Positions 1 to 64,000 of a DNA stretch of 64,000 nucleotides are shown one piece after another; within the stretch, counting starts at the first letter, position 1, and each line of letters opens with the position of its first letter. A program made the position numbers and the translations under genes. The stretch is taken from assembly GCF_000003815.2 (NCBI RefSeq), contig NC_049980.1:25502272-25566271 (forward strand). Reading direction: 5' to 3'. This stretch comes from Branchiostoma floridae (Eukaryota > Chordata > Leptocardii > Amphioxiformes > Branchiostomatidae). The notes below the pieces were generated by a model that saw nothing but the letters and a program-made list of their open reading frames with translations, was not told the origin of the DNA and did no database searches.

Positions 1-317
1 AGTTAAAGATACATCCCAATATACTTGTCCGTCAAGTTGATTTAAGTAGTACAATGTACTTAAATTAGAAATTATCCAGTTACAGTTGCACGTTATTTTA
101 TACTCAGAGAATGAATGAAGGTTGTAATTCTTCTCATCTCATTCAGTGCATCATAGTGGAATGTAGCTCTTATGCCTGTCCAGAAACAGATAGGAGTTTT
201 GTTTAATTGTTTCTTTGTTCATATATTCTATAATATTTTAGCATAAGTCAAACAAAGATGTATCTTTAAGATGATATAATATAAAACATAACAGACTGCA
301 ATCAGCATTGAAGTTCC

Positions 318-600
318 ATGTCAATGCTGTACATGGTGGGAATTCTCACCAGCTGTCATACATGTATGACCTGTCTGCTGTGATTTGCTTCTGACCTTCT
401 GTTGCCCACGCCTACCCTCCTCAGGTTTGTAGCTGCCCCTGACGGAATGAAATCAGGGTTTCATACATGTATCAGTATTTTACATGGTGGGAAGCACACC
501 TGCTGTCATACATGTACATGTATGACCTATGTGCTGTGATTTGCTTCTGATGGCTAAGTTGCCCACGCCTCCCCTCCTCAGGTTTGTAGCTGCCCCTGAC
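318..600 (+). repeat. Partial tandem duplication spanning a splice acceptor
   Basis: Two diverged copies lie at about 318-443 and 466-600. Each holds the intron end, the CTCCTCAG acceptor and the first 19 bases of the GREB1-like exon (through GCTGCCCCTGAC). Only the second copy continues as an open reading frame. The first is a decoy acceptor at 422-424. Confidence 0.85.
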
Positions 601-1620
601 AGTGAGGACCTGGTGCCGCTGGTGGCCCCCCCACAGTTCCTGCTGGAGAAGTACCTGGCACACGAGAGCAAGGCTCTGTTCCCCATGGCCATGGACAACC
701 ACCTGACTCCTGTCCTGGCCATCGACTGCTACCTCAACCTAGGAGCTCAGGTCAGAACTGAACCTTCTTCACCTTTAAAGTCTGACCCTTTGCAGTCTGG
801 AACACTTCCTTGTCTCATATAGGGTAAAACAGAAGGCTATACACTTGAGGGGTTGGGAGGATTCGTTTTGTCTTGTTTCAAATCTCTAAATAATGAGAAA
901 GAAAGGCAATCACAAATATTTCGCTACCATAGTCATATTCATTTCCAAATGTGTTTTTCTCATCTGGATCTACTAAGTCTAACATGAAAAGTTCAGAACC
1001 AGTGCTGAGTGTCTGCATGCCTTGTTGCCTCTCACAGATCTCTGTAGCCTACATGAGCTCCCGACCCCACTCCGTCAAAACGGACTCAGACTGCCGCTTC
1101 AGCGGGCTGCTGCTCTACCTGTGTGACAGTTTTGTCATGGCCGACTTCCTCAAGAAGTTCAACTTTGTTCCTGGTATGTACAAACCCAGAATCATACATG
1201 TACATGTATATATATTGTCATCAGGTTTTGGTTTGAAATGATATTACTGAATTTGGTTTGAAATGATATTACTTTTGCAGCAGTTCAGTTTCGATGTATC
1301 ACATCAAGCTTTCCAGAAACTGTTACAAAAGAAGTCTATTAAGACTTATTTGAAGGAAAATTTTCAGTGGCACACATCACATACATGACAAATTGTTGCT
1401 GTCCTTTCCCACAGGAGCCACTCTGTGTGTCATCTGTCCTGACCGGAACACGTTGCGGAGACAAATCGCCCGGCTGGAGCTGGAGGACCAGTGGCGCTTC
1501 CGCCTGCGTGATGAGTTCCAGACAGCCAACACTGCGGAGGACAAGCCGCTCTACTTCCTCACAGGCCAGCACATCGCACCCAAGGTGCCAGCGTTCAACG
1601 ACAAAGCACAATGGACTTAA
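582..1620 (+). CDS. GREB1L: GREB1/GREB1L-like protein, last three coding exons (5' part outside window)
   Basis: Three exons join in frame: 582-750 (CAG acceptor, GTCAGA donor), 1038-1173 (CACAG acceptor, GTATGT donor) and 1415-1620 (CACAG acceptor, TAA stop at 1618-1620). The first exon enters on the third base of a codon, so the rest of the gene lies to the left. The encoded tail includes the stretches [49 protein letters not shown] and [20 protein letters not shown] and ends KAQWT. From memory this resembles the conserved C-terminus of GREB1/GREB1L, a large nuclear cofactor with a glycosyltransferase-like region. I first considered FAM91A1 and dropped it because its remembered C-terminus differs. 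The exons are certain; the family name is a moderate inference. Confidence 0.62.
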
Positions 1621-3783
1621 GTGACATTACACGTTCAAGGAGCTATCAATGCGCACATATGGTATGTTCTGTACCTGTCATTTATGCTGCGAATCTGAGA
1701 AGACTTTTCTCAACACCTGAGCAGCTTTAGCAAGGTTAAGTCAAGCCAAGAACAAGACTAAGTCCCCCTCTACAAATTCCCAAAGTGGTCGGCCGTAATC
1801 CTTACCTTATGATCACCAAGTACAATGTATGTTAAGGAAACATAAAAAAACTCAAAATCAAGTGTAGTATTACACTATTTTGTATGTTGTTAAGATAAAT
1901 GGTGTTCATTTCCTAAAAGAGCAACAGCAGAGAGAACATCAAAGTTCCTCAGTGACTGTGATTTTTTATGTTTTTTTTTAACACATCAAAAGTTGGAATG
2001 GGATACCATTTCAGTACACAGTAGAAAAGGTTTCCCTTGAAAGTGACTCGGCCTGAAATGATATTGCATCCAACATTTTTCAAGCTGCATGACAGAAATG
2101 AATGACGGACAAAATTTCGTCTGATCGATGAGTTGTACAGAGTCGTTAGATTCTTTAAGTGGGACTACACTGTATCATTATCCTCCAAATTGGTAATGCC
2201 ATATCTGTCAGTCTCAAAATTCCTTCATTACTCACAAGGTAAATAGATGGGAACTTGGATCCGAACAGCATTTGCATATCACATTTGTGACAGCATCAGT
2301 GATCTACTACTCGACCAGATATGCACATTTATTTATGTACAGTGCTGTTTGTACACACATTGTCATCCTGAAGGGAACATACCCTTGTACTTGTGATTGC
2401 ACCTGTCCGTGATTGTGTAAGTGCAGATATACTGTCTAATGAATGGTATAAATTGTAATCAGTGTTTCTACATGTACTTTTCTAGGCATTAAGTTATAGT
2501 TTCTGAAAACCGTTGAAGATGGAAATCTATGGTCACGTTTGAAAATCTACCTCTCAAAGGCACTTGTACTTAGTGCTACATACTGGGACACCAGTGAACG
2601 CAATGCGCATATGGATAAGGTAAAAAGCCAGCTCTTCCAGGGCCCAGCCACACCATGTAGTCAAATAGAGGTTTTCATGGAGATTTTTTCTGGCCTGTTG
2701 GGCCCAACCTTTTAGCAGGGTAGACATTTCACTGCCACTATCAGTGTTATATATACTACAGTACAGCACGCTGTAATCGATCATTGCAATGGTAGTCTGT
2801 TATCACATGCTGAGACGGAGTGTAACAGAAAGAAGTTATTTTGTAGCCTGGAGAAAGGCCCATACAGTTAGCTCATGTACCTAAAGTAAGGTAAAGCAGT
2901 GGTACACAGTTATGGTAAAAATATATATATATAAAGAATATATATATCTATAATACATTGGTAGGGACACATTCCATGCACGGTGAAGAAAACCTGGACT
3001 ATTTTTCTTGTGGCCTGGAACAGACAACGTCCAAACAATGCAATGACACATTCTCAGGGCTTGTACATACAACATACTTATAAGTCATACTTAAAAACCT
3101 TTGTATACAGCATTATACTCATGAGAAAAGTAGTTGTAAGGTCATTTTTGTTCTAATGTACATTTTTGGTGACTGCAAAGGGAAGTAGCCACGAAAAGCA
3201 GTAAGTATTTTGACACCTAATAACCTTGTCTTACCTACATGTAATCGTTCACAAGGTGGACTGCCACCATCCAAACTAATTTAGTCCATGAATGTACATA
3301 TAATTTTATATTTAAGTCAGATTATATTTTAATTACCTTTGAATGCCAGATTATTTGTACTTCTTTACATGCTATATAAATATCTATGAATGTAGTAGCT
3401 GTGGAGAGTGGTGTACATGGGGAAATGTTATGCATAATTTTTACCAAATCTTGAATGAGTTGGAAATTATGTGAGTCGTCATTCGAAATAATGTGCTTAA
3501 TTACTGAAAATGAAGATTTTACAGATTAAATCATATCAGCCATAAGAATTGTGGACAGGGTCAAGGCCAATAAGCTGCTGTTACAAATTTGCAGAATCGT
3601 GACTCTCTTTCTCTGTTTGGAGTACAGTCAATATTGGATTAGCCCCATGTACACCTCCAGTACTAGCTTAGGATGACCCAGTAACTAACCATGAAGTGAA
3701 ATGTGTGTGTGTGACTTTTGCAGTGGTGGCAGCACCAGACCTATGGTAGGTCTTATCTACATGCACCCAGTATTATTAATAAA
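1621..3783 (+). other. Long 3'UTR of the GREB1-like gene
   Basis: No coding frame is convincing here. The first clear AATAAA on the plus strand is at 3778-3783, so the 3'UTR may run about 2.1 kb. The stretch also holds a short AT run near 2922-2951. The UTR extent is an inference from the signal alone. Confidence 0.4.
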
Positions 3784-3950
3784 AGGAGTGCAAAGAAATC
3801 ACTGATGACTTGTGTATATTCATTTTATTGTCGACATTTTTACATACATTGTAACGTAAAAAATTATAGCTTTAAAATTCTGTCTCTTTCTGCTCACAAG
3901 TGGTATACATTATATATCGCGATATGTATGTGATATATGATAACATAGAA

Positions 3951-3982
3951 AGATAGATATAGATAGATATAGATAGATATAA
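3951..3982. repeat. Microsatellite, AGATAGATAT unit
   Basis: About three tandem copies of a 10-base AGATAGATAT unit directly follow the putative 3'UTR end. Confidence 0.8.
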
Positions 3983-3983
3983 A

Positions 3984-5067
3984 GTATAGATTTGATTTAA
4001 ATTGATAGACAATATGCATATACATGATAGACTATTTCAAAATCTCTTGCGGTAGATTTGACACCATACAGTTAAAATTACTTAAATACACTGCAACACA
4101 CAACACCCTGTTGTCCTGCCTTCAAGGCTCTAAAATACTGGCACACTTGTTTTCACCGTGATAATCCATTAAGAATAGACGTCTATCAATTTGGATACTC
4201 AGTTTATAATTGTTTTAAAAGTCTGAGACAGGTTATGTGCTCACCTCACATTCAATAGAGAAAACTATCTGTTGGTGTTTCACCAAGTTTTTGTCCTCAC
4301 TATTCAACACACCCTACAGACAACAATGACTTGATGTGGGACTGTGGAAATTAACAAATAGTCGTAAATGTCTAATGTTCTTTAGACAGACCTACAGACT
4401 GCCTGTAATAACAATCATGGTATTCATTAGCATTGATTTTTTCATATAATCTCAAATATAGTTTTTGAACAACTATTCTAAAGAGTAGGCAGCATTTTAG
4501 ATTTCTGTAATATACGTTTTCGCTTTAGTTTCTTTGATTAGCAGCTTTGTGGTACAGGCAATTGTCCTGTAATCACGTAGATTTTTTCTAAAACATTTTA
4601 AAAATATGCCACTGGCTTTCACTAAGAACTGGCATTTGATCTCACATAAAAGGAGTCACACACTACATGTGCATATAGGATAAAACAGGATTGGCACACC
4701 AGTTCAGATGTCTGATTTCACGGACAGAAGCATAAACTGTGACTACAGCTAATAAAATTGTAACGATATTGACCCGCTTTGTGCAGGCTTTTTTCAGGGG
4801 AGAGGATTAGAGGCCAAAAAACCTCATAAACCTATGAGAATACAATGTACCCTCTTGAGTCCAGCTTCAATTGGCAACAAAATTTTAACTGTAGACAAGA
4901 AGCAGGACATTTTCTACTGGTGTTAAGTTGATACGAAATCTCAGGTCATTTGGCTACCAGCATTATATAACTTAGAATACTTTTTTCCTCCCAATCATAG
5001 CCTGACTTGAAAAGCTGGCAGCAGTAAAAGGCTACAACTGGAAATAGGAGTTTATAATTCAGACTTA
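3984..5067. other. Intergenic sequence between convergent genes
   Basis: This AT-rich stretch lies between the 3' ends of the GREB1-like and POFUT1 genes. I see no gene, RNA or strong repeat in it. Confidence 0.5.
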
Positions 5068-5256
5068 CTGTAAATGCATTTAAGTTTGCGGGGATTTATT
5101 TTCGTGGTAGCGTGAAAATGGCATTTTCGCGGTGGTTTTAAGTTCACAGTAGTGCCATAGGCTGTAGTCAAACTATAATGGGAAAATGTTTGGAGTGGTT
5201 CTAAGTTTGCCGTGAGGAGGCCACCACAAAAACTGCAAACATTTCTGCATTTACAG
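5068..5256. mobile_element. MITE-like element with CTGTAAATGCA inverted ends
   Basis: The ends CTGTAAATGCA (5068-5078) and TGCATTTACAG (5246-5256) are perfect inverted repeats of 11 bp. The interior carries degenerate stems (TTTGCGGGGATTTATTTTCG, TTTTCGCGGTGG). A related, diverged copy lies at 40054-40239. No coding capacity. Confidence 0.7.
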
Positions 5257-5341
5257 CATAGCATTACACATTAACACTTCTGGGGAAAATTTAGAAGTTA
5301 TTTTTGCTCCTGACTGCTCACCACCCTACTTGCTTGCACAG

Positions 5342-8300
5342 TCAATCCACTCCCCAGAAGGAGGAGGTCCTGTTGTGCACGTCTCGCTCCCGCTTGACGA
5401 AGGACGTGAAGGAAGAGACGCAGTTGCCGATGAAATGTTGCGCCTGGCCCAGGATGTACAGGTCCAGCTGGGGCAGGTGCGGGTTCAGATGGTGAACCTT
5501 GACCTGAATGGGACATAAAATACCAATTTGACTGGATTAGTCTCTCTTTATTGCTGCATTGAGAAGATAGGATAATGCGTTTCACATAACTTGAAGGATG
5601 GGTCACTTGTAAAGGTCAGGTCACTGATAACAGTGTCAGCATGTGTGCTGTGAGAAGCTGTCATGGTAGTCTCGGGAGATGTGGGTGGCATGTTGCTCAG
5701 GGTGAATGTCGCTCAACTATTTTAAGCCTCTTTGTCAGCAGACAGTGATGGCAGGTCAAAGATGCATGTGTCACGGGGGCAAGTTACATGTACGTTTGTA
5801 TTGAAGCTGGATAAAGCATGTGACACACTAAACTGCCAGAACACACCAGCCAATGTAAATGTATCCAAGGCAACTGGCACCAGTTTTGTGAGACATGACA
5901 GTTTTGTGGATATTTTACTCCTGCTTTAGACATCTTGCATGTATCTTTTCCATTCAATCAATGACAAAAAATTCTTACTTAGCCCACATTGTACTTGAGA
6001 AATGTATATATGATATAAGCCATGATGCACAAAAGCTCAAATTCTGATTGATGGAACAAATCAGTTTTATGACAGTAAAGATTTTGTACAAAAAAATTTT
6101 AAAAATTGGAAGCCAAATGAGTACTTGTGTGCATAGTCCAATATGTTTGTTGACTTTGAATTCTTTCTAACAACACATTAACGTGGCTTTGTCCAGTGGT
6201 ATTCCAGCAGGGCAGTAACTGGTAACTTTGTACAGAGCAGCCCTGTAAAGAGTGCAATGCATCACTGTTAACGTTATCTAGCTAAGACGAAAAGACTCTG
6301 ATCGACTCCGCCGGCCCTGTTCAAGGATTAGTCCTAATGTGGCCTGTGAAGCCCGCATCCTCTCTAACACAGAACTACATATTCATTGTAACCTTCACAT
6401 ACCCTTCAGATAACATCTATCCAGCTTTTATCTAATTTTTGTTTGTTCTCTTTACATATCTGCTGGGTTTATACATTAAGAAACTGTATATACACTTTCA
6501 GTAGTGTACTAAGAGTAAGATTAATACTCTGGAAGTTATGTGTTCTGAGAACTAAACAAGACAAAATAACCTGGGTAAGATGAAAGTCAGACATGCCAAA
6601 TAGAGTGTTGCAACAAATCTTATAAAGCCCTTGATACAATTTGTAAGGAAACTTGTTTGCGTATCTGTTCTGTGCACAGCAGAAGGACTTAGTGAGAATT
6701 AAAAAGGTAACTATTGGAGAGCAAGATAGCTGACGGGTAAAGGCATATCTGTTACGAACAAGTCTTGTCCTTGCCACAAAAAGCATGCTAGTTGCAGGCC
6801 ATTAACCTAAAAAGATAAAAGCCTGACAAGATAAAGATCTTTCACATCTTTTCCAGTCAATTCCAGTAATAGTCCTTGGATATTTGGAAGAACAAAGTGT
6901 TTCTGCCATTTGCAAATCTCTTCATCCCGTATTCTGCCCGAGTCCATGCCGCGGGCTACATGCTGACGTCTGATGTACAAATCTGAGGCATGGGTCAGCG
7001 CTGTAGTAATGATATTCATTGCCTGGGCTAATCCCAAGGAGTAACTCCTCAGGTAATCAATACTTCTGTAATGGTTGTTGAGGGAGAAACCTGCAGGAGA
7101 GGTGAGATGTGCGCAGTTGGCAGCCACTAATCACATCGCTTCAACAGGGAAACTCAGCCAGTTGACCTCGTGTCAATAGAATATTCACTTGCCAAACAGC
7201 GGGGGTTTTCACAAGCTCCGGGCCGGGCAATCCAGTTAGCTGGAACAATTTTGCCGTAGTTAAAACTGCATGAGGCTCGCATTTACTTTCTGCGCTGGCT
7301 TTGTCCTTTTTCAGGGCACATTACGGTTGATAGATGCGGGGTCAAAAGATGCCAGCTCCCTTGTGAGCAAGAAAACTATTCGTGCAGCCTTTAACTTCCC
7401 ACTTCAAAGTGAATTGCGATAGATAAGTTAACAAAATGATCAGTTGCATTGATGAACATGAGAATATATACAAGGGCACTAGGAGGACATCAACCAACCC
7501 CCTTCAAATAGTTCTATTGTTTATTTATGTTCTTTTATGAGAATCTTAGGTATTGAGTCATGTAGGGGATCATATAGAAATAGACATTGTTACTAAAGAA
7601 CACAGTATTGATCTCAAGAAAGTATTGAACTGGTAAAGTAAGTGTTCCTTCAAAAATGCCAGGCCATAACGAGCTGACTGCTGCTTTATCTTTTGCTGAA
7701 TTACCAGAGCACTCTCATTTCTGCTGAACAGCATTCATACCAAAGAATAGCTGGTGCTGGACATTGTAGAACAATTTGGTCCTTAGTGCTTAACAGTAAC
7801 ACATCAAACAAGAGCTTTATCATTGTTGCGGAACAGCAGTCACACAATAAAACAGTTATGCTAAACAGCCTTCACACTATGAAACAGACTTACATGTACA
7901 TTGGTGCTGAACAGCATTCAGACTAAGAGATAGATTTATCCTTGGTGCTGAACAACAGTTTTGCTTAACAGTGTTCTTGCAATGTAACAGGTTTGTCCTT
8001 GGCACTGGACAGCATTCACACTACGAAACAGGTTTGTCCTTGGTGCTGAACAGCATTCACACTACGAAACAGGTTTGTCCTTGGTGCTGAACAGCATTCA
8101 CACTATGAAGCAGGGTTGTCCCTGGTACTGAACAGCATTCACACTATGAAACAGAGTTGTCCTTGGTGCTAAACAGCATTCACACTAGGAAACAGATTTG
8201 TCCTTGGTGCTGAATAGCATTCACACTATGAAACAGGTTTGTCCTTGGTGCTGAACAGCATTCACACTATGAAACAGGTTTGTCCTTGGTGCTGAACAGC

Positions 8301-11300
8301 ATTCACACTATGAAGCAGGGTTGTCCCTGGTACTGAACAGCATTCACACTATGAAACAGGTTTGTCCTTGGTGCTAAACAGCATTCACACTAGGAAACAG
8401 ATTTGTCCTTGGTGCTGAACAACATTCATACTTGCGAATAGCTTTGTCCTTGGTGCTGAATAGCATTCATACAGTTTTGTCAGATAAACTACTCTCCCCT
8501 ACTAAAGCCTTACCTTCAGAGATTTAAGGTGTTGCTCTAACTCTTCCACCAGGGGGTCATTGTCTGTGGCCACAAACACAAACTTGGCTCTTGTTGCCAG
8601 AATGGCATTTTTGGTCTTCCTGAGGATTTCTTCCCTGGATGGGAAGCACATCTTGTGAGTGACGGTCCTGCCAGGCATGATGTCAGTACACTGTGGGGAG
8701 GCCATGAAGTTGGATGTACCCTCAACATTGGCACAGGCCCGCTCCTGGGGAAGAATATCAGAAGGTTATTGATTCGATTGTCACTATCATGTGTTTTATA
8801 CACAAGCTATACTTGTTCTGTTCTGTCAACAATGATGTACTAATACATGTGTCTCTCATTTGTTGTCAATTCCTACAGAAGAACTGATCCAGAAGCACAA
8901 CTGCAAATAGCATGAATGCAAAAACATAACCCAACTTCATTTTGTCCTTTGTGAAAACTTTTCAACAGAGTACAAGTTATTTCCAACAACCCTGTGGATG
9001 TTGCAGTTACCACTGGCTGTGAGAACTATTTTTGTTCCATCTTGTTAAGTGCATGTATTTTACAGAAACGGCTGTTATTCTGAGACTAACTGAAAATGTG
9101 ATGAAATGGCAGGAAGCTGTAAGAAGTGAAGTGATCCCTTCGCTGGGTAAATGCCCAGTCCTGAGGACTATAACCCAACGGGATGCCTGGCGTCATAGAT
9201 AGCCTGGCCGGTATCATGTACATGTATGATTCATACCCTTCCATTACACTACCACAGAGTCTAACCTCTAAATGACCACTTTAACATACTCTCAAAATGG
9301 AACTGTCGTAAGAAATGCCATGCTGGCAGAAAGAAACACTGTTCTGGAGGTATTGATCAAACATGTTCCATTTTCCCCCTGAGCCTGGGCCTGGGCTTGT
9401 AGTACCAGATTACTTCCACTTTGCTGCAGAAAGCTCCTGAAATGTTCAATCAGCGATACATCACAGACCTCTCTCCGCACAACGCAGCGCTCCCAGACTG
9501 GTAATATGACTTCACAGGACTACTGATACAATTCCCTGAATATAGCAGTCAGCATCTTGTACGATCTTGTATTGTTAAGGCAGTCACCTTGCACACACTG
9601 TGCATGTAGAGATGTCTCTAAATGGAAATTCACCCAATGAAAAGCCATACTGTAAATCGTACTTCACAAAGGGCTATCACAAGTGTGTTTAAAGCCTGTC
9701 TTTCAATCAGGAAAATTCTACCTCCATCCATTTACAAAATGCTATTTGCTGTCAGTTCTGAACTTGTCAGCCGGCTCAATGATCTGTGTGTGTCTATCGA
9801 TTACTTCTGTTAAAAGGATTCTGGCATTTACTTAAGAGGGAAGTCCAAAAGCTTTCCTCTGAAGCTATCTCCCACACAATTAGGTATAGAAACTGTAATA
9901 TCCAATAAGGAACGTCAATTTTCCAGTAATGTAGATCAAAAAAGAACCTGGAAAGCATTTTTGGTGCTACTCCTCAATTCTTACCACTGAATAATGTTTC
10001 AGGCATTCTTCTCTCATAACTCTGAGCTTTCCCTGATAAACGTTGTAACAACATACTATTAGGCACATCACGTAAAAGCTATTCAGACTTGATTCATACA
10101 AAATTGATATAGTTACCAAACTCAAAGATAGTGATTCAGTTCAATCATGTTTCACAAATTCCTACGTATACAGCACAAAAATCAAATTGTATTTTAGGAT
10201 GCTCACAAAATCAGGGCCATTCCTGAGGTGGATGCCAATGTAAGGTCTGCCCTGGAAAGTGGTCTGTATGAAGTCCTGTCCAGGGACGGTGATGGTGGAT
10301 GTCCACTGTAGGAACTCTTGCAGCTGCCTGTGGGCTGCCTTCATGGGGAAGGATGCCGGGGCACCTTTGAAGGCCAACACTGGATGAGAGGATGGAGGGA
10401 ACCTGCATGGGGGAATAAAACATGTCTTGTCATGCCCTGAATTAAAATGTCAACTAAAAGGCATACACTCAAATGAATCCGTTACCATGAAAGTTTTAGC
10501 TTTGGTGTCGTTTGTGATTGGATTTGTTTTTTAGACAGCATAACTTGAGTAGCTGTGAACATATCTTTTTGATATTTGGTAAGTATTAGAATAAAAGATT
10601 GTCAGACTTGATAATGGGCCTCCTAGTGTTTTTTTATGGAGCTTCCAGTTTTGATAACCCTTTACTTTGTGGTTTACTACTTATGCATTTCATTATTCAT
10701 TGAAATGATATGTTCAGTTCAGTATCACTGCATTTTCAGTATCACACTGCAATTAATACTTTTTTTTTAAAGTGTGGTAAGGTAAAAGGCTACAAAGTTG
10801 GTTACAATAAAAAGTTGACAGATGCGAGCCGCAAACTTCCCACAGCGATATCAAATGAGAGTCTCTGTCACAGGAGAAGGCTCTTAAAAAGATTTACAGT
10901 TATTGAGCCCTGCAATCCCATCAAAACAATGGTGCAAGAAATTACATGCCCGCAAAACCCGGCATACCTGCCTTCCTCCCCAAAATACCATCTGCACCTC
11001 ATCTGCGGCACCAACATTCTACCAGATGTGAACTGCCAGAACCAAAGTAATGTGCGCAGATAAATCATCTCCAGCAGGGAAAAACATTCTTCCGTACAAG
11101 ATTTGTTACGCTACCCAGAAGTAAAATATCCCGGGCCGTGCCATGGATATTTGCCCGGCTCATGAAAAATTCAGGCGACTCAACTTGACGATATGAGATT
11201 TGGAGGGTTATCAAGAGTACTTTCGCATGGGAAGAGATCGGGACATGACCACAATTAAACATGAACATAAATCATGCAAAAACTCCGCCATCTAGAACGA

Positions 11301-14300
11301 ACCAGATGCCATGGTAATTATAACGGCGTGTGAAGACAACTGTAACAGTAACTCTGCGTGGATCTGCACATTTACACTGCAGCTGTCAGGTGTAGGCGGC
11401 GCTGGCATAATCAGATTAAAGAGTCGACATCGGTAACAATAACGTCCCGTAAGGGGATTAGAGCCTACGAGCAATGATCAACATTCTCGCTGACACTTTG
11501 ACAGATTCGAGGTACAGAATAATATTTCCCGCCATCCATGCATGATGCAAAGCTATTCATCAGTGTGCAATGGGTAGGGCAATATTGAACTGATGTCATC
11601 ACAAATCCTATCAGTCACTGCTCGGCTTACGACCTGTCAATCAGGACAGCCCAATCAATACAGTCTACTGCTTTTGGCAAGGAAAGTTTTCGTTTGCATT
11701 AACTTTTTTAATTGCAACTTTATAGCATTGTTAAGTGCTTATTTCACTGGCTTCGTGGCCCAACCGGCTCTACCATGAAAAGCAAAACATCAACCTCAGG
11801 ATGAAATCAGCTGCCTTATTACATGTAGCTTACACAATAAGATCAAGGACGTTATGTAATCAATGTAATAAAGTCCTTGGTAAGATGTACAGATCCTTCT
11901 GACACATAATCCTTTGGAAATTTGAATCAAACCATGCAAAATATCTTTTAAAACCAATCTATTATAATGCAATAAGCTTATTGGACAATTGAGATTTTTT
12001 TTAGAAACACAACTTAAGAAGATTTTAAGAAACAGATCATAGAAAAGCATACAGACTTTCTCACTTGCTAGTACTTACTCTTTGGTCCAAGCCTCTGTCT
12101 GCTGGTACGTGAACTCATAAAACACAAACTCATCAAAGTCCACACCCAGGTGGTCCCAAAATGGCCCAAATGGGTTCCCTGCAAACAACACAATAAAATG
12201 TGGAACAATCACTCTTCTATAATGAACATTGTCAAGGAATCTGACACTTTTGTTGGTCAAACAGTTCCTCTGTGAAAATTCAAGCGTCCGAAACTGCCCG
12301 GACGGCGTCTACAAGCGTCCAATGGCGTCCGAGCGCGTTTCAGACGTTCTGGACGCGTTCATTCCCGTCCGAAACGGCCGCGGACACATCGTGAGCGTCC
12401 GTGCCGTTCTGTCAGTTTTTATTTTGAACGCCCGTACGGCTGAAAGACCTTCCATTGCCGTCGGAGACGGCCACTGATGGGGCTATAAAATACTTAGTCA
12501 CCCGACGCCGGCAGACGGCTGCGTCTTTTCTTATGATCCCCACGGGAAACATGACGTTTTAACTTCTGCACATGCGCCAATTTCAGCGGGTGAATTCGAA
12601 TTTCAGACCGTTGAACACTCCGGCGGTTGCAGGACTTATGTTCAGAAGGTGACTATTTCTGTGGATTTCATGTCCGTTTGTTAAATTTTGCGCACTTTTG
12701 GACCAAGGACTTCACGTCTAGACGTAGCAGCTGATGTTTGTACGACATTGTGCTGAGGTTGGGTTTACGGCGATGACTGTATCCGTTATTTATACTAAAA
12801 AGAATGTACAAAAATTATTTGTCGTGCGCCGACAAGGGGGAAAAATTATACTACTTACTCGAAGCAGCAAACCTTGGACAGCAGAAATCACAGATGTGAC
12901 AGAGTCGTCAAAAGAAGCAGCGGTTCTTCCGTTAGCTGATTGTCGATACTTTGCAGGCGCCGGTAAGTGAATACTTCGCATTTTATTCTAATTTTTTGTA
13001 CATTCATCTGTTGCAAAGTTTACCGACGACTTGTTGTTACGGGTGCCCTCCCCACATACGCGAAGAAATGATAAAATTTAGGATCTTGTTTTGATGCCAC
13101 AAAATAAAAAGAATTATGAACACGTTGTAGAATACTTGTAAAAAATATCTGTTGTTTCTATTAAGAATGATAATGCTGTTAAAATGTAGATTTAGACAAC
13201 AGATAATGAGATAGCACCTACCGATTTTGCCGGTGCCAATCAAAATCTTAGTCGGCTCTTCCAACTACTTGGGGTTAGGAGCTTATGAAACGGAAGACTT
13301 TAGTTCGCTACCTCGAAATAAAAAAAATGACTTATGATCTTTGTAGAAAATTTAACGTTATTTCACATTTATATATCCAGTCTTTAGCAAATACTGGTGC
13401 AATTAAAATTTACGATAGAAAATTTCAAACGTCCTGTATTTACCCTTGATGTTATGTGGGCTCGTCCATTCTGATGTAACGTGTCGGCACGGCGGCACAA
13501 AAAGCCGCGGACACGATTGAAGGCCGGATTGAATTTCGTACATGTAGCAAAGTTGATTAAACGCCGCGGAGTACGTGTAAACAATTTACGAAGAAATGTG
13601 TTCAAGTTGTGTTTGATTTTAGCTAAACCTGACGGCCCGGTGGTGGGTGGTCTTCTACAATTCACTGCCTGGCTGAATATTTGTTTGTTTGGTATGTGGC
13701 AACGCTAAATGTCCCAACAGGCCATAAAATTATATCCGTGACCGGACGGCGTCAGAAACGGCGTCCGGGCAGCCGTCTACGCACGTTCCAAATTAAATGC
13801 ACCGGCCCGTTATGAGTTTCTACCGTACTGCCTGACTAACTAAAACTGTGTCTTGAAGAAAAAATATTTTGCTAGGAGTTTGGCCCAGATATTAACCTTT
13901 AATAATATAGCGATGACAGCCTCTTGGCCTTTCATTCCATTTTCTGTCGAATTTTACGATCTGTACCCCCCGTGGGAAGGCGTGGTGGAGGCTACCGCCC
14001 GTACCAGCGGCCTGGATTACGCCGTTTATGCCCGTCGCAACCGGCGTCCGATCCGTCCCAGCAGCCTGGATTACGTCATTTACGTCCGTCGCAATCGGCG
14101 TCTGGTCCGTCCGCAGAGACGTCTGTTCCCAGCGGGGGGCCCGCCCGACGGAGCGCGGGAGCGTCCGGCTGCCCGCTTTCAGACGCCGTCTCGGACGTCC
14201 CGAACGTCCGACCGGACGCGTCTAAAGTGCCAATCTAGACGCGTCCAAGCGTTTGTTATGCCGTTCGGACCGTCTTGGACGTTTCGTCGGGCGTTCAAAA

Positions 14301-17300
14301 GCCCGTCCCATGCCGTCCGCCGCCGTAACCGTCCAAAGCGTCCCAATAATTTAAGACGCCTTGGACGGTTGTCGCAAACGGCGTTTCGCCGTCTGAGACG
14401 CTTGAATTTTCACAGAGGTTGGCTCCTTAGCAATAATACAAAGTTGGCTACTTTGCAATATGATAATCGTATGAAAGGACAAGAGTCAGCAAATTACATT
14501 ATATCCTTATCGCATTTCACATCAATTCTGTCCTACAAAAATGCAGTCATCATTAGCATAAGCTTTTAAACTGTCTGGCATTATCCAGTCAACACAACAT
14601 GGCAAACATCTCATACAAAATGTTGACATATGGTCTGGGGGAACATGTTTGACCTTATGATTTAGCTTAAATACCAATAGAGACAGGGAAGGCTTAAATG
14701 GAATATCCACTGTGATCACTGTGATTCAACAGAAAAAACACAGCCTATTCATCAAGATATGAGTGGAAATGACTTTGCAAAATCACAGTTGGAGGAAAGC
14801 CCTACAACAAACTGTTCAGCACTGATAACACAGATGTACTCTTCATGGGGCTCCTGTTATCTTGTGTTTTTTGTGTCCTTTTCTTTTCCTCAAATCCTGT
14901 TTGCTACACAGAACAATGTAATCTGTGTAATTGAAACACAAACAGATTACCTAATTTCACCTTACTCACTGACATAGGAAGAGATCAAGGATACCACATT
15001 GCTGTGAGAGAACGAGGTAACATAGAACAATCTTAACTCAAACGTATCCAAAGAACTTCTTCAATGATCAGTGCAAGTGGATTTGTTATCACAGCACAAG
15101 AGAGTTTTTTCTTTGACAGCAAGTTTGGAATTTCTTCAGCTATTCATACCTCTGTGAAATATTTATAGATTTTGTGAATTCCTTGTTTTATTCATTAATT
15201 GTGAATTTTTTGCAAATTCTCTTTCCTCCATTTTCATGCCTTACTATGGGACTTCGGATCCAGACCTAGCCTGCTGCACCATCCTCTCTTCAAATCCTGC
15301 AAGTTTCCAGTCGTACCATTTTTCCGACACATATCCTGCCAATCCGCAATATTAAGATAACAGACATACTAGGACAGACGAACAGGGACCGAGAACAATA
15401 CCTCCTTTTCACAGGGATAACAAGGCCGTCAGCAACAACACCAACAAGAGACATTGTGCCTAACAAGGTGTGACCCAAATTCCCTACACAGCAATTTGCT
15501 TGATAGGAACCATTTAACCCATGACCTGTCAGCCACACTCAGGTGTGAGCCCCACCAGACGGCATATCACCTTAACTCAGGTGACTCTTCTTCTGTTCAG
15601 TAACAAAGGAGGCATACATTATTCACCACCACAGCAGGTGTACTGTTGAGTAGGGAATACTAGCTGAGGCTTTTGTATGTCAAGGTTATAATCTCATAAG
15701 TGCCTTCAGGAAAATATCTCCTTGCATCAATACTAATCCCAGTTGACATTACAATGTTTGTTGCAGCATTTTGATTTGAATTCCAAGGATTACATATTAA
15801 AAAAATGTTTTCTTCATACAGATTGACGATTAGTTGCCTTGAGTGTAACATACAGCATTGTAACTTGGTAGAAATCAATGGAACATGATAGGACTGTAGA
15901 TTCATTTGAACAATTCTTGTCTCCTTTAATTTGTTACTTCAGAAAGAGTTCATTTGTATGATTACTGATAATCTAAACTGTGGATGACGACAAGCTCTGA
16001 AGGTTGGCACTGTGTTCCAACACTGTCTATAGGTATCCCCTGGGCAATGATCAAACAACATGTTACCTAGCAACATATCCCTATTATTCTATACCAGCAT
16101 TGTCTGGGAAATCGATACAGACTGTCTGACAGAGAAACAAGCTTATTTATGATTCATTGTTACTAAACGTTAGGCTCAGACATCAAAACTCATTTGGTTC
16201 GGGTAGATATTGAAAATAGAATTCAGCAGACATCATTATATCTTGTCGTGAGTGTGAGTTACAGATTGTTATTTGAAGTAAGTGACTGCTCTTAAATGAC
16301 TTCGTCTTTGGGAGCTATAATAAACATGAAGAATTAGACTTTCCCAAACGGGAAATTGGATAGGACCCCACGCAGAGAGAGACTTCCTGAGATGACAAGG
16401 TGGAAATAACACATCAATCCCTCCTGACAAAGGAGGCAACTTTTGACAAGATTAAGGAGAGAGGACGACAGACGTAGTAGATTTTCCATACCAACCTCCC
16501 TTCTTTCTATTTTGTCTTGGTCACTGCGGCTGTTTGCAGTGGCCCTTTCATTCTATTCAAATTTCCGATTTCAACTTTCCTATTTTACCTAATCAGCATT
16601 CATTCTACATTATCACTGTAAGGCCAGTTGTGGACAAGATAATTTGCAGGTAAGATTGGTCAGTGAAATGTTAGGAGCCCCATATTGTTAGTAGGAACCT
16701 CCACAACCTTGATCAAGATGATCACATACACTGAACATTTTGGCATGAAATTTTCTGGTATAGAAAATATGATGGTACAGTACTAGGGAAGAGTGCCAAT
16801 GTTGCAAAACAGGCTGACAACACTTAAAAAGAGCTGAGTCCTTATTGCGTCTGTTTGGCTTACCTTCCTTCATGCCACATTTAGCATTGGTGTCCCGTCG
16901 GTTCCTCCAGCAGTAGCCTTTTCTCCTGCCAGGTGGCCAGTGGACAGGTGCCAGCTGCTCCAGGAAGGCCTCCATGCTGACTACTCTGTGGTATGACTGT
17001 AACGGCTCTACCTTGAACCACTCCGAGAATGGCACATTCCTCTGCAGGAAATATTATAGGCAAAAAAACAGTTACTGATTAGAAAATCGTATAATGTTAC
17101 CTTATAAGCCATTCACCTTCATTTGGGACTTTAATACAGAAAATAGAAGCAACAGCAGCAGAAATGATAAAGAAGTTTGCACCCTACATGCATAAGTCAA
17201 TCCATGAGTTTAACACTGGTATATTCCCGATATCAATGTCATTTTGTGGTCAATATGGCTTTAAAAATGTCTCAGGATGTCTCAAGATGTATTTTGTTAA

Positions 17301-20300
17301 GTATTGTTTTGTTCGCAGAAAGAACAACACATAGAATGTGAGCACACCTCAGTAACCCTGCCATCCCTTGCTCACCATAACCAATCTGTGGTCTCACCTG
17401 TCTTTCATAAGTCAGCTTCTAAGTTTGAATAAAAATCCCTTACAGGTATGACCCTGGTAAATGTGTGACTGAACACCTGAGGCAGTGCCATTGCATCAAC
17501 AAGGAAACCCGGTCCCAGTATGAATCACGCTGGAAATTCAGGAAAAACAAATTTTGTAAATTCTGTGTAGACATTTGCACTTAAGGTTAATAATATTCAA
17601 AATGTGATGTATATACAGCATTAATACATTCCAATCTCTTGATATGATTGCTCATACCCAACTTTGTTGCAACTAACATGAGATGTGAGCCGAGTGGTTG
17701 GGAAACCATTTTCCAAATTTAGCAGACACGATTTCAGCTTAAGATGCAGTCCACAACTGATTAGCAAGTAGCAAAAGACTGAAGTTGTGGAAGCCCATTA
17801 AATGGAAGAAGGGTTTTGCTTCCTAATTGGTTTTGTTATCTCTCTCCGCTTCACTCCTCTCCCTTACGTGGTCAGGATCAATAATTCTACAGTGAAATAA
17901 ATGACCCATCCTATTGCCCTACAATTGATTTGAAGTAAGTTCAGAGGCGCCAAAAATGACTTTTAATGTAAAGGGCATACTTTGTGCCAGCTGATACGTG
18001 CAGCGATTCCAACATGTATCACAGCAATGCTTCTTTCATTAGACATCTGTACGGCTACTAAGAGAACCACTATCTGCAGCACCAAGGACAGGACCAATCC
18101 ATTTAAAGGACAAAGTATTTTGCCATGCATCTTTAAATTTGCCATAAAAAAGGGAGAATTTTCAATAAATCAACGGGTTTGAATTTTTCTGTTAGGAAAC
18201 AAGGGGAAATAGGTGCTACTCACAATAGCTTTCATCTGCTATGAGACCCGCCCATCTACTGTGTAAAAGTTTGTGCTGTAGCTGAACTTTTGCTTGATGA
18301 TGGAAATTTAAAACTGTTGCACAAAGAATAGTTATGAATAAGGCACAGCCTTTAGTTCAAACTTTACACTATGACTACCAATGAAGCATTTCTACAAGTA
18401 ACCCCCACAGCTACATGTACCAGGTCAGTGCAGTTTCCTATACAACACCGTCCATAGGGATGAAAAATATAGAAATGCAGCCTTACATCAGTCCTCCATG
18501 GAGGTAGGGCCAGTGTTCTGTTGACTGCCTTTGCGAATGCCAGGCCCCCCAGGAAATGCTCGGCTTGGTTTCCAAACCTCCCTGCAATGTTAATGAAGAC
18601 ATGGTAAGAGAAATGGCAGCCTTGACGTAGGAAGTCACTAATTTACTCCCTACATGAAGGGAGCGTGAAATTACCCATTTAAAAGTAATCAGGGCACTGT
18701 CAGCCTGACATTTTTAATAGAATTTTATGGAGTTGGCCAAAAGGGAAGGTGGAAGGTCTCAGCCTCATGGAATAATCTTGCCACTTTATATAATATTGGT
18801 CATGGCAACAGGAGGCAGGATGTTAACTAAAGCATAACAAAGTGCTGGAAGTTAAATATGTTCCAAACTTTTTTCTGTACGTACCTTTATCTGAAGTGAA
18901 TCTATAAAAAGGCTATAGTTTTTCCAATTTTAAAATCTCCCTTTAAGAATCATTCATTGATCCTATCCTCATTCTTTAACATATTTGTCTCTCAGAGTCA
19001 TAACAATATTCGGTAACAATTCTAAGTAATGGGGTAAGGTGAAAAAATTAAATACAATTCCTCATCATATTTAATGCCACACATATCAAATATCACTGTA
19101 AAACTCATTGGAAAAAAAGTGATTTCATAAAAGCTAAAAGATCAGATTCTTGTCCCAAATTCTTGGTAATTTGCAGAATTTCACAATTTTGCTTTTGTAC
19201 ATGTAATACTGCTACCCAAATCCCAGGCTACTGTGGTCCTGCAGGGCAGCGAGTGATTACCACACCACGTAGGTGCAAAACTATGCCTAACCACAGCTGC
19301 AACATTTTACTGAACCTCAGACAAACCAGAGGGATCAAGGCTGAATGCATGCATGGCTTGGTTATCCATTCCTATAAACAGCTGAGGGCTATTTGTCATT
19401 CCAAGTTCCTTCTGTACTGACGGATAACTCCAGCAAGACCTGCTCAGCATGCAGATCTCTTCGGGAGGATGAAAATGTCACTTTCTGTGCAGAGTAGAGA
19501 TAAAACCCCCAAGCTCCTTTCCTTTGCTCCCTGTAATAGGTCCATTTAGAGTACACTGTACCTGATGATAAGCCCTACTGGTCTTTTGGATGGAAAATTC
19601 AGGACGGTTCCATGAATAGAAATGAAAGGCAGTTAGAATAACTTCATGAATAAAGTCAACAGTTACACTCATTATGATGCAAATCCGTTTAAGACGTGCA
19701 ACAAATGAATCATTTTGGAAAAAGGGCTAAACGGTTTAAGTACTGGAACCAGATTCAAAATGCACCTGTTCATAAAACTACAATTTTTATTATACCACAG
19801 AATCCAATATTTGATATAGATATACCTTTCTACAGTTAGAATATATGTGCAGACATTCTCTCATACAAAAATAGATTACCTTAATAGTAATGTTTAACAA
19901 CTATCCTCTAAAAAACAAGTAACTTTGTAATGAAATATGAAAATTTGTAGAAAAATGTTGATTTTTCTCATTCTATCAAATTTATCTATGGTCCCTTCAG
20001 ACAACTTAGTACTTAAATTTCCAAGGGAGGCTTACAAAACCATAACAAATGATTTAATCAGAAAAATAATTTCTGACATAGGAGTGAATGAATGACAAGT
20101 TCACAATAATATAGCATAAAATGGTAAACATCCATTCTGGATCAATAAATCATACAAAAACTCAAAAGAATGACAACTCAAGGTTCTTATGATAAACATA
20201 CACATACACCTTTGTTTGAAAATTTACCTCAGCTGAGAGTACAAAATACATTCTCAATGTTTGAAGTTTTTCACACCCACACTTGATCATTGCCATGGTA

Positions 20301-22788
20301 CTGACAAATTAGTTTCCACATGCACGCTTCTTTAGGAAAAATAGATTTAACATAATTTCAGCACAGATTCACATAAGTATAAGTAAATACTACATATTCC
20401 TTACCAGCTTCAATAATCTTCTATTTTCATTAATCAAAAATGTGTCTGTGACATCATTCTTACACTGAACTTATACACACTGGCTAAGCAATCTTCAGGG
20501 TGAAGAGCCATGTTATGTGTTTGTTATGTTAGCAAGGGCAACAGGAATAAACATCCAAGGATTTTCCAGAAACATTCCACACTATGTCAGTATGTCAGTA
20601 TGTGGTCACTTAGCAGCATTTGTTGGTTGTCATGAGATTTGCACACCTAAACAGACTCAAAGGGAAACTGGATCAACTAGAGTTCGGCGACCTCATACCT
20701 CCATGAAAATTTAGAGCTTTTGTAAATTTCATGCAATTGACTAAGACATTAACATAATTTATGCATGGTGTTGTTCATCATTGACAAACGTACACATGTC
20801 ACAATTATAAAATTCCCATTATTAATCATAAAGCGGTTTTGCAATTTTTACATAAATTATGCAAATAAGTTCCTCATTATCATATTTGGTATCTGCTTAT
20901 ATTCCACCTATCATATTAACATGTGTTACATTTATTGAAGTCCAGTTATTGAAAACAATGGAATTATACAATTTCCTCATTAATCATGCAAATTAACTCC
21001 TCATTTGCATAACATGCATGTCATTATGAACATCTTTGCCTAAGCTACCTGCATACCTAAAATGTAGGCGATCCGTCAATCCTTTCTGCAGTTATCCTCT
21101 TTGGAATGTCTTGACAAAAACGCCCCTGCAGTTCCACAATTAAATGTTAGGGGACTGAAACTTGCCTCATTTTGTCATCACACTAAAAGCTATCTACCAC
21201 TTAAATGTCACGACCATATCACGTACCGGACAAGAGATACATTGAAAAAACTGCTATGATAGAATATTCTCATTAATTATGCAAATGTACTCCTATTTTG
21301 CATAATTAGTATTTTATCTTGTACAACATTGTCTAAGGTACCTACATACCAAAAATCATGAAAATCCATTGTTCCCTTCTTGAGTTATCCTCGTCAAAAG
21401 TTTTTGACAAAAATACCCCTGCTATCCCAAAACTTGACGCTAGGGGGCCCAAACTTATGTCATTTCTTCCTGAGCACAAGAGCTATCTAATACTTAAAAA
21501 TAGCATGTTCAGAACACAGACATAGCAAAACCGGAAGTTGCGCTGCAGTACCAAGGTCATACACCAGGGGGCCCAAAATTGACCTTGACCTTCGTCTTCC
21601 CAACCCCTACCCACATACCAAATATCATCGTAGTCCATCAAGAGGTTCTCAAGTTATGCTGACCACAAATATGCGGACACACAGACACACACACACACAC
21701 AGACACACACACAGACACACAGACAGACACACTCAAAACTATACCTCCATTTTTTCATGGAGGTAAAAATGGTTCAAAAAGACCTCCGGGTGATACCCAG
21801 CTGTAGTGTGTTTGGAATGTAAGTTGACAACTGTAAGATTCACATGTTACTTAACTTCCAATCAAAGAGAACAAAAACACAAACTGATAGATATTGTTAC
21901 ACACCATCATCAAACTTTCATGATGAAGAATACACCTGTCTCATAGGTGAATTGAATAAGAAACACGTTTTTCTTCACATGTTCATGCACTAACAATGGC
22001 ATGACTTGAATTCCCAAGTGTATTATAGAGACCCATTGAGGTCCGGCGTGGAGTGGCGTGGCTTAACAGCTCACAGTGTAATTTGGCTTTGTTCTGAAAC
22101 AATGATATCTATTCATCATTAATCATTAATATACAAGAGGTAATTGATTGGCATTTAGCATCTAATGGTGGGTCACGCAAATGAGTCCATAACAATCACA
22201 GGCAATCGTGCGGGTTGCATGATGAAGTCTTGAAGTGGGCGTGAGCTAGTCTGAGTAACGAACGTAAATTTTTAACGGTTGGTCTGCTAAAATGTTACCA
22301 CTGAAATTACCCGCAATTGCGCTTAATGAGACAGGTATGTTTTCCGTATCAATTTCACCCAAATAAAATAGTTCTGTCCAGTCCCCTTTTGATAAGCTGC
22401 GGTTTGATTTCGGACACCTGCCACGGCTCATTTACTGCAAGGTTACTGTGCCATATGTCTTGTGTAAACCCACTTAATCTTATCGTCTCAAGTTACAGGC
22501 TGTTTCGCAAGAAGTCTATAAAGAGCGGTCGGAAAGTTTCTGACAAGGACTCAACAAGTAATCACTGCACTCACCCATACACGGACAGAATAAAACATAT
22601 CCGTTCGGATCCCATTCCAATCTAGGCTTCGCCACTCCCACTTTCAGCGCTCCTTCCACCCCGAAAACTTCTGCACCGTTATCCAAAACAACCCCCGGGA
22701 CTTCCGGGTTCGCCTCCGCGGCCTCCAACTCGCTCTCTCCCGATAGCTCTCCCGCGAAGAGCAGCGCCGCCACGAACCAAAGATACAT
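5342..22788 (-). CDS. POFUT1: GDP-fucose protein O-fucosyltransferase 1
   Basis: This ER enzyme adds O-fucose to EGF repeats of Notch and similar proteins. Seven minus-strand exons join in frame with GT/AG borders: 22575-22788, 18487-18581, 16864-17041, 12079-12178, 10207-10402, 8514-8744 and 5342-5503. The sum is 1,176 nt, or 391 aa plus stop; human POFUT1 is 388 aa. Residues 1-17 are a signal peptide ([13 protein letters not shown]). GDP-fucose site motifs are present: CPCMGRFGNQ (GRFGN at 72-76), [21 protein letters not shown] (R256, equivalent of human R240), MASPQC, FVATD, and [16 protein letters not shown] near the end. The start ATG (22786-22788) opens the signal peptide. Odd point: the protein ends SSFWGVD and has no RDEF/HEEL-type ER-retention tail. 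Large introns hold many repeats. Confidence 0.97.
5504..8513 (-). other. POFUT1 intron 6
   Basis: Apart from the 41-bp minisatellite near its upstream end (7980-8475, with degenerate units back to about 7690), this 3-kb intron shows no gene or clear element. Confidence 0.6.
7980..8475. repeat. 41-bp minisatellite with a 205-bp higher-order period
   Basis: About twelve units of 41 bp contain the core CCTTGGTGCTGAACAGCATT followed by CACACTATGAAACAG. The variant block starting CACTATGAAGCAGGG occurs at 8101 and again at 8306, exactly 205 bp (five units) apart, so a five-unit block has been duplicated. Degenerate units reach back to about 7690. It lies in POFUT1 intron 6. Confidence 0.93.
8745..12078 (-). 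other. POFUT1 introns 5 and 4 with exon 5 between
   Basis: Intron 5 (8745-10206) and intron 4 (10403-12078) flank exon 5. I see no gene, RNA or strong repeat in either; the open frames here are short and lack family features. Confidence 0.5.
12268..14418. mobile_element. CpG-rich 2.15-kb element with terminal inverted repeats
   Basis: The ends match as inverted repeats over 22 bp, starting CCTCTGTGAAAATTCAAGCG at 12268 and its reverse complement ending at 14418. Both subterminal zones (12280-12480 and 13735-14410) are dense in CGTCC/GGACG motifs, unlike the AT-rich flanks. A 54-bp direct duplication begins at 14011 and 14065. No clear target-site duplication longer than TT is seen, so the superfamily is not assigned. 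It sits in POFUT1 intron 3. Confidence 0.78.
12734..12964 (+). other. Exon-like open frame inside the TIR element
   Basis: An ATG-initiated frame encodes about 76 residues and runs into a good donor (GCCG|GTAAGTG near 12961-12968). It includes [21 protein letters not shown] do not recognise a domain. It could be the first exon of a captured host gene or part of a decayed transposase; chance is also possible. Confidence 0.3.
14419..16863 (-). other. Rest of POFUT1 intron 3
   Basis: Noncoding intron sequence between the TIR element and exon 3. I see no further gene or clear repeat. Confidence 0.5.
17042..18486 (-). other. POFUT1 intron 2
   Basis: Noncoding intron sequence between exons 3 and 2. 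Nothing recognisable beyond the splice sites. Confidence 0.5.
18582..20696 (-). other. POFUT1 intron 1, part next to exon 2
   Basis: Plain AT-rich intron sequence; no gene or strong repeat seen before the element at 20697. Confidence 0.5.
20697..21766. mobile_element. Interspersed repeat with TACCTCCATGAAAA ends
   Basis: The left end reads TACCTCCATGAAAA (20697-20710), and the right end is its reverse complement next to a hairpin of the same motif (about 21742-21766). Inside, two diverged direct copies about 294 bp apart start with CTCATTAAT near 20976 and 21270 and share phrases such as CCTACATACC and GTTATCCTC. A CA/GACA simple repeat lies close to the right end. Noncoding. Confidence 0.7.
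21667..21732. repeat. ACAC/GACA microsatellite
   Basis: About 65 bp of CA repeats interspersed with GACA lie near the right end of the interspersed repeat at 20697-21766. Confidence 0.95.
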
Positions 22789-23060
22789 GGCTGATTACCC
22801 GGCGGAGATTGATCTAACGGGCGCTGTGTGCAGGTTCTCGGCGGCAGGCTGTGGACGTGTCCAGAGTGCCAAATCGCCGCATGTTGATGGATTTTGAAGC
22901 TTCCCTCCCAAAGTTTTGGACACGACAGGTTCTTCGTCCCAGCATGCCCCGCGAACAGTGACGTCATCATGCGCACTACACCTGCGCAGTAGAGTAGCAG
23001 AGGACGACTTGAGAAGACAGAAAGTCGGAAACATCGTCCAAAATTCACCAAAAGTACTGA
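22789..23060. promoter_or_regulatory. Probable bidirectional promoter, POFUT1 / VCPIP1
   Basis: Sequence from about 22640 to 23000 is locally GC- and CpG-rich. POFUT1 starts leftward at 22788. To the right, AGTACTGAG|GTATGG at about 23060 is a good splice donor that could end a VCPIP1 5'UTR exon joined to the acceptor at 26295. The CpG content and head-to-head order are seen; the promoter role and the UTR exon are inferred. Confidence 0.42.
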
Positions 23061-23237
23061 GGTATGGGCTACTGACACGTCTCAAAGACTCTAGCATTCT
23101 TAAGGGAGATCTTAAGACCATCTACAGTAAATTTTATGACCATTCTTTGCTGTGATCAATAAGTTGACTGCTGTTGTTTTCAAGGTAATTTGATGTGTCG
23201 CAGCAGACGGCTTTTCATCTGCTGTGTCGAAGACTTA

Positions 23238-24811
23238 GGGACCGTACGATATTTATTGGGGGGGGAGGGCTGGTGCATTGGAAGTCTGATCAAAAAAAAT
23301 TTTGATGGCCCTCCCCCCATCTCAAAAAAATTTAACGTGACCCTCCCCCTCCACCTCAAAAAAATCAACATGGCCCTCCCCCCCGACAGGCAAAATCAAA
23401 CGGGTAGAAAAACAACCGATGAAATAATCTTAATCGACGTCAGGGCACAAGAGCGCCAGTGTTCTTGCCACACCTGGATTTTTTCACAGCGTCGGGGCAG
23501 GGGTCCGGGGGCATGCTCCCCCGGGAAAATTTGGATTTTCAAACCCTCTAAAACAGAATTTCCTGCAATTTGAGAGGAAAATTATGCCCTCGAGATTGGA
23601 TGCCGGTTGCCTTTTTTACTCCCGTTTTTCAGTAATCGACGTCCGCCCTCCCCCAAAAATATGTTATAACTATAAGCTCGGGGAATCAGCAGTCCGTGAT
23701 CTGGCCCGGGTATTATTTGTCCAGTCATGTCTATATGAAAATTTTGGGTTTTTGATGCTTCCAAACAGGGCTCTAGCCAGTGAGTTCGTCAGCCCATGGA
23801 AAAATCCTGCCAATTTTTTTCCGGCATTGAATAAAAAATGCCTACCTCGTGCGATCGATGTTGCGCCCTCCCGCATCAAATGCTAGTAGTTTTTCCAGAG
23901 GATAGAATAAACGGCGCCATCACACCTTGTGTTTTTTTCTACTTTCTTTTTTCTATTTTGCCCGATGATTTTACTCAAATTTATCATTTATCGAATCGGT
24001 CGGGTTTTACAAGGCCGCGCCGTCATTTTCCAGGAGCGTGCGTTTGTTTCGTGCGACCTCAGGTAACCCCGTTTTCGGCGTGAAATCTTTGGCTCACCGC
24101 TGGATTTCTTTTGACATAGAGTAGAGTAGACCAAGAACGTTAAACATTATACGAAGGAGGGTGATCTGCTGCGTCTTTGGCAGTGATCAGTGCCGGTTTA
24201 GCCTCGAAGGAGTAGCCCGAAAAGACGTCCCAACGTGCGTGCGATCGACAGTCCGTCTGGGGAGGGGGGCGTGCCGCGCCATGTGCTGTCGATCGACGCT
24301 TGACAACAATATGTCAATATTGCGGCCCCCTTTCTGCCGCAAATTTTGTCCTTTTGAAACAAAAGAAATGTTGTAAATAAAAAATAAAGTGTATAGTTTT
24401 GGATTCTTCACATATTAACCGCGCACCGCTTTTGTAACTTAAATATTTGGGGAAACTCAGCCGAGCCGAGTGCGTCTTTCCAGAAAAAATAAGTCCGTAG
24501 ACGGAATGATGTATGCCTGGCGGGAACGCTGGTCCAGGGCAGCGCCACTTTGGGGGACCTAGGGGGGCGAAGCCCCCCGGAAGCTCTTGCATTTTAGGCT
24601 ATTCAGAAGGCTTATTTTATCAGTTTTAGGGCCATGTCAAGATATCAAAACAAAAAATAGTATAAACAATTCTTTCAAAAAAATTAACATGGCCCTCCCC
24701 CCTATCGCAAAAAAAATTAACATGGCCCTCCCCCCACCTCAAAAAAAATTAACATGGCCCTCCCCCCCTAATGCACCAGCCCTCCCCCCCTGATAAATAT
24801 CGTACAGTCCC
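23238..24811. mobile_element. PIF/Harbinger-like non-autonomous element
   Basis: Terminal inverted repeats of about 43 bp start GGGACCGTACGATATTTATT on the left and, on the complementary strand, GGGACTGTACGATATTTATC on the right. TTA flanks both sides (23235-23237 and 24812-24814), matching the 3-bp TWA target duplication of PIF/Harbinger elements. Runs of ATGGCCCTCCCCC alternating with A-tracts repeat near both ends. At about 23766 it contains a piece of the CAGGGCTCTAGCCAG hAT family seen at 57267. No transposase frame is seen. Confidence 0.75.
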
Positions 24812-25027
24812 TTAGTACTTCGATGTTTTTGGAAAATGGCCATATTGAAAGTTGTTTACTTTAATACGACTTGGCTACGAAGATGCTTGTCATCGTTAAG
24901 AAGAGACGGTCAAATTGCATCAATCTCTGCAGATGTGCTGAATCTAGAGAGTTGATCCAAACATCAGACATTTTCTGGGGGGGGGGGGGTGTGTTCTCTC
25001 CCTTTCAGTTTCACTGAATTTGTGCAA

Positions 25028-26015
25028 GAGCGAGGCTATTGACACACCCAGTGTGTCAATAGCCTAACAGGCTATTGACACACTGAGTGTGTCGATAGCC
25101 TGTTTAGGCTATTGGCACACTCAGTGTGGCGATAGCCTGTTTAGGCTATTGACACACCCAGTGATAGAAACCACTAAAATGAGGAAATCTTACGATTATA
25201 TTTGACAATCAACACTCTGAAAAATACAAATGGCATCCTGTGTCCATTATCAACCCAAAATACGATCTTTTTCACGTGTTTACGGCACAATTTTAAACAT
25301 CGGAATCTGCTATCATATAGGGTGCTAGTTTTACTGTCACCGCATGTGATCATGGCAGCCATGTTGGATCGGTTAGGAACACGTTTTTAGCTGTGTTTAC
25401 TGACGAATTCCTGCCATATTGGAGAATTTTCGGCCTCAAAACTTATATCACTAAGGAAGCGAAGTTATAGTTGTTGTTTTACCTCCATTATTTTTAATGT
25501 GAAAGAAATATTCTTCCGAGTCGCTGCCGATAGCGCCGGAACCACACGGCCGAAAATTATGACATGTTTTGTGGTCAGTGTTATTTTTGGTTTATATTGT
25601 TAACAGAAACTTTAAAAGTTGTTTATATATAAAATATTCTTATATCAAATGGATGTTTAAAAAGGGACAAGAAACATTGAAAAAATTAAAAAAACTCGGG
25701 CGCGGACTCGAACCGGGTTGGAGCTGGTATCATGAATTCTCGGGTCAACGCTCTATCCACTAGGCTACGTCAAACATACACGATGAAGGCTGTATTATTA
25801 GGTATCCAAATGTAGGGCATAACTTGACTACGTCCGTTCATTCCAAGATTCAAAGATTCCAATGTCTAATCTTCCGAACAATGTCTAATGAACTATTGCT
25901 TGTGTAAAATATTGCCGGAAAGGCATGTTACAAGCTCTGATTGGCTGACTGGCATCTCGGTGTGTCAATAGCCTGTTTGGCTATTGGCACACTGAGTGTG
26001 TCAATAGCCACAGCG
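25028..26015. mobile_element. Foldback element with palindromic ends and 9-bp target duplication
   Basis: The nonamer TTTGTGCAA occurs at 25019-25027 and 26016-26024, immediately outside the element. The left end has tandem palindromes built on GGCTATTGACACAC and its complement (25032-25160), and the right end has two more (about 25955-26010). A 9-bp duplication with inverted ends fits Mutator-like (MULE) elements. No transposase frame is present, so it is non-autonomous. Confidence 0.72.
25693..25775 (-). pseudogene. tRNA-like sequence (tRNA pseudogene or SINE head)
   Basis: Read on the minus strand, TAGCCTAGTGGATAGAG (25751-25767) matches a Pol III A box and GGTTCGAGTCC (25704-25714) a B box, about 36 nt apart, as in a tRNA. 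A seven-T run follows directly, matching a Pol III terminator. The T arm pairs four of five positions, but the acceptor stem does not pair and the anticodon stem is poor. It is therefore a tRNA relic or tRNA-derived element, not a working tRNA. Confidence 0.5.
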
Positions 26016-26295
26016 TTTGTGCAATGCTAGCGTTAGTACCTAAGCACAGAACGAAACCGAAATGTTTGAGATCTATAGAGATCCAAGAAGGTTGGAAACA
26101 GACTATTTTGGGGGTCACCTGGGACATCCTGATAAAACTAAAGCATAAGGTCTGTGTATTACTATAGCCATATGATATTCCTCTGAAGTTCTGTCATCAG
26201 TGAGATGTTGCACCGAGTATGATAATACATTCATGACAATTAGATATACCTGTAGGTGACAACTAACCAACAAGCATGTTTTCTTCTTTTTACAG

Positions 26296-26396
26296 GTTTT
26301 GTGGACATGTGAGCGCGTCCCTCGGTGTGCGTTCAAACAGAAGAGATTATTCTTCACCATATAGAAACAACCAGCCTGTAACCAGACACCGTAAAC
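26296..26396 (+). other. VCPIP1 5'UTR part of the coding exon
   Basis: A clear acceptor (CTTTTTACAG, ending 26295) opens the exon 101 bases before the ATG, so at least one noncoding exon lies upstream. A candidate donor is near 23060. Confidence 0.6.
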
Positions 26397-29300
26397 ATGC
26401 TGCCAAGGTCAAAGTCACGCGAGACATACCGGGTGCTGAGCGGTCACTGCCCTGACCAGAACTGTCGCGCTAAATTGTTCTTCCCTGCGTGGGACTCCAG
26501 TATAGAGTGTACGGACTGTGGCCAGAGGCACCAGCAGAGCGCCATCCAAAATGTGGAGGAGGTCACCAACCCGGACGTCGCTCTCCACAACATGCTCCGT
26601 AACGTCCTCCTGAGCAACACCAAACCAAAGAAAGGGGCGGACACGGTACGTGTTCTCGGACTCTCCAACTACCAGTGTAAGCTGTTGTCTCCCCTGCTAA
26701 CCCACTACGGGATGGACAAACAGTCGGGGAAAGCAAAACGTCTCAGGGACATGAACCAGCCAGACACATTTGACTGTGTGCTGCTGGGGGATAGAGCCTT
26801 CCAGATTGCGCCCGAACATGTGGAAATAGTCGGCTATGGCCGGGACCGCTCTGGGAGCATGCAGTACCTCCACGACACCTTGGATGCCATGAAGAAGGTA
26901 AATGACAAGGAGGAGCGGCTCATACCCATCCATGCCGATGGGGACGGCCACTGCCTGGTGCATGCCATCTCTCGGGCACTTGTGGGTCGTGAGTTGTTCT
27001 GGCACGCCCTCAGAGAAAACCTCAAGGCTCACTTCATCAAAAATCTGGAGCAGTACAAGGCTCTCTTCCATGACTTTATTGACAGTAATGAATGGGATGA
27101 CATCATAGAGGAGTGTGATCCAGACTTCACACCCAGAGATGGGGAGCCCCTTGGCCTGAGGAACATCCATGTGTTTGGGCTGGCCAACGTTCTCCATCGG
27201 CCCATCATACTGCTAGACTCCCTGGAAGGGCTTCAGAGTTCAGCGGACTACTCTGGCACATTTGTTCCGGGACTGATCCCCCCTGAAAAGTGCAAAGGGA
27301 AGGATGGTGCGCTCAACAAGCCGCTCTGTCTGGCGTGGAGTAGTTCTGGGAGAAACCATTACATCTCTCTTGTGGGCATCCGGGGTCGGCCACTCTGCAA
27401 ACTCCCCATGTGGCTGATCCCCAAGCTGTGGGGCGTCCCGCAGGACTTGTTGACGAAGTACGTTGAGTTTGACAGTGAACAGCGTTGTGCAATCGGAGGA
27501 AGTCGTAGCCTCCCCGAAACCTACATCCAGCGCCTGGCCCGAGCAATGGAGGATGTCTTCATGGAGAAGTACCAGGTCCATCCCTCCGTAGTGTCAGACA
27601 TGCATCACTATGTGTTCAAGAGGACAGGAGTCGTGGGTGTGCAGCCTGAGGTGGTGACTGAAGCCACGCAGAGTGCCATCCGGAATGAGCGGCTCTACCG
27701 CTGTCTGACCTGCGATGCTGTCATGGAATACAGCGTAGGATCTGACCTCCTAAAACGAGGTGGCACACTCTATCAACTTGCAGTCAGGACCCACGGGAAG
27801 CTCCAAGTTGGCAAGAACTACCACTTTCCCCTGCAGAGTCTGATCTGTAAGTATGATCCTGTCAAGGACGTTCTCGTCCCAGACATGAAGATGAGCCGCT
27901 TGACCACCTGCAGCTGGTGTCAGGGAACGTCAGTTCGTCTGGTCTGCCCGGATGGCTCTGTGGTGTACCTGAACGGGGACAGAACCCACACTGCTGCTGA
28001 AAACAGCCAGTGTGGCTGTGGGTTCAAGCACTACTGGGATGGCAAGGAGTATGACAATCTACCTGAGCTGATCCCAGTAACTCTGGAGTGGGGAGGGAAG
28101 ACAATCCAGGAGAAGGTTTACTGGTTCCAGTATGAGACAGACACGTCTTTGAACAGTAATGTATATGAAGTTGCTACAGCTTTGGTACACAAGCACTTTC
28201 CTGGTGAATTTGGCAGTGAGAGACTTGTTAAGTGTGTGGTAGACGTGATTCTACAGCAAACAGCTAAGAAGGAGGTGTACAAACCAGTCTCACTGGAGGG
28301 CATGCCTGGCCATGAAAGAGAAGGGGAACCGAGGCAACAGGATGCTTTAGACCCATCCTCACCATCCAAAATTATCCTTACTGGACATAAGCACAAAACA
28401 ATTCACAAGGAAGAGTTGACAATGAGTGAAGCAGAAAGGATGGTTCAGAGAAAGATCACTGATAAAGCTGCCCACGAACAGAAGAAAAAGTCTGACGAAA
28501 TGGCAAAAAGGAGAGCGGAGAAGGAACTCAAGCAGCTCAAACAACAGCAAGCCGCCGCTCACCAACAGTCAAAACCAGTAGCCAAAGTAGGTCCGATGGT
28601 AACAACCCCTCCTCCCAGGCCATCCACTCCCCCAACAGAGAAGAAAGTGCGGGTCACCACATCAGAGGGCAAGCAAGTCATGCTAACCCTAGCAATATCA
28701 ACAACCTTCCAAGAGTTGCAAGCAAGAATAGCCTCTGAGCTAGGAGTTTCTGAGGACAGACAGCGCATCAGGTATGGGTTTCCGCCCCGACCGCTGGCTC
28801 CTCCCAAGCCGGGTATGGAAGGTGAGCCTGTACCACTGCAGCATGGGGACAAGGTTACTGTAGATGTCTTGCCTCCTCCTGCAGGTGAGGGACAGGAGGA
28901 AGGGGCTGGAGCGGCAGCCAAGGGGGCCCCCATGGCAGTAGCAGGCTCCCCTCGACGTGTGCAGGGGATGGAGGCCAGTGGTGCCTCTGCCAGTCAGGAC
29001 CCAGAGAGTGCCCTGAGAGACCAGCTCATGAACGTGTTAGACCAGCAGCTGGAGAGTAATGCTAGCTCTATAGACCTACAGATTTCCTCCCTCTCGGCCT
29101 TGGCCATGCTCTCGGGGAAGGACCTCTGGAGCTTCGTGCAGACAATGCCACAGCTGTTCTCTCGGGAAGGTGTCTTCACAAAGAAAGTGGGACAAGACCT
29201 AGGGCTGGCGGATGGAAAACACTGCACTTTGCCGAGCTTCCCAGGAAAGACATTTATGTTCAACGGTCAAGCTGGAAGGTTAGAGCTGTGCCTTGAGCCG

Positions 29301-30536
29301 CAAGGGCATTTCCCCATTGGCCCTGGCATTGATGATGTCATCGCTCAGAACAAACAGACACGAGAAGCATATGATCCGAAAGCCTTCAGCCATGTCAAGG
29401 AAGCCTTGCATGTTGGTGGCAGTGGAGTTATCGTTAGTAAGTCTGAGGCCTTGAAAGTGAGAGCATTTGCAGGTAAGGGGCAAACCCTAGGTGGCACCTC
29501 TCAACCCCAACCCTCCACCAGTACTGCTACAGATGTGCCTGCAAGTGCTGCAGTCTTTATACCTGATGTAGTGCAGACTCAGAGTAGTGCAGAGGGAGCT
29601 GTGGCACAGCCACCTGTGGGTACAAAGCCTCAGCCAGTTGCCATGGAAGATGATGACTATTTCCTGGTGGAGTCAGGTGAAGAGGATGAGGGAGAGGAAG
29701 AAATTTCTGACAAAGATGACTCCTTATCAACTATGAAGAAAGCTCCAGGTGTGACTGTGATAGGCAGCGGAGCAGCAGCGGCTACCATGACGACAGAACA
29801 AGAGGCACTCATGGCCAAGTTTGCATTCACAGCCAGTGCTGCAATGCAGGCAGAACAAGAGGTCAACGAACAGGAAGAAGAGATTAAGGACTCAGGGGGT
29901 TTCAGGAAGGTTGAGATTGTGATTGAAGATTCAAAAGAACTTGCAGTTGCCATGGAGACAGATAGGCAAGAGGCCACAGGGGATGATGGGAAGCCATTGG
30001 AGGAGCATTCTGGAAATGTTTCTGAGGAAGTACCCAAAGCATCCGAGACTACTGACAAAAACAAACCAAAGACAACAGAAGCCACTGAATGTACTAGTAT
30101 GGACAGAAGTAGAACTGAGGGGAAAACAGGTGATTTGGATCAAGTTCAGGCTCAAAACGTATTGTTGGAAGAGGATACCTCGCAAGGCACGGAAGTGAAC
30201 AATACCCGAGACAAAGTTGCAGTAGTAGAAGCTGCAAGGACAGAAACAGAAATGATGGACACCAGTGCTGCTGAAAATACTGAAAGGGGAGCAGGTGATA
30301 AACTAGACAGCTCTCCAGAACATGTTGCAGTTGACGTGCCTACACAGGGTGTGCACAGAAGTGAACCAGTGAGTGAGGTCACACAGGCAAGAAACACTAC
30401 TGGGGATCAAAAAGAACCTGAGAAAAAGGACAGTCCCATGGAAGTAGAGCCAGGCAAACAAGCGGCTCAAGAAGGTGATGGAAGACCGTCTGGAGAAGGT
30501 AAAGAAGACGCTGGGGAGGCCATGGACTCCAGCTGA
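26397..30536 (+). CDS. VCPIP1: Deubiquitinating protein VCPIP1 (VCIP135)
   Basis: This OTU-family deubiquitinase works with p97/VCP and p47 in Golgi and ER membrane fusion after mitosis. The whole 1,379-aa protein is coded in one exon. A Cys4 zinc-ribbon-like site is at C18, C23, C38 and C41. The OTU domain follows, with IPIHADGDGHCLVHAISRAL holding the catalytic Cys (C186) and SSGRNHYISL holding the catalytic His (H321). Further cysteine pairs (CLTC, CSWCQG, CGCGFKHYWDG) and a ubiquitin/UBX-like domain (about 748-826, KVRVTTSEGK to GDKVTVDVLP) match the remembered human protein. After about residue 1000 the sequence becomes acidic and Glu/Thr-rich, ending EAMDSS; human is about 1,222 aa, so the tail is longer here. 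The ATG is the first in the exon and directly precedes the conserved zinc-site region. Confidence 0.98.
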   Translation: MLPRSKSRETYRVLSGHCPDQNCRAKLFFPAWDSSIECTDCGQRHQQSAIQNVEEVTNPDVALHNMLRNVLLSNTKPKKGADTVRVLGLSNYQCKLLSPLLTHYGMDKQSGKAKRLRDMNQPDTFDCVLLGDRAFQIAPEHVEIVGYGRDRSGSMQYLHDTLDAMKKVNDKEERLIPIHADGDGHCLVHAISRALVGRELFWHALRENLKAHFIKNLEQYKALFHDFIDSNEWDDIIEECDPDFTPRDGEPLGLRNIHVFGLANVLHRPIILLDSLEGLQSSADYSGTFVPGLIPPEKCKGKDGALNKPLCLAWSSSGRNHYISLVGIRGRPLCKLPMWLIPKLWGVPQDLLTKYVEFDSEQRCAIGGSRSLPETYIQRLARAMEDVFMEKYQVHPSVVSDMHHYVFKRTGVVGVQPEVVTEATQSAIRNERLYRCLTCDAVMEYSVGSDLLKRGGTLYQLAVRTHGKLQVGKNYHFPLQSLICKYDPVKDVLVPDMKMSRLTTCSWCQGTSVRLVCPDGSVVYLNGDRTHTAAENSQCGCGFKHYWDGKEYDNLPELIPVTLEWGGKTIQEKVYWFQYETDTSLNSNVYEVATALVHKHFPGEFGSERLVKCVVDVILQQTAKKEVYKPVSLEGMPGHEREGEPRQQDALDPSSPSKIILTGHKHKTIHKEELTMSEAERMVQRKITDKAAHEQKKKSDEMAKRRAEKELKQLKQQQAAAHQQSKPVAKVGPMVTTPPPRPSTPPTEKKVRVTTSEGKQVMLTLAISTTFQELQARIASELGVSEDRQRIRYGFPPRPLAPPKPGMEGEPVPLQHGDKVTVDVLPPPAGEGQEEGAGAAAKGAPMAVAGSPRRVQGMEASGASASQDPESALRDQLMNVLDQQLESNASSIDLQISSLSALAMLSGKDLWSFVQTMPQLFSREGVFTKKVGQDLGLADGKHCTLPSFPGKTFMFNGQAGRLELCLEPQGHFPIGPGIDDVIAQNKQTREAYDPKAFSHVKEALHVGGSGVIVSKSEALKVRAFAGKGQTLGGTSQPQPSTSTATDVPASAAVFIPDVVQTQSSAEGAVAQPPVGTKPQPVAMEDDDYFLVESGEEDEGEEEISDKDDSLSTMKKAPGVTVIGSGAAAATMTTEQEALMAKFAFTASAAMQAEQEVNEQEEEIKDSGGFRKVEIVIEDSKELAVAMETDRQEATGDDGKPLEEHSGNVSEEVPKASETTDKNKPKTTEATECTSMDRSRTEGKTGDLDQVQAQNVLLEEDTSQGTEVNNTRDKVAVVEAARTETEMMDTSAAENTERGAGDKLDSSPEHVAVDVPTQGVHRSEPVSEVTQARNTTGDQKEPEKKDSPMEVEPGKQAAQEGDGRPSGEGKEDAGEAMDSS

Positions 30537-32648
30537 TAGCAGACAAGGTACTCTCTGGAGTATTTTTTGTAGCTCCTATCTGTAGTCATTGTTGAAAATT
30601 TTTGACAGAAAATTGCTATTACCTGTATATGCGAATCATTTGATGAAATCTAAGAAATGAGGTGTGCAAAAAATCTTAGCACCTGTGTGCCCATCCTAGT
30701 TGATGGATGTGAACTTGGGATTACCCCATAGACTGTCATAAGTACTGTACATCAATAGTCTTATTTGTTTTGTTGTAATGTATGTTGTAATTTCTCATAC
30801 TGTGATATTTCTTTGTTTCTACAGCCACAAAAGCCAAGAGAGGGAAGGCATGCAAACATCCCTGGACACGCTGCTAGTAGGACAAATGTGGAGATTGTGC
30901 TAACTTTTTATGTGCATCTTTTTGTCCCAATCATAAGCCGATTCCTTTAAAAATAGAATGTACAGGAAAGATCATGAAGGCAAATGTTAGAGCTGTGAAT
31001 GCCCTTTTCATGACTGATGAATATGTCAGCTTTTGGGAGTACTCTGCTAACTCTGGCTTAACCCCCTGCCTTCCTATTCTGGATACCTTAAGGGGTACCG
31101 GCAGGACAAAGGTCTTCCTCATGGTTTTCTCTATCATTAAAAGAGTTATACTGGAACTGTAGTGTTTAGACAGCATCTTCATCACAAGTTCATTTTTTGT
31201 AAGATAAACGGATGTCATTAAGTCCCTCTTCAGGAAAGGAAAGCAACCTCAGCATCAACATTAATCTTAAGTTGCCATGTCATATTGCCAAGGAATACTT
31301 TGTCCGTAATTGTGGGCTGCAGCCTTGAAACTAAAGTATAGTAGGGCCCTCGTGCAAAGTTTCAAGGTTTTTGATCTTTTAGGGACTAGCAGTCCTCAAA
31401 TAAAAGTACAAATGTAGGAGGAAGTTTGCCATGTAACTCCACTGGAAATTGCTTAAGGTTGTATTGGACATTGGGCAATTTTCTGATTTTTTTTTATTTA
31501 TTGTACTAGTGACAGTCAGATGTTCTCTACTTCCTCCATTGAATTGTATTAGTTTATGGCCTGCTAAATCTTTTTCAACTTAAAGAGCCAAGGCTGTACA
31601 TGTAGGATCGAGTTTAGATGAAGGAACACGTGCAAACATGTACATTGTCAGCCACCATTACCTGAATATTAATCCAAAGTAAAAACTTAGTTTTGGGGCC
31701 TTTTTATTCATTGCAACATGTTGCATTGACAAGTGTATTTTGTTGTTATTGAGAAGGTTTTGCAGTATTGAAATGTGGTTTGTGAAAAGCAACACATAGG
31801 GCAAGAAGGAAGTACTATATGGTTACAATTACTTACATGCCAAGACAAAACTGTCCTCTTGCAACACTAAAGTCTACATGTACTTGGCTTCAGGATAACT
31901 AGTAACTCTGTTACAATGTAAGTGAAAAATTGCAAGGATATCAACACCAGAAAATATATCATACTGTCCTTTAATGTTAAAAAGCAATGTTACAAATGGT
32001 AAACTTTCGATGCTACATTGTTGATCAATTAACCGAGATTGCCTTGCTTTTTGTACAAAGGAAAGAGGACTATTCACTCTGTTGAAGTCTTCTTATATTC
32101 ATCATAACATCATAGTGGCTATGCTGCATTAAGTGACATGGTACCATACATTTATTCAGATTTGCTACAGAGTAATCAATAACTTGTGTTACTAGGAAAG
32201 CATTACGAATGTTAGACTGTGCACTATTAGAGGTTTATGGATATGTGTAGATGTCAAGTTGAATATTGCATTACAATCATTGAACAGTGAGATTCATTGT
32301 CAGATTGTCAGGGAAAGTATTCCCCTTTAACTAAGGTTTCAAGGCAGAGAAAATGTTACATGTGTGATTGTTAAACTTTCGTTGGGAAGTTTCCTGTTGG
32401 CACATGTTCTGGCTGATTTTTCTATGATTTGTTATGCAAAGGTTCATGGCTAGCAGTATGATTGAGTCATACTTTTCTTAGACTTAGTTTTGCATGCGTA
32501 TTCACCTTAACCATATTCACATACATATTGATTCATTACAAAACATGTCTGTATTGTAAAACCCCAAAATGCTATGATTGAGGGCTTGACTTAAGTGCAT
32601 TCCTCCTTTTCAGGAACACTTTCTCTTGGAGAGGCTTGCAAAAATAAA
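30537..32648 (+). other. VCPIP1 3'UTR
   Basis: Plus-strand AATAAA signals at 31399-31404 and 32643-32648 are the plausible poly(A) sites. GACAAG|GTACTC at about 30547 and a TTTCTACAG acceptor near 30824 could also allow a UTR intron. No other gene is seen. Confidence 0.5.
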
Positions 32649-33047
32649 CAGCAAATGCTTGATATATTGCAGACAGTGTCAAGTGTATGGAGAGGATTAA
32701 AAGGAAAAGTCTTTAGACACTGAAGTGCAGTTCCTTGTGGTCTTGTTATGTGGTGATGCTCTTGTTTGTGAATGGACAAATGGACGAATGCTAGGCTTGT
32801 TGGAAAAATGTCTGGCTGGATTGACTGAGGATGGATGATGGCATGGCACGTTTTTCTTTACTGCAAAAGACAGTTCTGAATATTCTTCCAACTTCAATGT
32901 GTCCTTTCAAACTGCGTCTTGTGGCTTTTCTGTAAAATACAGATAATCAAATTTTAGCACTCAAAAACCATGTCAACGTTTGAACAAGCATGCATTGATG
33001 AAAGTGAGTTCTTGTACATGTACAAAGCTGACCCTGGTTATATCATA

Positions 33048-33147
33048 NNNNNNNNNNNNNNNNNNNNNNNNNNNNNNNNNNNNNNNNNNNNNNNNNNNNN
33101 NNNNNNNNNNNNNNNNNNNNNNNNNNNNNNNNNNNNNNNNNNNNNNN
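33048..33147. other. Assembly gap of 100 N
   Basis: Exactly 100 N, the usual placeholder for a gap of unknown size. It lies 36 bp beyond the stop of the Ig-domain gene, so extra exons of that gene could be hidden here. Confidence 1.
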
Positions 33148-33183
33148 AAGCAGGAATTAAGAACAAGGAACATGTTGCTCCTA

Positions 33184-35372
33184 CTACCCAATGACACTCC
33201 CATCGTTCTCTATTGTGGCATTCTGCGATGTCCATCCAAACGTAGTATGCGCGATGCAGGTGTACTGTCCAAAATCTGCCTCTTGTAGATGATAAATTGA
33301 CAGACGAACATTCATGTAGAGGGAACCATCAGAGTCTGTCCTGTGTGGGTTCGACAGTATGATATAGTTATAATTAAGAGGACAAAAAAAGTTCAATTAG
33401 TAGACTTTGTATGCCGTCTGGAAACAAGACACATATGACCAATGGCCAAGACATGTATTGTGTCTTAAATTTGAACAAGGAGGTTTTTAGCCTCCTTGAT
33501 TTGAACAATTGATTTGAAATCCTGTTTGTAAATCAGTAAGATAGAGGCGCTTTGGGCGAAAGACTTGTTAAGATTTTCTCCAAGCAGATGAGGGAGGTAC
33601 CCCTAAAGAGACATAGAAATTCATGAAACAAGCAAAGACAAACAAAAAAGTCATAAATTTCCTTCCCAGCTGTTGTGAGAGATCGCATACCTGCTGGTGC
33701 GGCGGAGGACCACTCTACTGCTGTTGTTCACGAAGGTGTTGTTCTTGACCCAGTACAGTTGAGGGAAGGTAGCGGGACCCACGACACCATAGGACGCCCT
33801 GCAGACAAACGTGGCGTTTTCGCCCACAACCTTCTGCAGCATGGGCGGATCCACAGGCTCCATGGAGGGCGGTGTGATGGAGGGAGGGTCTGGGGAGAGA
33901 ACCGTGATGGTTTGATACATTCAGAGAGGGTGACTGTTTTCGTTGGAATGGGGCCGATTGCATGCAATTTCTATTCCACGCTTCTTGCATGTGCGTAGAG
34001 GCACTTGAAAAAACATTTCCTAATCTGGTGCGTCTCGTTATAACAACTGTTAATCCACCTACTATTTCAATGCATTGCAATGTCATTGATCTGACATATC
34101 TAGCTTTTTCAATGACACATAACCTGTCTATCAACGTATCTACGCCTTCTACATTGTAGCAAATTGTAGGTCCATTTAATTGATGCCATATGACTGCATG
34201 TGTATCGCTTACTTGTAGCCTCCAGTTGGACATTTCCGACGAATGCGTGGGTCCCGTTCGTCATCTGACAGGTGTATGTACCAGCGTCCTCTTGCCGAAC
34301 TCGTGTGAACTGCAGCTGTTCACCTGCATCTCCGCTCTGTGTGATTTCGTCTGCGGGTGGATTCAGCTTGAGCGGAACGCCCTTGCGGTACCAAGTGGTT
34401 GTGTAACCATCCCAACACTCCGAGAAAGGACATCTGTATCATAATCGAGAAAAAGGGAAGAACGTCAACACACGTGTACATGTCTTTGAAAACAAATCCC
34501 ATTACAAAACTGAGCGACGCATCTCCGTATTCTACTCGAGATTTTACATATAGAACAGATCTATCATCTAAAAGAAATGTCGCACTACCTTAGCACCATT
34601 TGCTCTCCAACCGTTGCTATCTCCCAATGGATCTCCTGTATGTTGGTCTGCCAGTTGTGACAGGCGTCTCCATAGTCACCTGTTCAATGTATATTGCAAT
34701 TGCACTCTGGTTAGTCGAACAATGAGCAGTACATTCTCATGTGAAAACTTATCCTATAAGTACCATCCTCCGTAGTGACCGCTGGCTCAATACTTTCACG
34801 GAGTCCGTGGTTAGCAGACGAAATTATTGAGCCAGTGATCGCTAAGTTAAGAAGAAAACGTATAACTTTAAGTGTCACAAAATTTGCCTTTGATTTGATC
34901 ATATTAATTGAGAGCAGCACCAAGGACGTCATGATAAGACATCCTGTGTTTCAGAGGTCCGAGATTTGTTCAGCGCTGCGTAGGCGTGGAAACTGCCCTA
35001 CCAATATCATTATTGACATTACTACACCCTCCGATCCAGACTGGTCAAGCTGCCTTGCCCACAGTCCTTAGCACCCCCAGTTTGTTCTCTAGTTTCGCAA
35101 CTCAAGAAACAAACGAAAAAAAAAATCGATTAAATGAATTGAAGAGTCCTACTTGATATGATATAACATCATAATAGATATTTAGAGCTGCGGTCATTCT
35201 CTCAACAAAACTTACCGTAATAATCATAATAATCATAGCCGTGATCGTCGGTCGGGGGTACCGGTGAGGGAGCCGCATTAGCCAATAATGCCGCCGACAA
35301 GTTAGGACTCCCTGCCCAGAGGAACATCCAGGCACACATCAGCACACTGCTAGACGTTTTGGCGTTGTACAT
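33184..35372 (-). CDS. IL-1-receptor-like protein with two Ig domains, predicted secreted
   Basis: Five minus-strand exons join in frame: 35216-35372, 34589-34679, 34213-34433, 33691-33889 and 33184-33340, giving 274 aa. The first exon encodes a signal peptide (MYNAKTSSSVLMCAWMFLWA) and a Tyr/Asp-rich linker. The first Ig domain has CHNW, RCPF, TTTWYRKG and EDAGTYTCQMTNGT, a pattern like IL-1 receptor domain 1. The second has VVGENATFVCRASYG, FPQLYWVKNNTFV, LSIYHLQEADFGQYTCIAH, resembling IL-1R domain 3 (WWTANDT type). Several N-glycosylation sites are present. No transmembrane or TIR segment precedes the TAG. A weak donor overlaps the stop (ATTGG|GTAGTA) and the gap lies just beyond, so a longer receptor cannot be excluded. 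Exon structure is well supported; the family name is moderate. Confidence 0.65.
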
Positions 35373-36195
35373 CTGGAGACTCCTGCACAGGAATTACAAG
35401 TGTACTGAAGTTACTTACGAAGTGCTGAGTTGCTGAAGTTCTCGGTTTACGAATCTTGCCGTCGAAAGCCGTTCCCCACATTTTACCACCAACGCTTGAA
35501 CGTACCTGGTATTGTAGTCAACTAAATGTGTTAGCTGATCAATTGTGATGCACTTTTTCTCGGAATAAAAACACGATTGGGTCACACACTAAAGTTGTCC
35601 AGCGGAAGCACGGTACCTGCCCCAGCGCGGTGGGCGGGTAGGTGGGTGGGTGGGCAGGTGTGTACCGAGGACTGGGTGGGGTCCAGAGCTGACGTAAGTA
35701 ATTTTCCATGTCGCATATGAGTGTATCTGGTGACTGATGTGTGGGAAACGTGAGAATAGCGGACGTCGTTCGTAAATAGTTTTATCAAGATGGTAGATCA
35801 ATTACACAAAGTCTTCAACGTCTTCATCGGTACAAAATGTTTGTACTGATGAAGGCTACAGATGGTCGTCGAAACGTTTACTGAAGGAATTAAAGAAGGT
35901 TGTGTAACCAAGGATGTAACGTCCTTGGTGTAACGAAGTAGACTTTGTTCAATAGCGGACATCGGTTTGTCGGTTGACGTTAATTGAAATACCTGAACTA
36001 CAATGAATGGCAGGACTATGAAAAAAGTCTGAGGTTCGTCTGGAAAGAAGTAACGAGAGAGAATTGAAAAAAAACTACGACTACGAACTGCGCCGCAGCA
36101 TTTAAAGGAAACGAAATAAAAGCCTGGCAGTAACTTAAACCTTGAAATGGCTACATTGACCAAACCCAAAGTTGTGATACAAACCTTGTAGTGTT
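35373..36195 (-). other. Upstream region of the Ig gene up to the LINE
   Basis: Noncoding. It contains a small palindrome around 35827-35853 (CATCGGTACAAAATGTTTGTACTGATG) followed by GTCGAAACGTTT, a phrase that also occurs in the palindrome at 57156-57648 as CGAAACGTT. The 14 bases 36182-36195 are the left target duplication of the LINE. Confidence 0.45.
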
Positions 36196-38987
36196 CATGG
36201 AATAATTATGATACATGTAGATGGTTATCAAAAACAACAAGTAACTTTTAACATTCGGGACTTTTTCTTTCATAACAATGTATAGTTTACAGTATGTTAT
36301 AACACAGTAGATCTAGACTGGACTAGAACTATAGTTTACATACTATGGGTTTAACAGTTGTTGTTGCTTTTTATGAGCTTAAAAATTATTATTTAAGTAC
36401 ATAGAAGTAAACATTACAGAACATGAAGTCTGTTTTTGAGTTCACAATTGAAGATGTTAGATAAGTTATGGCCTGAAATTGGCCGTGGGCACTTTCTAGA
36501 AAAAATCCATGTTTTAAAGATAACCCACTTTGCTATAGATATTATTCGTATTCTTTTCTTCAGGATATTTTCGTTTATTGGCTGGTTTACCTTTCCCAGT
36601 ATCATCTCTTCAAAATCAATATAAGGGTTACTGGGGCTAAATGGTACAGAAGTATGTACTAAATTCCACAGGTTAGTTAGCCTTTTACATTCCAGGAACA
36701 TATGTTTATAGTTGTCAACATGACCACTGTCACATAATTTACATACAGGATCAATTACTTGACCATCTTCATCTTGTATTCTCCATTTGCTTAATTTCTC
36801 ACCACATGGTAAAATTTGATGAAGTAGTTTGTAATTAAGCTCTGCTATTTGTGTTTCTTTACATGAAGTTGTGCCTAGCATTTTCCAAATCTTCTTCCAA
36901 TTAAGTGAGTATATATCAAAATGTGTCTGCCATTTCTGTTGGCAGTTTGGAACTATAAATATTTGTAACATAAGGTTTTGGTATATCACAGAAGTTTTTG
37001 GAAAATCTAAGGCTGGTGTTTCTAACGTTTCTCTTTCGATACAACAATTTTTACGTATGGCTCTTTTTACAATGAGCAATTCACACATCCAGTTATGTTT
37101 CTTGGTAAGTTTTCGGAACACCTCTCTGTCACTTATAAAAGTACCATTTTGTAAAATATCCTGTATATAAACAAAACCAGAGTTAATCCAATGTGGGTAC
37201 AAGAGTGTTTTCCCCCCTGATACAATATGCTTGTTTCCCCAGATAATCTGGTTTGTGTCACAATTGCTTTTAGCTTTGTACCATGCATAGATAACTTGCT
37301 TATAAAAGAGGGGTACATTACACAGGTATTTGTCTTCAATGCAACTCATTTGAAACACAAAATTCAAGTCTATATCTAAGGAAGATAAGTAGTGTAAAGG
37401 GATATATCTCCAAGAACCCTTACCATTAAGTAAACGTTTAACCCAAGACGCCAAGAGAGCATCTTTCACACTATGTATGTCTAGCATTTTTAAACCTCCC
37501 TGTTCATAGTTGCCAATGAGAGTTTTCCGTTTAATTTTGTCCTTTTTTCCACTCCACACAAAGTTTAAAAAGGCAGTATTTAGCTCCTTTAACACTATTG
37601 TTGGTGTTGGAAGAATGTTCATTACATATGTTACCTTTGCAGCTGCCAATGCCTTTACAATGGTTATTTTCCCAAATAAAGTAAGATTCCTTTGGCACCA
37701 TGTATTGAGAACTGTTTTAACTTGTTTTACCTTGTCATCCCAGTTTAATTTCATTAGTTGTTCCTTGCTATGACCAAAATTTACACCAAGTGACTTAATT
37801 ACAGAAGGCCATTGGATACCTGCTATTTCATCTTTTCTGTGTTTCCATATACCTAGCCACAGTCCTTTTGTTTTAGCTTTGTTTAAGTTGGATCCAGCCA
37901 CATTAGAGAATGAGCTAAGGCACTCAAGTGTTTCATACAGTGAGTCTTCAGTGGACAAGAAAACAGTGGTATCATCTGCCACCTGGCACATCTTAATTTC
38001 TGCTTCATTTACTGTGACACCTTTGATATTTTGGTTATTTTGTATGCTATAAAATAGGATCTCTGCTACAAGAAGAAACAGTAGCGCACTTAATGGGCAT
38101 CCTTGTCTTATACCCCGCTGCAGTTGTATACTAGCGGCTTTCCAGCCATTGTTGATGACTGAGGCCAGACAGTCAGAATACATGATCTTTACCCAGTTTA
38201 CAAAATTTGGGCCAAAGTTAAATTTCTCTAATACCTTAAACATAAAATTGTGCTCCACACAATCAAATGCTTTCTCAAAATCTATGAATAGTACAATACC
38301 TGTCTTATTTTTGGAGTCACAGAAGTCAATTATATCTTGAATTAATCTAACATTTTGTCCTATGAAACGTCCTTTTATGTAAGCACACTGGTCCTTATTT
38401 ATTAGATCTTTCAGGAGAGGTTTAATTCTATTTGCCATGACAAAAGCAAGTATCTTATAATCGGTATTTAAGAGGCTTATAGGTCTCCAATTGCTAAGTG
38501 ATTCCATGTCTCCATTTTTGTGTATCAATCTTAGTAGGGCCTTTCTGAAGGAGGGTGGTAGTTTTCCTTCACTGAGTGCATTGCAAATAACAGAGTGCAC
38601 TAAAACTCCAATTGAAGGCCAGAACAGTTTGTAAAATTCAGGTGGAAGCCCATCAGGGCCAGGTGTTTTACCTTGTTTCATGCTTGTTACAGCTTCTTCA
38701 CACTCATGTAATGTGATTGGTTTGTCACACTCCTGCTTTTCTTGTTCAGATAGTATGTTTGGAATATTGTGGACAATTGTGGCAACCATGTGGTGTATAT
38801 TGGTTATACATAATAGCCTGTATAAGTACATGAGAGAAATTCTTATATAGACAATGATACTTCTTCCATGCGCATTACCTATTGTGTATTTCACTAGTAC
38901 TTCAAATTACTCCATGTACAATAGTAGCTTAGATACTCTGTTGTTGACAAATGTATTATTTGTTTTACTAATAAAGCCTTGAAAAAA

Positions 38988-39019
<32 letters not shown>

Positions 39020-39020
39020 C
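36196..39020. mobile_element. L1/Tx1-type LINE with 5' inversion (twin priming)
   Basis: AACCTTGTAGTGTT occurs at 36182-36195 and 39021-39034, a perfect 14-bp target-site duplication. The right part (about 38785-39020) is plus-sense 3'UTR with AATAAA at 38970-38975 and a long poly(A) to 39019. The left part (36196 to about 38785) is in the opposite orientation and carries the reverse transcriptase frame. One duplication flanking two opposed segments is the structure left by twin priming of a single insertion. The intact long frame suggests a young copy. Confidence 0.92.
36414..38894 (-). CDS. LINE ORF2 fragment: reverse transcriptase and C-terminal domain
   Basis: The 826-codon frame has no internal stop. 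Native LINE sequence begins near NIPNILSEQEKQEC (about 38765); the first ~40 residues probably read antisense 3'UTR across the inversion. RT motifs are PGPDGLPPEFYK, ISLLNTDYKIL, motif A LFIDFEKAFD, motif B RQGCPLSALLF and motif C VADD (residues 305-308; YADD or FADD is usual). Near the end, CKLCDSGHVDNYKHMFLEC is the Cys/His motif typical of L1-like ORF2 C-termini. The N-terminal endonuclease is absent, so the copy is 5'-truncated and cannot be autonomous. Confidence 0.93.
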   Translation of the reverse strand: MKYTIGNAHGRSIIVYIRISLMYLYRLLCITNIHHMVATIVHNIPNILSEQEKQECDKPITLHECEEAVTSMKQGKTPGPDGLPPEFYKLFWPSIGVLVHSVICNALSEGKLPPSFRKALLRLIHKNGDMESLSNWRPISLLNTDYKILAFVMANRIKPLLKDLINKDQCAYIKGRFIGQNVRLIQDIIDFCDSKNKTGIVLFIDFEKAFDCVEHNFMFKVLEKFNFGPNFVNWVKIMYSDCLASVINNGWKAASIQLQRGIRQGCPLSALLFLLVAEILFYSIQNNQNIKGVTVNEAEIKMCQVADDTTVFLSTEDSLYETLECLSSFSNVAGSNLNKAKTKGLWLGIWKHRKDEIAGIQWPSVIKSLGVNFGHSKEQLMKLNWDDKVKQVKTVLNTWCQRNLTLFGKITIVKALAAAKVTYVMNILPTPTIVLKELNTAFLNFVWSGKKDKIKRKTLIGNYEQGGLKMLDIHSVKDALLASWVKRLLNGKGSWRYIPLHYLSSLDIDLNFVFQMSCIEDKYLCNVPLFYKQVIYAWYKAKSNCDTNQIIWGNKHIVSGGKTLLYPHWINSGFVYIQDILQNGTFISDREVFRKLTKKHNWMCELLIVKRAIRKNCCIERETLETPALDFPKTSVIYQNLMLQIFIVPNCQQKWQTHFDIYSLNWKKIWKMLGTTSCKETQIAELNYKLLHQILPCGEKLSKWRIQDEDGQVIDPVCKLCDSGHVDNYKHMFLECKRLTNLWNLVHTSVPFSPSNPYIDFEEMILGKVNQPINENILKKRIRIISIAKWVIFKTWIFSRKCPRPISGHNLSNIFNCELKNRLHVL

Positions 39021-39034
39021 AACCTTGTAGTGTT

Positions 39035-40053
39035 GTGCCAGCTTACTCTCTGCAGCAAAGTCTCGTTATGGTGAGTGTGCATTTTTCTTATGTGTCATGA
39101 TAACTGATCACGAGTTAACCCCGACTTCTTTGCTTCTGTCTATCCGCAATACCTAGTTATTTTCTCCAAACAGATATCAAAACTGTACATATCTCCACAG
39201 AGTAAAGATTACAGAGACGGAAAGACGGCAAGACATTATCATATATTATAGTCCGTCGGTCACAGCCGCTGAGCGGCACACTTAACAAGCAAATTATGGG
39301 AAACTGGGCGCCGGCTTTTACCACTTCTTTTCCTTTTGCTGGTCAAAGGCGTCGACGTTGCTGGGTTTGCACTCCAATCTTTCACTAAATATATCCGACA
39401 ACAACAAGTCAGAATTACGTTGGTTATGTAACTTTTTAGAACATGATATCTTACAAATCATTTGCACTCAACAAAACGTAGTGTATACTCATACCCTAGC
39501 TAAATTTAGATCATCACCCCGCCACAATCCACAAATGATATCTCACCTCATTATCGTCAGTCTTCTGTCCCAACGTCGGATAAGTTTTACCTTCAGGCAC
39601 AAGGTGCTGTCGTGACTGTCAAACGCAAGACTGCCTTTCTTCATATACATCAGACATCTATTTAAAGCTGATATGAAACCGATCCATTTGAGGAAGTGGT
39701 GCACTGCCGAGGAAGCGTCAAAGCAGAAGTATGACCCGCCCGATCCTCCCACGGCGTTGTACAGGAATTCGTGTTAAGGTCACATGGCTCCCACTCACTT
39801 GCGATGATTAAGTCAGTTGTATCCTCTATACCAAGTAGGAAGGGCTGTTCCAGGAAAAACATGGAGAATGCGCTTTTCGTTTAACCACCTGGTAACTTTA
39901 CACAACAGCCTCTCGTAAGTTTAGAATTCCAAGTAACCGGCAAGACCACTTTAATACCCACGCCTCACTTGCACGTCTACATTACTATGTAGTTTGGGTG
40001 GTAGAAAGTAGAAACAAACAAAGGAATATACGCGTCTCCTTCAATGGATAGAG
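39035..40053. other. Intergenic region right of the LINE
   Basis: I see no supported gene. Open frames on the minus strand at 39543-39862 overlap one another, lack acceptors and match no family I know. Confidence 0.5.
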
Positions 40054-40239
40054 GACTGAAAAAAGGGGGAAGTGTTAGCGGGGATAATTTCGCGGTACGG
40101 AGAAAATGAAGTGTTCGCGGTGGTTCGCTGTTTAAACTGTCATGCAGAGTTTTAATGTAAAAGGGAAAATACTCGCGGTGCGGGTCACTCTTAAGAAGGC
40201 GAACATAAAACTACCGCGAACATTTTCCCTTTTACAGTA
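40054..40239. mobile_element. Diverged MITE related to the copy at 5068-5256
   Basis: The right end TTTTCCCTTTTACAGTA and the left end ACTGAAAAAAGGGGGAAGTG are imperfect inverted repeats. The inner phrases GCGGGGATAATTTCGCGGT and TTCGCGGTGGTT mirror those of the 5-kb copy. Noncoding. Confidence 0.6.
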
Positions 40240-41099
40240 TGTGGTTGCTGTATTTATGGCGTTTGTGGTGTTTCCTTGAATTGTTGTATCTAATCTACAG
40301 ATAGATGTTAGGACGAGATTGTTACGTTTTCTGGCTGCTGGGATTCTCCGAGTCAGAGTGTTTTTTTCTCACAGCCGCCCACTTAATACGGTAGAAGACT
40401 AGCCAGGCAGTAAGAACAGGTTATAAACTTCCAACTAATTTCAACATCTGCTTGGAGATTAGTTTTAAACCTATAGCAAGAGGCCAAGATTCGATTTTTA
40501 GGCATTTTTATCCGGTTGTGTTTTTGTGCGGCAACCAAACCTGGCAAAATAGAAAGCCCGATAGCAACGCCCAAAAAAGGAGTTTGGGACTTAACATACT
40601 CCTGTATTGGTCAACTCATTCTCCGACATTCAAAATAGAAGGCCAGGCTGAAAATAACTTTATGTTTAAAAGCGTGCTACTAATTGTTAGATGATAGTTT
40701 GCTTATTGGGAAGAGAGAGTAACGTTACTAATTAAGCCATCATGTCACATCTAGTCAGTGTTTATAACATTACTAGTAATTGGTCACAGGGAATCAAATC
40801 GCGCTATATAATAAAAGTGTGATCTCTTGATGAAAGTGTATGAAACCGGTTAATGTTAGTTCGCCATTATATTTTCCCAACCCTTTTAAAAGTTTCCGCT
40901 TTCAAATTTTACTTCAGTCAGTTTGCTCACAGGCGTTCTGAACTGACACTTTACGACCACTGTATGTCAATTCTTTTCTCTATTCGCTGCTTGTATTTGT
41001 TGTAATGACAATGGACTACAATCCGCATCTTGATCTATATTCAACCTGATCATATCGCCAAGCAGATGTTGGGGTCCAAAATTGTTTGAAGCTTGCGAT

Positions 41100-41234
41100 G
41101 ACCTGGCACCCCTGCACGTCCCTTACGGTGGACTCGCCCAAGGTATGACGAGAGTGAAAACAAAGATGGCTGCCGCATAGTTGGAAAATTCAGACTACAC
41201 CAAAGAAAACTGCAGTATCTAATCAACTTTCGCG
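41100..41234 (+). promoter_or_regulatory. CC2D1 promoter / 5'UTR with YY1-like site
   Basis: AAAGATGGCTGCCGC at about 41162-41176 matches the YY1 motif (AAGATGGCGGC type), common just downstream of start sites of housekeeping genes. It lies about 60 bp before the ATG of CC2D1. The motif is seen; its use is inferred. Confidence 0.42.
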
Positions 41235-44200
41235 ATGTTCGGACGGAAAGATAAGAAAAAGACCAGGGGTGAAGACAGCGAATTCGCTGCTAATGTAAGT
41301 GTTCCCCTGCATGAAGCTAATTTTGCATGTTGTCCTTATAAAGCAAGGAAAGTGGGGAGTGATCTGTCGTTTTGGCTTGTCACTCCTCTGTCTCTCTTGA
41401 CAAACACTTCCTGGTTACGTGAGGTGATATCTGTATATTTCAGGAAGGCTGGGTTCTTAAACCTCCATGGTTTCATATAGAGCACACTGACAGAAGACTT
41501 GTAACCTCTTTCGTTTCAAGAGATGACACTGCATCAGATATAAATGCATAATTTGTGAGCGGGGTGTTAAGGTACTAGTAGTGTGAAGGTACTAGTAGTA
41601 CTATTAGTGGGTGGGTGAGTCATTGCTGCGTGATTTGCACATCATAGTGTATATCTGCCCTGCGTACTCAAATTACAACGTGCATGGATTTCACGAAACT
41701 CAATATCACCTCACTATCCACCTAAAATGTACGGATTCGCAAACACCATATTATAACGTTATGTTATTAAGCAAATGACCGGATTTTCCTGTCAATAATT
41801 TTGGTAATAGATGCCCGATGTTCCTGTCAGTAAGAATTTTTCGGCACTATTGAAAGGATATTTCTGTCTATAACAAGTATTTTAAAATTTCGTCAATAGT
41901 ATTGACTGTGAATTTGATGGATATTTCATTGAAATTTGATAATCCTCATGTGATCTCCTCACGATCACCATGCTGATCATTTATATATGGCACAGTCCAA
42001 AAGATGTCCCTAATCGCAGTTCTGATTGAGTGCTTGATTCAAAGTATTCACGGGGTTCCTGTTGATAAGAGTTTTTTCACTATTGACCGAATGTTCCTGT
42101 CAATGAATAATCACTCTTATATGAATAAGTGTATCTTGATTCAAAAGAGACCCTTTTCTGTTAATTGAGATGTCATATATACTCTGTACTGTTTTGACTC
42201 ACATAGAGTTGTCATAATTGACATAACTATGACTCCCCTACACAATATATAACGTTAATGACCCATCTCACCAAAAATCTTATAGTTCAGTAGAAAAACC
42301 TGGAGTCATAACTCAATGCCCTTGTCATTTTTTGACGAGTTTAATAGCTAGAAGGCATCTAGAACAAGATTTTTGCTGCTGGTGTTACTAATAGTTTCTG
42401 TCTGTTGACAGTTGGGGATGCTGGGAAGGGCTCCAGGTCTGGATGATGATGATGATGAAGACTTGGAGGCAGAACTAGCAGCACTGATGGGAGGTGGGCA
42501 GCCACAATCCAGGGCTAAACCAAGGAAAGGTGGGTATCACAGATGAAACTTTGTTAAGTTTGCAAGGTGGTCTGAAGTGCTCGTGGAAATCCTATACACA
42601 AATCTTCCTTATACCCCTGTCACATTCCATGAAAATCAATTGGATGACGAGGCTTCGACAGTAATACGCCCGGTGTTTTCTCAATCACCACGTGATTTTT
42701 ACTTATTTTAGGGATCGTCTGCAATTTTTAGGATCTTGTTTTAAAAATTCCCATAACTAAGACGTGAAAATGGGTCGAGCTATAATTGCTTTTTTGCGAG
42801 CAAGGCTTTCTCTTACCTCACCCTCCTGCAAGAGGTCATAGGAGGCTCATTACAATAGATGTCCTCCCAGGCAAATGTTTGAACCTTGCTCAATGTGACA
42901 GGGATGTTTTTTAGGGGAAAAATATGTGCGACCCTCTGTTTATCTTAAAATCGGCTGACCTTCCAGTGATCAAGAAGTACGGCTGAAGCTCGTCAGCAAT
43001 GTGACCACTATTAAGTTTTGTACTGACATCTCTACCAACCCCATCCTATGTCACATGATTATTCGTCAGAAGGTTGGAAGGATAACAAAAGTGTGTTTAA
43101 TAGAGGACAATGTTATGACAAATGATGTCAATGTCATCATCATTATTGGCCTACTCAGTGAAGTACTACATGTCCTAGTAAGGCCACCCCCAAAAGGATA
43201 GGGTTGGCAAGTTTTTCAAGAGTAGGTCGGGGAACAGGAAACACAGCTTTTATTTTTGTAGGCCTAGGACTTAATTCAAATTCTGCAGCGGTACATGTAG
43301 TATTTGTTCATTAGATGCCTTCTACCTCACCATGTAGTGAATTTGAACTTGACAGTTGAATCTCAAATATTTATCCAGGGTGCCTCCAGGGTCATTAAGT
43401 CAGAATATGTTAGAATAAGAAAGGCAGGGCTTGGGTGGGAATGTTTTTGTTGTTAAAAAAAAGAAAGAATATCATGCAGATTTCTTAGTTTTCTGTGGAA
43501 TATGCCATTATGTATAAATCTGCATTATTTCAACATAGGGAGTGTAGAATGAATACACAGTGCAGTAAATGACTTGTTGTTTGCAATGATAGCAGTTTAC
43601 TTTTTGACATTGTTGAAATTCTAGAACTACCAGACAAAATCTCTCCTATGTGTGAAGTTTTTCTAACTATGTACTGATGATGGTGAGCCACGATGTGGGT
43701 TAGGCCTGCAGACAGACAGTGCCAGTTTTGGTCTGAGACTTCACCCGGGACGATATTGTGCCTGTACGTTGAACTATTGTGCTGTATAGCTGGGACATGG
43801 ATGGTTCTCAGGCAGAAGTGGTCCAAGTTGTACAGGATACTAACCCTGCTGTTGACAGTAAGTCATTTTGTTAACTCAACTAGATATTCCAACTGCGCAA
43901 CAACCAGGAATTAAGATTTTACAGGTAACTTAGAAGATTGTTTTGTTTTATACATAAATATCTGTAATAATATAAGACATCTTCTCCCCAGCACCAGTGG
44001 ACATGTCTGTTATTGACCGTATGGCAGCAGAGAGCATGAGGGACGTCAGTGAGGATGAAGATGTAGATGAGAACGACCCTGAACTGCTAGTAAGGACATT
44101 AGATTTACTAGATATTGGTCCCTGTATTTTGTTTATGTTTATTCTGTAAGAAGACTTTCCTAGCATATTTGAATATGTTATGTCATGTACAGTACCAGTA

Positions 44201-47200
44201 CAGTAGTAGAACATGTGAATTTTGAGATCCACATTTGTGGAATGTGTTGTGAGTGTTTCTCCATGTTGATGTTGACAGGCAGAGCTGCAGGCTCTGGAAC
44301 CTGGTGAAGACACACCTAAACCACAGCCCTCCCCTCAACCTCCCAGAGCTGGACAGGTGAAATAACTATATTAAAAGATGAGCAACATAGTTAAACGACA
44401 CTTTGAATGAAAGAGAAAGCTAACTCAGTAGTAACTGGAATAAATGCAGTTTATCTCAAGAAATGCTGAAATATTTTGATTTATGTAGTTTTTGAGTGTC
44501 ATCATGAGTGTCAGTGTAATTCTGAAAACTTTTGAGTGTGATTGTGTTTTAACCTAGCATCATAAGCATCAAATGCAGTAGAGTGACTAGAACTTTTGAA
44601 GTGTTGCCAAAACTTGTTGTAGACTTAGTCCACATATAGTTTGATATGACCTCACATAGAACAAATATTAGATCCCTCCCAATAGCCACATGATAGGCGG
44701 TAATGCTAGCCTGATGTTTGAATGAAGCTGTTTCCATGTGCATTAGCCATCTGGACTACAAGCACTCCTGGAGGAGAGGAAACAGATGTATGAGGCTGCC
44801 AAGGCAAGTGCACTGGCCAAAGGTGATGGGTCAAAGGCTAGAAGATATGACAGGGGACTCAAGGTAAAGACAGGCTTTATTTCTTCCCAGGCAAACTCTC
44901 TTGGGATCTTGCTTTATTCTTACTGAATCACTGCTATTTGCTGTAATGCTGCTTTTTTCAAAATTGCTTAGTTGACGACATGTACTTTACATTGATACAA
45001 GATAAGATCAAAAGATGGATATACATGTACTAATCTGAAAACAGTTTTATCATTCCAAGTTTCTCATTTTTCTCTACCCCACTCCAGACCATAGAAGGCC
45101 AGCTGAAGGCAGCTAGAGCAGGGAAGCCTGTGGCAGAGGATGAGATCCCCCCACCTGTAGCTGTGGGAGGGGCCAAAGTCTCTCAGCCTGAGCCTGCCCA
45201 GCCTCCACCTGCTCAGCCTACAGTGCCACCCATGCAGCCTACAGCAGCACCCATGCAGCCTACTGCAGCACCTTTACAACCTACAACAGCACCCTTAAAA
45301 CCCACAGCAGCACCTATACAACCTACAACAGCACCAGTACAGCCACAGGTTAGGTGTACTATGTCTAACAAATAGCATTACATATTGTTATTGCTCCATT
45401 TAATGTTACTAACATAGTGATACATGATACAAATGTACGGTTGTCTTCTATGCATTGAAAGCCAGACAATGCTTAACATACTGTGATTGTCAATTATTTA
45501 CTGTTGATAGCATGATGGAGAAAGCCTCTCATGCATTGTTTTCTTGTCTAAAGCAGGGCCATTTTACATTCCAAAAGTTCAATGATATGTGCATAATGTT
45601 AAGGACTGTTCTGTGATGTATCATGCTAGTACAGTTATCAGGCGCGGATTTAGGGGGGGGGGGGCGCACCCGGCGCGCGCCCCCCCTTTGGCTGGACCCC
45701 CCCAAAAAAATTCAGCTGGACCACCAAAAAAAAGGAATTCTACAAAGAAATCCAGAAAATCAGCGAAAGTTGCAGCGGAGCGGCGACAATACAAAGCCGC
45801 TAACCAACAATGCCAAGGCGCACTCCTCCCGCTTTTACTTTCTCATTGCGTCGGTCTTTGCGGGCATAGCCAGAATGTTCCGTAACCAGAACGTTGGCAA
45901 TACTCCCGCCCTCCTTCGGAACTCGCTTATGTTCCATCTGACTCTAATATTGTTATTATATTTGTTATTTTGGTACCCTATTAGCCCATGTGGACTGAGC
46001 GACGCAAGATACAATATTAAACATTCATTCATTCATACTGTGACGGTAAATGTCAGGAGTAAAAATGTGTCAAACTTACGATATGTCTCCGCTAAGGGAC
46101 TTGACGTTATTTACCGGGGGGAGGGCTGATGCAAAATGGGTCAGGTAAAAAAACGGCGATCTTTTCCACTACACATGTACGATATTTACACAAAAGAAAC
46201 TAAATTAATGTTCTACTTGGAAGAGACTTGGGTACATTTTAGCGATATCGTGACGAAAACCGCTTCAATACTGCTGTATTAAATCATTCCAAAACGGGAG
46301 TTATTTCGGCCAACCAACAAACTTGCCGAAAAATGTTCGCGCCATCATATGCATGATTACGTCATATGCACGCAGCAGAGAGCCCGCTGTCACGAAAGTA
46401 AACATCGTAATGTTTTATCCCGTTGCCTTCCGTGAACCATTCCGTCTACAAAGAACCGATGCACACAGGATTGATATTGATACCAATTTTAGTTGCTATA
46501 GTCTTCGTAAACTTCGTGCGAACATGGAATTACACGACAGAGGCGGCTGCAGCAAATTTCTTATGGGGAGGGCGAACTATATTAACGTAATCCTAGGGGG
46601 TCCGGGGCATGCTCTCCCGGGAAAATTTTGAAATCTTGACTATCTGAAACGATCTTTCCTAACTTTTGATGGACAAATTTGCTGGCAGACTAAGTTAAAC
46701 AGCCTTTCTAGTAGGGTTTTTAGCTTATATTATTAAGGGCAACGACGCCCCCAACGTATTTTCACGATTTCGAGCGCACGAGCCGTCGCAAGGTAGGTCT
46801 GGAGAAAAATGTTGAAATTTGAACCCTCTGAAACAGGATTTTCTGCACTTTAAGGGATAAACTTTGCTGGTAGACTATGCTAAATGTAATGACATTTCTG
46901 TCAGGGGAAAATATTTTTGATGGCGACGAGCGCCAGAGCGTCGTGGGCGCCGGACGCGCAAGCCGTCGCCAGGCACGTCCAGAAAAAAATTGAAATCTTG
47001 ACCACCTGAAACTTCATTTCCTGCATTTCAGGGGCACATTTTGCTTGTATTTCTAAGGCCACTTAGGCAATTTTTTTTTCAATAGCCCTCCCCCCGGCTC
47101 AAGACATGTTTCGATGGCCGTTCCCCCAGGCCAAAAATATGATATCAGTGTTCGTTCGTTTATTATATTTGTTCAGCCCTAAAAGTCAGTGTTGATTCGT

Positions 47201-50200
47201 TGGGTATTTTTGCACAGAAATAGCTCTAAAATGCACCAGAGAGCCTCTTTATTTTAAAAAGTTCTCGGGGGAGGCCCCCCAAACCCCCCCAACGAGAGGG
47301 GGGGGAACCCCCCTCTCGTGCTCTCCCCCCGCGCAGCTACGCTGCGCATTCCGTTCGTGGCCTTCGGCCACGACCTGACATGCAACAGCATATGCGCCCC
47401 CCCTTTGCAAAATCCTGGATCCGCCCCTGGTTATTTAGCAATTTTGTACTTTTGGAGAGACTTAGCTGATCATTTTGGTATGATCCTGTGTTCCTGTATT
47501 GTAGGTAGCAGAGGCAACGCCACAGGAGCCTGTTCCTATGGAAACAGGTATGTTTACACGTCTGATACAAATATTTTTGAACAGCACGTAACGTAAGGTT
47601 ACCAGTTTACGGTCGATTTGTGAATAATGCCGTTTTATGGAAAGCGCGCAGGCCGGGAAGTGAAAAGCTGTCCTTAATTGGAAGACATTAAAGTCGGTCT
47701 GCGTCAAGCTCTGTGTGGCATCATATTTCTTCTGAGGATTTCTCGCCGTACGAGCGTCTTTAATGAACAAGTCTGCAGCCAAGAATTCTTCCAGGGTGAC
47801 CAATTTACGGTCAGTTGGGTGTTTCTCCATTAAGGTTATTTTTCTAAAGGACATATATCTGATCATTTCCCTTTTAAAAGTTCCCCACGTAGTTCACTGA
47901 GATAACACAATGGATAAATTGTTTACATATGGCCATGCCGCCACTTTGCATCGCCGCTAAACGTTATCGGTAAGTCATCTTTGCCCCAACAGAACGCCAC
48001 TCAGAGCGCCATGCTGTTCGACAACTTGCACAATGCCACTCATAATAATGGCAACGCATTTGGATGTTGTTATCACCTGTATAGATAGGAACTGGCCTTG
48101 AAATGCGTTCAGTATACATGTGGCTTGCTCACGCCGTGCCCTCCCCACATAAATTAGCCCCAACAGCGCCCCTTGCGACAATTTCTCGCTCTCCAGTGCA
48201 CCAAGCTTTAACGGGCAAGTCACGTGATGCAACATGGCGTTCGAAAACTACCCGCTCGGCGAGGACAGTCACTTGTTTTTATGCAGTTTATAAGAGTTTC
48301 CTTGGACAACATACATAAAATCACCATGCATTCTTGAGATAAGAACTCCAGGTTTGGTTTGAGGTGATGTTTCAATTCATAAAGAGTTTGTTGGATTTTA
48401 AAGAGGGGACGAAAATAGCTGTCTAGAATTACGATCAGAACCGGGTCATCTGTAATAGTGTTGTGCGCACTCAAGCGTAAATGTAAATTGTTGTCGGACT
48501 TTTCAGACGTGATTTGCTGGATACAAAGTTATAGGATAAATAAGGCAAGACACATAGATGATATAAACGTACTTCTTTCCTACTCAAGAGAATTTTTTTT
48601 TTTACAATTGACCTCGAAGTCTGCATCCACCAATAAGTGACCGTAAACTGGTCCTGCACGTAAACTGGTAACCTTACGTTACCATTCTGTGTGTACAGAA
48701 TATTCCCGGAGTGAACACCCAGTTGCATATGTGTGTGTGCCTAAGTAGCGAGTAGTGTCTCAATGGTAGGGATTAATGACCCCCTCCCCACTGTTGGGCT
48801 GGTCGCTAGGATTTTGCAAGGCTATTGCTTATAAAAGTATACAAAAGAAAGTCATAACTATAGAACCCTGATTATATTGGTTTATAAATTGATATGCACC
48901 CTACTTAGAAGGTCATTATGTTGAAGTTGCACCATGCATTGATAAGCCACATTTAAAAAAAAATATGTGATTGGTAACTTTGCAGTTATGTTTGATGCAA
49001 CATGCTGATGATATATTTTCCTTCTGTTGGACAGATTCAGAAGACAAGAAGAAACTTGCTGTTATCAGAACTAGGAGAGATCAGTACAAGTTAGCAGCTC
49101 AGACGGCCAAGAAAGCTGGGGACAAACAGGCCATGGTCAAATACTTCAAGACTTCAAAGGTGTGGAAAGCATGTCTTTATGTATCGTGTATACCATATGA
49201 GAGTACATTTAATGTATATCAAAAGCCCAGTAGTACATTATTTCCAACATAGGTCTAAAGGAGTGGTATACATAATTTTGAGAACATATCATACATAGAG
49301 TCATTATTAGACTTGAGATCTTCAATTTAAATATCTGACAATACTGACAAGTGGAAAGGAAAAGATTTAAAAATCTGGAATTGTTCATGAGACAGAGCAG
49401 TGTCAGACATTCATCAATTGTTCATGAGATACTCTACACAGACCAGTATCAGACATTCTTCCCTTCCCATTGCAGCAATTTGATGCAGTTATCAGTGCAA
49501 TAGAGAGTGGCCAGCCTGTGGACCTGGCTAACATGCCACCACCTCCACCCTCACCACAAGGTATGTTTGAATGAGGCACAATGACCACAAAGTTTTGCTT
49601 AAGCTAATCATCTTGAGTATCCATGACCTAGTTTCATCAGATTGGTACGTCACTGAATTAAGAAACTTTTCTTACACGACCATTGCTTTCTACCACTCCA
49701 ACATTTCAGTGATCATCTGTCACCTTCCTCGGGGAAATTCTGATCTTTTAGAATAGATTTAACTTAGGTTCTAGGGACAGTTAATTTGGTAAATGTCCAA
49801 ACTTTTATACAGATGATATACTCTGTCGGTCACGCTAAATGCCTTATCCCAAAGAGATTGTTTTTTGATTGTACATGTATGACTTTGGTGTGTCTACTTC
49901 AGAGGTGTTAGCACAAGCCTCCAAGCAGCCTAGCTCCATGCAGCAGGCTTCTGCACCCCTGGCAGCTGCTCCACCCAGCACCCAGGAAGCACCTGCAGCT
50001 TCCACAGGAGTGCCCCCTCCCCCTAAGTCTGTGCTGGAGGCCCTGCAGCAGAGGATGGACAAGTACAAGTCTGCAAGTGACCAGGCCAAGGCAGAGGGGA
50101 ATGGCAGTAAGGCTCGCAGGATGGGCAGAATAACCAAAGTAAGCTGCTGGCCCTTTAAGAATGTTTTTTGTGAGTGTTTGAGAAATTTGACTCCTCAGGA

Positions 50201-50687
50201 TTAAAAAGAGTTGACTAAGAATCAACACATGTCAGTCAGTTGCACTCATAAAGTGTTATGTCGGTCAAGTATTTATATAGTGAAGATGATTAGATTGCAA
50301 AACCTCTTCAGAATTTGAAGTTCTATTTACAACAATGTCAATTTTAGTTGATGTGTGACACCAAGAGGATATTATATTGCTTTGGCTTTATAGAGACATA
50401 TGTTGTTCCTAGTTTACCTCGTTTAAAGAGGGGCTAAATATCATTTTTTTTAACTTTTCCTTGTGTGAAAATGTATTAGAACATGCTTTACCTAAATTAC
50501 AGCAATATCAGGATGCTATAAAGAATCACAAGTTGGGAAAGCCTGTGGACTTCAACGAGCTGCCCTGCCCTCCCGGTTACCCTCCCATCCCGGGGATGAG
50601 GGCTGCACAGGATGATGGTGCACCAGACGTACCTGGCATTTCTGTTGTACCACCTTCTCAGCCTGCACAGTCTGCAGCTCAGCCAAG
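41235..50687 (+). CDS. CC2D1A: CC2D1 exons 1-11: acidic N-terminus and DM14 repeats 1-3
   Basis: Exons: 41235-41294, 42412-42529, 43992-44089, 44279-44356, 44747-44863, 45088-45348, 47505-47547, 49035-49159, 49476-49560, 49903-50138, 50503-50687. All borders are GT/AG and phases agree. DM14-1 is in exons 5-6 (LLEERKQMYEAAKASALAKG), DM14-2 in exons 8-9 (RTRRDQYKLAAQTAKKAGDK, then SGQPVDLANMPPPP) and DM14-3 in exons 10-11 (LQQRMDKYKSASDQAKAEGN, then GKPVDFNELPCPPGYPPIPG). Exon 6 ends in seven-residue QPTAAPM-type Pro/Thr repeats. Exon 11 leaves two bases (AG), so it can join either exon 12 or exon 13. Confidence 0.96.
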
Positions 50688-53600
50688 GTAGGGCTTTGTC
50701 TTTCTTACATGTGAATTGTGACACAGGAATGTGGAGGCAGCATGTTTGGGTAGCAGATTTCCAGGATCATAGTACAGGGAAAAGTTCTTACACCTAACAT
50801 AGTTGAATGAGCATTAGGTGCTTCTGTGAGACGTAGATGTAGAATGTTAGGGCCTTACCTGTCTCACATTCTTTCTGTCACTCTTTCCAGTCCCCCATGC
50901 TTCATATAGATATCTATCTGCAATTACATCTGGATTTTGAATAGGTGGAATCTCTGTTGGTCTGCCATTGCCTAACTTTAGTTTTATCAAGAACTTCCAT
51001 AGATGCTCTGATATGCTGTTATACCGTTAGTATTTTTGTGAATGTTCTTTAAAAGTGTTATGTTGGAACTGTCAGGCTTGATATGTTGGAAGTGAAAGAA
51101 ACTGATGGGGTGGAGACATTTGGTAATGATGCGGATGAAAAGCTTGCAGCCATACCCGAGGAAGGTTTCCCTGAGGTTGAGCTGGCTGATGTGCAAAGAG
51201 GAAACATGTTAGACACAGAAACAGAGAAGGTTGCATCAAAAGCAGTACAAGTTTCAGCAAATGACTTTCAGCCTTTGCCTGCCACCATAAGCAAGGCACC
51301 CTGCATTGAAAATATGGAGACAGAGACACCTAGCCCTGAGGTGAAAGAAGGAACACTTGTTGAGATTGAAGAAACACCCAATGCTGATGCAAAAGAGGTG
51401 CCTTCCCCTGTGGTGAAAGAGGCACCTGTGGCTGAAGTCAAAGAGGCACCTATCATAGAAGACAAACCCATCCCTGAAGTCAAAGAATCTCCTATCACTG
51501 AAGTCAAAGTGTCACCTCCCCTAGAGGCTAAAAAGGCACCTGTCACTGGCGTCAAAGAGGCACCTGCTATTGAAGATGAAGTACCTGCTGCTGAAATAAA
51601 AGAGGCACCTGTACCTGTAGTCAAAGAGGCACCTGTGGTAGAAGACAAAGAGATGCCCATCCCTGGAATAAAAAAGACATCTGTTACTGAAGTCAAAGAG
51701 GCACCTGTTGCTGTCAAAGATGTACCCACACCAGGAGTCAAGGAGGCACTTGTTGCTGATGAGTTACCCACCCGTCAAGTCAAAGAGCCACCTGTTACTG
51801 AGGCTAAAGAGGCACCTGCCATCGAAGATGATGTACCTGTTGCTGAAATGAAAGATGCACCTGTCACTAAAAGCAAAGAGGCAGTTTTCGCTGAAGTCAA
51901 AGAGGCACCTGTCATTGATGTCAAAGAGACACCTGTCACTAAAGTCAAAGAGGCACCAGTCTCTGCAGTGAAAGAAGCTTTTGCCCCTGAATTCAAAGAG
52001 GCACCTGTCATTGAAGATGAAGGAGTTCTTGTTGCTGAAATGAAAGAGCCACCTGTCACTGAAGTCATAGAGCTGCCAGTTGCTGAGATGAAAGATGAGG
52101 ATAAAGAGGTATCTGTTACTGAAGTAAAAGAACCCCTTGCTCCTGAAGAGGTACTTGTCACAGAGGCTAAAGAGGCAACTACCCCTGAAGCCAAAGAGGC
52201 ACCTGTTACCACAGTCATACCCACAAGGCTACCCACCCCTAAAGTCAAAGATATACCTGTTACTGAAGTAAAAGGAGCTCTTGTCCCTGAAGTTAAAGAT
52301 GCACCTGCCATTGAAGACAAAGAAACACCTGTCACTGAAATGAAAGAGGCACCTGTTGCAGAAGTCAAAAAGTTATCCACCCCTGAATTCAAACAGGCAC
52401 CTGTCACTGAAGTCAAAGAGGTAGCTGTTGCTGAAGTCAAAGAGGCACCTGTCCCTGAAATAAAAGGAACACCACTAAGTGAAGCAGCTGATCTTGATAA
52501 GACAACTGCGGCTAAGATCAAAGATGTTCCTATCACTGAAGCAGAAGAAACATCTGGGACTGAGCTTCAAGAGATCCCTTTCCCTCAGGTGGAGACTCCT
52601 GTGATTGAGTTAAAAGAGGCACCTCTTGCAGAGGTAAAATATACACATGCCACTGGGGTAAAGGAGACACCGCTGACTGAGCTAGAAGACACTCCTGTAC
52701 CTAAGGCCCCTGTTCCTGTGCTAAAGGACACTCCTGTCATGGAGATTGAAAAGGCATGTGTTACTGAGGGCAATAAGACACCTGGCACTGAGATGACTGA
52801 TTCACCTGCCACCAAGGTAAAAGAGGCACCTGGCACTACTAAGATACCTGTGCCTGTGACAAAGAAAGCACCTGTGAATGTGACACCAGTTAATAGAAAA
52901 GATGCTGAGGTGAAAGAAACACCTCATGCTGAAGTTATAGGTAGTACACCTACCAGCATGGTAAAAGAGGTGCCTGTAACTAAAATTCCTGTCCCTGTCA
53001 ACAAAAAGACACCTATTAGTGAAGTGAAGGAGAAACTGGTCACTGAGATGAAAAGTGCATCCGTCCCTGGCAAGACACCTACAAGGGATGTTGAAAAAAT
53101 ACCTGTCCTTGGTACTGAGGTAAAAGAGGCTACTACTGTAGATATAAATGAGGTGCCTGTCCATGGAGTAGTTGTGAAACAAGCTAGAGTACCTGAAGAG
53201 CAAGTCACCTCCAAAACTGAGGTAGTTCTACAAACAGAGAAAGCTGAGAAGAAAAAAAGTCCAACAACTCCTAAGAAAGTCACATTTGAGGCAGATATGA
53301 GACAGCCATCTCCAGCAGAAGGTAGCAAGGTAAAGGAAGTACCGAGCCCAAAAGCCACACAACAATTGCCTTTGGTTAATGGAGACACAACTGAACGTCA
53401 AGAAGCTGTGCCAGCAACAGGGTAATCTGCCTATCGAGCAACTTGTCGGTTCTGCTTTTTTCAAATTGTCATTCACAAGGCTTTTGCTGGGGTCAGTGTT
53501 TTGGGGGTTATTTCTGCTTCTTCACTTCTGTGTTGATAGTGTTTTCATACAGGATACCGGAGATAGAGGCAATGAAAGTGCCCCATCTGACAAGCTTGTG

Positions 53601-56600
53601 TGGTAAAGTCTTCTCTCTCAAAACAGGCACAGTCTGTTCAGCCCATAAATTTTCTTCTTTTGGTCTTGTTTCTTTTATGGTTGTTTTTGGTGATACATGC
53701 TTTTGTTTATCTGCGCATGGTTTCCAGACTGTGTGAGCGTGAACATGTGAAATGCAGCATGTGCACGTTCACACAAGGTCCATGTATTTGCAGTGCGGAT
53801 GTAGAGTTGGGAGGGGACAGTGATGAGGTCATTACCTTGCCTGGCATAAGCCCTGACCCTGTCCCCAGTGGCAGTTCTTCTGAAGACAGGTGTGGAACCA
53901 GGTGTCAGAAGATATGACAATATTACAGTGTGGCTACATTGTTGAACTTGGTCATTGGGTGCCAGCTTTCTAATGCTTTTCGCAGTTTTATGCTGTTTTT
54001 CTTTCATGTCTACCATCTGCAGTTACATGTAGATAGTGTGAGCTTGACTCTAAATGCTAAACACTCTATCTAAACTGTATTGCCTTTTATTCATCTTTAG
54101 CTTCTCTTTCTATACAAGACCCTGGGTAGTAAGTTGTTGTAAGGCTTTGTAATATGGAACTTAATGAAACTAGTATACTCAATTGTAATAGTATAATGTT
54201 CTCATGAGTACTGTTGCTAGTTTACCTTTTCACAGACTCACAGCCATTAGGAATGATTTTTGAAGCGTCTTCAAACAGCTTATTACCTGAAATGATATCG
54301 GTCAGGCTGAATTTGTCTTGCACCAAGATGTTTGCAAATAACATCTTTTTTTGTTGCTTTAGTTTGATTCGTAACTTCATATTTTGTTGTGTTGTTTCAT
54401 TTCTTAGTAAACAATCAGCCAAAGTACTGACACAAAAGTTTTTATTTCCAGTGGTGCTGCAGGTCAAAGGTCAAGGTCAAAGTCACCACAACCTCCAGGA
54501 AGGTCAAGATCCAAGTCACCACAGCCTGCCCCTAAACAACCAGTAAAGAAATCACCCAGTGGAGTCAAGTCTAGAGGTGATTTGGGATTGCATATTGTGA
54601 ACATTGTTTGGTGATTTATCAATGATAAAGACTGATTACTAAGTACCATGATTAAATTCTTCAATTGGAACCTTTTTCAACTAAAACAATTGTTTTTTTC
54701 TACGTCAGCTCAACAACAGTTAGAGTTCCTCGAGGAGAGACAGAAGCAGTTCAAGATGGCAGCACTAAAAGCCAAGAATGAGGGAGACATGGAGCATGCC
54801 AAAACTCTGCTAAGACAAGCCAAGGTATGTCTGTCCTATAGCTTCACTGAAAATCACCTACTTTTAGTGTTTCAGATGCATGACTGAGAGGGGTATGTGT
54901 GACTGTTGACATTGTATTGAGTACAGGCATGTGTCATGTAGGATGGGTTTAATGAAGAATAGCCAAATTGTCTGCCTATTGAAGAGAAAAGACAAGGTTC
55001 CTCGATGAGGTTAGACATCCAGGTAAAAAGATACGTCAAATAGCAATTACTCAAGCAGTTGGATATGATTTGGAAAAGGTATCAGATAGCATCCGTTACT
55101 GGCATCAAGAAAAATAAAGGGTGTTATCTGAAACGTCTGATTGTTTCCCAAATCATACCAGTTGCTTGTGTAATTGCTATTCGGCGTAAAAAAAACAAGG
55201 TTGTGTTGCTCAAACTATTATCAATATGTTAAACTTTTGCAGGGCTTTGACCCCATGATTGAGGCAGCTCAGGGTGGACTGCCTGTTGACCTGACTAAGG
55301 TGAGAAACACACAGAGCCTGTCACACTGAGTAATCATAGTTTAAATTAGTACACATTTTGTAGGCCATTGCAAGACATTTTATGTCTTTGGTAAAGATCA
55401 AATTTGAATCATTTTCCCACATATATTGGCATACAGGACAATCCCCATCTCTGTCTCTATAACCATTGGGCCACACAGATGCCCAGGAGGCTTAGTCTAC
55501 TGGTAGTGGTGTTCAACTACCATAGTCTCATGAGTGCTGAGTGCTAAGCAGGGAAAATACATTAAATTTTGTAGTATGTACCGTTTTTACAGTCTTTTGT
55601 GTAACCTGGCCAGGGCTTGAACCGCAACCTCCTGAATGCAGTAATTGTTTTAGGAATTACATATGATGTTCTCAAGTACATTTATCCATTGTCATTTTAA
55701 TTTCCATACATATAGATCCCATCCCTGCCGTCCGAACCTCTGGATGTAGACGAGTTTCTGGAGTCAGCAGAGGAGGCAGACCCAGCTAAGATCGGAGACT
55801 CTGAGGAGATGTATGCACGACTTGCTCACACTCTGAAGAAACAGATCGAGACCTGCAAGACCAGCTCAGAGCAGTACACCCACCTAGGAGATCTGCAGGA
55901 GGCTACCAAGTAAGGCACACACTCACTGAAACTCAAGTGCTTTTAACACTTCAGGCATTCAACCAGATCTGTAAGCTGCTGTAGGCAATAGCCAAAATAT
56001 ATACCCTAGGGCTTTACCTAACAGACTGCACATATTTTCAACCAACCATTGAGCATGTTTTTGTTACCTGTCATATGCAAGTGGTTATTGAGCTTGGACC
56101 TCAAATCACAGACTGTAGGTTGTAGACTACAAATGTATAACTATAATGAAGGTTGAAATGTCTTGTACGTGTATAAATAAATGTCATTGCCATCTCTCCT
56201 TACTTTTGCACATTTATTCATGGCTTAGAAATTGGGACATTTTAAGATTGTTCAGAGACTTAAAAGACAGACTTTATCAGAAATGAATGGGGCCAACAGT
56301 AGTTGACAATATCTCTAATGCCCCTTTTCTCTTCAGACTGGAGAGGATGGGCCAGGCCTCCAGACAGGACCTGGACACAGTGAAGAACGCCCACAACCAT
56401 GGCGACCCCCCGCCCAGGTTCCATTATGAGACCAGGACCTTCAGGCTTGTCAAGTAGGCACATGCCTTTTTATAGCTGAAGTAGAAGAGAAAAATTAAGT
56501 ACATCGTACATGCATGAGTGGTATCTATGCAGAATTCATAAATGCTATGTTGATGATAACTACAAGAACCTGTGGTTCTTTGTATAGGTTTTGAATGACT

Positions 56601-59600
56601 ATTGAAAGTCTCAAAATTTCACAAGTACAATTGTGCTATTCTCCTACAACTATGGGATCCTAATCTGCAGTAGATGTTAGTACATTATGATATAATAACC
56701 AATGTGTAATAATGCACAACTTGTATAGCAGTTCCATGTTGTCATCATTTTGATCCCTGTTAACATTACCATTCTTATTTTCAGGATCAACACAGAGCTA
56801 CTTGACAGTGATCTTGAAGTTTCTGTACTCAGGGGTGTGGCCTATCCCCTGCCTTCAGGGATATCTGAACCTAAGGACCTGTACACCTATGTCAAGTTTG
56901 AGTTGCCTTATCCTCATGTGAGTACATTTCTCTGGGGATGAATTAACATTGGTTTTTTTATGAGAATGAAATTCTTATTTAAGTTTCATTGTTGGTAGCA
57001 GGAGGATGTATTGGACACAGAAAGCCTTTGTTGAATAAACTGTTTTTATTTCAGGATAAACCTCAAGAGTCCTCTACATCTACATTTAAGGGTGATGCCA
57101 ATCCAGGTAGCCATTACTTTATACAATTTTCTTTGATGCAATTGTGATAGATATCCATATAGTAAGGTTCTTTAGGCACAACCAAGGAGTACTTACTTTC
57201 GGTTTCGGTGTCTATCAGACACCATCATCACCGAAACGTTGGAAGTAAGTATTCCTTGGTTGTGCCCAGGGCTCTAGCCAGCCAGCTCCGTCAGCCAATT
57301 TCAATTGTCGTGAAAACCGCGAAAATTCATTTTCCCAATGACACTACAAAGTAGTAAATGTTGCCATTGACACCTTGAAAAACGGGTTTTAATGAGATTA
57401 TCGTATGCGAAAGAGCGCCGACACACATTGTCAACAAGCATAACAATAGCAAAACAAACAGTGTGTGGCTTTTACAGCCATGGACGGCGTCCCCAAGCCG
57501 CCTGTAGCTTCCACCAAGGATTTTTGTCCGTCAAGGTTGACGGATTGATTTTAAAATTTTTCTGTCAGACGCAGCAAATTTCCGTCAATTGACGGAAAAA
57601 CGGACGCTGGCTAGAGCCCTAGTTGTGCCTACAGAACCTTACTATATGAATAATTGCCAACCTGATGAAGTTATTTACGGATGTGATAAATATCCTTTTG
57701 AACCCCTATTAACATTCCAATTCCACATCAACAAAACCAGACCTAGCTCATTTCTACCTTGAAAAAGTATTCTTATCAATGACAGGCTGTTTTGATGATG
57801 ATTTGTTCCAGAGTACAAGCACACAGAGAAGTTCAGGATAGACAGGAAGGCCAGGTCCTGGCTGGGGACTGTCAAGAGAAAGGCCATTAAGTTTGAGGTC
57901 TTTTACGAAAGGTGAGTTGTAATAATTTTAGTGGCTATCATTGTGTGTAATGTACATGTATGTAGTAGTTGCACTCATTTAATATTCTCTGTACTGATGC
58001 ATATCTTTCATAAATATATTCTAAGATTTGGTAAGTTTTCTTGTTGGCTGCTGTCCTCAGTATGAAGTCATATAACATTGCTTCAATTTTAGTAAGTGCT
58101 TTTATATGACCTGAGCTAGATTATCATCATGATGGTTTTATGGAAACTCAAGCTTATTAGTTTTCTGTGATGGAATTGAAGGTCATTGTGGACATATATA
58201 ACAGTCAACAACTGAACAGCAGATGAGTGACTAGTGGACTTCAATCCTTTTGTCTTTCTCAGGGGATTCCTGAGGAGTGACAAGTCAATGGGAGAAGCAC
58301 AGCTCAAGTTGGAGAATCTGGAGAACAAGGCAGAAGTTCACGAAATCATAGATGTAAGTATACATCTGTTTTAAATGTCTTTATACAAACATCATCATCT
58401 TCACTGTATGTCAATGCTTAGCCCTAAGGTAGGCTGTCATTGTCTTGCACAGTTTTTTGTTTGATACAGATAGAGGTCTGATAACAGTGCAATTAAGGTA
58501 GATGATCTGGGGCGGGGACTACAGTATCTGTGCATTACTCCTAATATGATCATGATTAATCAGTTTCCATTCACTCAAATTTGGCTTTGCATGTACAACA
58601 TGTACCATGTAAAATGTGCCTTGAAATGCTTTGCGCTTTACCAAGTATAACCAGTATTGCATGTTCTCCTCTGTCCCAGTTGAAGGATGGCCGTAAGACG
58701 TGTGGTGGAAAGCTGGAGGTGAAGGTGAGACAGAGGGAACCGCTGACAGGGAAGCAGGTGCAGCATGTGCAGGAGAAGTGGCTGGTCATCGACTCTGTCA
58801 AACGCAGACAGGTGAGGGTTCTGTGGTCTCGGTTCTGTATAAGTGGTCTCAGTTGAAAGACTTTCTAAAACTACTGCTAAAACTCTAAGAAAAGGAATGT
58901 GTTCTTTTAGCTGCTCAACATTGCACTAACCTATTCTATGGTGCAAGAGCTCCATGTACTCTCCCCTTTATTCTACTGTCAGAGGTATTTCCCTATTCAT
59001 CTGTTTTGTGTATTGGTGTAAAAGAAATCTGAAAAAACTACATAGCACTGTTCTCAAGCTATGAAACTGACTCATCAGTTTCCGTGACAAGTCATAAAAG
59101 CTCGTAAATGTAACAAACTACTCAGCATCAAGTTTTCTTTTCCCCCTTCCCCTCTCCTTCTCTCATTACCCTTGTCACTACCCCTTCTTTATTCCTCTTT
59201 TCTCCATTCTCCCCATCAGTATGTCCCAAAACATGACAGTCCACAGAAGGCACAGCCCAAACCAGAGGAAGCTGGATACTGTGTGATATGCTGAAGTCAT
59301 GTCTTACACAAAATTATATAGCTCTATCATCACATGTATATTCATGGTGCTTTTAAAACATGTACATGTATGTACTGAGTGTTTGTTTTGTCAGCATGAA
59401 ATCAATGGTATTCTATATTGAGATAGGCTTTTTAATGAAGTCTGTGCATTTGTAGACATCATATCACTAGCATATCGTTAATTGTGCAGTAGACAAGGGA
59501 AATGCAAATATTTGTTGCAAGAATGTCAGTTATTACAAAGTACTAAAATGTAATACTATTCATTTATGGTAACACTCTGCAGTTCTGCAATGTCCAGAAC

Positions 59601-62600
59601 TATTTGTTGTAGGTAATCAGAATAAGTAGCAAACCAGGTCTTATAAAATATGTTTTTCTTAATTTTACTTTACAAAGAAAGAAACATATGTGTTGAAAAG
59701 TATACTTTTAGGGTACGTTTTCAGAGTGAATTTTTATGAATAATACAAAGAAGTGTACTCTCCTATGTTAGGCAAACGTGAAAAATTCATATTTGGAAAA
59801 ATGGCACTTATAATCTGATTTATCATGATCATCAAAGACCATCATCATTGTCAAACCCAGCTCCTCTGTGTCTGTCTCATTTACACTCTCTCTTTCCTTT
59901 TAAATATCTTTTTGAAGTTGTTATCTTGGTTGACATTGACATACCAATTTACCAAATAACCTGTTATTGTTAGGTGGAATATCAATAAAAGTTTGTTCCA
60001 CAGCATTATATTTATTTAATGTGTATCTCATTGGGATCAAGAGACTGTCTTGTATGTATGCATGTTTGTCAATTTTCCCTGAAATGAGTAACCCAAAGAG
60101 AGTTAACTTCATTGGTAAAGCAATTGGAGACAACTGGTTCTTGCAAAGTGTACCATGTTGTTTGTTGACTGCTACTGCAGTACAACTGTAATCAATATTC
60201 TGTGTGGTTGCTGGACATTGAAATCAAGATATATATACCTGAACTCAGGGGATTAGAGTGAAAAATAGTGGTCTGTGACATACTAGTAACATACATTTAG
60301 TGAAAACATTGTAGTTGTAGGATGGCAAGAGATGACCAGTATGTTTCTCTTCCAGGATGGTGCTGGGACCTCGCCCCAGTCTTCATCACAGGGCAGGTAA
60401 GCACAGTCAGCCCTGTTGTATGTGTGTAACTTGTTGTGTGACTCAGACCACTCTGTGTCCTACAGTACCAGCAGTAGGACCCAAGCCTCTGCTGTCTGCT
60501 TCCTCCAAGGTTTTGTTGTAAGTGGGTGCCATGCATGTTGTTTCACATCCTGTCAAAGAAGAGGTGTTGCTGACCTGGACTAGTACCCAGTAACATATTC
60601 ATTCTGCATCTTCAAAAGCTGACTTTTTCAAACACAATTTGGTCAAAACCCAGTCAATAAATTTCCCACAGTCATATACGCAAGTGAGATTAAGAACTTG
60701 CAACATACCTTGGAGGAAGTACAGTAGTTGCAAGATCCTTGCTACACGGACCCTCTGTATTTACGTGAAGTGTGTGCGGTGTTTTTGTTTTAAGTTTTAT
60801 ATTTGCACAATCTCTGAGCTGTCCTGCTACTGTGCTTGCTGTAGACTAGACTGAAGCTGTATGCGGTGATATCCTTCTCTCTTCTGTCTGCACCCCTCCT
60901 CTTCTCCTCTCCCACTGCCCCATGTTGGTGTAGGAACCCAGGCAGGTGTGTCTGTTGTTGCAGCGTTCGCTCAAAGATGTGCTCGGTTGTTTGATGGAGA
61001 GCAGACTCGGCAGAACCGGGGGGATTCTCTTGCATCCCAACATTCACGATAATCACAAAATAAGATTTATATCTATTACATGGTTTGGCGATAAAGACTG
61101 TTTTATCTGTAACTAAATTATAAAAATTGCAAAATTGCAAAATGAATTAGGTATAAAAGCTGAATTATGTATTTTGAGATATTGTGGCAGTTTGGGGATT
61201 TTTATATTGCAGTGTGCATTGTTGTGATATATGTACAAATATACTAGCAATAGCAAGCTGTTACCTACAACCATGTTGGTTTCTCTCTGCCAACAAGTTA
61301 TGTAAGGCTAAGAGCTGTTTGTAATCACTGTCTTGTATGCTGATATCAATTATTAACAAGTCATATCAAATTCTACCAAGTAAATGTATCGCTGTGTAGT
61401 AGATTAATTGACGATGTAGATAATGCTATATTCTATAATGCATGCACATTTATTGCAAGAGCAACTGAAAGTATTGAATATTCTACTTACAACTTTTGTA
61501 TAAAATTCAGCCTTGTAGCTTCCCAATATTTGCAGTAACCCATTGTAATGTTGAATTTGTATAGTATTTATAGTTTATGTATAGAACACGACTGTAGATA
61601 TTTTCTTTTATATGTAGGATGTGACATGTGACAATGTTTATGTGTGGTTTGCCAGTACAATGATACATAGTGCAATTCCATTTCACTAAAAGTGCCTTGC
61701 TATATGAGATTTTTAATCACTAAGAAATTATTACCAAAGCCACAAAGCTTAGCCTTATCGGCCAAACTGGAAAATGCATGTGAAATCTGATGTAACGTCC
61801 TTGTGAAATCTAACCTTTATCATAAGAAAGTGTCAACAATCATTGTGAAGCCATGACTCGAATGGCAGGAGATTATATTGTTGAGTAAATAAATAATCAG
61901 AAATGCTGCAGCTGGAAGTAGTTTTTTTTCATTGTTAATAGGTTGTACTAAAGGTTGTGCAATTAGTAGTGCTGGATTTCTGCTATAATTCTGCCCTACT
62001 CTTCTTTATCAGTTCACTGTGTTGTTCAATACTAATAAGAACAAAACTTGTCTTCAGCAGTTTTTCAACAAGCATGAGGAACAAATTATATTATACCTAG
62101 TAATGATACACGTACCTTTCCTTAATGAAGTGATTTTTTTCATAACATCGCAGAACATCCCATATGCCCCTTCCAACAAGATCAGTACATATCTAGCAGC
62201 AAGGAACTGCAAATTTGTGTATTCCCATTTTTCTGTACCATGGACTTGTCTCTTCCAGCCCCAACCTGCCCAGTCTGGAGGTGCTGAAGTTTGAACAGAA
62301 ACTCCTGGAGAGACAGGTCAGTCCTGGTCATGTGATCGGTACATCCTTTTGACGAAATGTTAGACTACTGGGAGGGTTGAGGAGAACATTGTATGAAACT
62401 AAGTTTGTTCTAATATAACTTTTCTGTTCTAACTGAATGATCAAAACGTCAAAAATCGGTTTATGTGTAAAATTAGATTAATTTTGATTATTCATATTGG
62501 TCTTAAATCCACTTTTCAAGGCACAATTAGTATCTGTCTCCTTTATGAATTACAGTAAGTACATAGCTGGTACAAGGAGCATTTTATCACTAGGCTGCTT

Positions 62601-63947
62601 AGCTGGTCAGTCATGATTGTTGTCAATGCTACACGCACAATTTACATTGTCATTCCTTGCTTTTTCTAGTGTTCTTCCAGTGTTTGTGATGTTGAGTTAG
62701 TGAGATGAGAATGTTGCGTTCTGTTTTGTCTCCCAGATCCAAGCGGTGAAGTCCAAGGGCAGGTTAGTTCCAGAGAGGAGTATCCAGGTGTACCAGGAGA
62801 TGGGCCAGCAGATCATACATGTCCAGAACCAGCTGGCAACGGGAGGACCTTCTGTCAAGAAAGGTACACCCAGCCCTTTTATTACTGTTGTACATGTAGT
62901 TTAGCTTTAAACTCTGTGGATGCTCAGTTTACAGTTGGGATTTCCTGCCACTGAATAAATCAGCATTGGCCTTGTACACATAATTATTATGTATTCTTAG
63001 TGCCTATCCATGCCTTTGTGTGGCAAGAGCTTCAGTTTGGTTCCCACTTGCAAATCTTACCTACTAGTAATGAGGTTGATCATACCTGACCCCCTTGCTG
63101 TCAATATTAGTATCTATCCATGCCTTTGCATTGCAATAGCTTTAACTTGCTTCACACTTGAAAGTCTTAATGATAATAACTCTTATCTAATGAGGTTGAT
63201 AATACCTGACCCCCAGGGTATGTATATGAGAATCCTGAAATGTTGCTGCTTTATAGAGTTGTTTCTTTTTACATCTTACAGCCTACATCAGGCAGCTGGA
63301 AGCCAGTCTGGCCAGTTATCATGCAGAGGCTGTGCAGTGGAATAAACAAGGGAAAAAGGTAGGCTCCAATCTACATTGCTTTAAATAGTCCATTCAGAGC
63401 AGTAGTTATGCACGGTGTCCAACATGTACAAATGTAGTGTCCTACATTTCAAATACTGCTGAAATACATCAGTGTGTATTGATTATTATAATGTGTATTG
63501 ATATACCATTGTGGTATTATTGTAGTGGTTGAGGTTTTATAATTATATGAGGGGATGAAGACAAGTATCAGATGTTAATTTCCATCTCTATGTCAGAATC
63601 TTACTGTATAATTTTTGTGTTTACAGGATAGAGCACACCAGGCCTTGAGTAAGAAAAAAGTTGTGGAGAATGAGGTGAGTGCCTTTCAACCCATTTCCCT
63701 GAATTTGTAGTCTGTGCAACACAAACTCTGCTGTCTGGTGCTGTAACTGCCCCCTTCTACTTCTAGGCGGCCAACCGGATGGTGGGTGGGTTGCTTTAAG
63801 CAAGATTTAGTCAGGCTACTAAATTTGCAAAGGCTGTTATTTAGCTTCTGAACACCGTACTTGATTTAAGTAAATTATATTACAACTATCGTGGTATCTT
63901 TCTTGCAGCTGATGAAGTTCAAAGCTGCTGCTGTCCACACAAAGTGA
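41235..63947 (+). CDS. CC2D1A: Coiled-coil and C2 domain protein CC2D1 (Lgd family), whole gene
   Basis: Single ortholog of vertebrate CC2D1A and CC2D1B and of Drosophila Lgd. These proteins bind ESCRT-III CHMP4 subunits through DM14 repeats and act in endosomal sorting, including that of Notch. Twenty-nine exons join in frame from ATG 41235 to TGA 63945-63947, giving 1,784 aa with all exons. Without the 782-codon exon 12 the product is 1,002 aa, close to human CC2D1A (951). Domain order: short basic N-terminus, acidic segment (LDDDDDEDLEAELAALMGG), four DM14 repeats (about 119-175, 262-322, 370-435 and 1325-1382 in the long form), C2 domain (about 1495-1655), C-terminal helices. An alternative last exon is at 59220. 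Exon lists are in the part entries. Confidence 0.97.
41295..42411 (+). other. CC2D1 intron 1
   Basis: Noncoding. The phrase TTCCTGTCAATAA or a close variant recurs loosely between about 41786 and 42100, perhaps a decayed tandem repeat. Nothing else seen. Confidence 0.4.
42530..43991 (+). other. CC2D1 intron 2
   Basis: Noncoding intron; no gene, RNA or clear repeat recognised. Confidence 0.5.
45238..45345 (+). repeat. Coding minisatellite, 21-bp unit (QPTAAPM)
   Basis: About five 21-bp units in CC2D1 exon 6 encode QPTAAPM-like heptads in the linker after DM14-1. It is a likely site of length variation. Confidence 0.8.
45639..47429. mobile_element. TIR element with CAGGSGCGGAT ends in CC2D1 intron 6
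   Basis: The left end is CAGGCGCGGATTTAGG; the right end on the other strand is CAGGGGCGGATCCAGG. GTTAT flanks both sides (45634-45638 and 47430-47434), a 5-bp duplication. The ends look hAT-like, but hAT elements make 8-bp duplications, so the superfamily is uncertain. It is CpG-rich with many poly-C/poly-G runs. From about 46095, TAAGGGACTTGACGTTATTT begins a segment related to the Harbinger-like element at 23238, and 46590-46630 resembles 23500-23530. Confidence 0.7.
47588..48683. mobile_element. TIR element with GTAACGTAAGGTTACCAG ends
   Basis: The ends GTAACGTAAGGTTACCAGTT (47588) and its reverse complement (to 48683) match over about 24 bp. The motif GTTTACGGTC or a close variant recurs inside (about 47610, 47800, 48635). 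Read on the minus strand, two copies encode DRKLVTL in an open frame (47462-47866) of no known family. It lies in CC2D1 intron 7. Confidence 0.65.
51076..53421 (+). CDS. CC2D1A: CC2D1 exon 12: giant phase-symmetric exon coding octapeptide repeats
   Basis: The exon is 2,346 nt (782 codons) with an ACTGTCAG acceptor and a GG|GTAATC donor, phase 2 at both ends, so inclusion or skipping keeps frame. Its frame is open throughout. From about residue 100 of the exon it is dominated by 24-bp units encoding KEAPVTEV-like octapeptides, with variants ending IEDE or VAEM. Composition is Lys, Glu, Ala, Pro, Val and Thr; there is no Trp and only two Cys, so it should be disordered, like titin PEVK tracts. 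The last ~70 residues are non-repetitive (KKSPTTPKKVTFEADM). The polypyrimidine tract is weak, which suits regulated use. If the next intron is retained, TAA follows after one codon. I know no counterpart in vertebrate CC2D1. Confidence 0.88.
53794..63947 (+). CDS. CC2D1A: CC2D1 exons 13-29: DM14-4, C2 domain and C-terminal helices
   Basis: Exons: 53794-53889, 54452-54576, 54709-54824, 55243-55299, 55716-55909, 56337-56453, 56785-56917, 57055-57106, 57812-57911, 58263-58353, 58680-58811, 60356-60396, 62259-62316, 62737-62863, 63282-63358, 63627-63674, 63909-63947. Phases agree throughout. Exon 14 is Ser/Arg/Pro-rich (RSRSKSPQPP). DM14-4 is in exons 15-16 (LEFLEERQKQFKMAALKAKN, then GGLPVDLTK). 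The C2 domain spans exons 18-23 (RFHYETRTFRLVKI, KFELPYPH, KFEVFYER, GGKLEVKVRQREPLTGKQ, KWLVIDSVKRRQ). Exons 25-29 encode the helical tail (LKFEQKLLERQ, AYIRQLEASLASYHAEAVQW) ending AAAVHTK. The gene finishes 53 bp before the window end, so its poly(A) site is outside. Confidence 0.96.
57156..57648. repeat. Palindromic repeat interrupted by a hAT insertion
   Basis: ATATAGTAAGGTTCTTTAGG on the left and its near reverse complement on the right (to 57648) form outer inverted repeats. Another inner palindrome (ACCAAGGAGTACTTAC against GTAAGTATTCCTTGGT) lies at about 57182-57259. The hAT element at 57267-57621 has split the unit. It lies in CC2D1 intron 20. Confidence 0.75.
57267..57621. mobile_element. 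hAT-type MITE, 355 bp
   Basis: The ends are CAGGGCTCTAGCCAGC and GCTGGCTAGAGCCCTA, inverted repeats typical of hAT elements. The octamer GTTGTGCC is duplicated on both sides (57259-57266 and 57622-57629), the 8-bp duplication expected of hAT. A fragment of the same family lies at about 23766. Noncoding. Confidence 0.88.
59220..59294 (+). CDS. CC2D1A: CC2D1 alternative last exon with CaaX-like end
   Basis: After a very strong pyrimidine tract and an ATCAG acceptor, a phase-0 frame compatible with exon 23 encodes 24 residues and a TGA: YVPKHDSPQKAQPKPEE followed by AGYCVIC. The end CVIC fits the CaaX prenylation rule (Cys, two aliphatics, Cys as X is accepted by farnesyltransferase). Use of this exon would end the protein just after the C2 domain, without the C-terminal helices (897 aa when exon 12 is skipped, 1,679 aa with it). 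An AATAAA at 59984-59989 could end the transcript. Exon signals are seen; prenylation is inferred. Confidence 0.62.
   Translation, partial: YVPKHDSPQKAQPKPEEAGYCVIC
59984..59989 (+). terminator. Poly(A) signal for the alternative CC2D1 last exon
   Basis: AATAAA about 690 nt after the TGA at 59292-59294, followed by the T/G-rich AGTTTGTTCC. It lies in the intron used by the long form. Confidence 0.5.
60397..62258 (+). other. CC2D1 intron 24
   Basis: AT-rich intron between exons 24 and 25. Apart from the candidate microexon at 60934 I see no coding sequence. Confidence 0.5.
60934..60945 (+). other. Possible 12-nt CC2D1 microexon
   Basis: GAACCCAGGCAG is bounded by GTGTAG on the left and GTGTGT on the right and is preceded by a long pyrimidine tract (about 60870-60922). 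Placed between exons 24 and 25 it would keep frame and insert four residues. Very short, so chance is possible. Confidence 0.25.
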
Positions 63948-64000
63948 ACATCACCAACCAACACCACGGGTCAGACCTAAATAATATTGATATGTATAGG

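Follow-up and report, generated by a model that had tools for sequence, protein, structure and literature searches.

The closest known precedent for the exon considered here is, by analogy, the proline-rich exon of skNAC, a splice form of alpha-NAC that Yotov and St-Arnaud reportedly described in 1996 and that is said to be muscle-specific. The proline-rich exon of skNAC is very large. Exon 12 of the lancelet CC2D1 gene resembles it in being one large frame-neutral exon that codes for a proline-rich tract in an otherwise small, widely expressed protein. However, the two proteins and their repeats are unrelated, and while inclusion of the skNAC exon is muscle-specific, exon 12 is known here from genomic sequence alone. 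A second point of comparison is the PEVK region of titin, whose exons are short (means of 76 and 93) with PEVK ratios of 0.84 and 0.79, according to the accessible part of PMC6469411. Long internal exons coding for disorder between structured domains, mostly unconstrained, are described in the available sections of PMC9825244 as a general trend in eight eukaryotes.

The protein family itself is comparatively well characterized. As set out in the available text of PMC11275157, Lgd family proteins are positive regulators of the ESCRT machinery whose C2 domain binds phospholipid and whose odd-numbered DM14 domains bind Shrub/CHMP4 by charge through a KARRxxR motif, on which the Shrub-binding DM14s are reported to depend for their function. 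The available portion of PMC13199796 describes CC2D1A as a negative regulator of CHMP4B, so that the sense of CHMP4 control differs between these reports (positive for Lgd, negative for CC2D1A); it further presents the human DM14-4/coiled-coil/C2 fragment as a cohesive unit with conditional C2 dimerisation. In the available portions of PMC11275157, PMC13199796 and PMC9320689, a tract like that of exon 12 is not mentioned for human CC2D1A or Lgd; linker terms are absent from the portion of PMC11275157 and are used only about tags in that of PMC9320689.

The stretch of DNA analysed here (the window) comprises 64,000 nucleotides of Branchiostoma floridae, and all positions refer to it. On its plus strand, 41235-63947 is the coding part of the animal CC2D1/Lgd gene, as identified from the splice borders, the reading frame and the domains of the product. 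The main model, hand-built from splice sites and then translated, consists of 29 exons that join in frame from ATG to TGA with AG/GT borders and no internal stop, giving a product of 1,784 aa with exon 12 and 1,002 aa without it. Four DM14 domains and one C2 domain were found in the product with Pfam. DM14 (PF21528) was present in each of four fragments searched, with 83.3, 37.0, 73.8 and 34.9 bits against a cut-off of 24.6, and conversion of the fragment positions places the four domains at 126-181, 270-323, 376-430 and 550-602 of the skipped protein; C2 (PF00168, 32.1 bits) lies at 714-827. Structures from the family support the assignment. The human CC2D1A structure 9vhm, which comprises DM14-4, the coiled coil and C2, aligns to residues 544-867 with an E value of 8.7e-76, and the Lgd DM14-3 structures 5vny and 5vo5 match residues 371-433/434. 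A further PDB match is the coiled-coil/C2 fragment 6ei6, which is Lgd according to the accessible part of PMC13199796; the 79-residue chain 7zrv, labelled by its depositors as a designed binder, also matches. The motif KARRxxR occurs as KARRYDR at residue 148 in DM14-1 and as KARRMGR at residue 398 in DM14-3, and nowhere else in the protein. Four DM14 domains with KARRxxR in the odd ones, and a C2 domain behind a coiled coil, are the features that the lancelet protein shares with CC2D1A, CC2D1B and Lgd.

A first gene model, ending at the 59220-59294 exon and giving 897 aa when exon 12 is skipped, was replaced by one with a chain of six further exons. The 59220-59294 segment may still be an alternative last exon of CC2D1: exon 23 (phase 0) joins it in frame and its acceptor is good-looking. 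It ends after 24 codons with EEAGYCVIC and a stop, presumably with the look of a Cys-a-a-x terminus, and AATAAA follows at 59984. A search for the DM14 family across the 513-Mb genome (431 contigs) returned three exon-level matches, all within the CC2D1 gene. This is weak evidence that the genome contains no second CC2D1, as the search scores the best candidates only and did not pick up the exons for DM14-2 and DM14-4 in the CC2D1 gene itself.

Exon 12 (51076-53421, plus strand) is a giant symmetric coding exon of 2,346 nt, preceded by AG and followed by GT, with phase 2 at both ends; the second-longest coding exon of CC2D1 measures 261 nt. It codes for 782 residues (469-1250). Upstream lie exons 10 and 11 (49903-50687, in which 50139-50502 is an intron), which carry DM14-3 with its KARRxxR motif and the 5vny and 5vo5 matches, and downstream, after intron 12, exons 13-15 (53794-54824 with their introns), which encode a linker rich in Ser, Arg and Pro followed by the start of DM14-4. 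The insert begins 38 residues past DM14-3 and ends about 80 residues before DM14-4, so that no domain is broken, and about 75 residues separate it from the region further downstream that matches 9vhm. It thus lengthens the linker between DM14-3 and DM14-4 from 119 to 901 residues. The preliminary description of this DNA had already proposed an open exon of this size and phase between DM14-3 and DM14-4, whose omission joins exon 11 to exon 13 in frame to give 1,002 aa. The 29-exon chain, the rebuilt model and the Pfam fragments (376-430 and 550-602 of the skipped protein) confirm each of these points, and its coordinates and numbers were right wherever they were checked. It had also stated that vertebrate CC2D1A and CC2D1B have only a short linker at this place. 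This fits the human CC2D1A total of 951 residues, with DM14-4 at 491-539, as given in the available text of PMC13199796, and is a judgement from size and position. By the same source, the human protein of 951 residues compares with 1,002 aa for the lancelet protein without exon 12; with exon 12, the lancelet protein differs by 782 extra residues between DM14-3 and DM14-4.

The DNA of exon 12 was found at one place in the 513-Mb genome, in a search from which simple repeats and very common words are excluded, and blastn and tblastn at E 1 found no related sequence elsewhere in the 64-kb window. Its translation gave no match to the PDB at E 0.1. A Pfam match to PI3K_p85B was rejected, with 13 bits against a cut-off of 27.

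That exon 12 is coding is well supported by several properties of the sequence. The used frame contains no stop codon, against 48, 92, 6, 73 and 14 in the remaining five. A codon score for which the 28 remaining exons and the introns served as training sets is +0.466 per codon in the used frame and ranges from -0.037 down to -0.852 in the five alternatives. By part, the in-frame score is 0.33 for the head, 0.58 for the array, and 0.42 and 0.35 for the two parts of the tail; with the three plus-strand frames tried per part, one further frame is weakly positive (0.16), in the array. At the stop rate of the introns, the odds of 781 open codons would be about 10^-20, a figure that ignores the stop-free repeat unit, which eases openness. 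In the head and tail, the used frame is the only open one among the three plus-strand frames. Long open stretches occur on the minus strand as well, for example 263 codons at 51775-52566 and 157 at 52924-53397, as would be expected from a repeat unit that is stop-free in that orientation; over the whole exon, the minus-strand frames score -0.22 to -0.67.

The pattern of insertions and deletions points in the same direction. When 51380-52490 was aligned to the 24-base unit with codons ignored, 14 indels were found, half of which (7/14) are multiples of 3; the other seven, grouped by eye, fall close together in three clusters with sums of 6, 6 and 9. Extending the alignment to 53060 gave 28 indels, 13 of them multiples of 3 and the other 15 in close groups, again made by eye, each of which adds up to a multiple of three. 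Shuffled sequence gave 865 indels, of which 186 are multiples of 3. As the sums are frame-neutral, the reading frame of exon 12 has been kept. The ratio of non-synonymous to synonymous polymorphism (pN/pS) among the 43 complete units was dropped as a sign of protein-level selection on the repeat. Its in-frame value of 0.61 (bootstrap 0.53-0.71) compares with 0.56 and 0.94 in the shifted frames and 0.62, 1.01 and 0.86 antisense; because one out-of-frame reading is lower and one antisense reading nearly equal, the ratio does not discriminate and carries no frame-specific signal.

Together with the in-frame junctions, the open frame and codon score support the earlier view that exon 12 is a genuine coding exon of CC2D1. 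It could instead lie outside the CC2D1 mRNA, either in a separate transcript or as a first or last exon served by a different promoter or poly-A site. A TAA in frame overlaps the exon 12 donor, so that read-through would end the protein there, and there are stronger donor-like and acceptor-like sites both within the exon and next to it. Against this, the phases of exons 11 and 13 are matched exactly at both borders, and intron 12 contains neither AATAAA nor ATTAAA; the explanation is very improbable.

The repeat within exon 12 is distinct and diverged. Tandem Repeats Finder (TRF) places it at 51416-52466 on the plus strand, with a period of 24, 44.2 copies and 59% matches; the consensus is AAAGAGGCACCTGTCACTGAAGTC (KEAPVTEV). 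At the protein level, the octapeptide motif is K-E-[A/T]-P-V-[T/P/A]-E-V. Residue identity within the exon is 0.244 at lag 8, 0.205 at lag 16 and 0.186 at lag 24; outside the multiples of 8, lags up to 40 give 0.02-0.13. An eight-position profile loosely covers 633 of the 782 residues in 114 whole or part units, 43 of which are complete octads. Its score of 899 bits compares with 231-273 for 10 shuffles; the margin is optimistic, since the fit was made to the exon and was not repeated for the shuffles. The commonest residues along the octad are K (63/74), E (51/80), A (38/87) or T (20/87) and P (63/82), followed by V (46/78), T (34/81) or P (21/81), E (57/76) and V (40/75). A looser period-8 pattern reaches about residue 1130, and there is little or no period in the head of the exon (to about residue 540) and in the tail (from about 1130). 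The statement that the exon consists mostly of 24-bp units thus holds as to the repeat, which TRF, the lag-8 identity and the octad profile all find, but slightly overstates its share, as the TRF array accounts for 1,051 of 2,346 nt (45%). Growth by tandem duplication of a 24-bp unit with later divergence is the best explanation of this sequence. Complete units share 45% of their residues and 65% of their bases (mean pairwise) and distance between them matters little; the array therefore looks old, with no recent homogenisation.

Such an array could also have grown neutrally, by minisatellite slippage in a linker exon free of constraint, the growth being tolerated since the linker is disordered anyway; it would then have no function of its own. 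The general trend noted in the available part of PMC9825244 favours this possibility. Exon 12 resembles the long internal exons described there in its size, its place between domains and its disorder-type composition; it differs in being far longer than the next exon of its gene (261 nt) and in being built by a recognisable tandem repeat. The divergence of the complete units (45% protein, 65% DNA) and a pN/pS without a frame-specific selection signal are likewise as neutral growth would leave them. On the other hand, the frame has stayed open and its net indels frame-neutral despite considerable divergence, and the K, E, P and E of the unit are conserved, a pattern that shared descent alone could leave. 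Neutral growth is a possible but rather doubtful account of the exon.

The composition of the tract is PEVK-like, as had been proposed, with P, E, V and K making up 54% of the exon and 62% of the array, or 64% and 74% when A is added. The PEVKA ratios of 0.642 (exon) and 0.744 (array) are both above the 0.54 threshold of PEVK_Finder. Exon 12 thus shares with titin PEVK its high content of P, E, V, K and A and its repeats; its ratios are below the titin means of 0.79 and 0.84 reported in the accessible part of PMC6469411. Further, titin PEVK is spread over many short exons of a sarcomeric giant protein, whereas here a single 2,346-nt exon of octad units lies in a DM14/C2 protein. The exon encodes 96 prolines (12.3%), with a median proline-free run of 6 residues and a longest of 33, which lies in the head; there is no Trp and one Tyr. 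The frequent prolines and the scarcity of Trp and Tyr speak against long helices or a folded core. By the charge-hydropathy rule, exon 12 falls slightly on the folded side (0.453 against a border of 0.439), a value put down to its valines. The TOP-IDP scale calls nearly all of exon 12 disordered but also 52-91% of each DM14 and 65% of C2. On this composition, the tract is probably disordered. With generic scaling constants, a chain of 901 residues is estimated to span about 32 nm against about 10 nm for one of 119.

The tract could serve as a scaffold and not as a spacer, if its repeated phosphorylatable [S/T]P sites and a putative phosphatase 1 docking motif added kinase and phosphatase control. 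Among 15 short linear motif patterns (one void, one a plain Tyr count), only SP/TP is clearly enriched in exon 12, with 28 occurrences against 12.6 in shuffles and none of 500 shuffles reaching 28. This excess follows from the unit itself (K-E-T-P), however, and a composition shuffle breaks the repeat. The CDK-type pattern [S/T]PxK is not enriched (2 vs 1.6), and the patterns for 14-3-3, SUMO, EB1 and LC8 are absent or below chance. Near the C-terminal end of the tract, in the non-repetitive tail, KKVTF (53273-53287, plus strand) adjoins SPTTP. We take KKVTF to resemble the RVxF docking motif of protein phosphatase 1, as a lead only; the two overlapping matches compare with a shuffled mean of 0.40, and the probability of at least two is 0.066. 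Taken together, a scaffold role is improbable.

The exon 12 donor, AGG|GTAATC, is the weakest of the 28 in the gene, with a leave-one-out score of 1.87 against 3.19 for the next, whereas the exon 11 donor (10.33) is the fourth best. The acceptor of exon 12 is the 10th weakest of 28. Among all sites of the gene, 299 of 1,489 GT outscore the exon 12 donor and 105 of 1,603 AG outscore its acceptor. Stronger sites also occur within 50688-53793, for example donor-like at 53329 and acceptor-like at 53728, 50891 and 52589; use of the donor at 53329 would cut exon 12 by 92 nt and shift the frame. Such a weak donor may also mean that the end of the exon is doubtful. The border at 53421 was kept because of the exact phase fit and the open, coding-like frame that runs up to it. 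A 52-nt candidate exon near 53554, judged by eye, would break the frame and was rejected. Intron 11 (50688-51075, 388 nt, plus strand) and intron 12 (53422-53793, 372 nt, plus strand) are close to the median intron of the gene (389 nt). The Rbfox-type pattern GCATG occurs in them three times, at 50740, 53715 and 53757, against about 1.15 expected, an excess that is not significant (P 0.08); TGCATG is absent from both, and three other splicing patterns are not enriched. Symmetric phase was set aside as evidence for a cassette exon, being weak in a gene in which 9 of 27 internal exons, exon 12 among them, are symmetric.

The weak donor hints at regulated inclusion and, read from the gene sequence, is suggestive only; whether inclusion is regulated is about an even question. 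Exon 12 might also be real and constitutive, in which case every CC2D1 of the animal would carry the long linker, with no splice switch, as an over-grown joint between domains. The acceptor is ordinary among the 28, the flanking introns are of typical length, and the sequence contains no direct sign of skipping. Further, exon 6 (45088-45348, plus strand) bears in its 3' part, the linker between DM14-1 and DM14-2, heptapeptide units like PTAAPxQ in translation, for which TRF gives a 21-bp period at 45227-45335; a second linker of CC2D1 has therefore grown by repeats. Against constitutive inclusion stand the weakness of the donor and the fact that skipping keeps the frame and gives a product close in size to human CC2D1A (951 residues). 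It remains a tentative alternative, on the doubtful side.

Our main reading, to which we give a probability of about one half, is that exon 12 is a bona fide exon of CC2D1 that, when spliced in, tethers the CHMP4-binding part of the protein to DM14-4, the coiled coil and C2. This reading is not clearly better than the constitutive and neutral ones. The view of the preliminary description, of a lineage-specific cassette exon that works as a spacer, is reasonable and a proposal in all three respects. It starts from the position of the exon at a joint, with DM14-1 to DM14-3 before it and DM14-4, the coiled coil and C2 after it. The preliminary description had suggested that the tract could separate the ESCRT-III-binding repeats. 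It would not separate them from each other, as the KARRxxR-bearing DM14-1 and DM14-3 both precede exon 12, but it would separate them from DM14-4 and C2. Splicing-in would place a 782-residue, proline-punctuated chain rich in Glu, Lys and Val between the half that captures CHMP4/Shrub and the half that binds membrane and dimerises, and would extend the joint from 119 to 901 residues with neither half altered. As a flexible tether, the long isoform may allow membrane-held C2 units to reach CHMP4 over a wider volume and may loosen the coupling of the two halves, while skipping would yield an ordinary compact protein. From the anatomy we infer that a spacer uncoupling the two parts is the most economical function; the steps from mRNA inclusion and its regulation to disorder and a tether role are likewise ones that we infer. 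A more far-reaching version is a long shot: a tissue-specific "giant CC2D1", in place of the compact chaperone of CHMP4, would be an extensible tether, about 30 nm across with a contour of about 300 nm, that couples membranes or dimers to distant ESCRT-III.

To our knowledge, a splice-controlled switch of ESCRT-III regulation of such a kind is known from neither vertebrates nor flies. If exon 12 is used, it would be a natural experiment on the distance tolerated between the CHMP4-binding repeats and the membrane-binding half of an essential ESCRT-III regulator, and another case of the skNAC principle, in which one large frame-neutral repeat exon remakes a widely expressed protein. If it is constitutive or neutral, it would be a striking yet ordinary example of a linker that grew by tandem duplication. 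A long CC2D1 isoform may well be among the automatically annotated gene models of the public genome. In the open-licence literature, no paper on CC2D1 or CC2D1A of lancelet, amphioxus or Branchiostoma was found, and the one paper that came up was a tenascin paper that names CC2D1B as a lungfish neighbour. Searched there as text, KEAPV gave two matches, unrelated by title; a search for amphioxus tandem repeats, alternative splicing and disorder gave two sea-urchin papers among the matches listed, and one for a CC2D1A cassette exon gave no CC2D1A paper among the best 8 of 1,612 matches.

Several other features of the gene and the window were observed in passing. Intron 6 contains a repeat-like insert at 45640-47430 whose C/G-rich ends look, by eye, like mutual inverted copies. 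In intron 20, an insert at 57160-57650 begins with AAGGTTCTTTAGGCACAACC and ends with AGTTGTGCCTACAGAACCTT, which by eye look like the terminal inverted repeats of a small DNA transposon. Upstream of CC2D1, an 830-codon open frame with a reverse transcriptase domain (36414-38906, minus strand) adjoins an A-rich run at about 38980-39020 and is a retroelement, and a minus-strand open frame at 34109-34438 contains an immunoglobulin domain (Ig_3, 32.3 bits, cut-off 30). Finally, an uninterrupted stop-to-stop frame of 1,384 codons at 26382-30536 (plus strand) is VCPIP1/VCIP135-like, with VCIP135_N, OTU and OTU1_UBXL domains.
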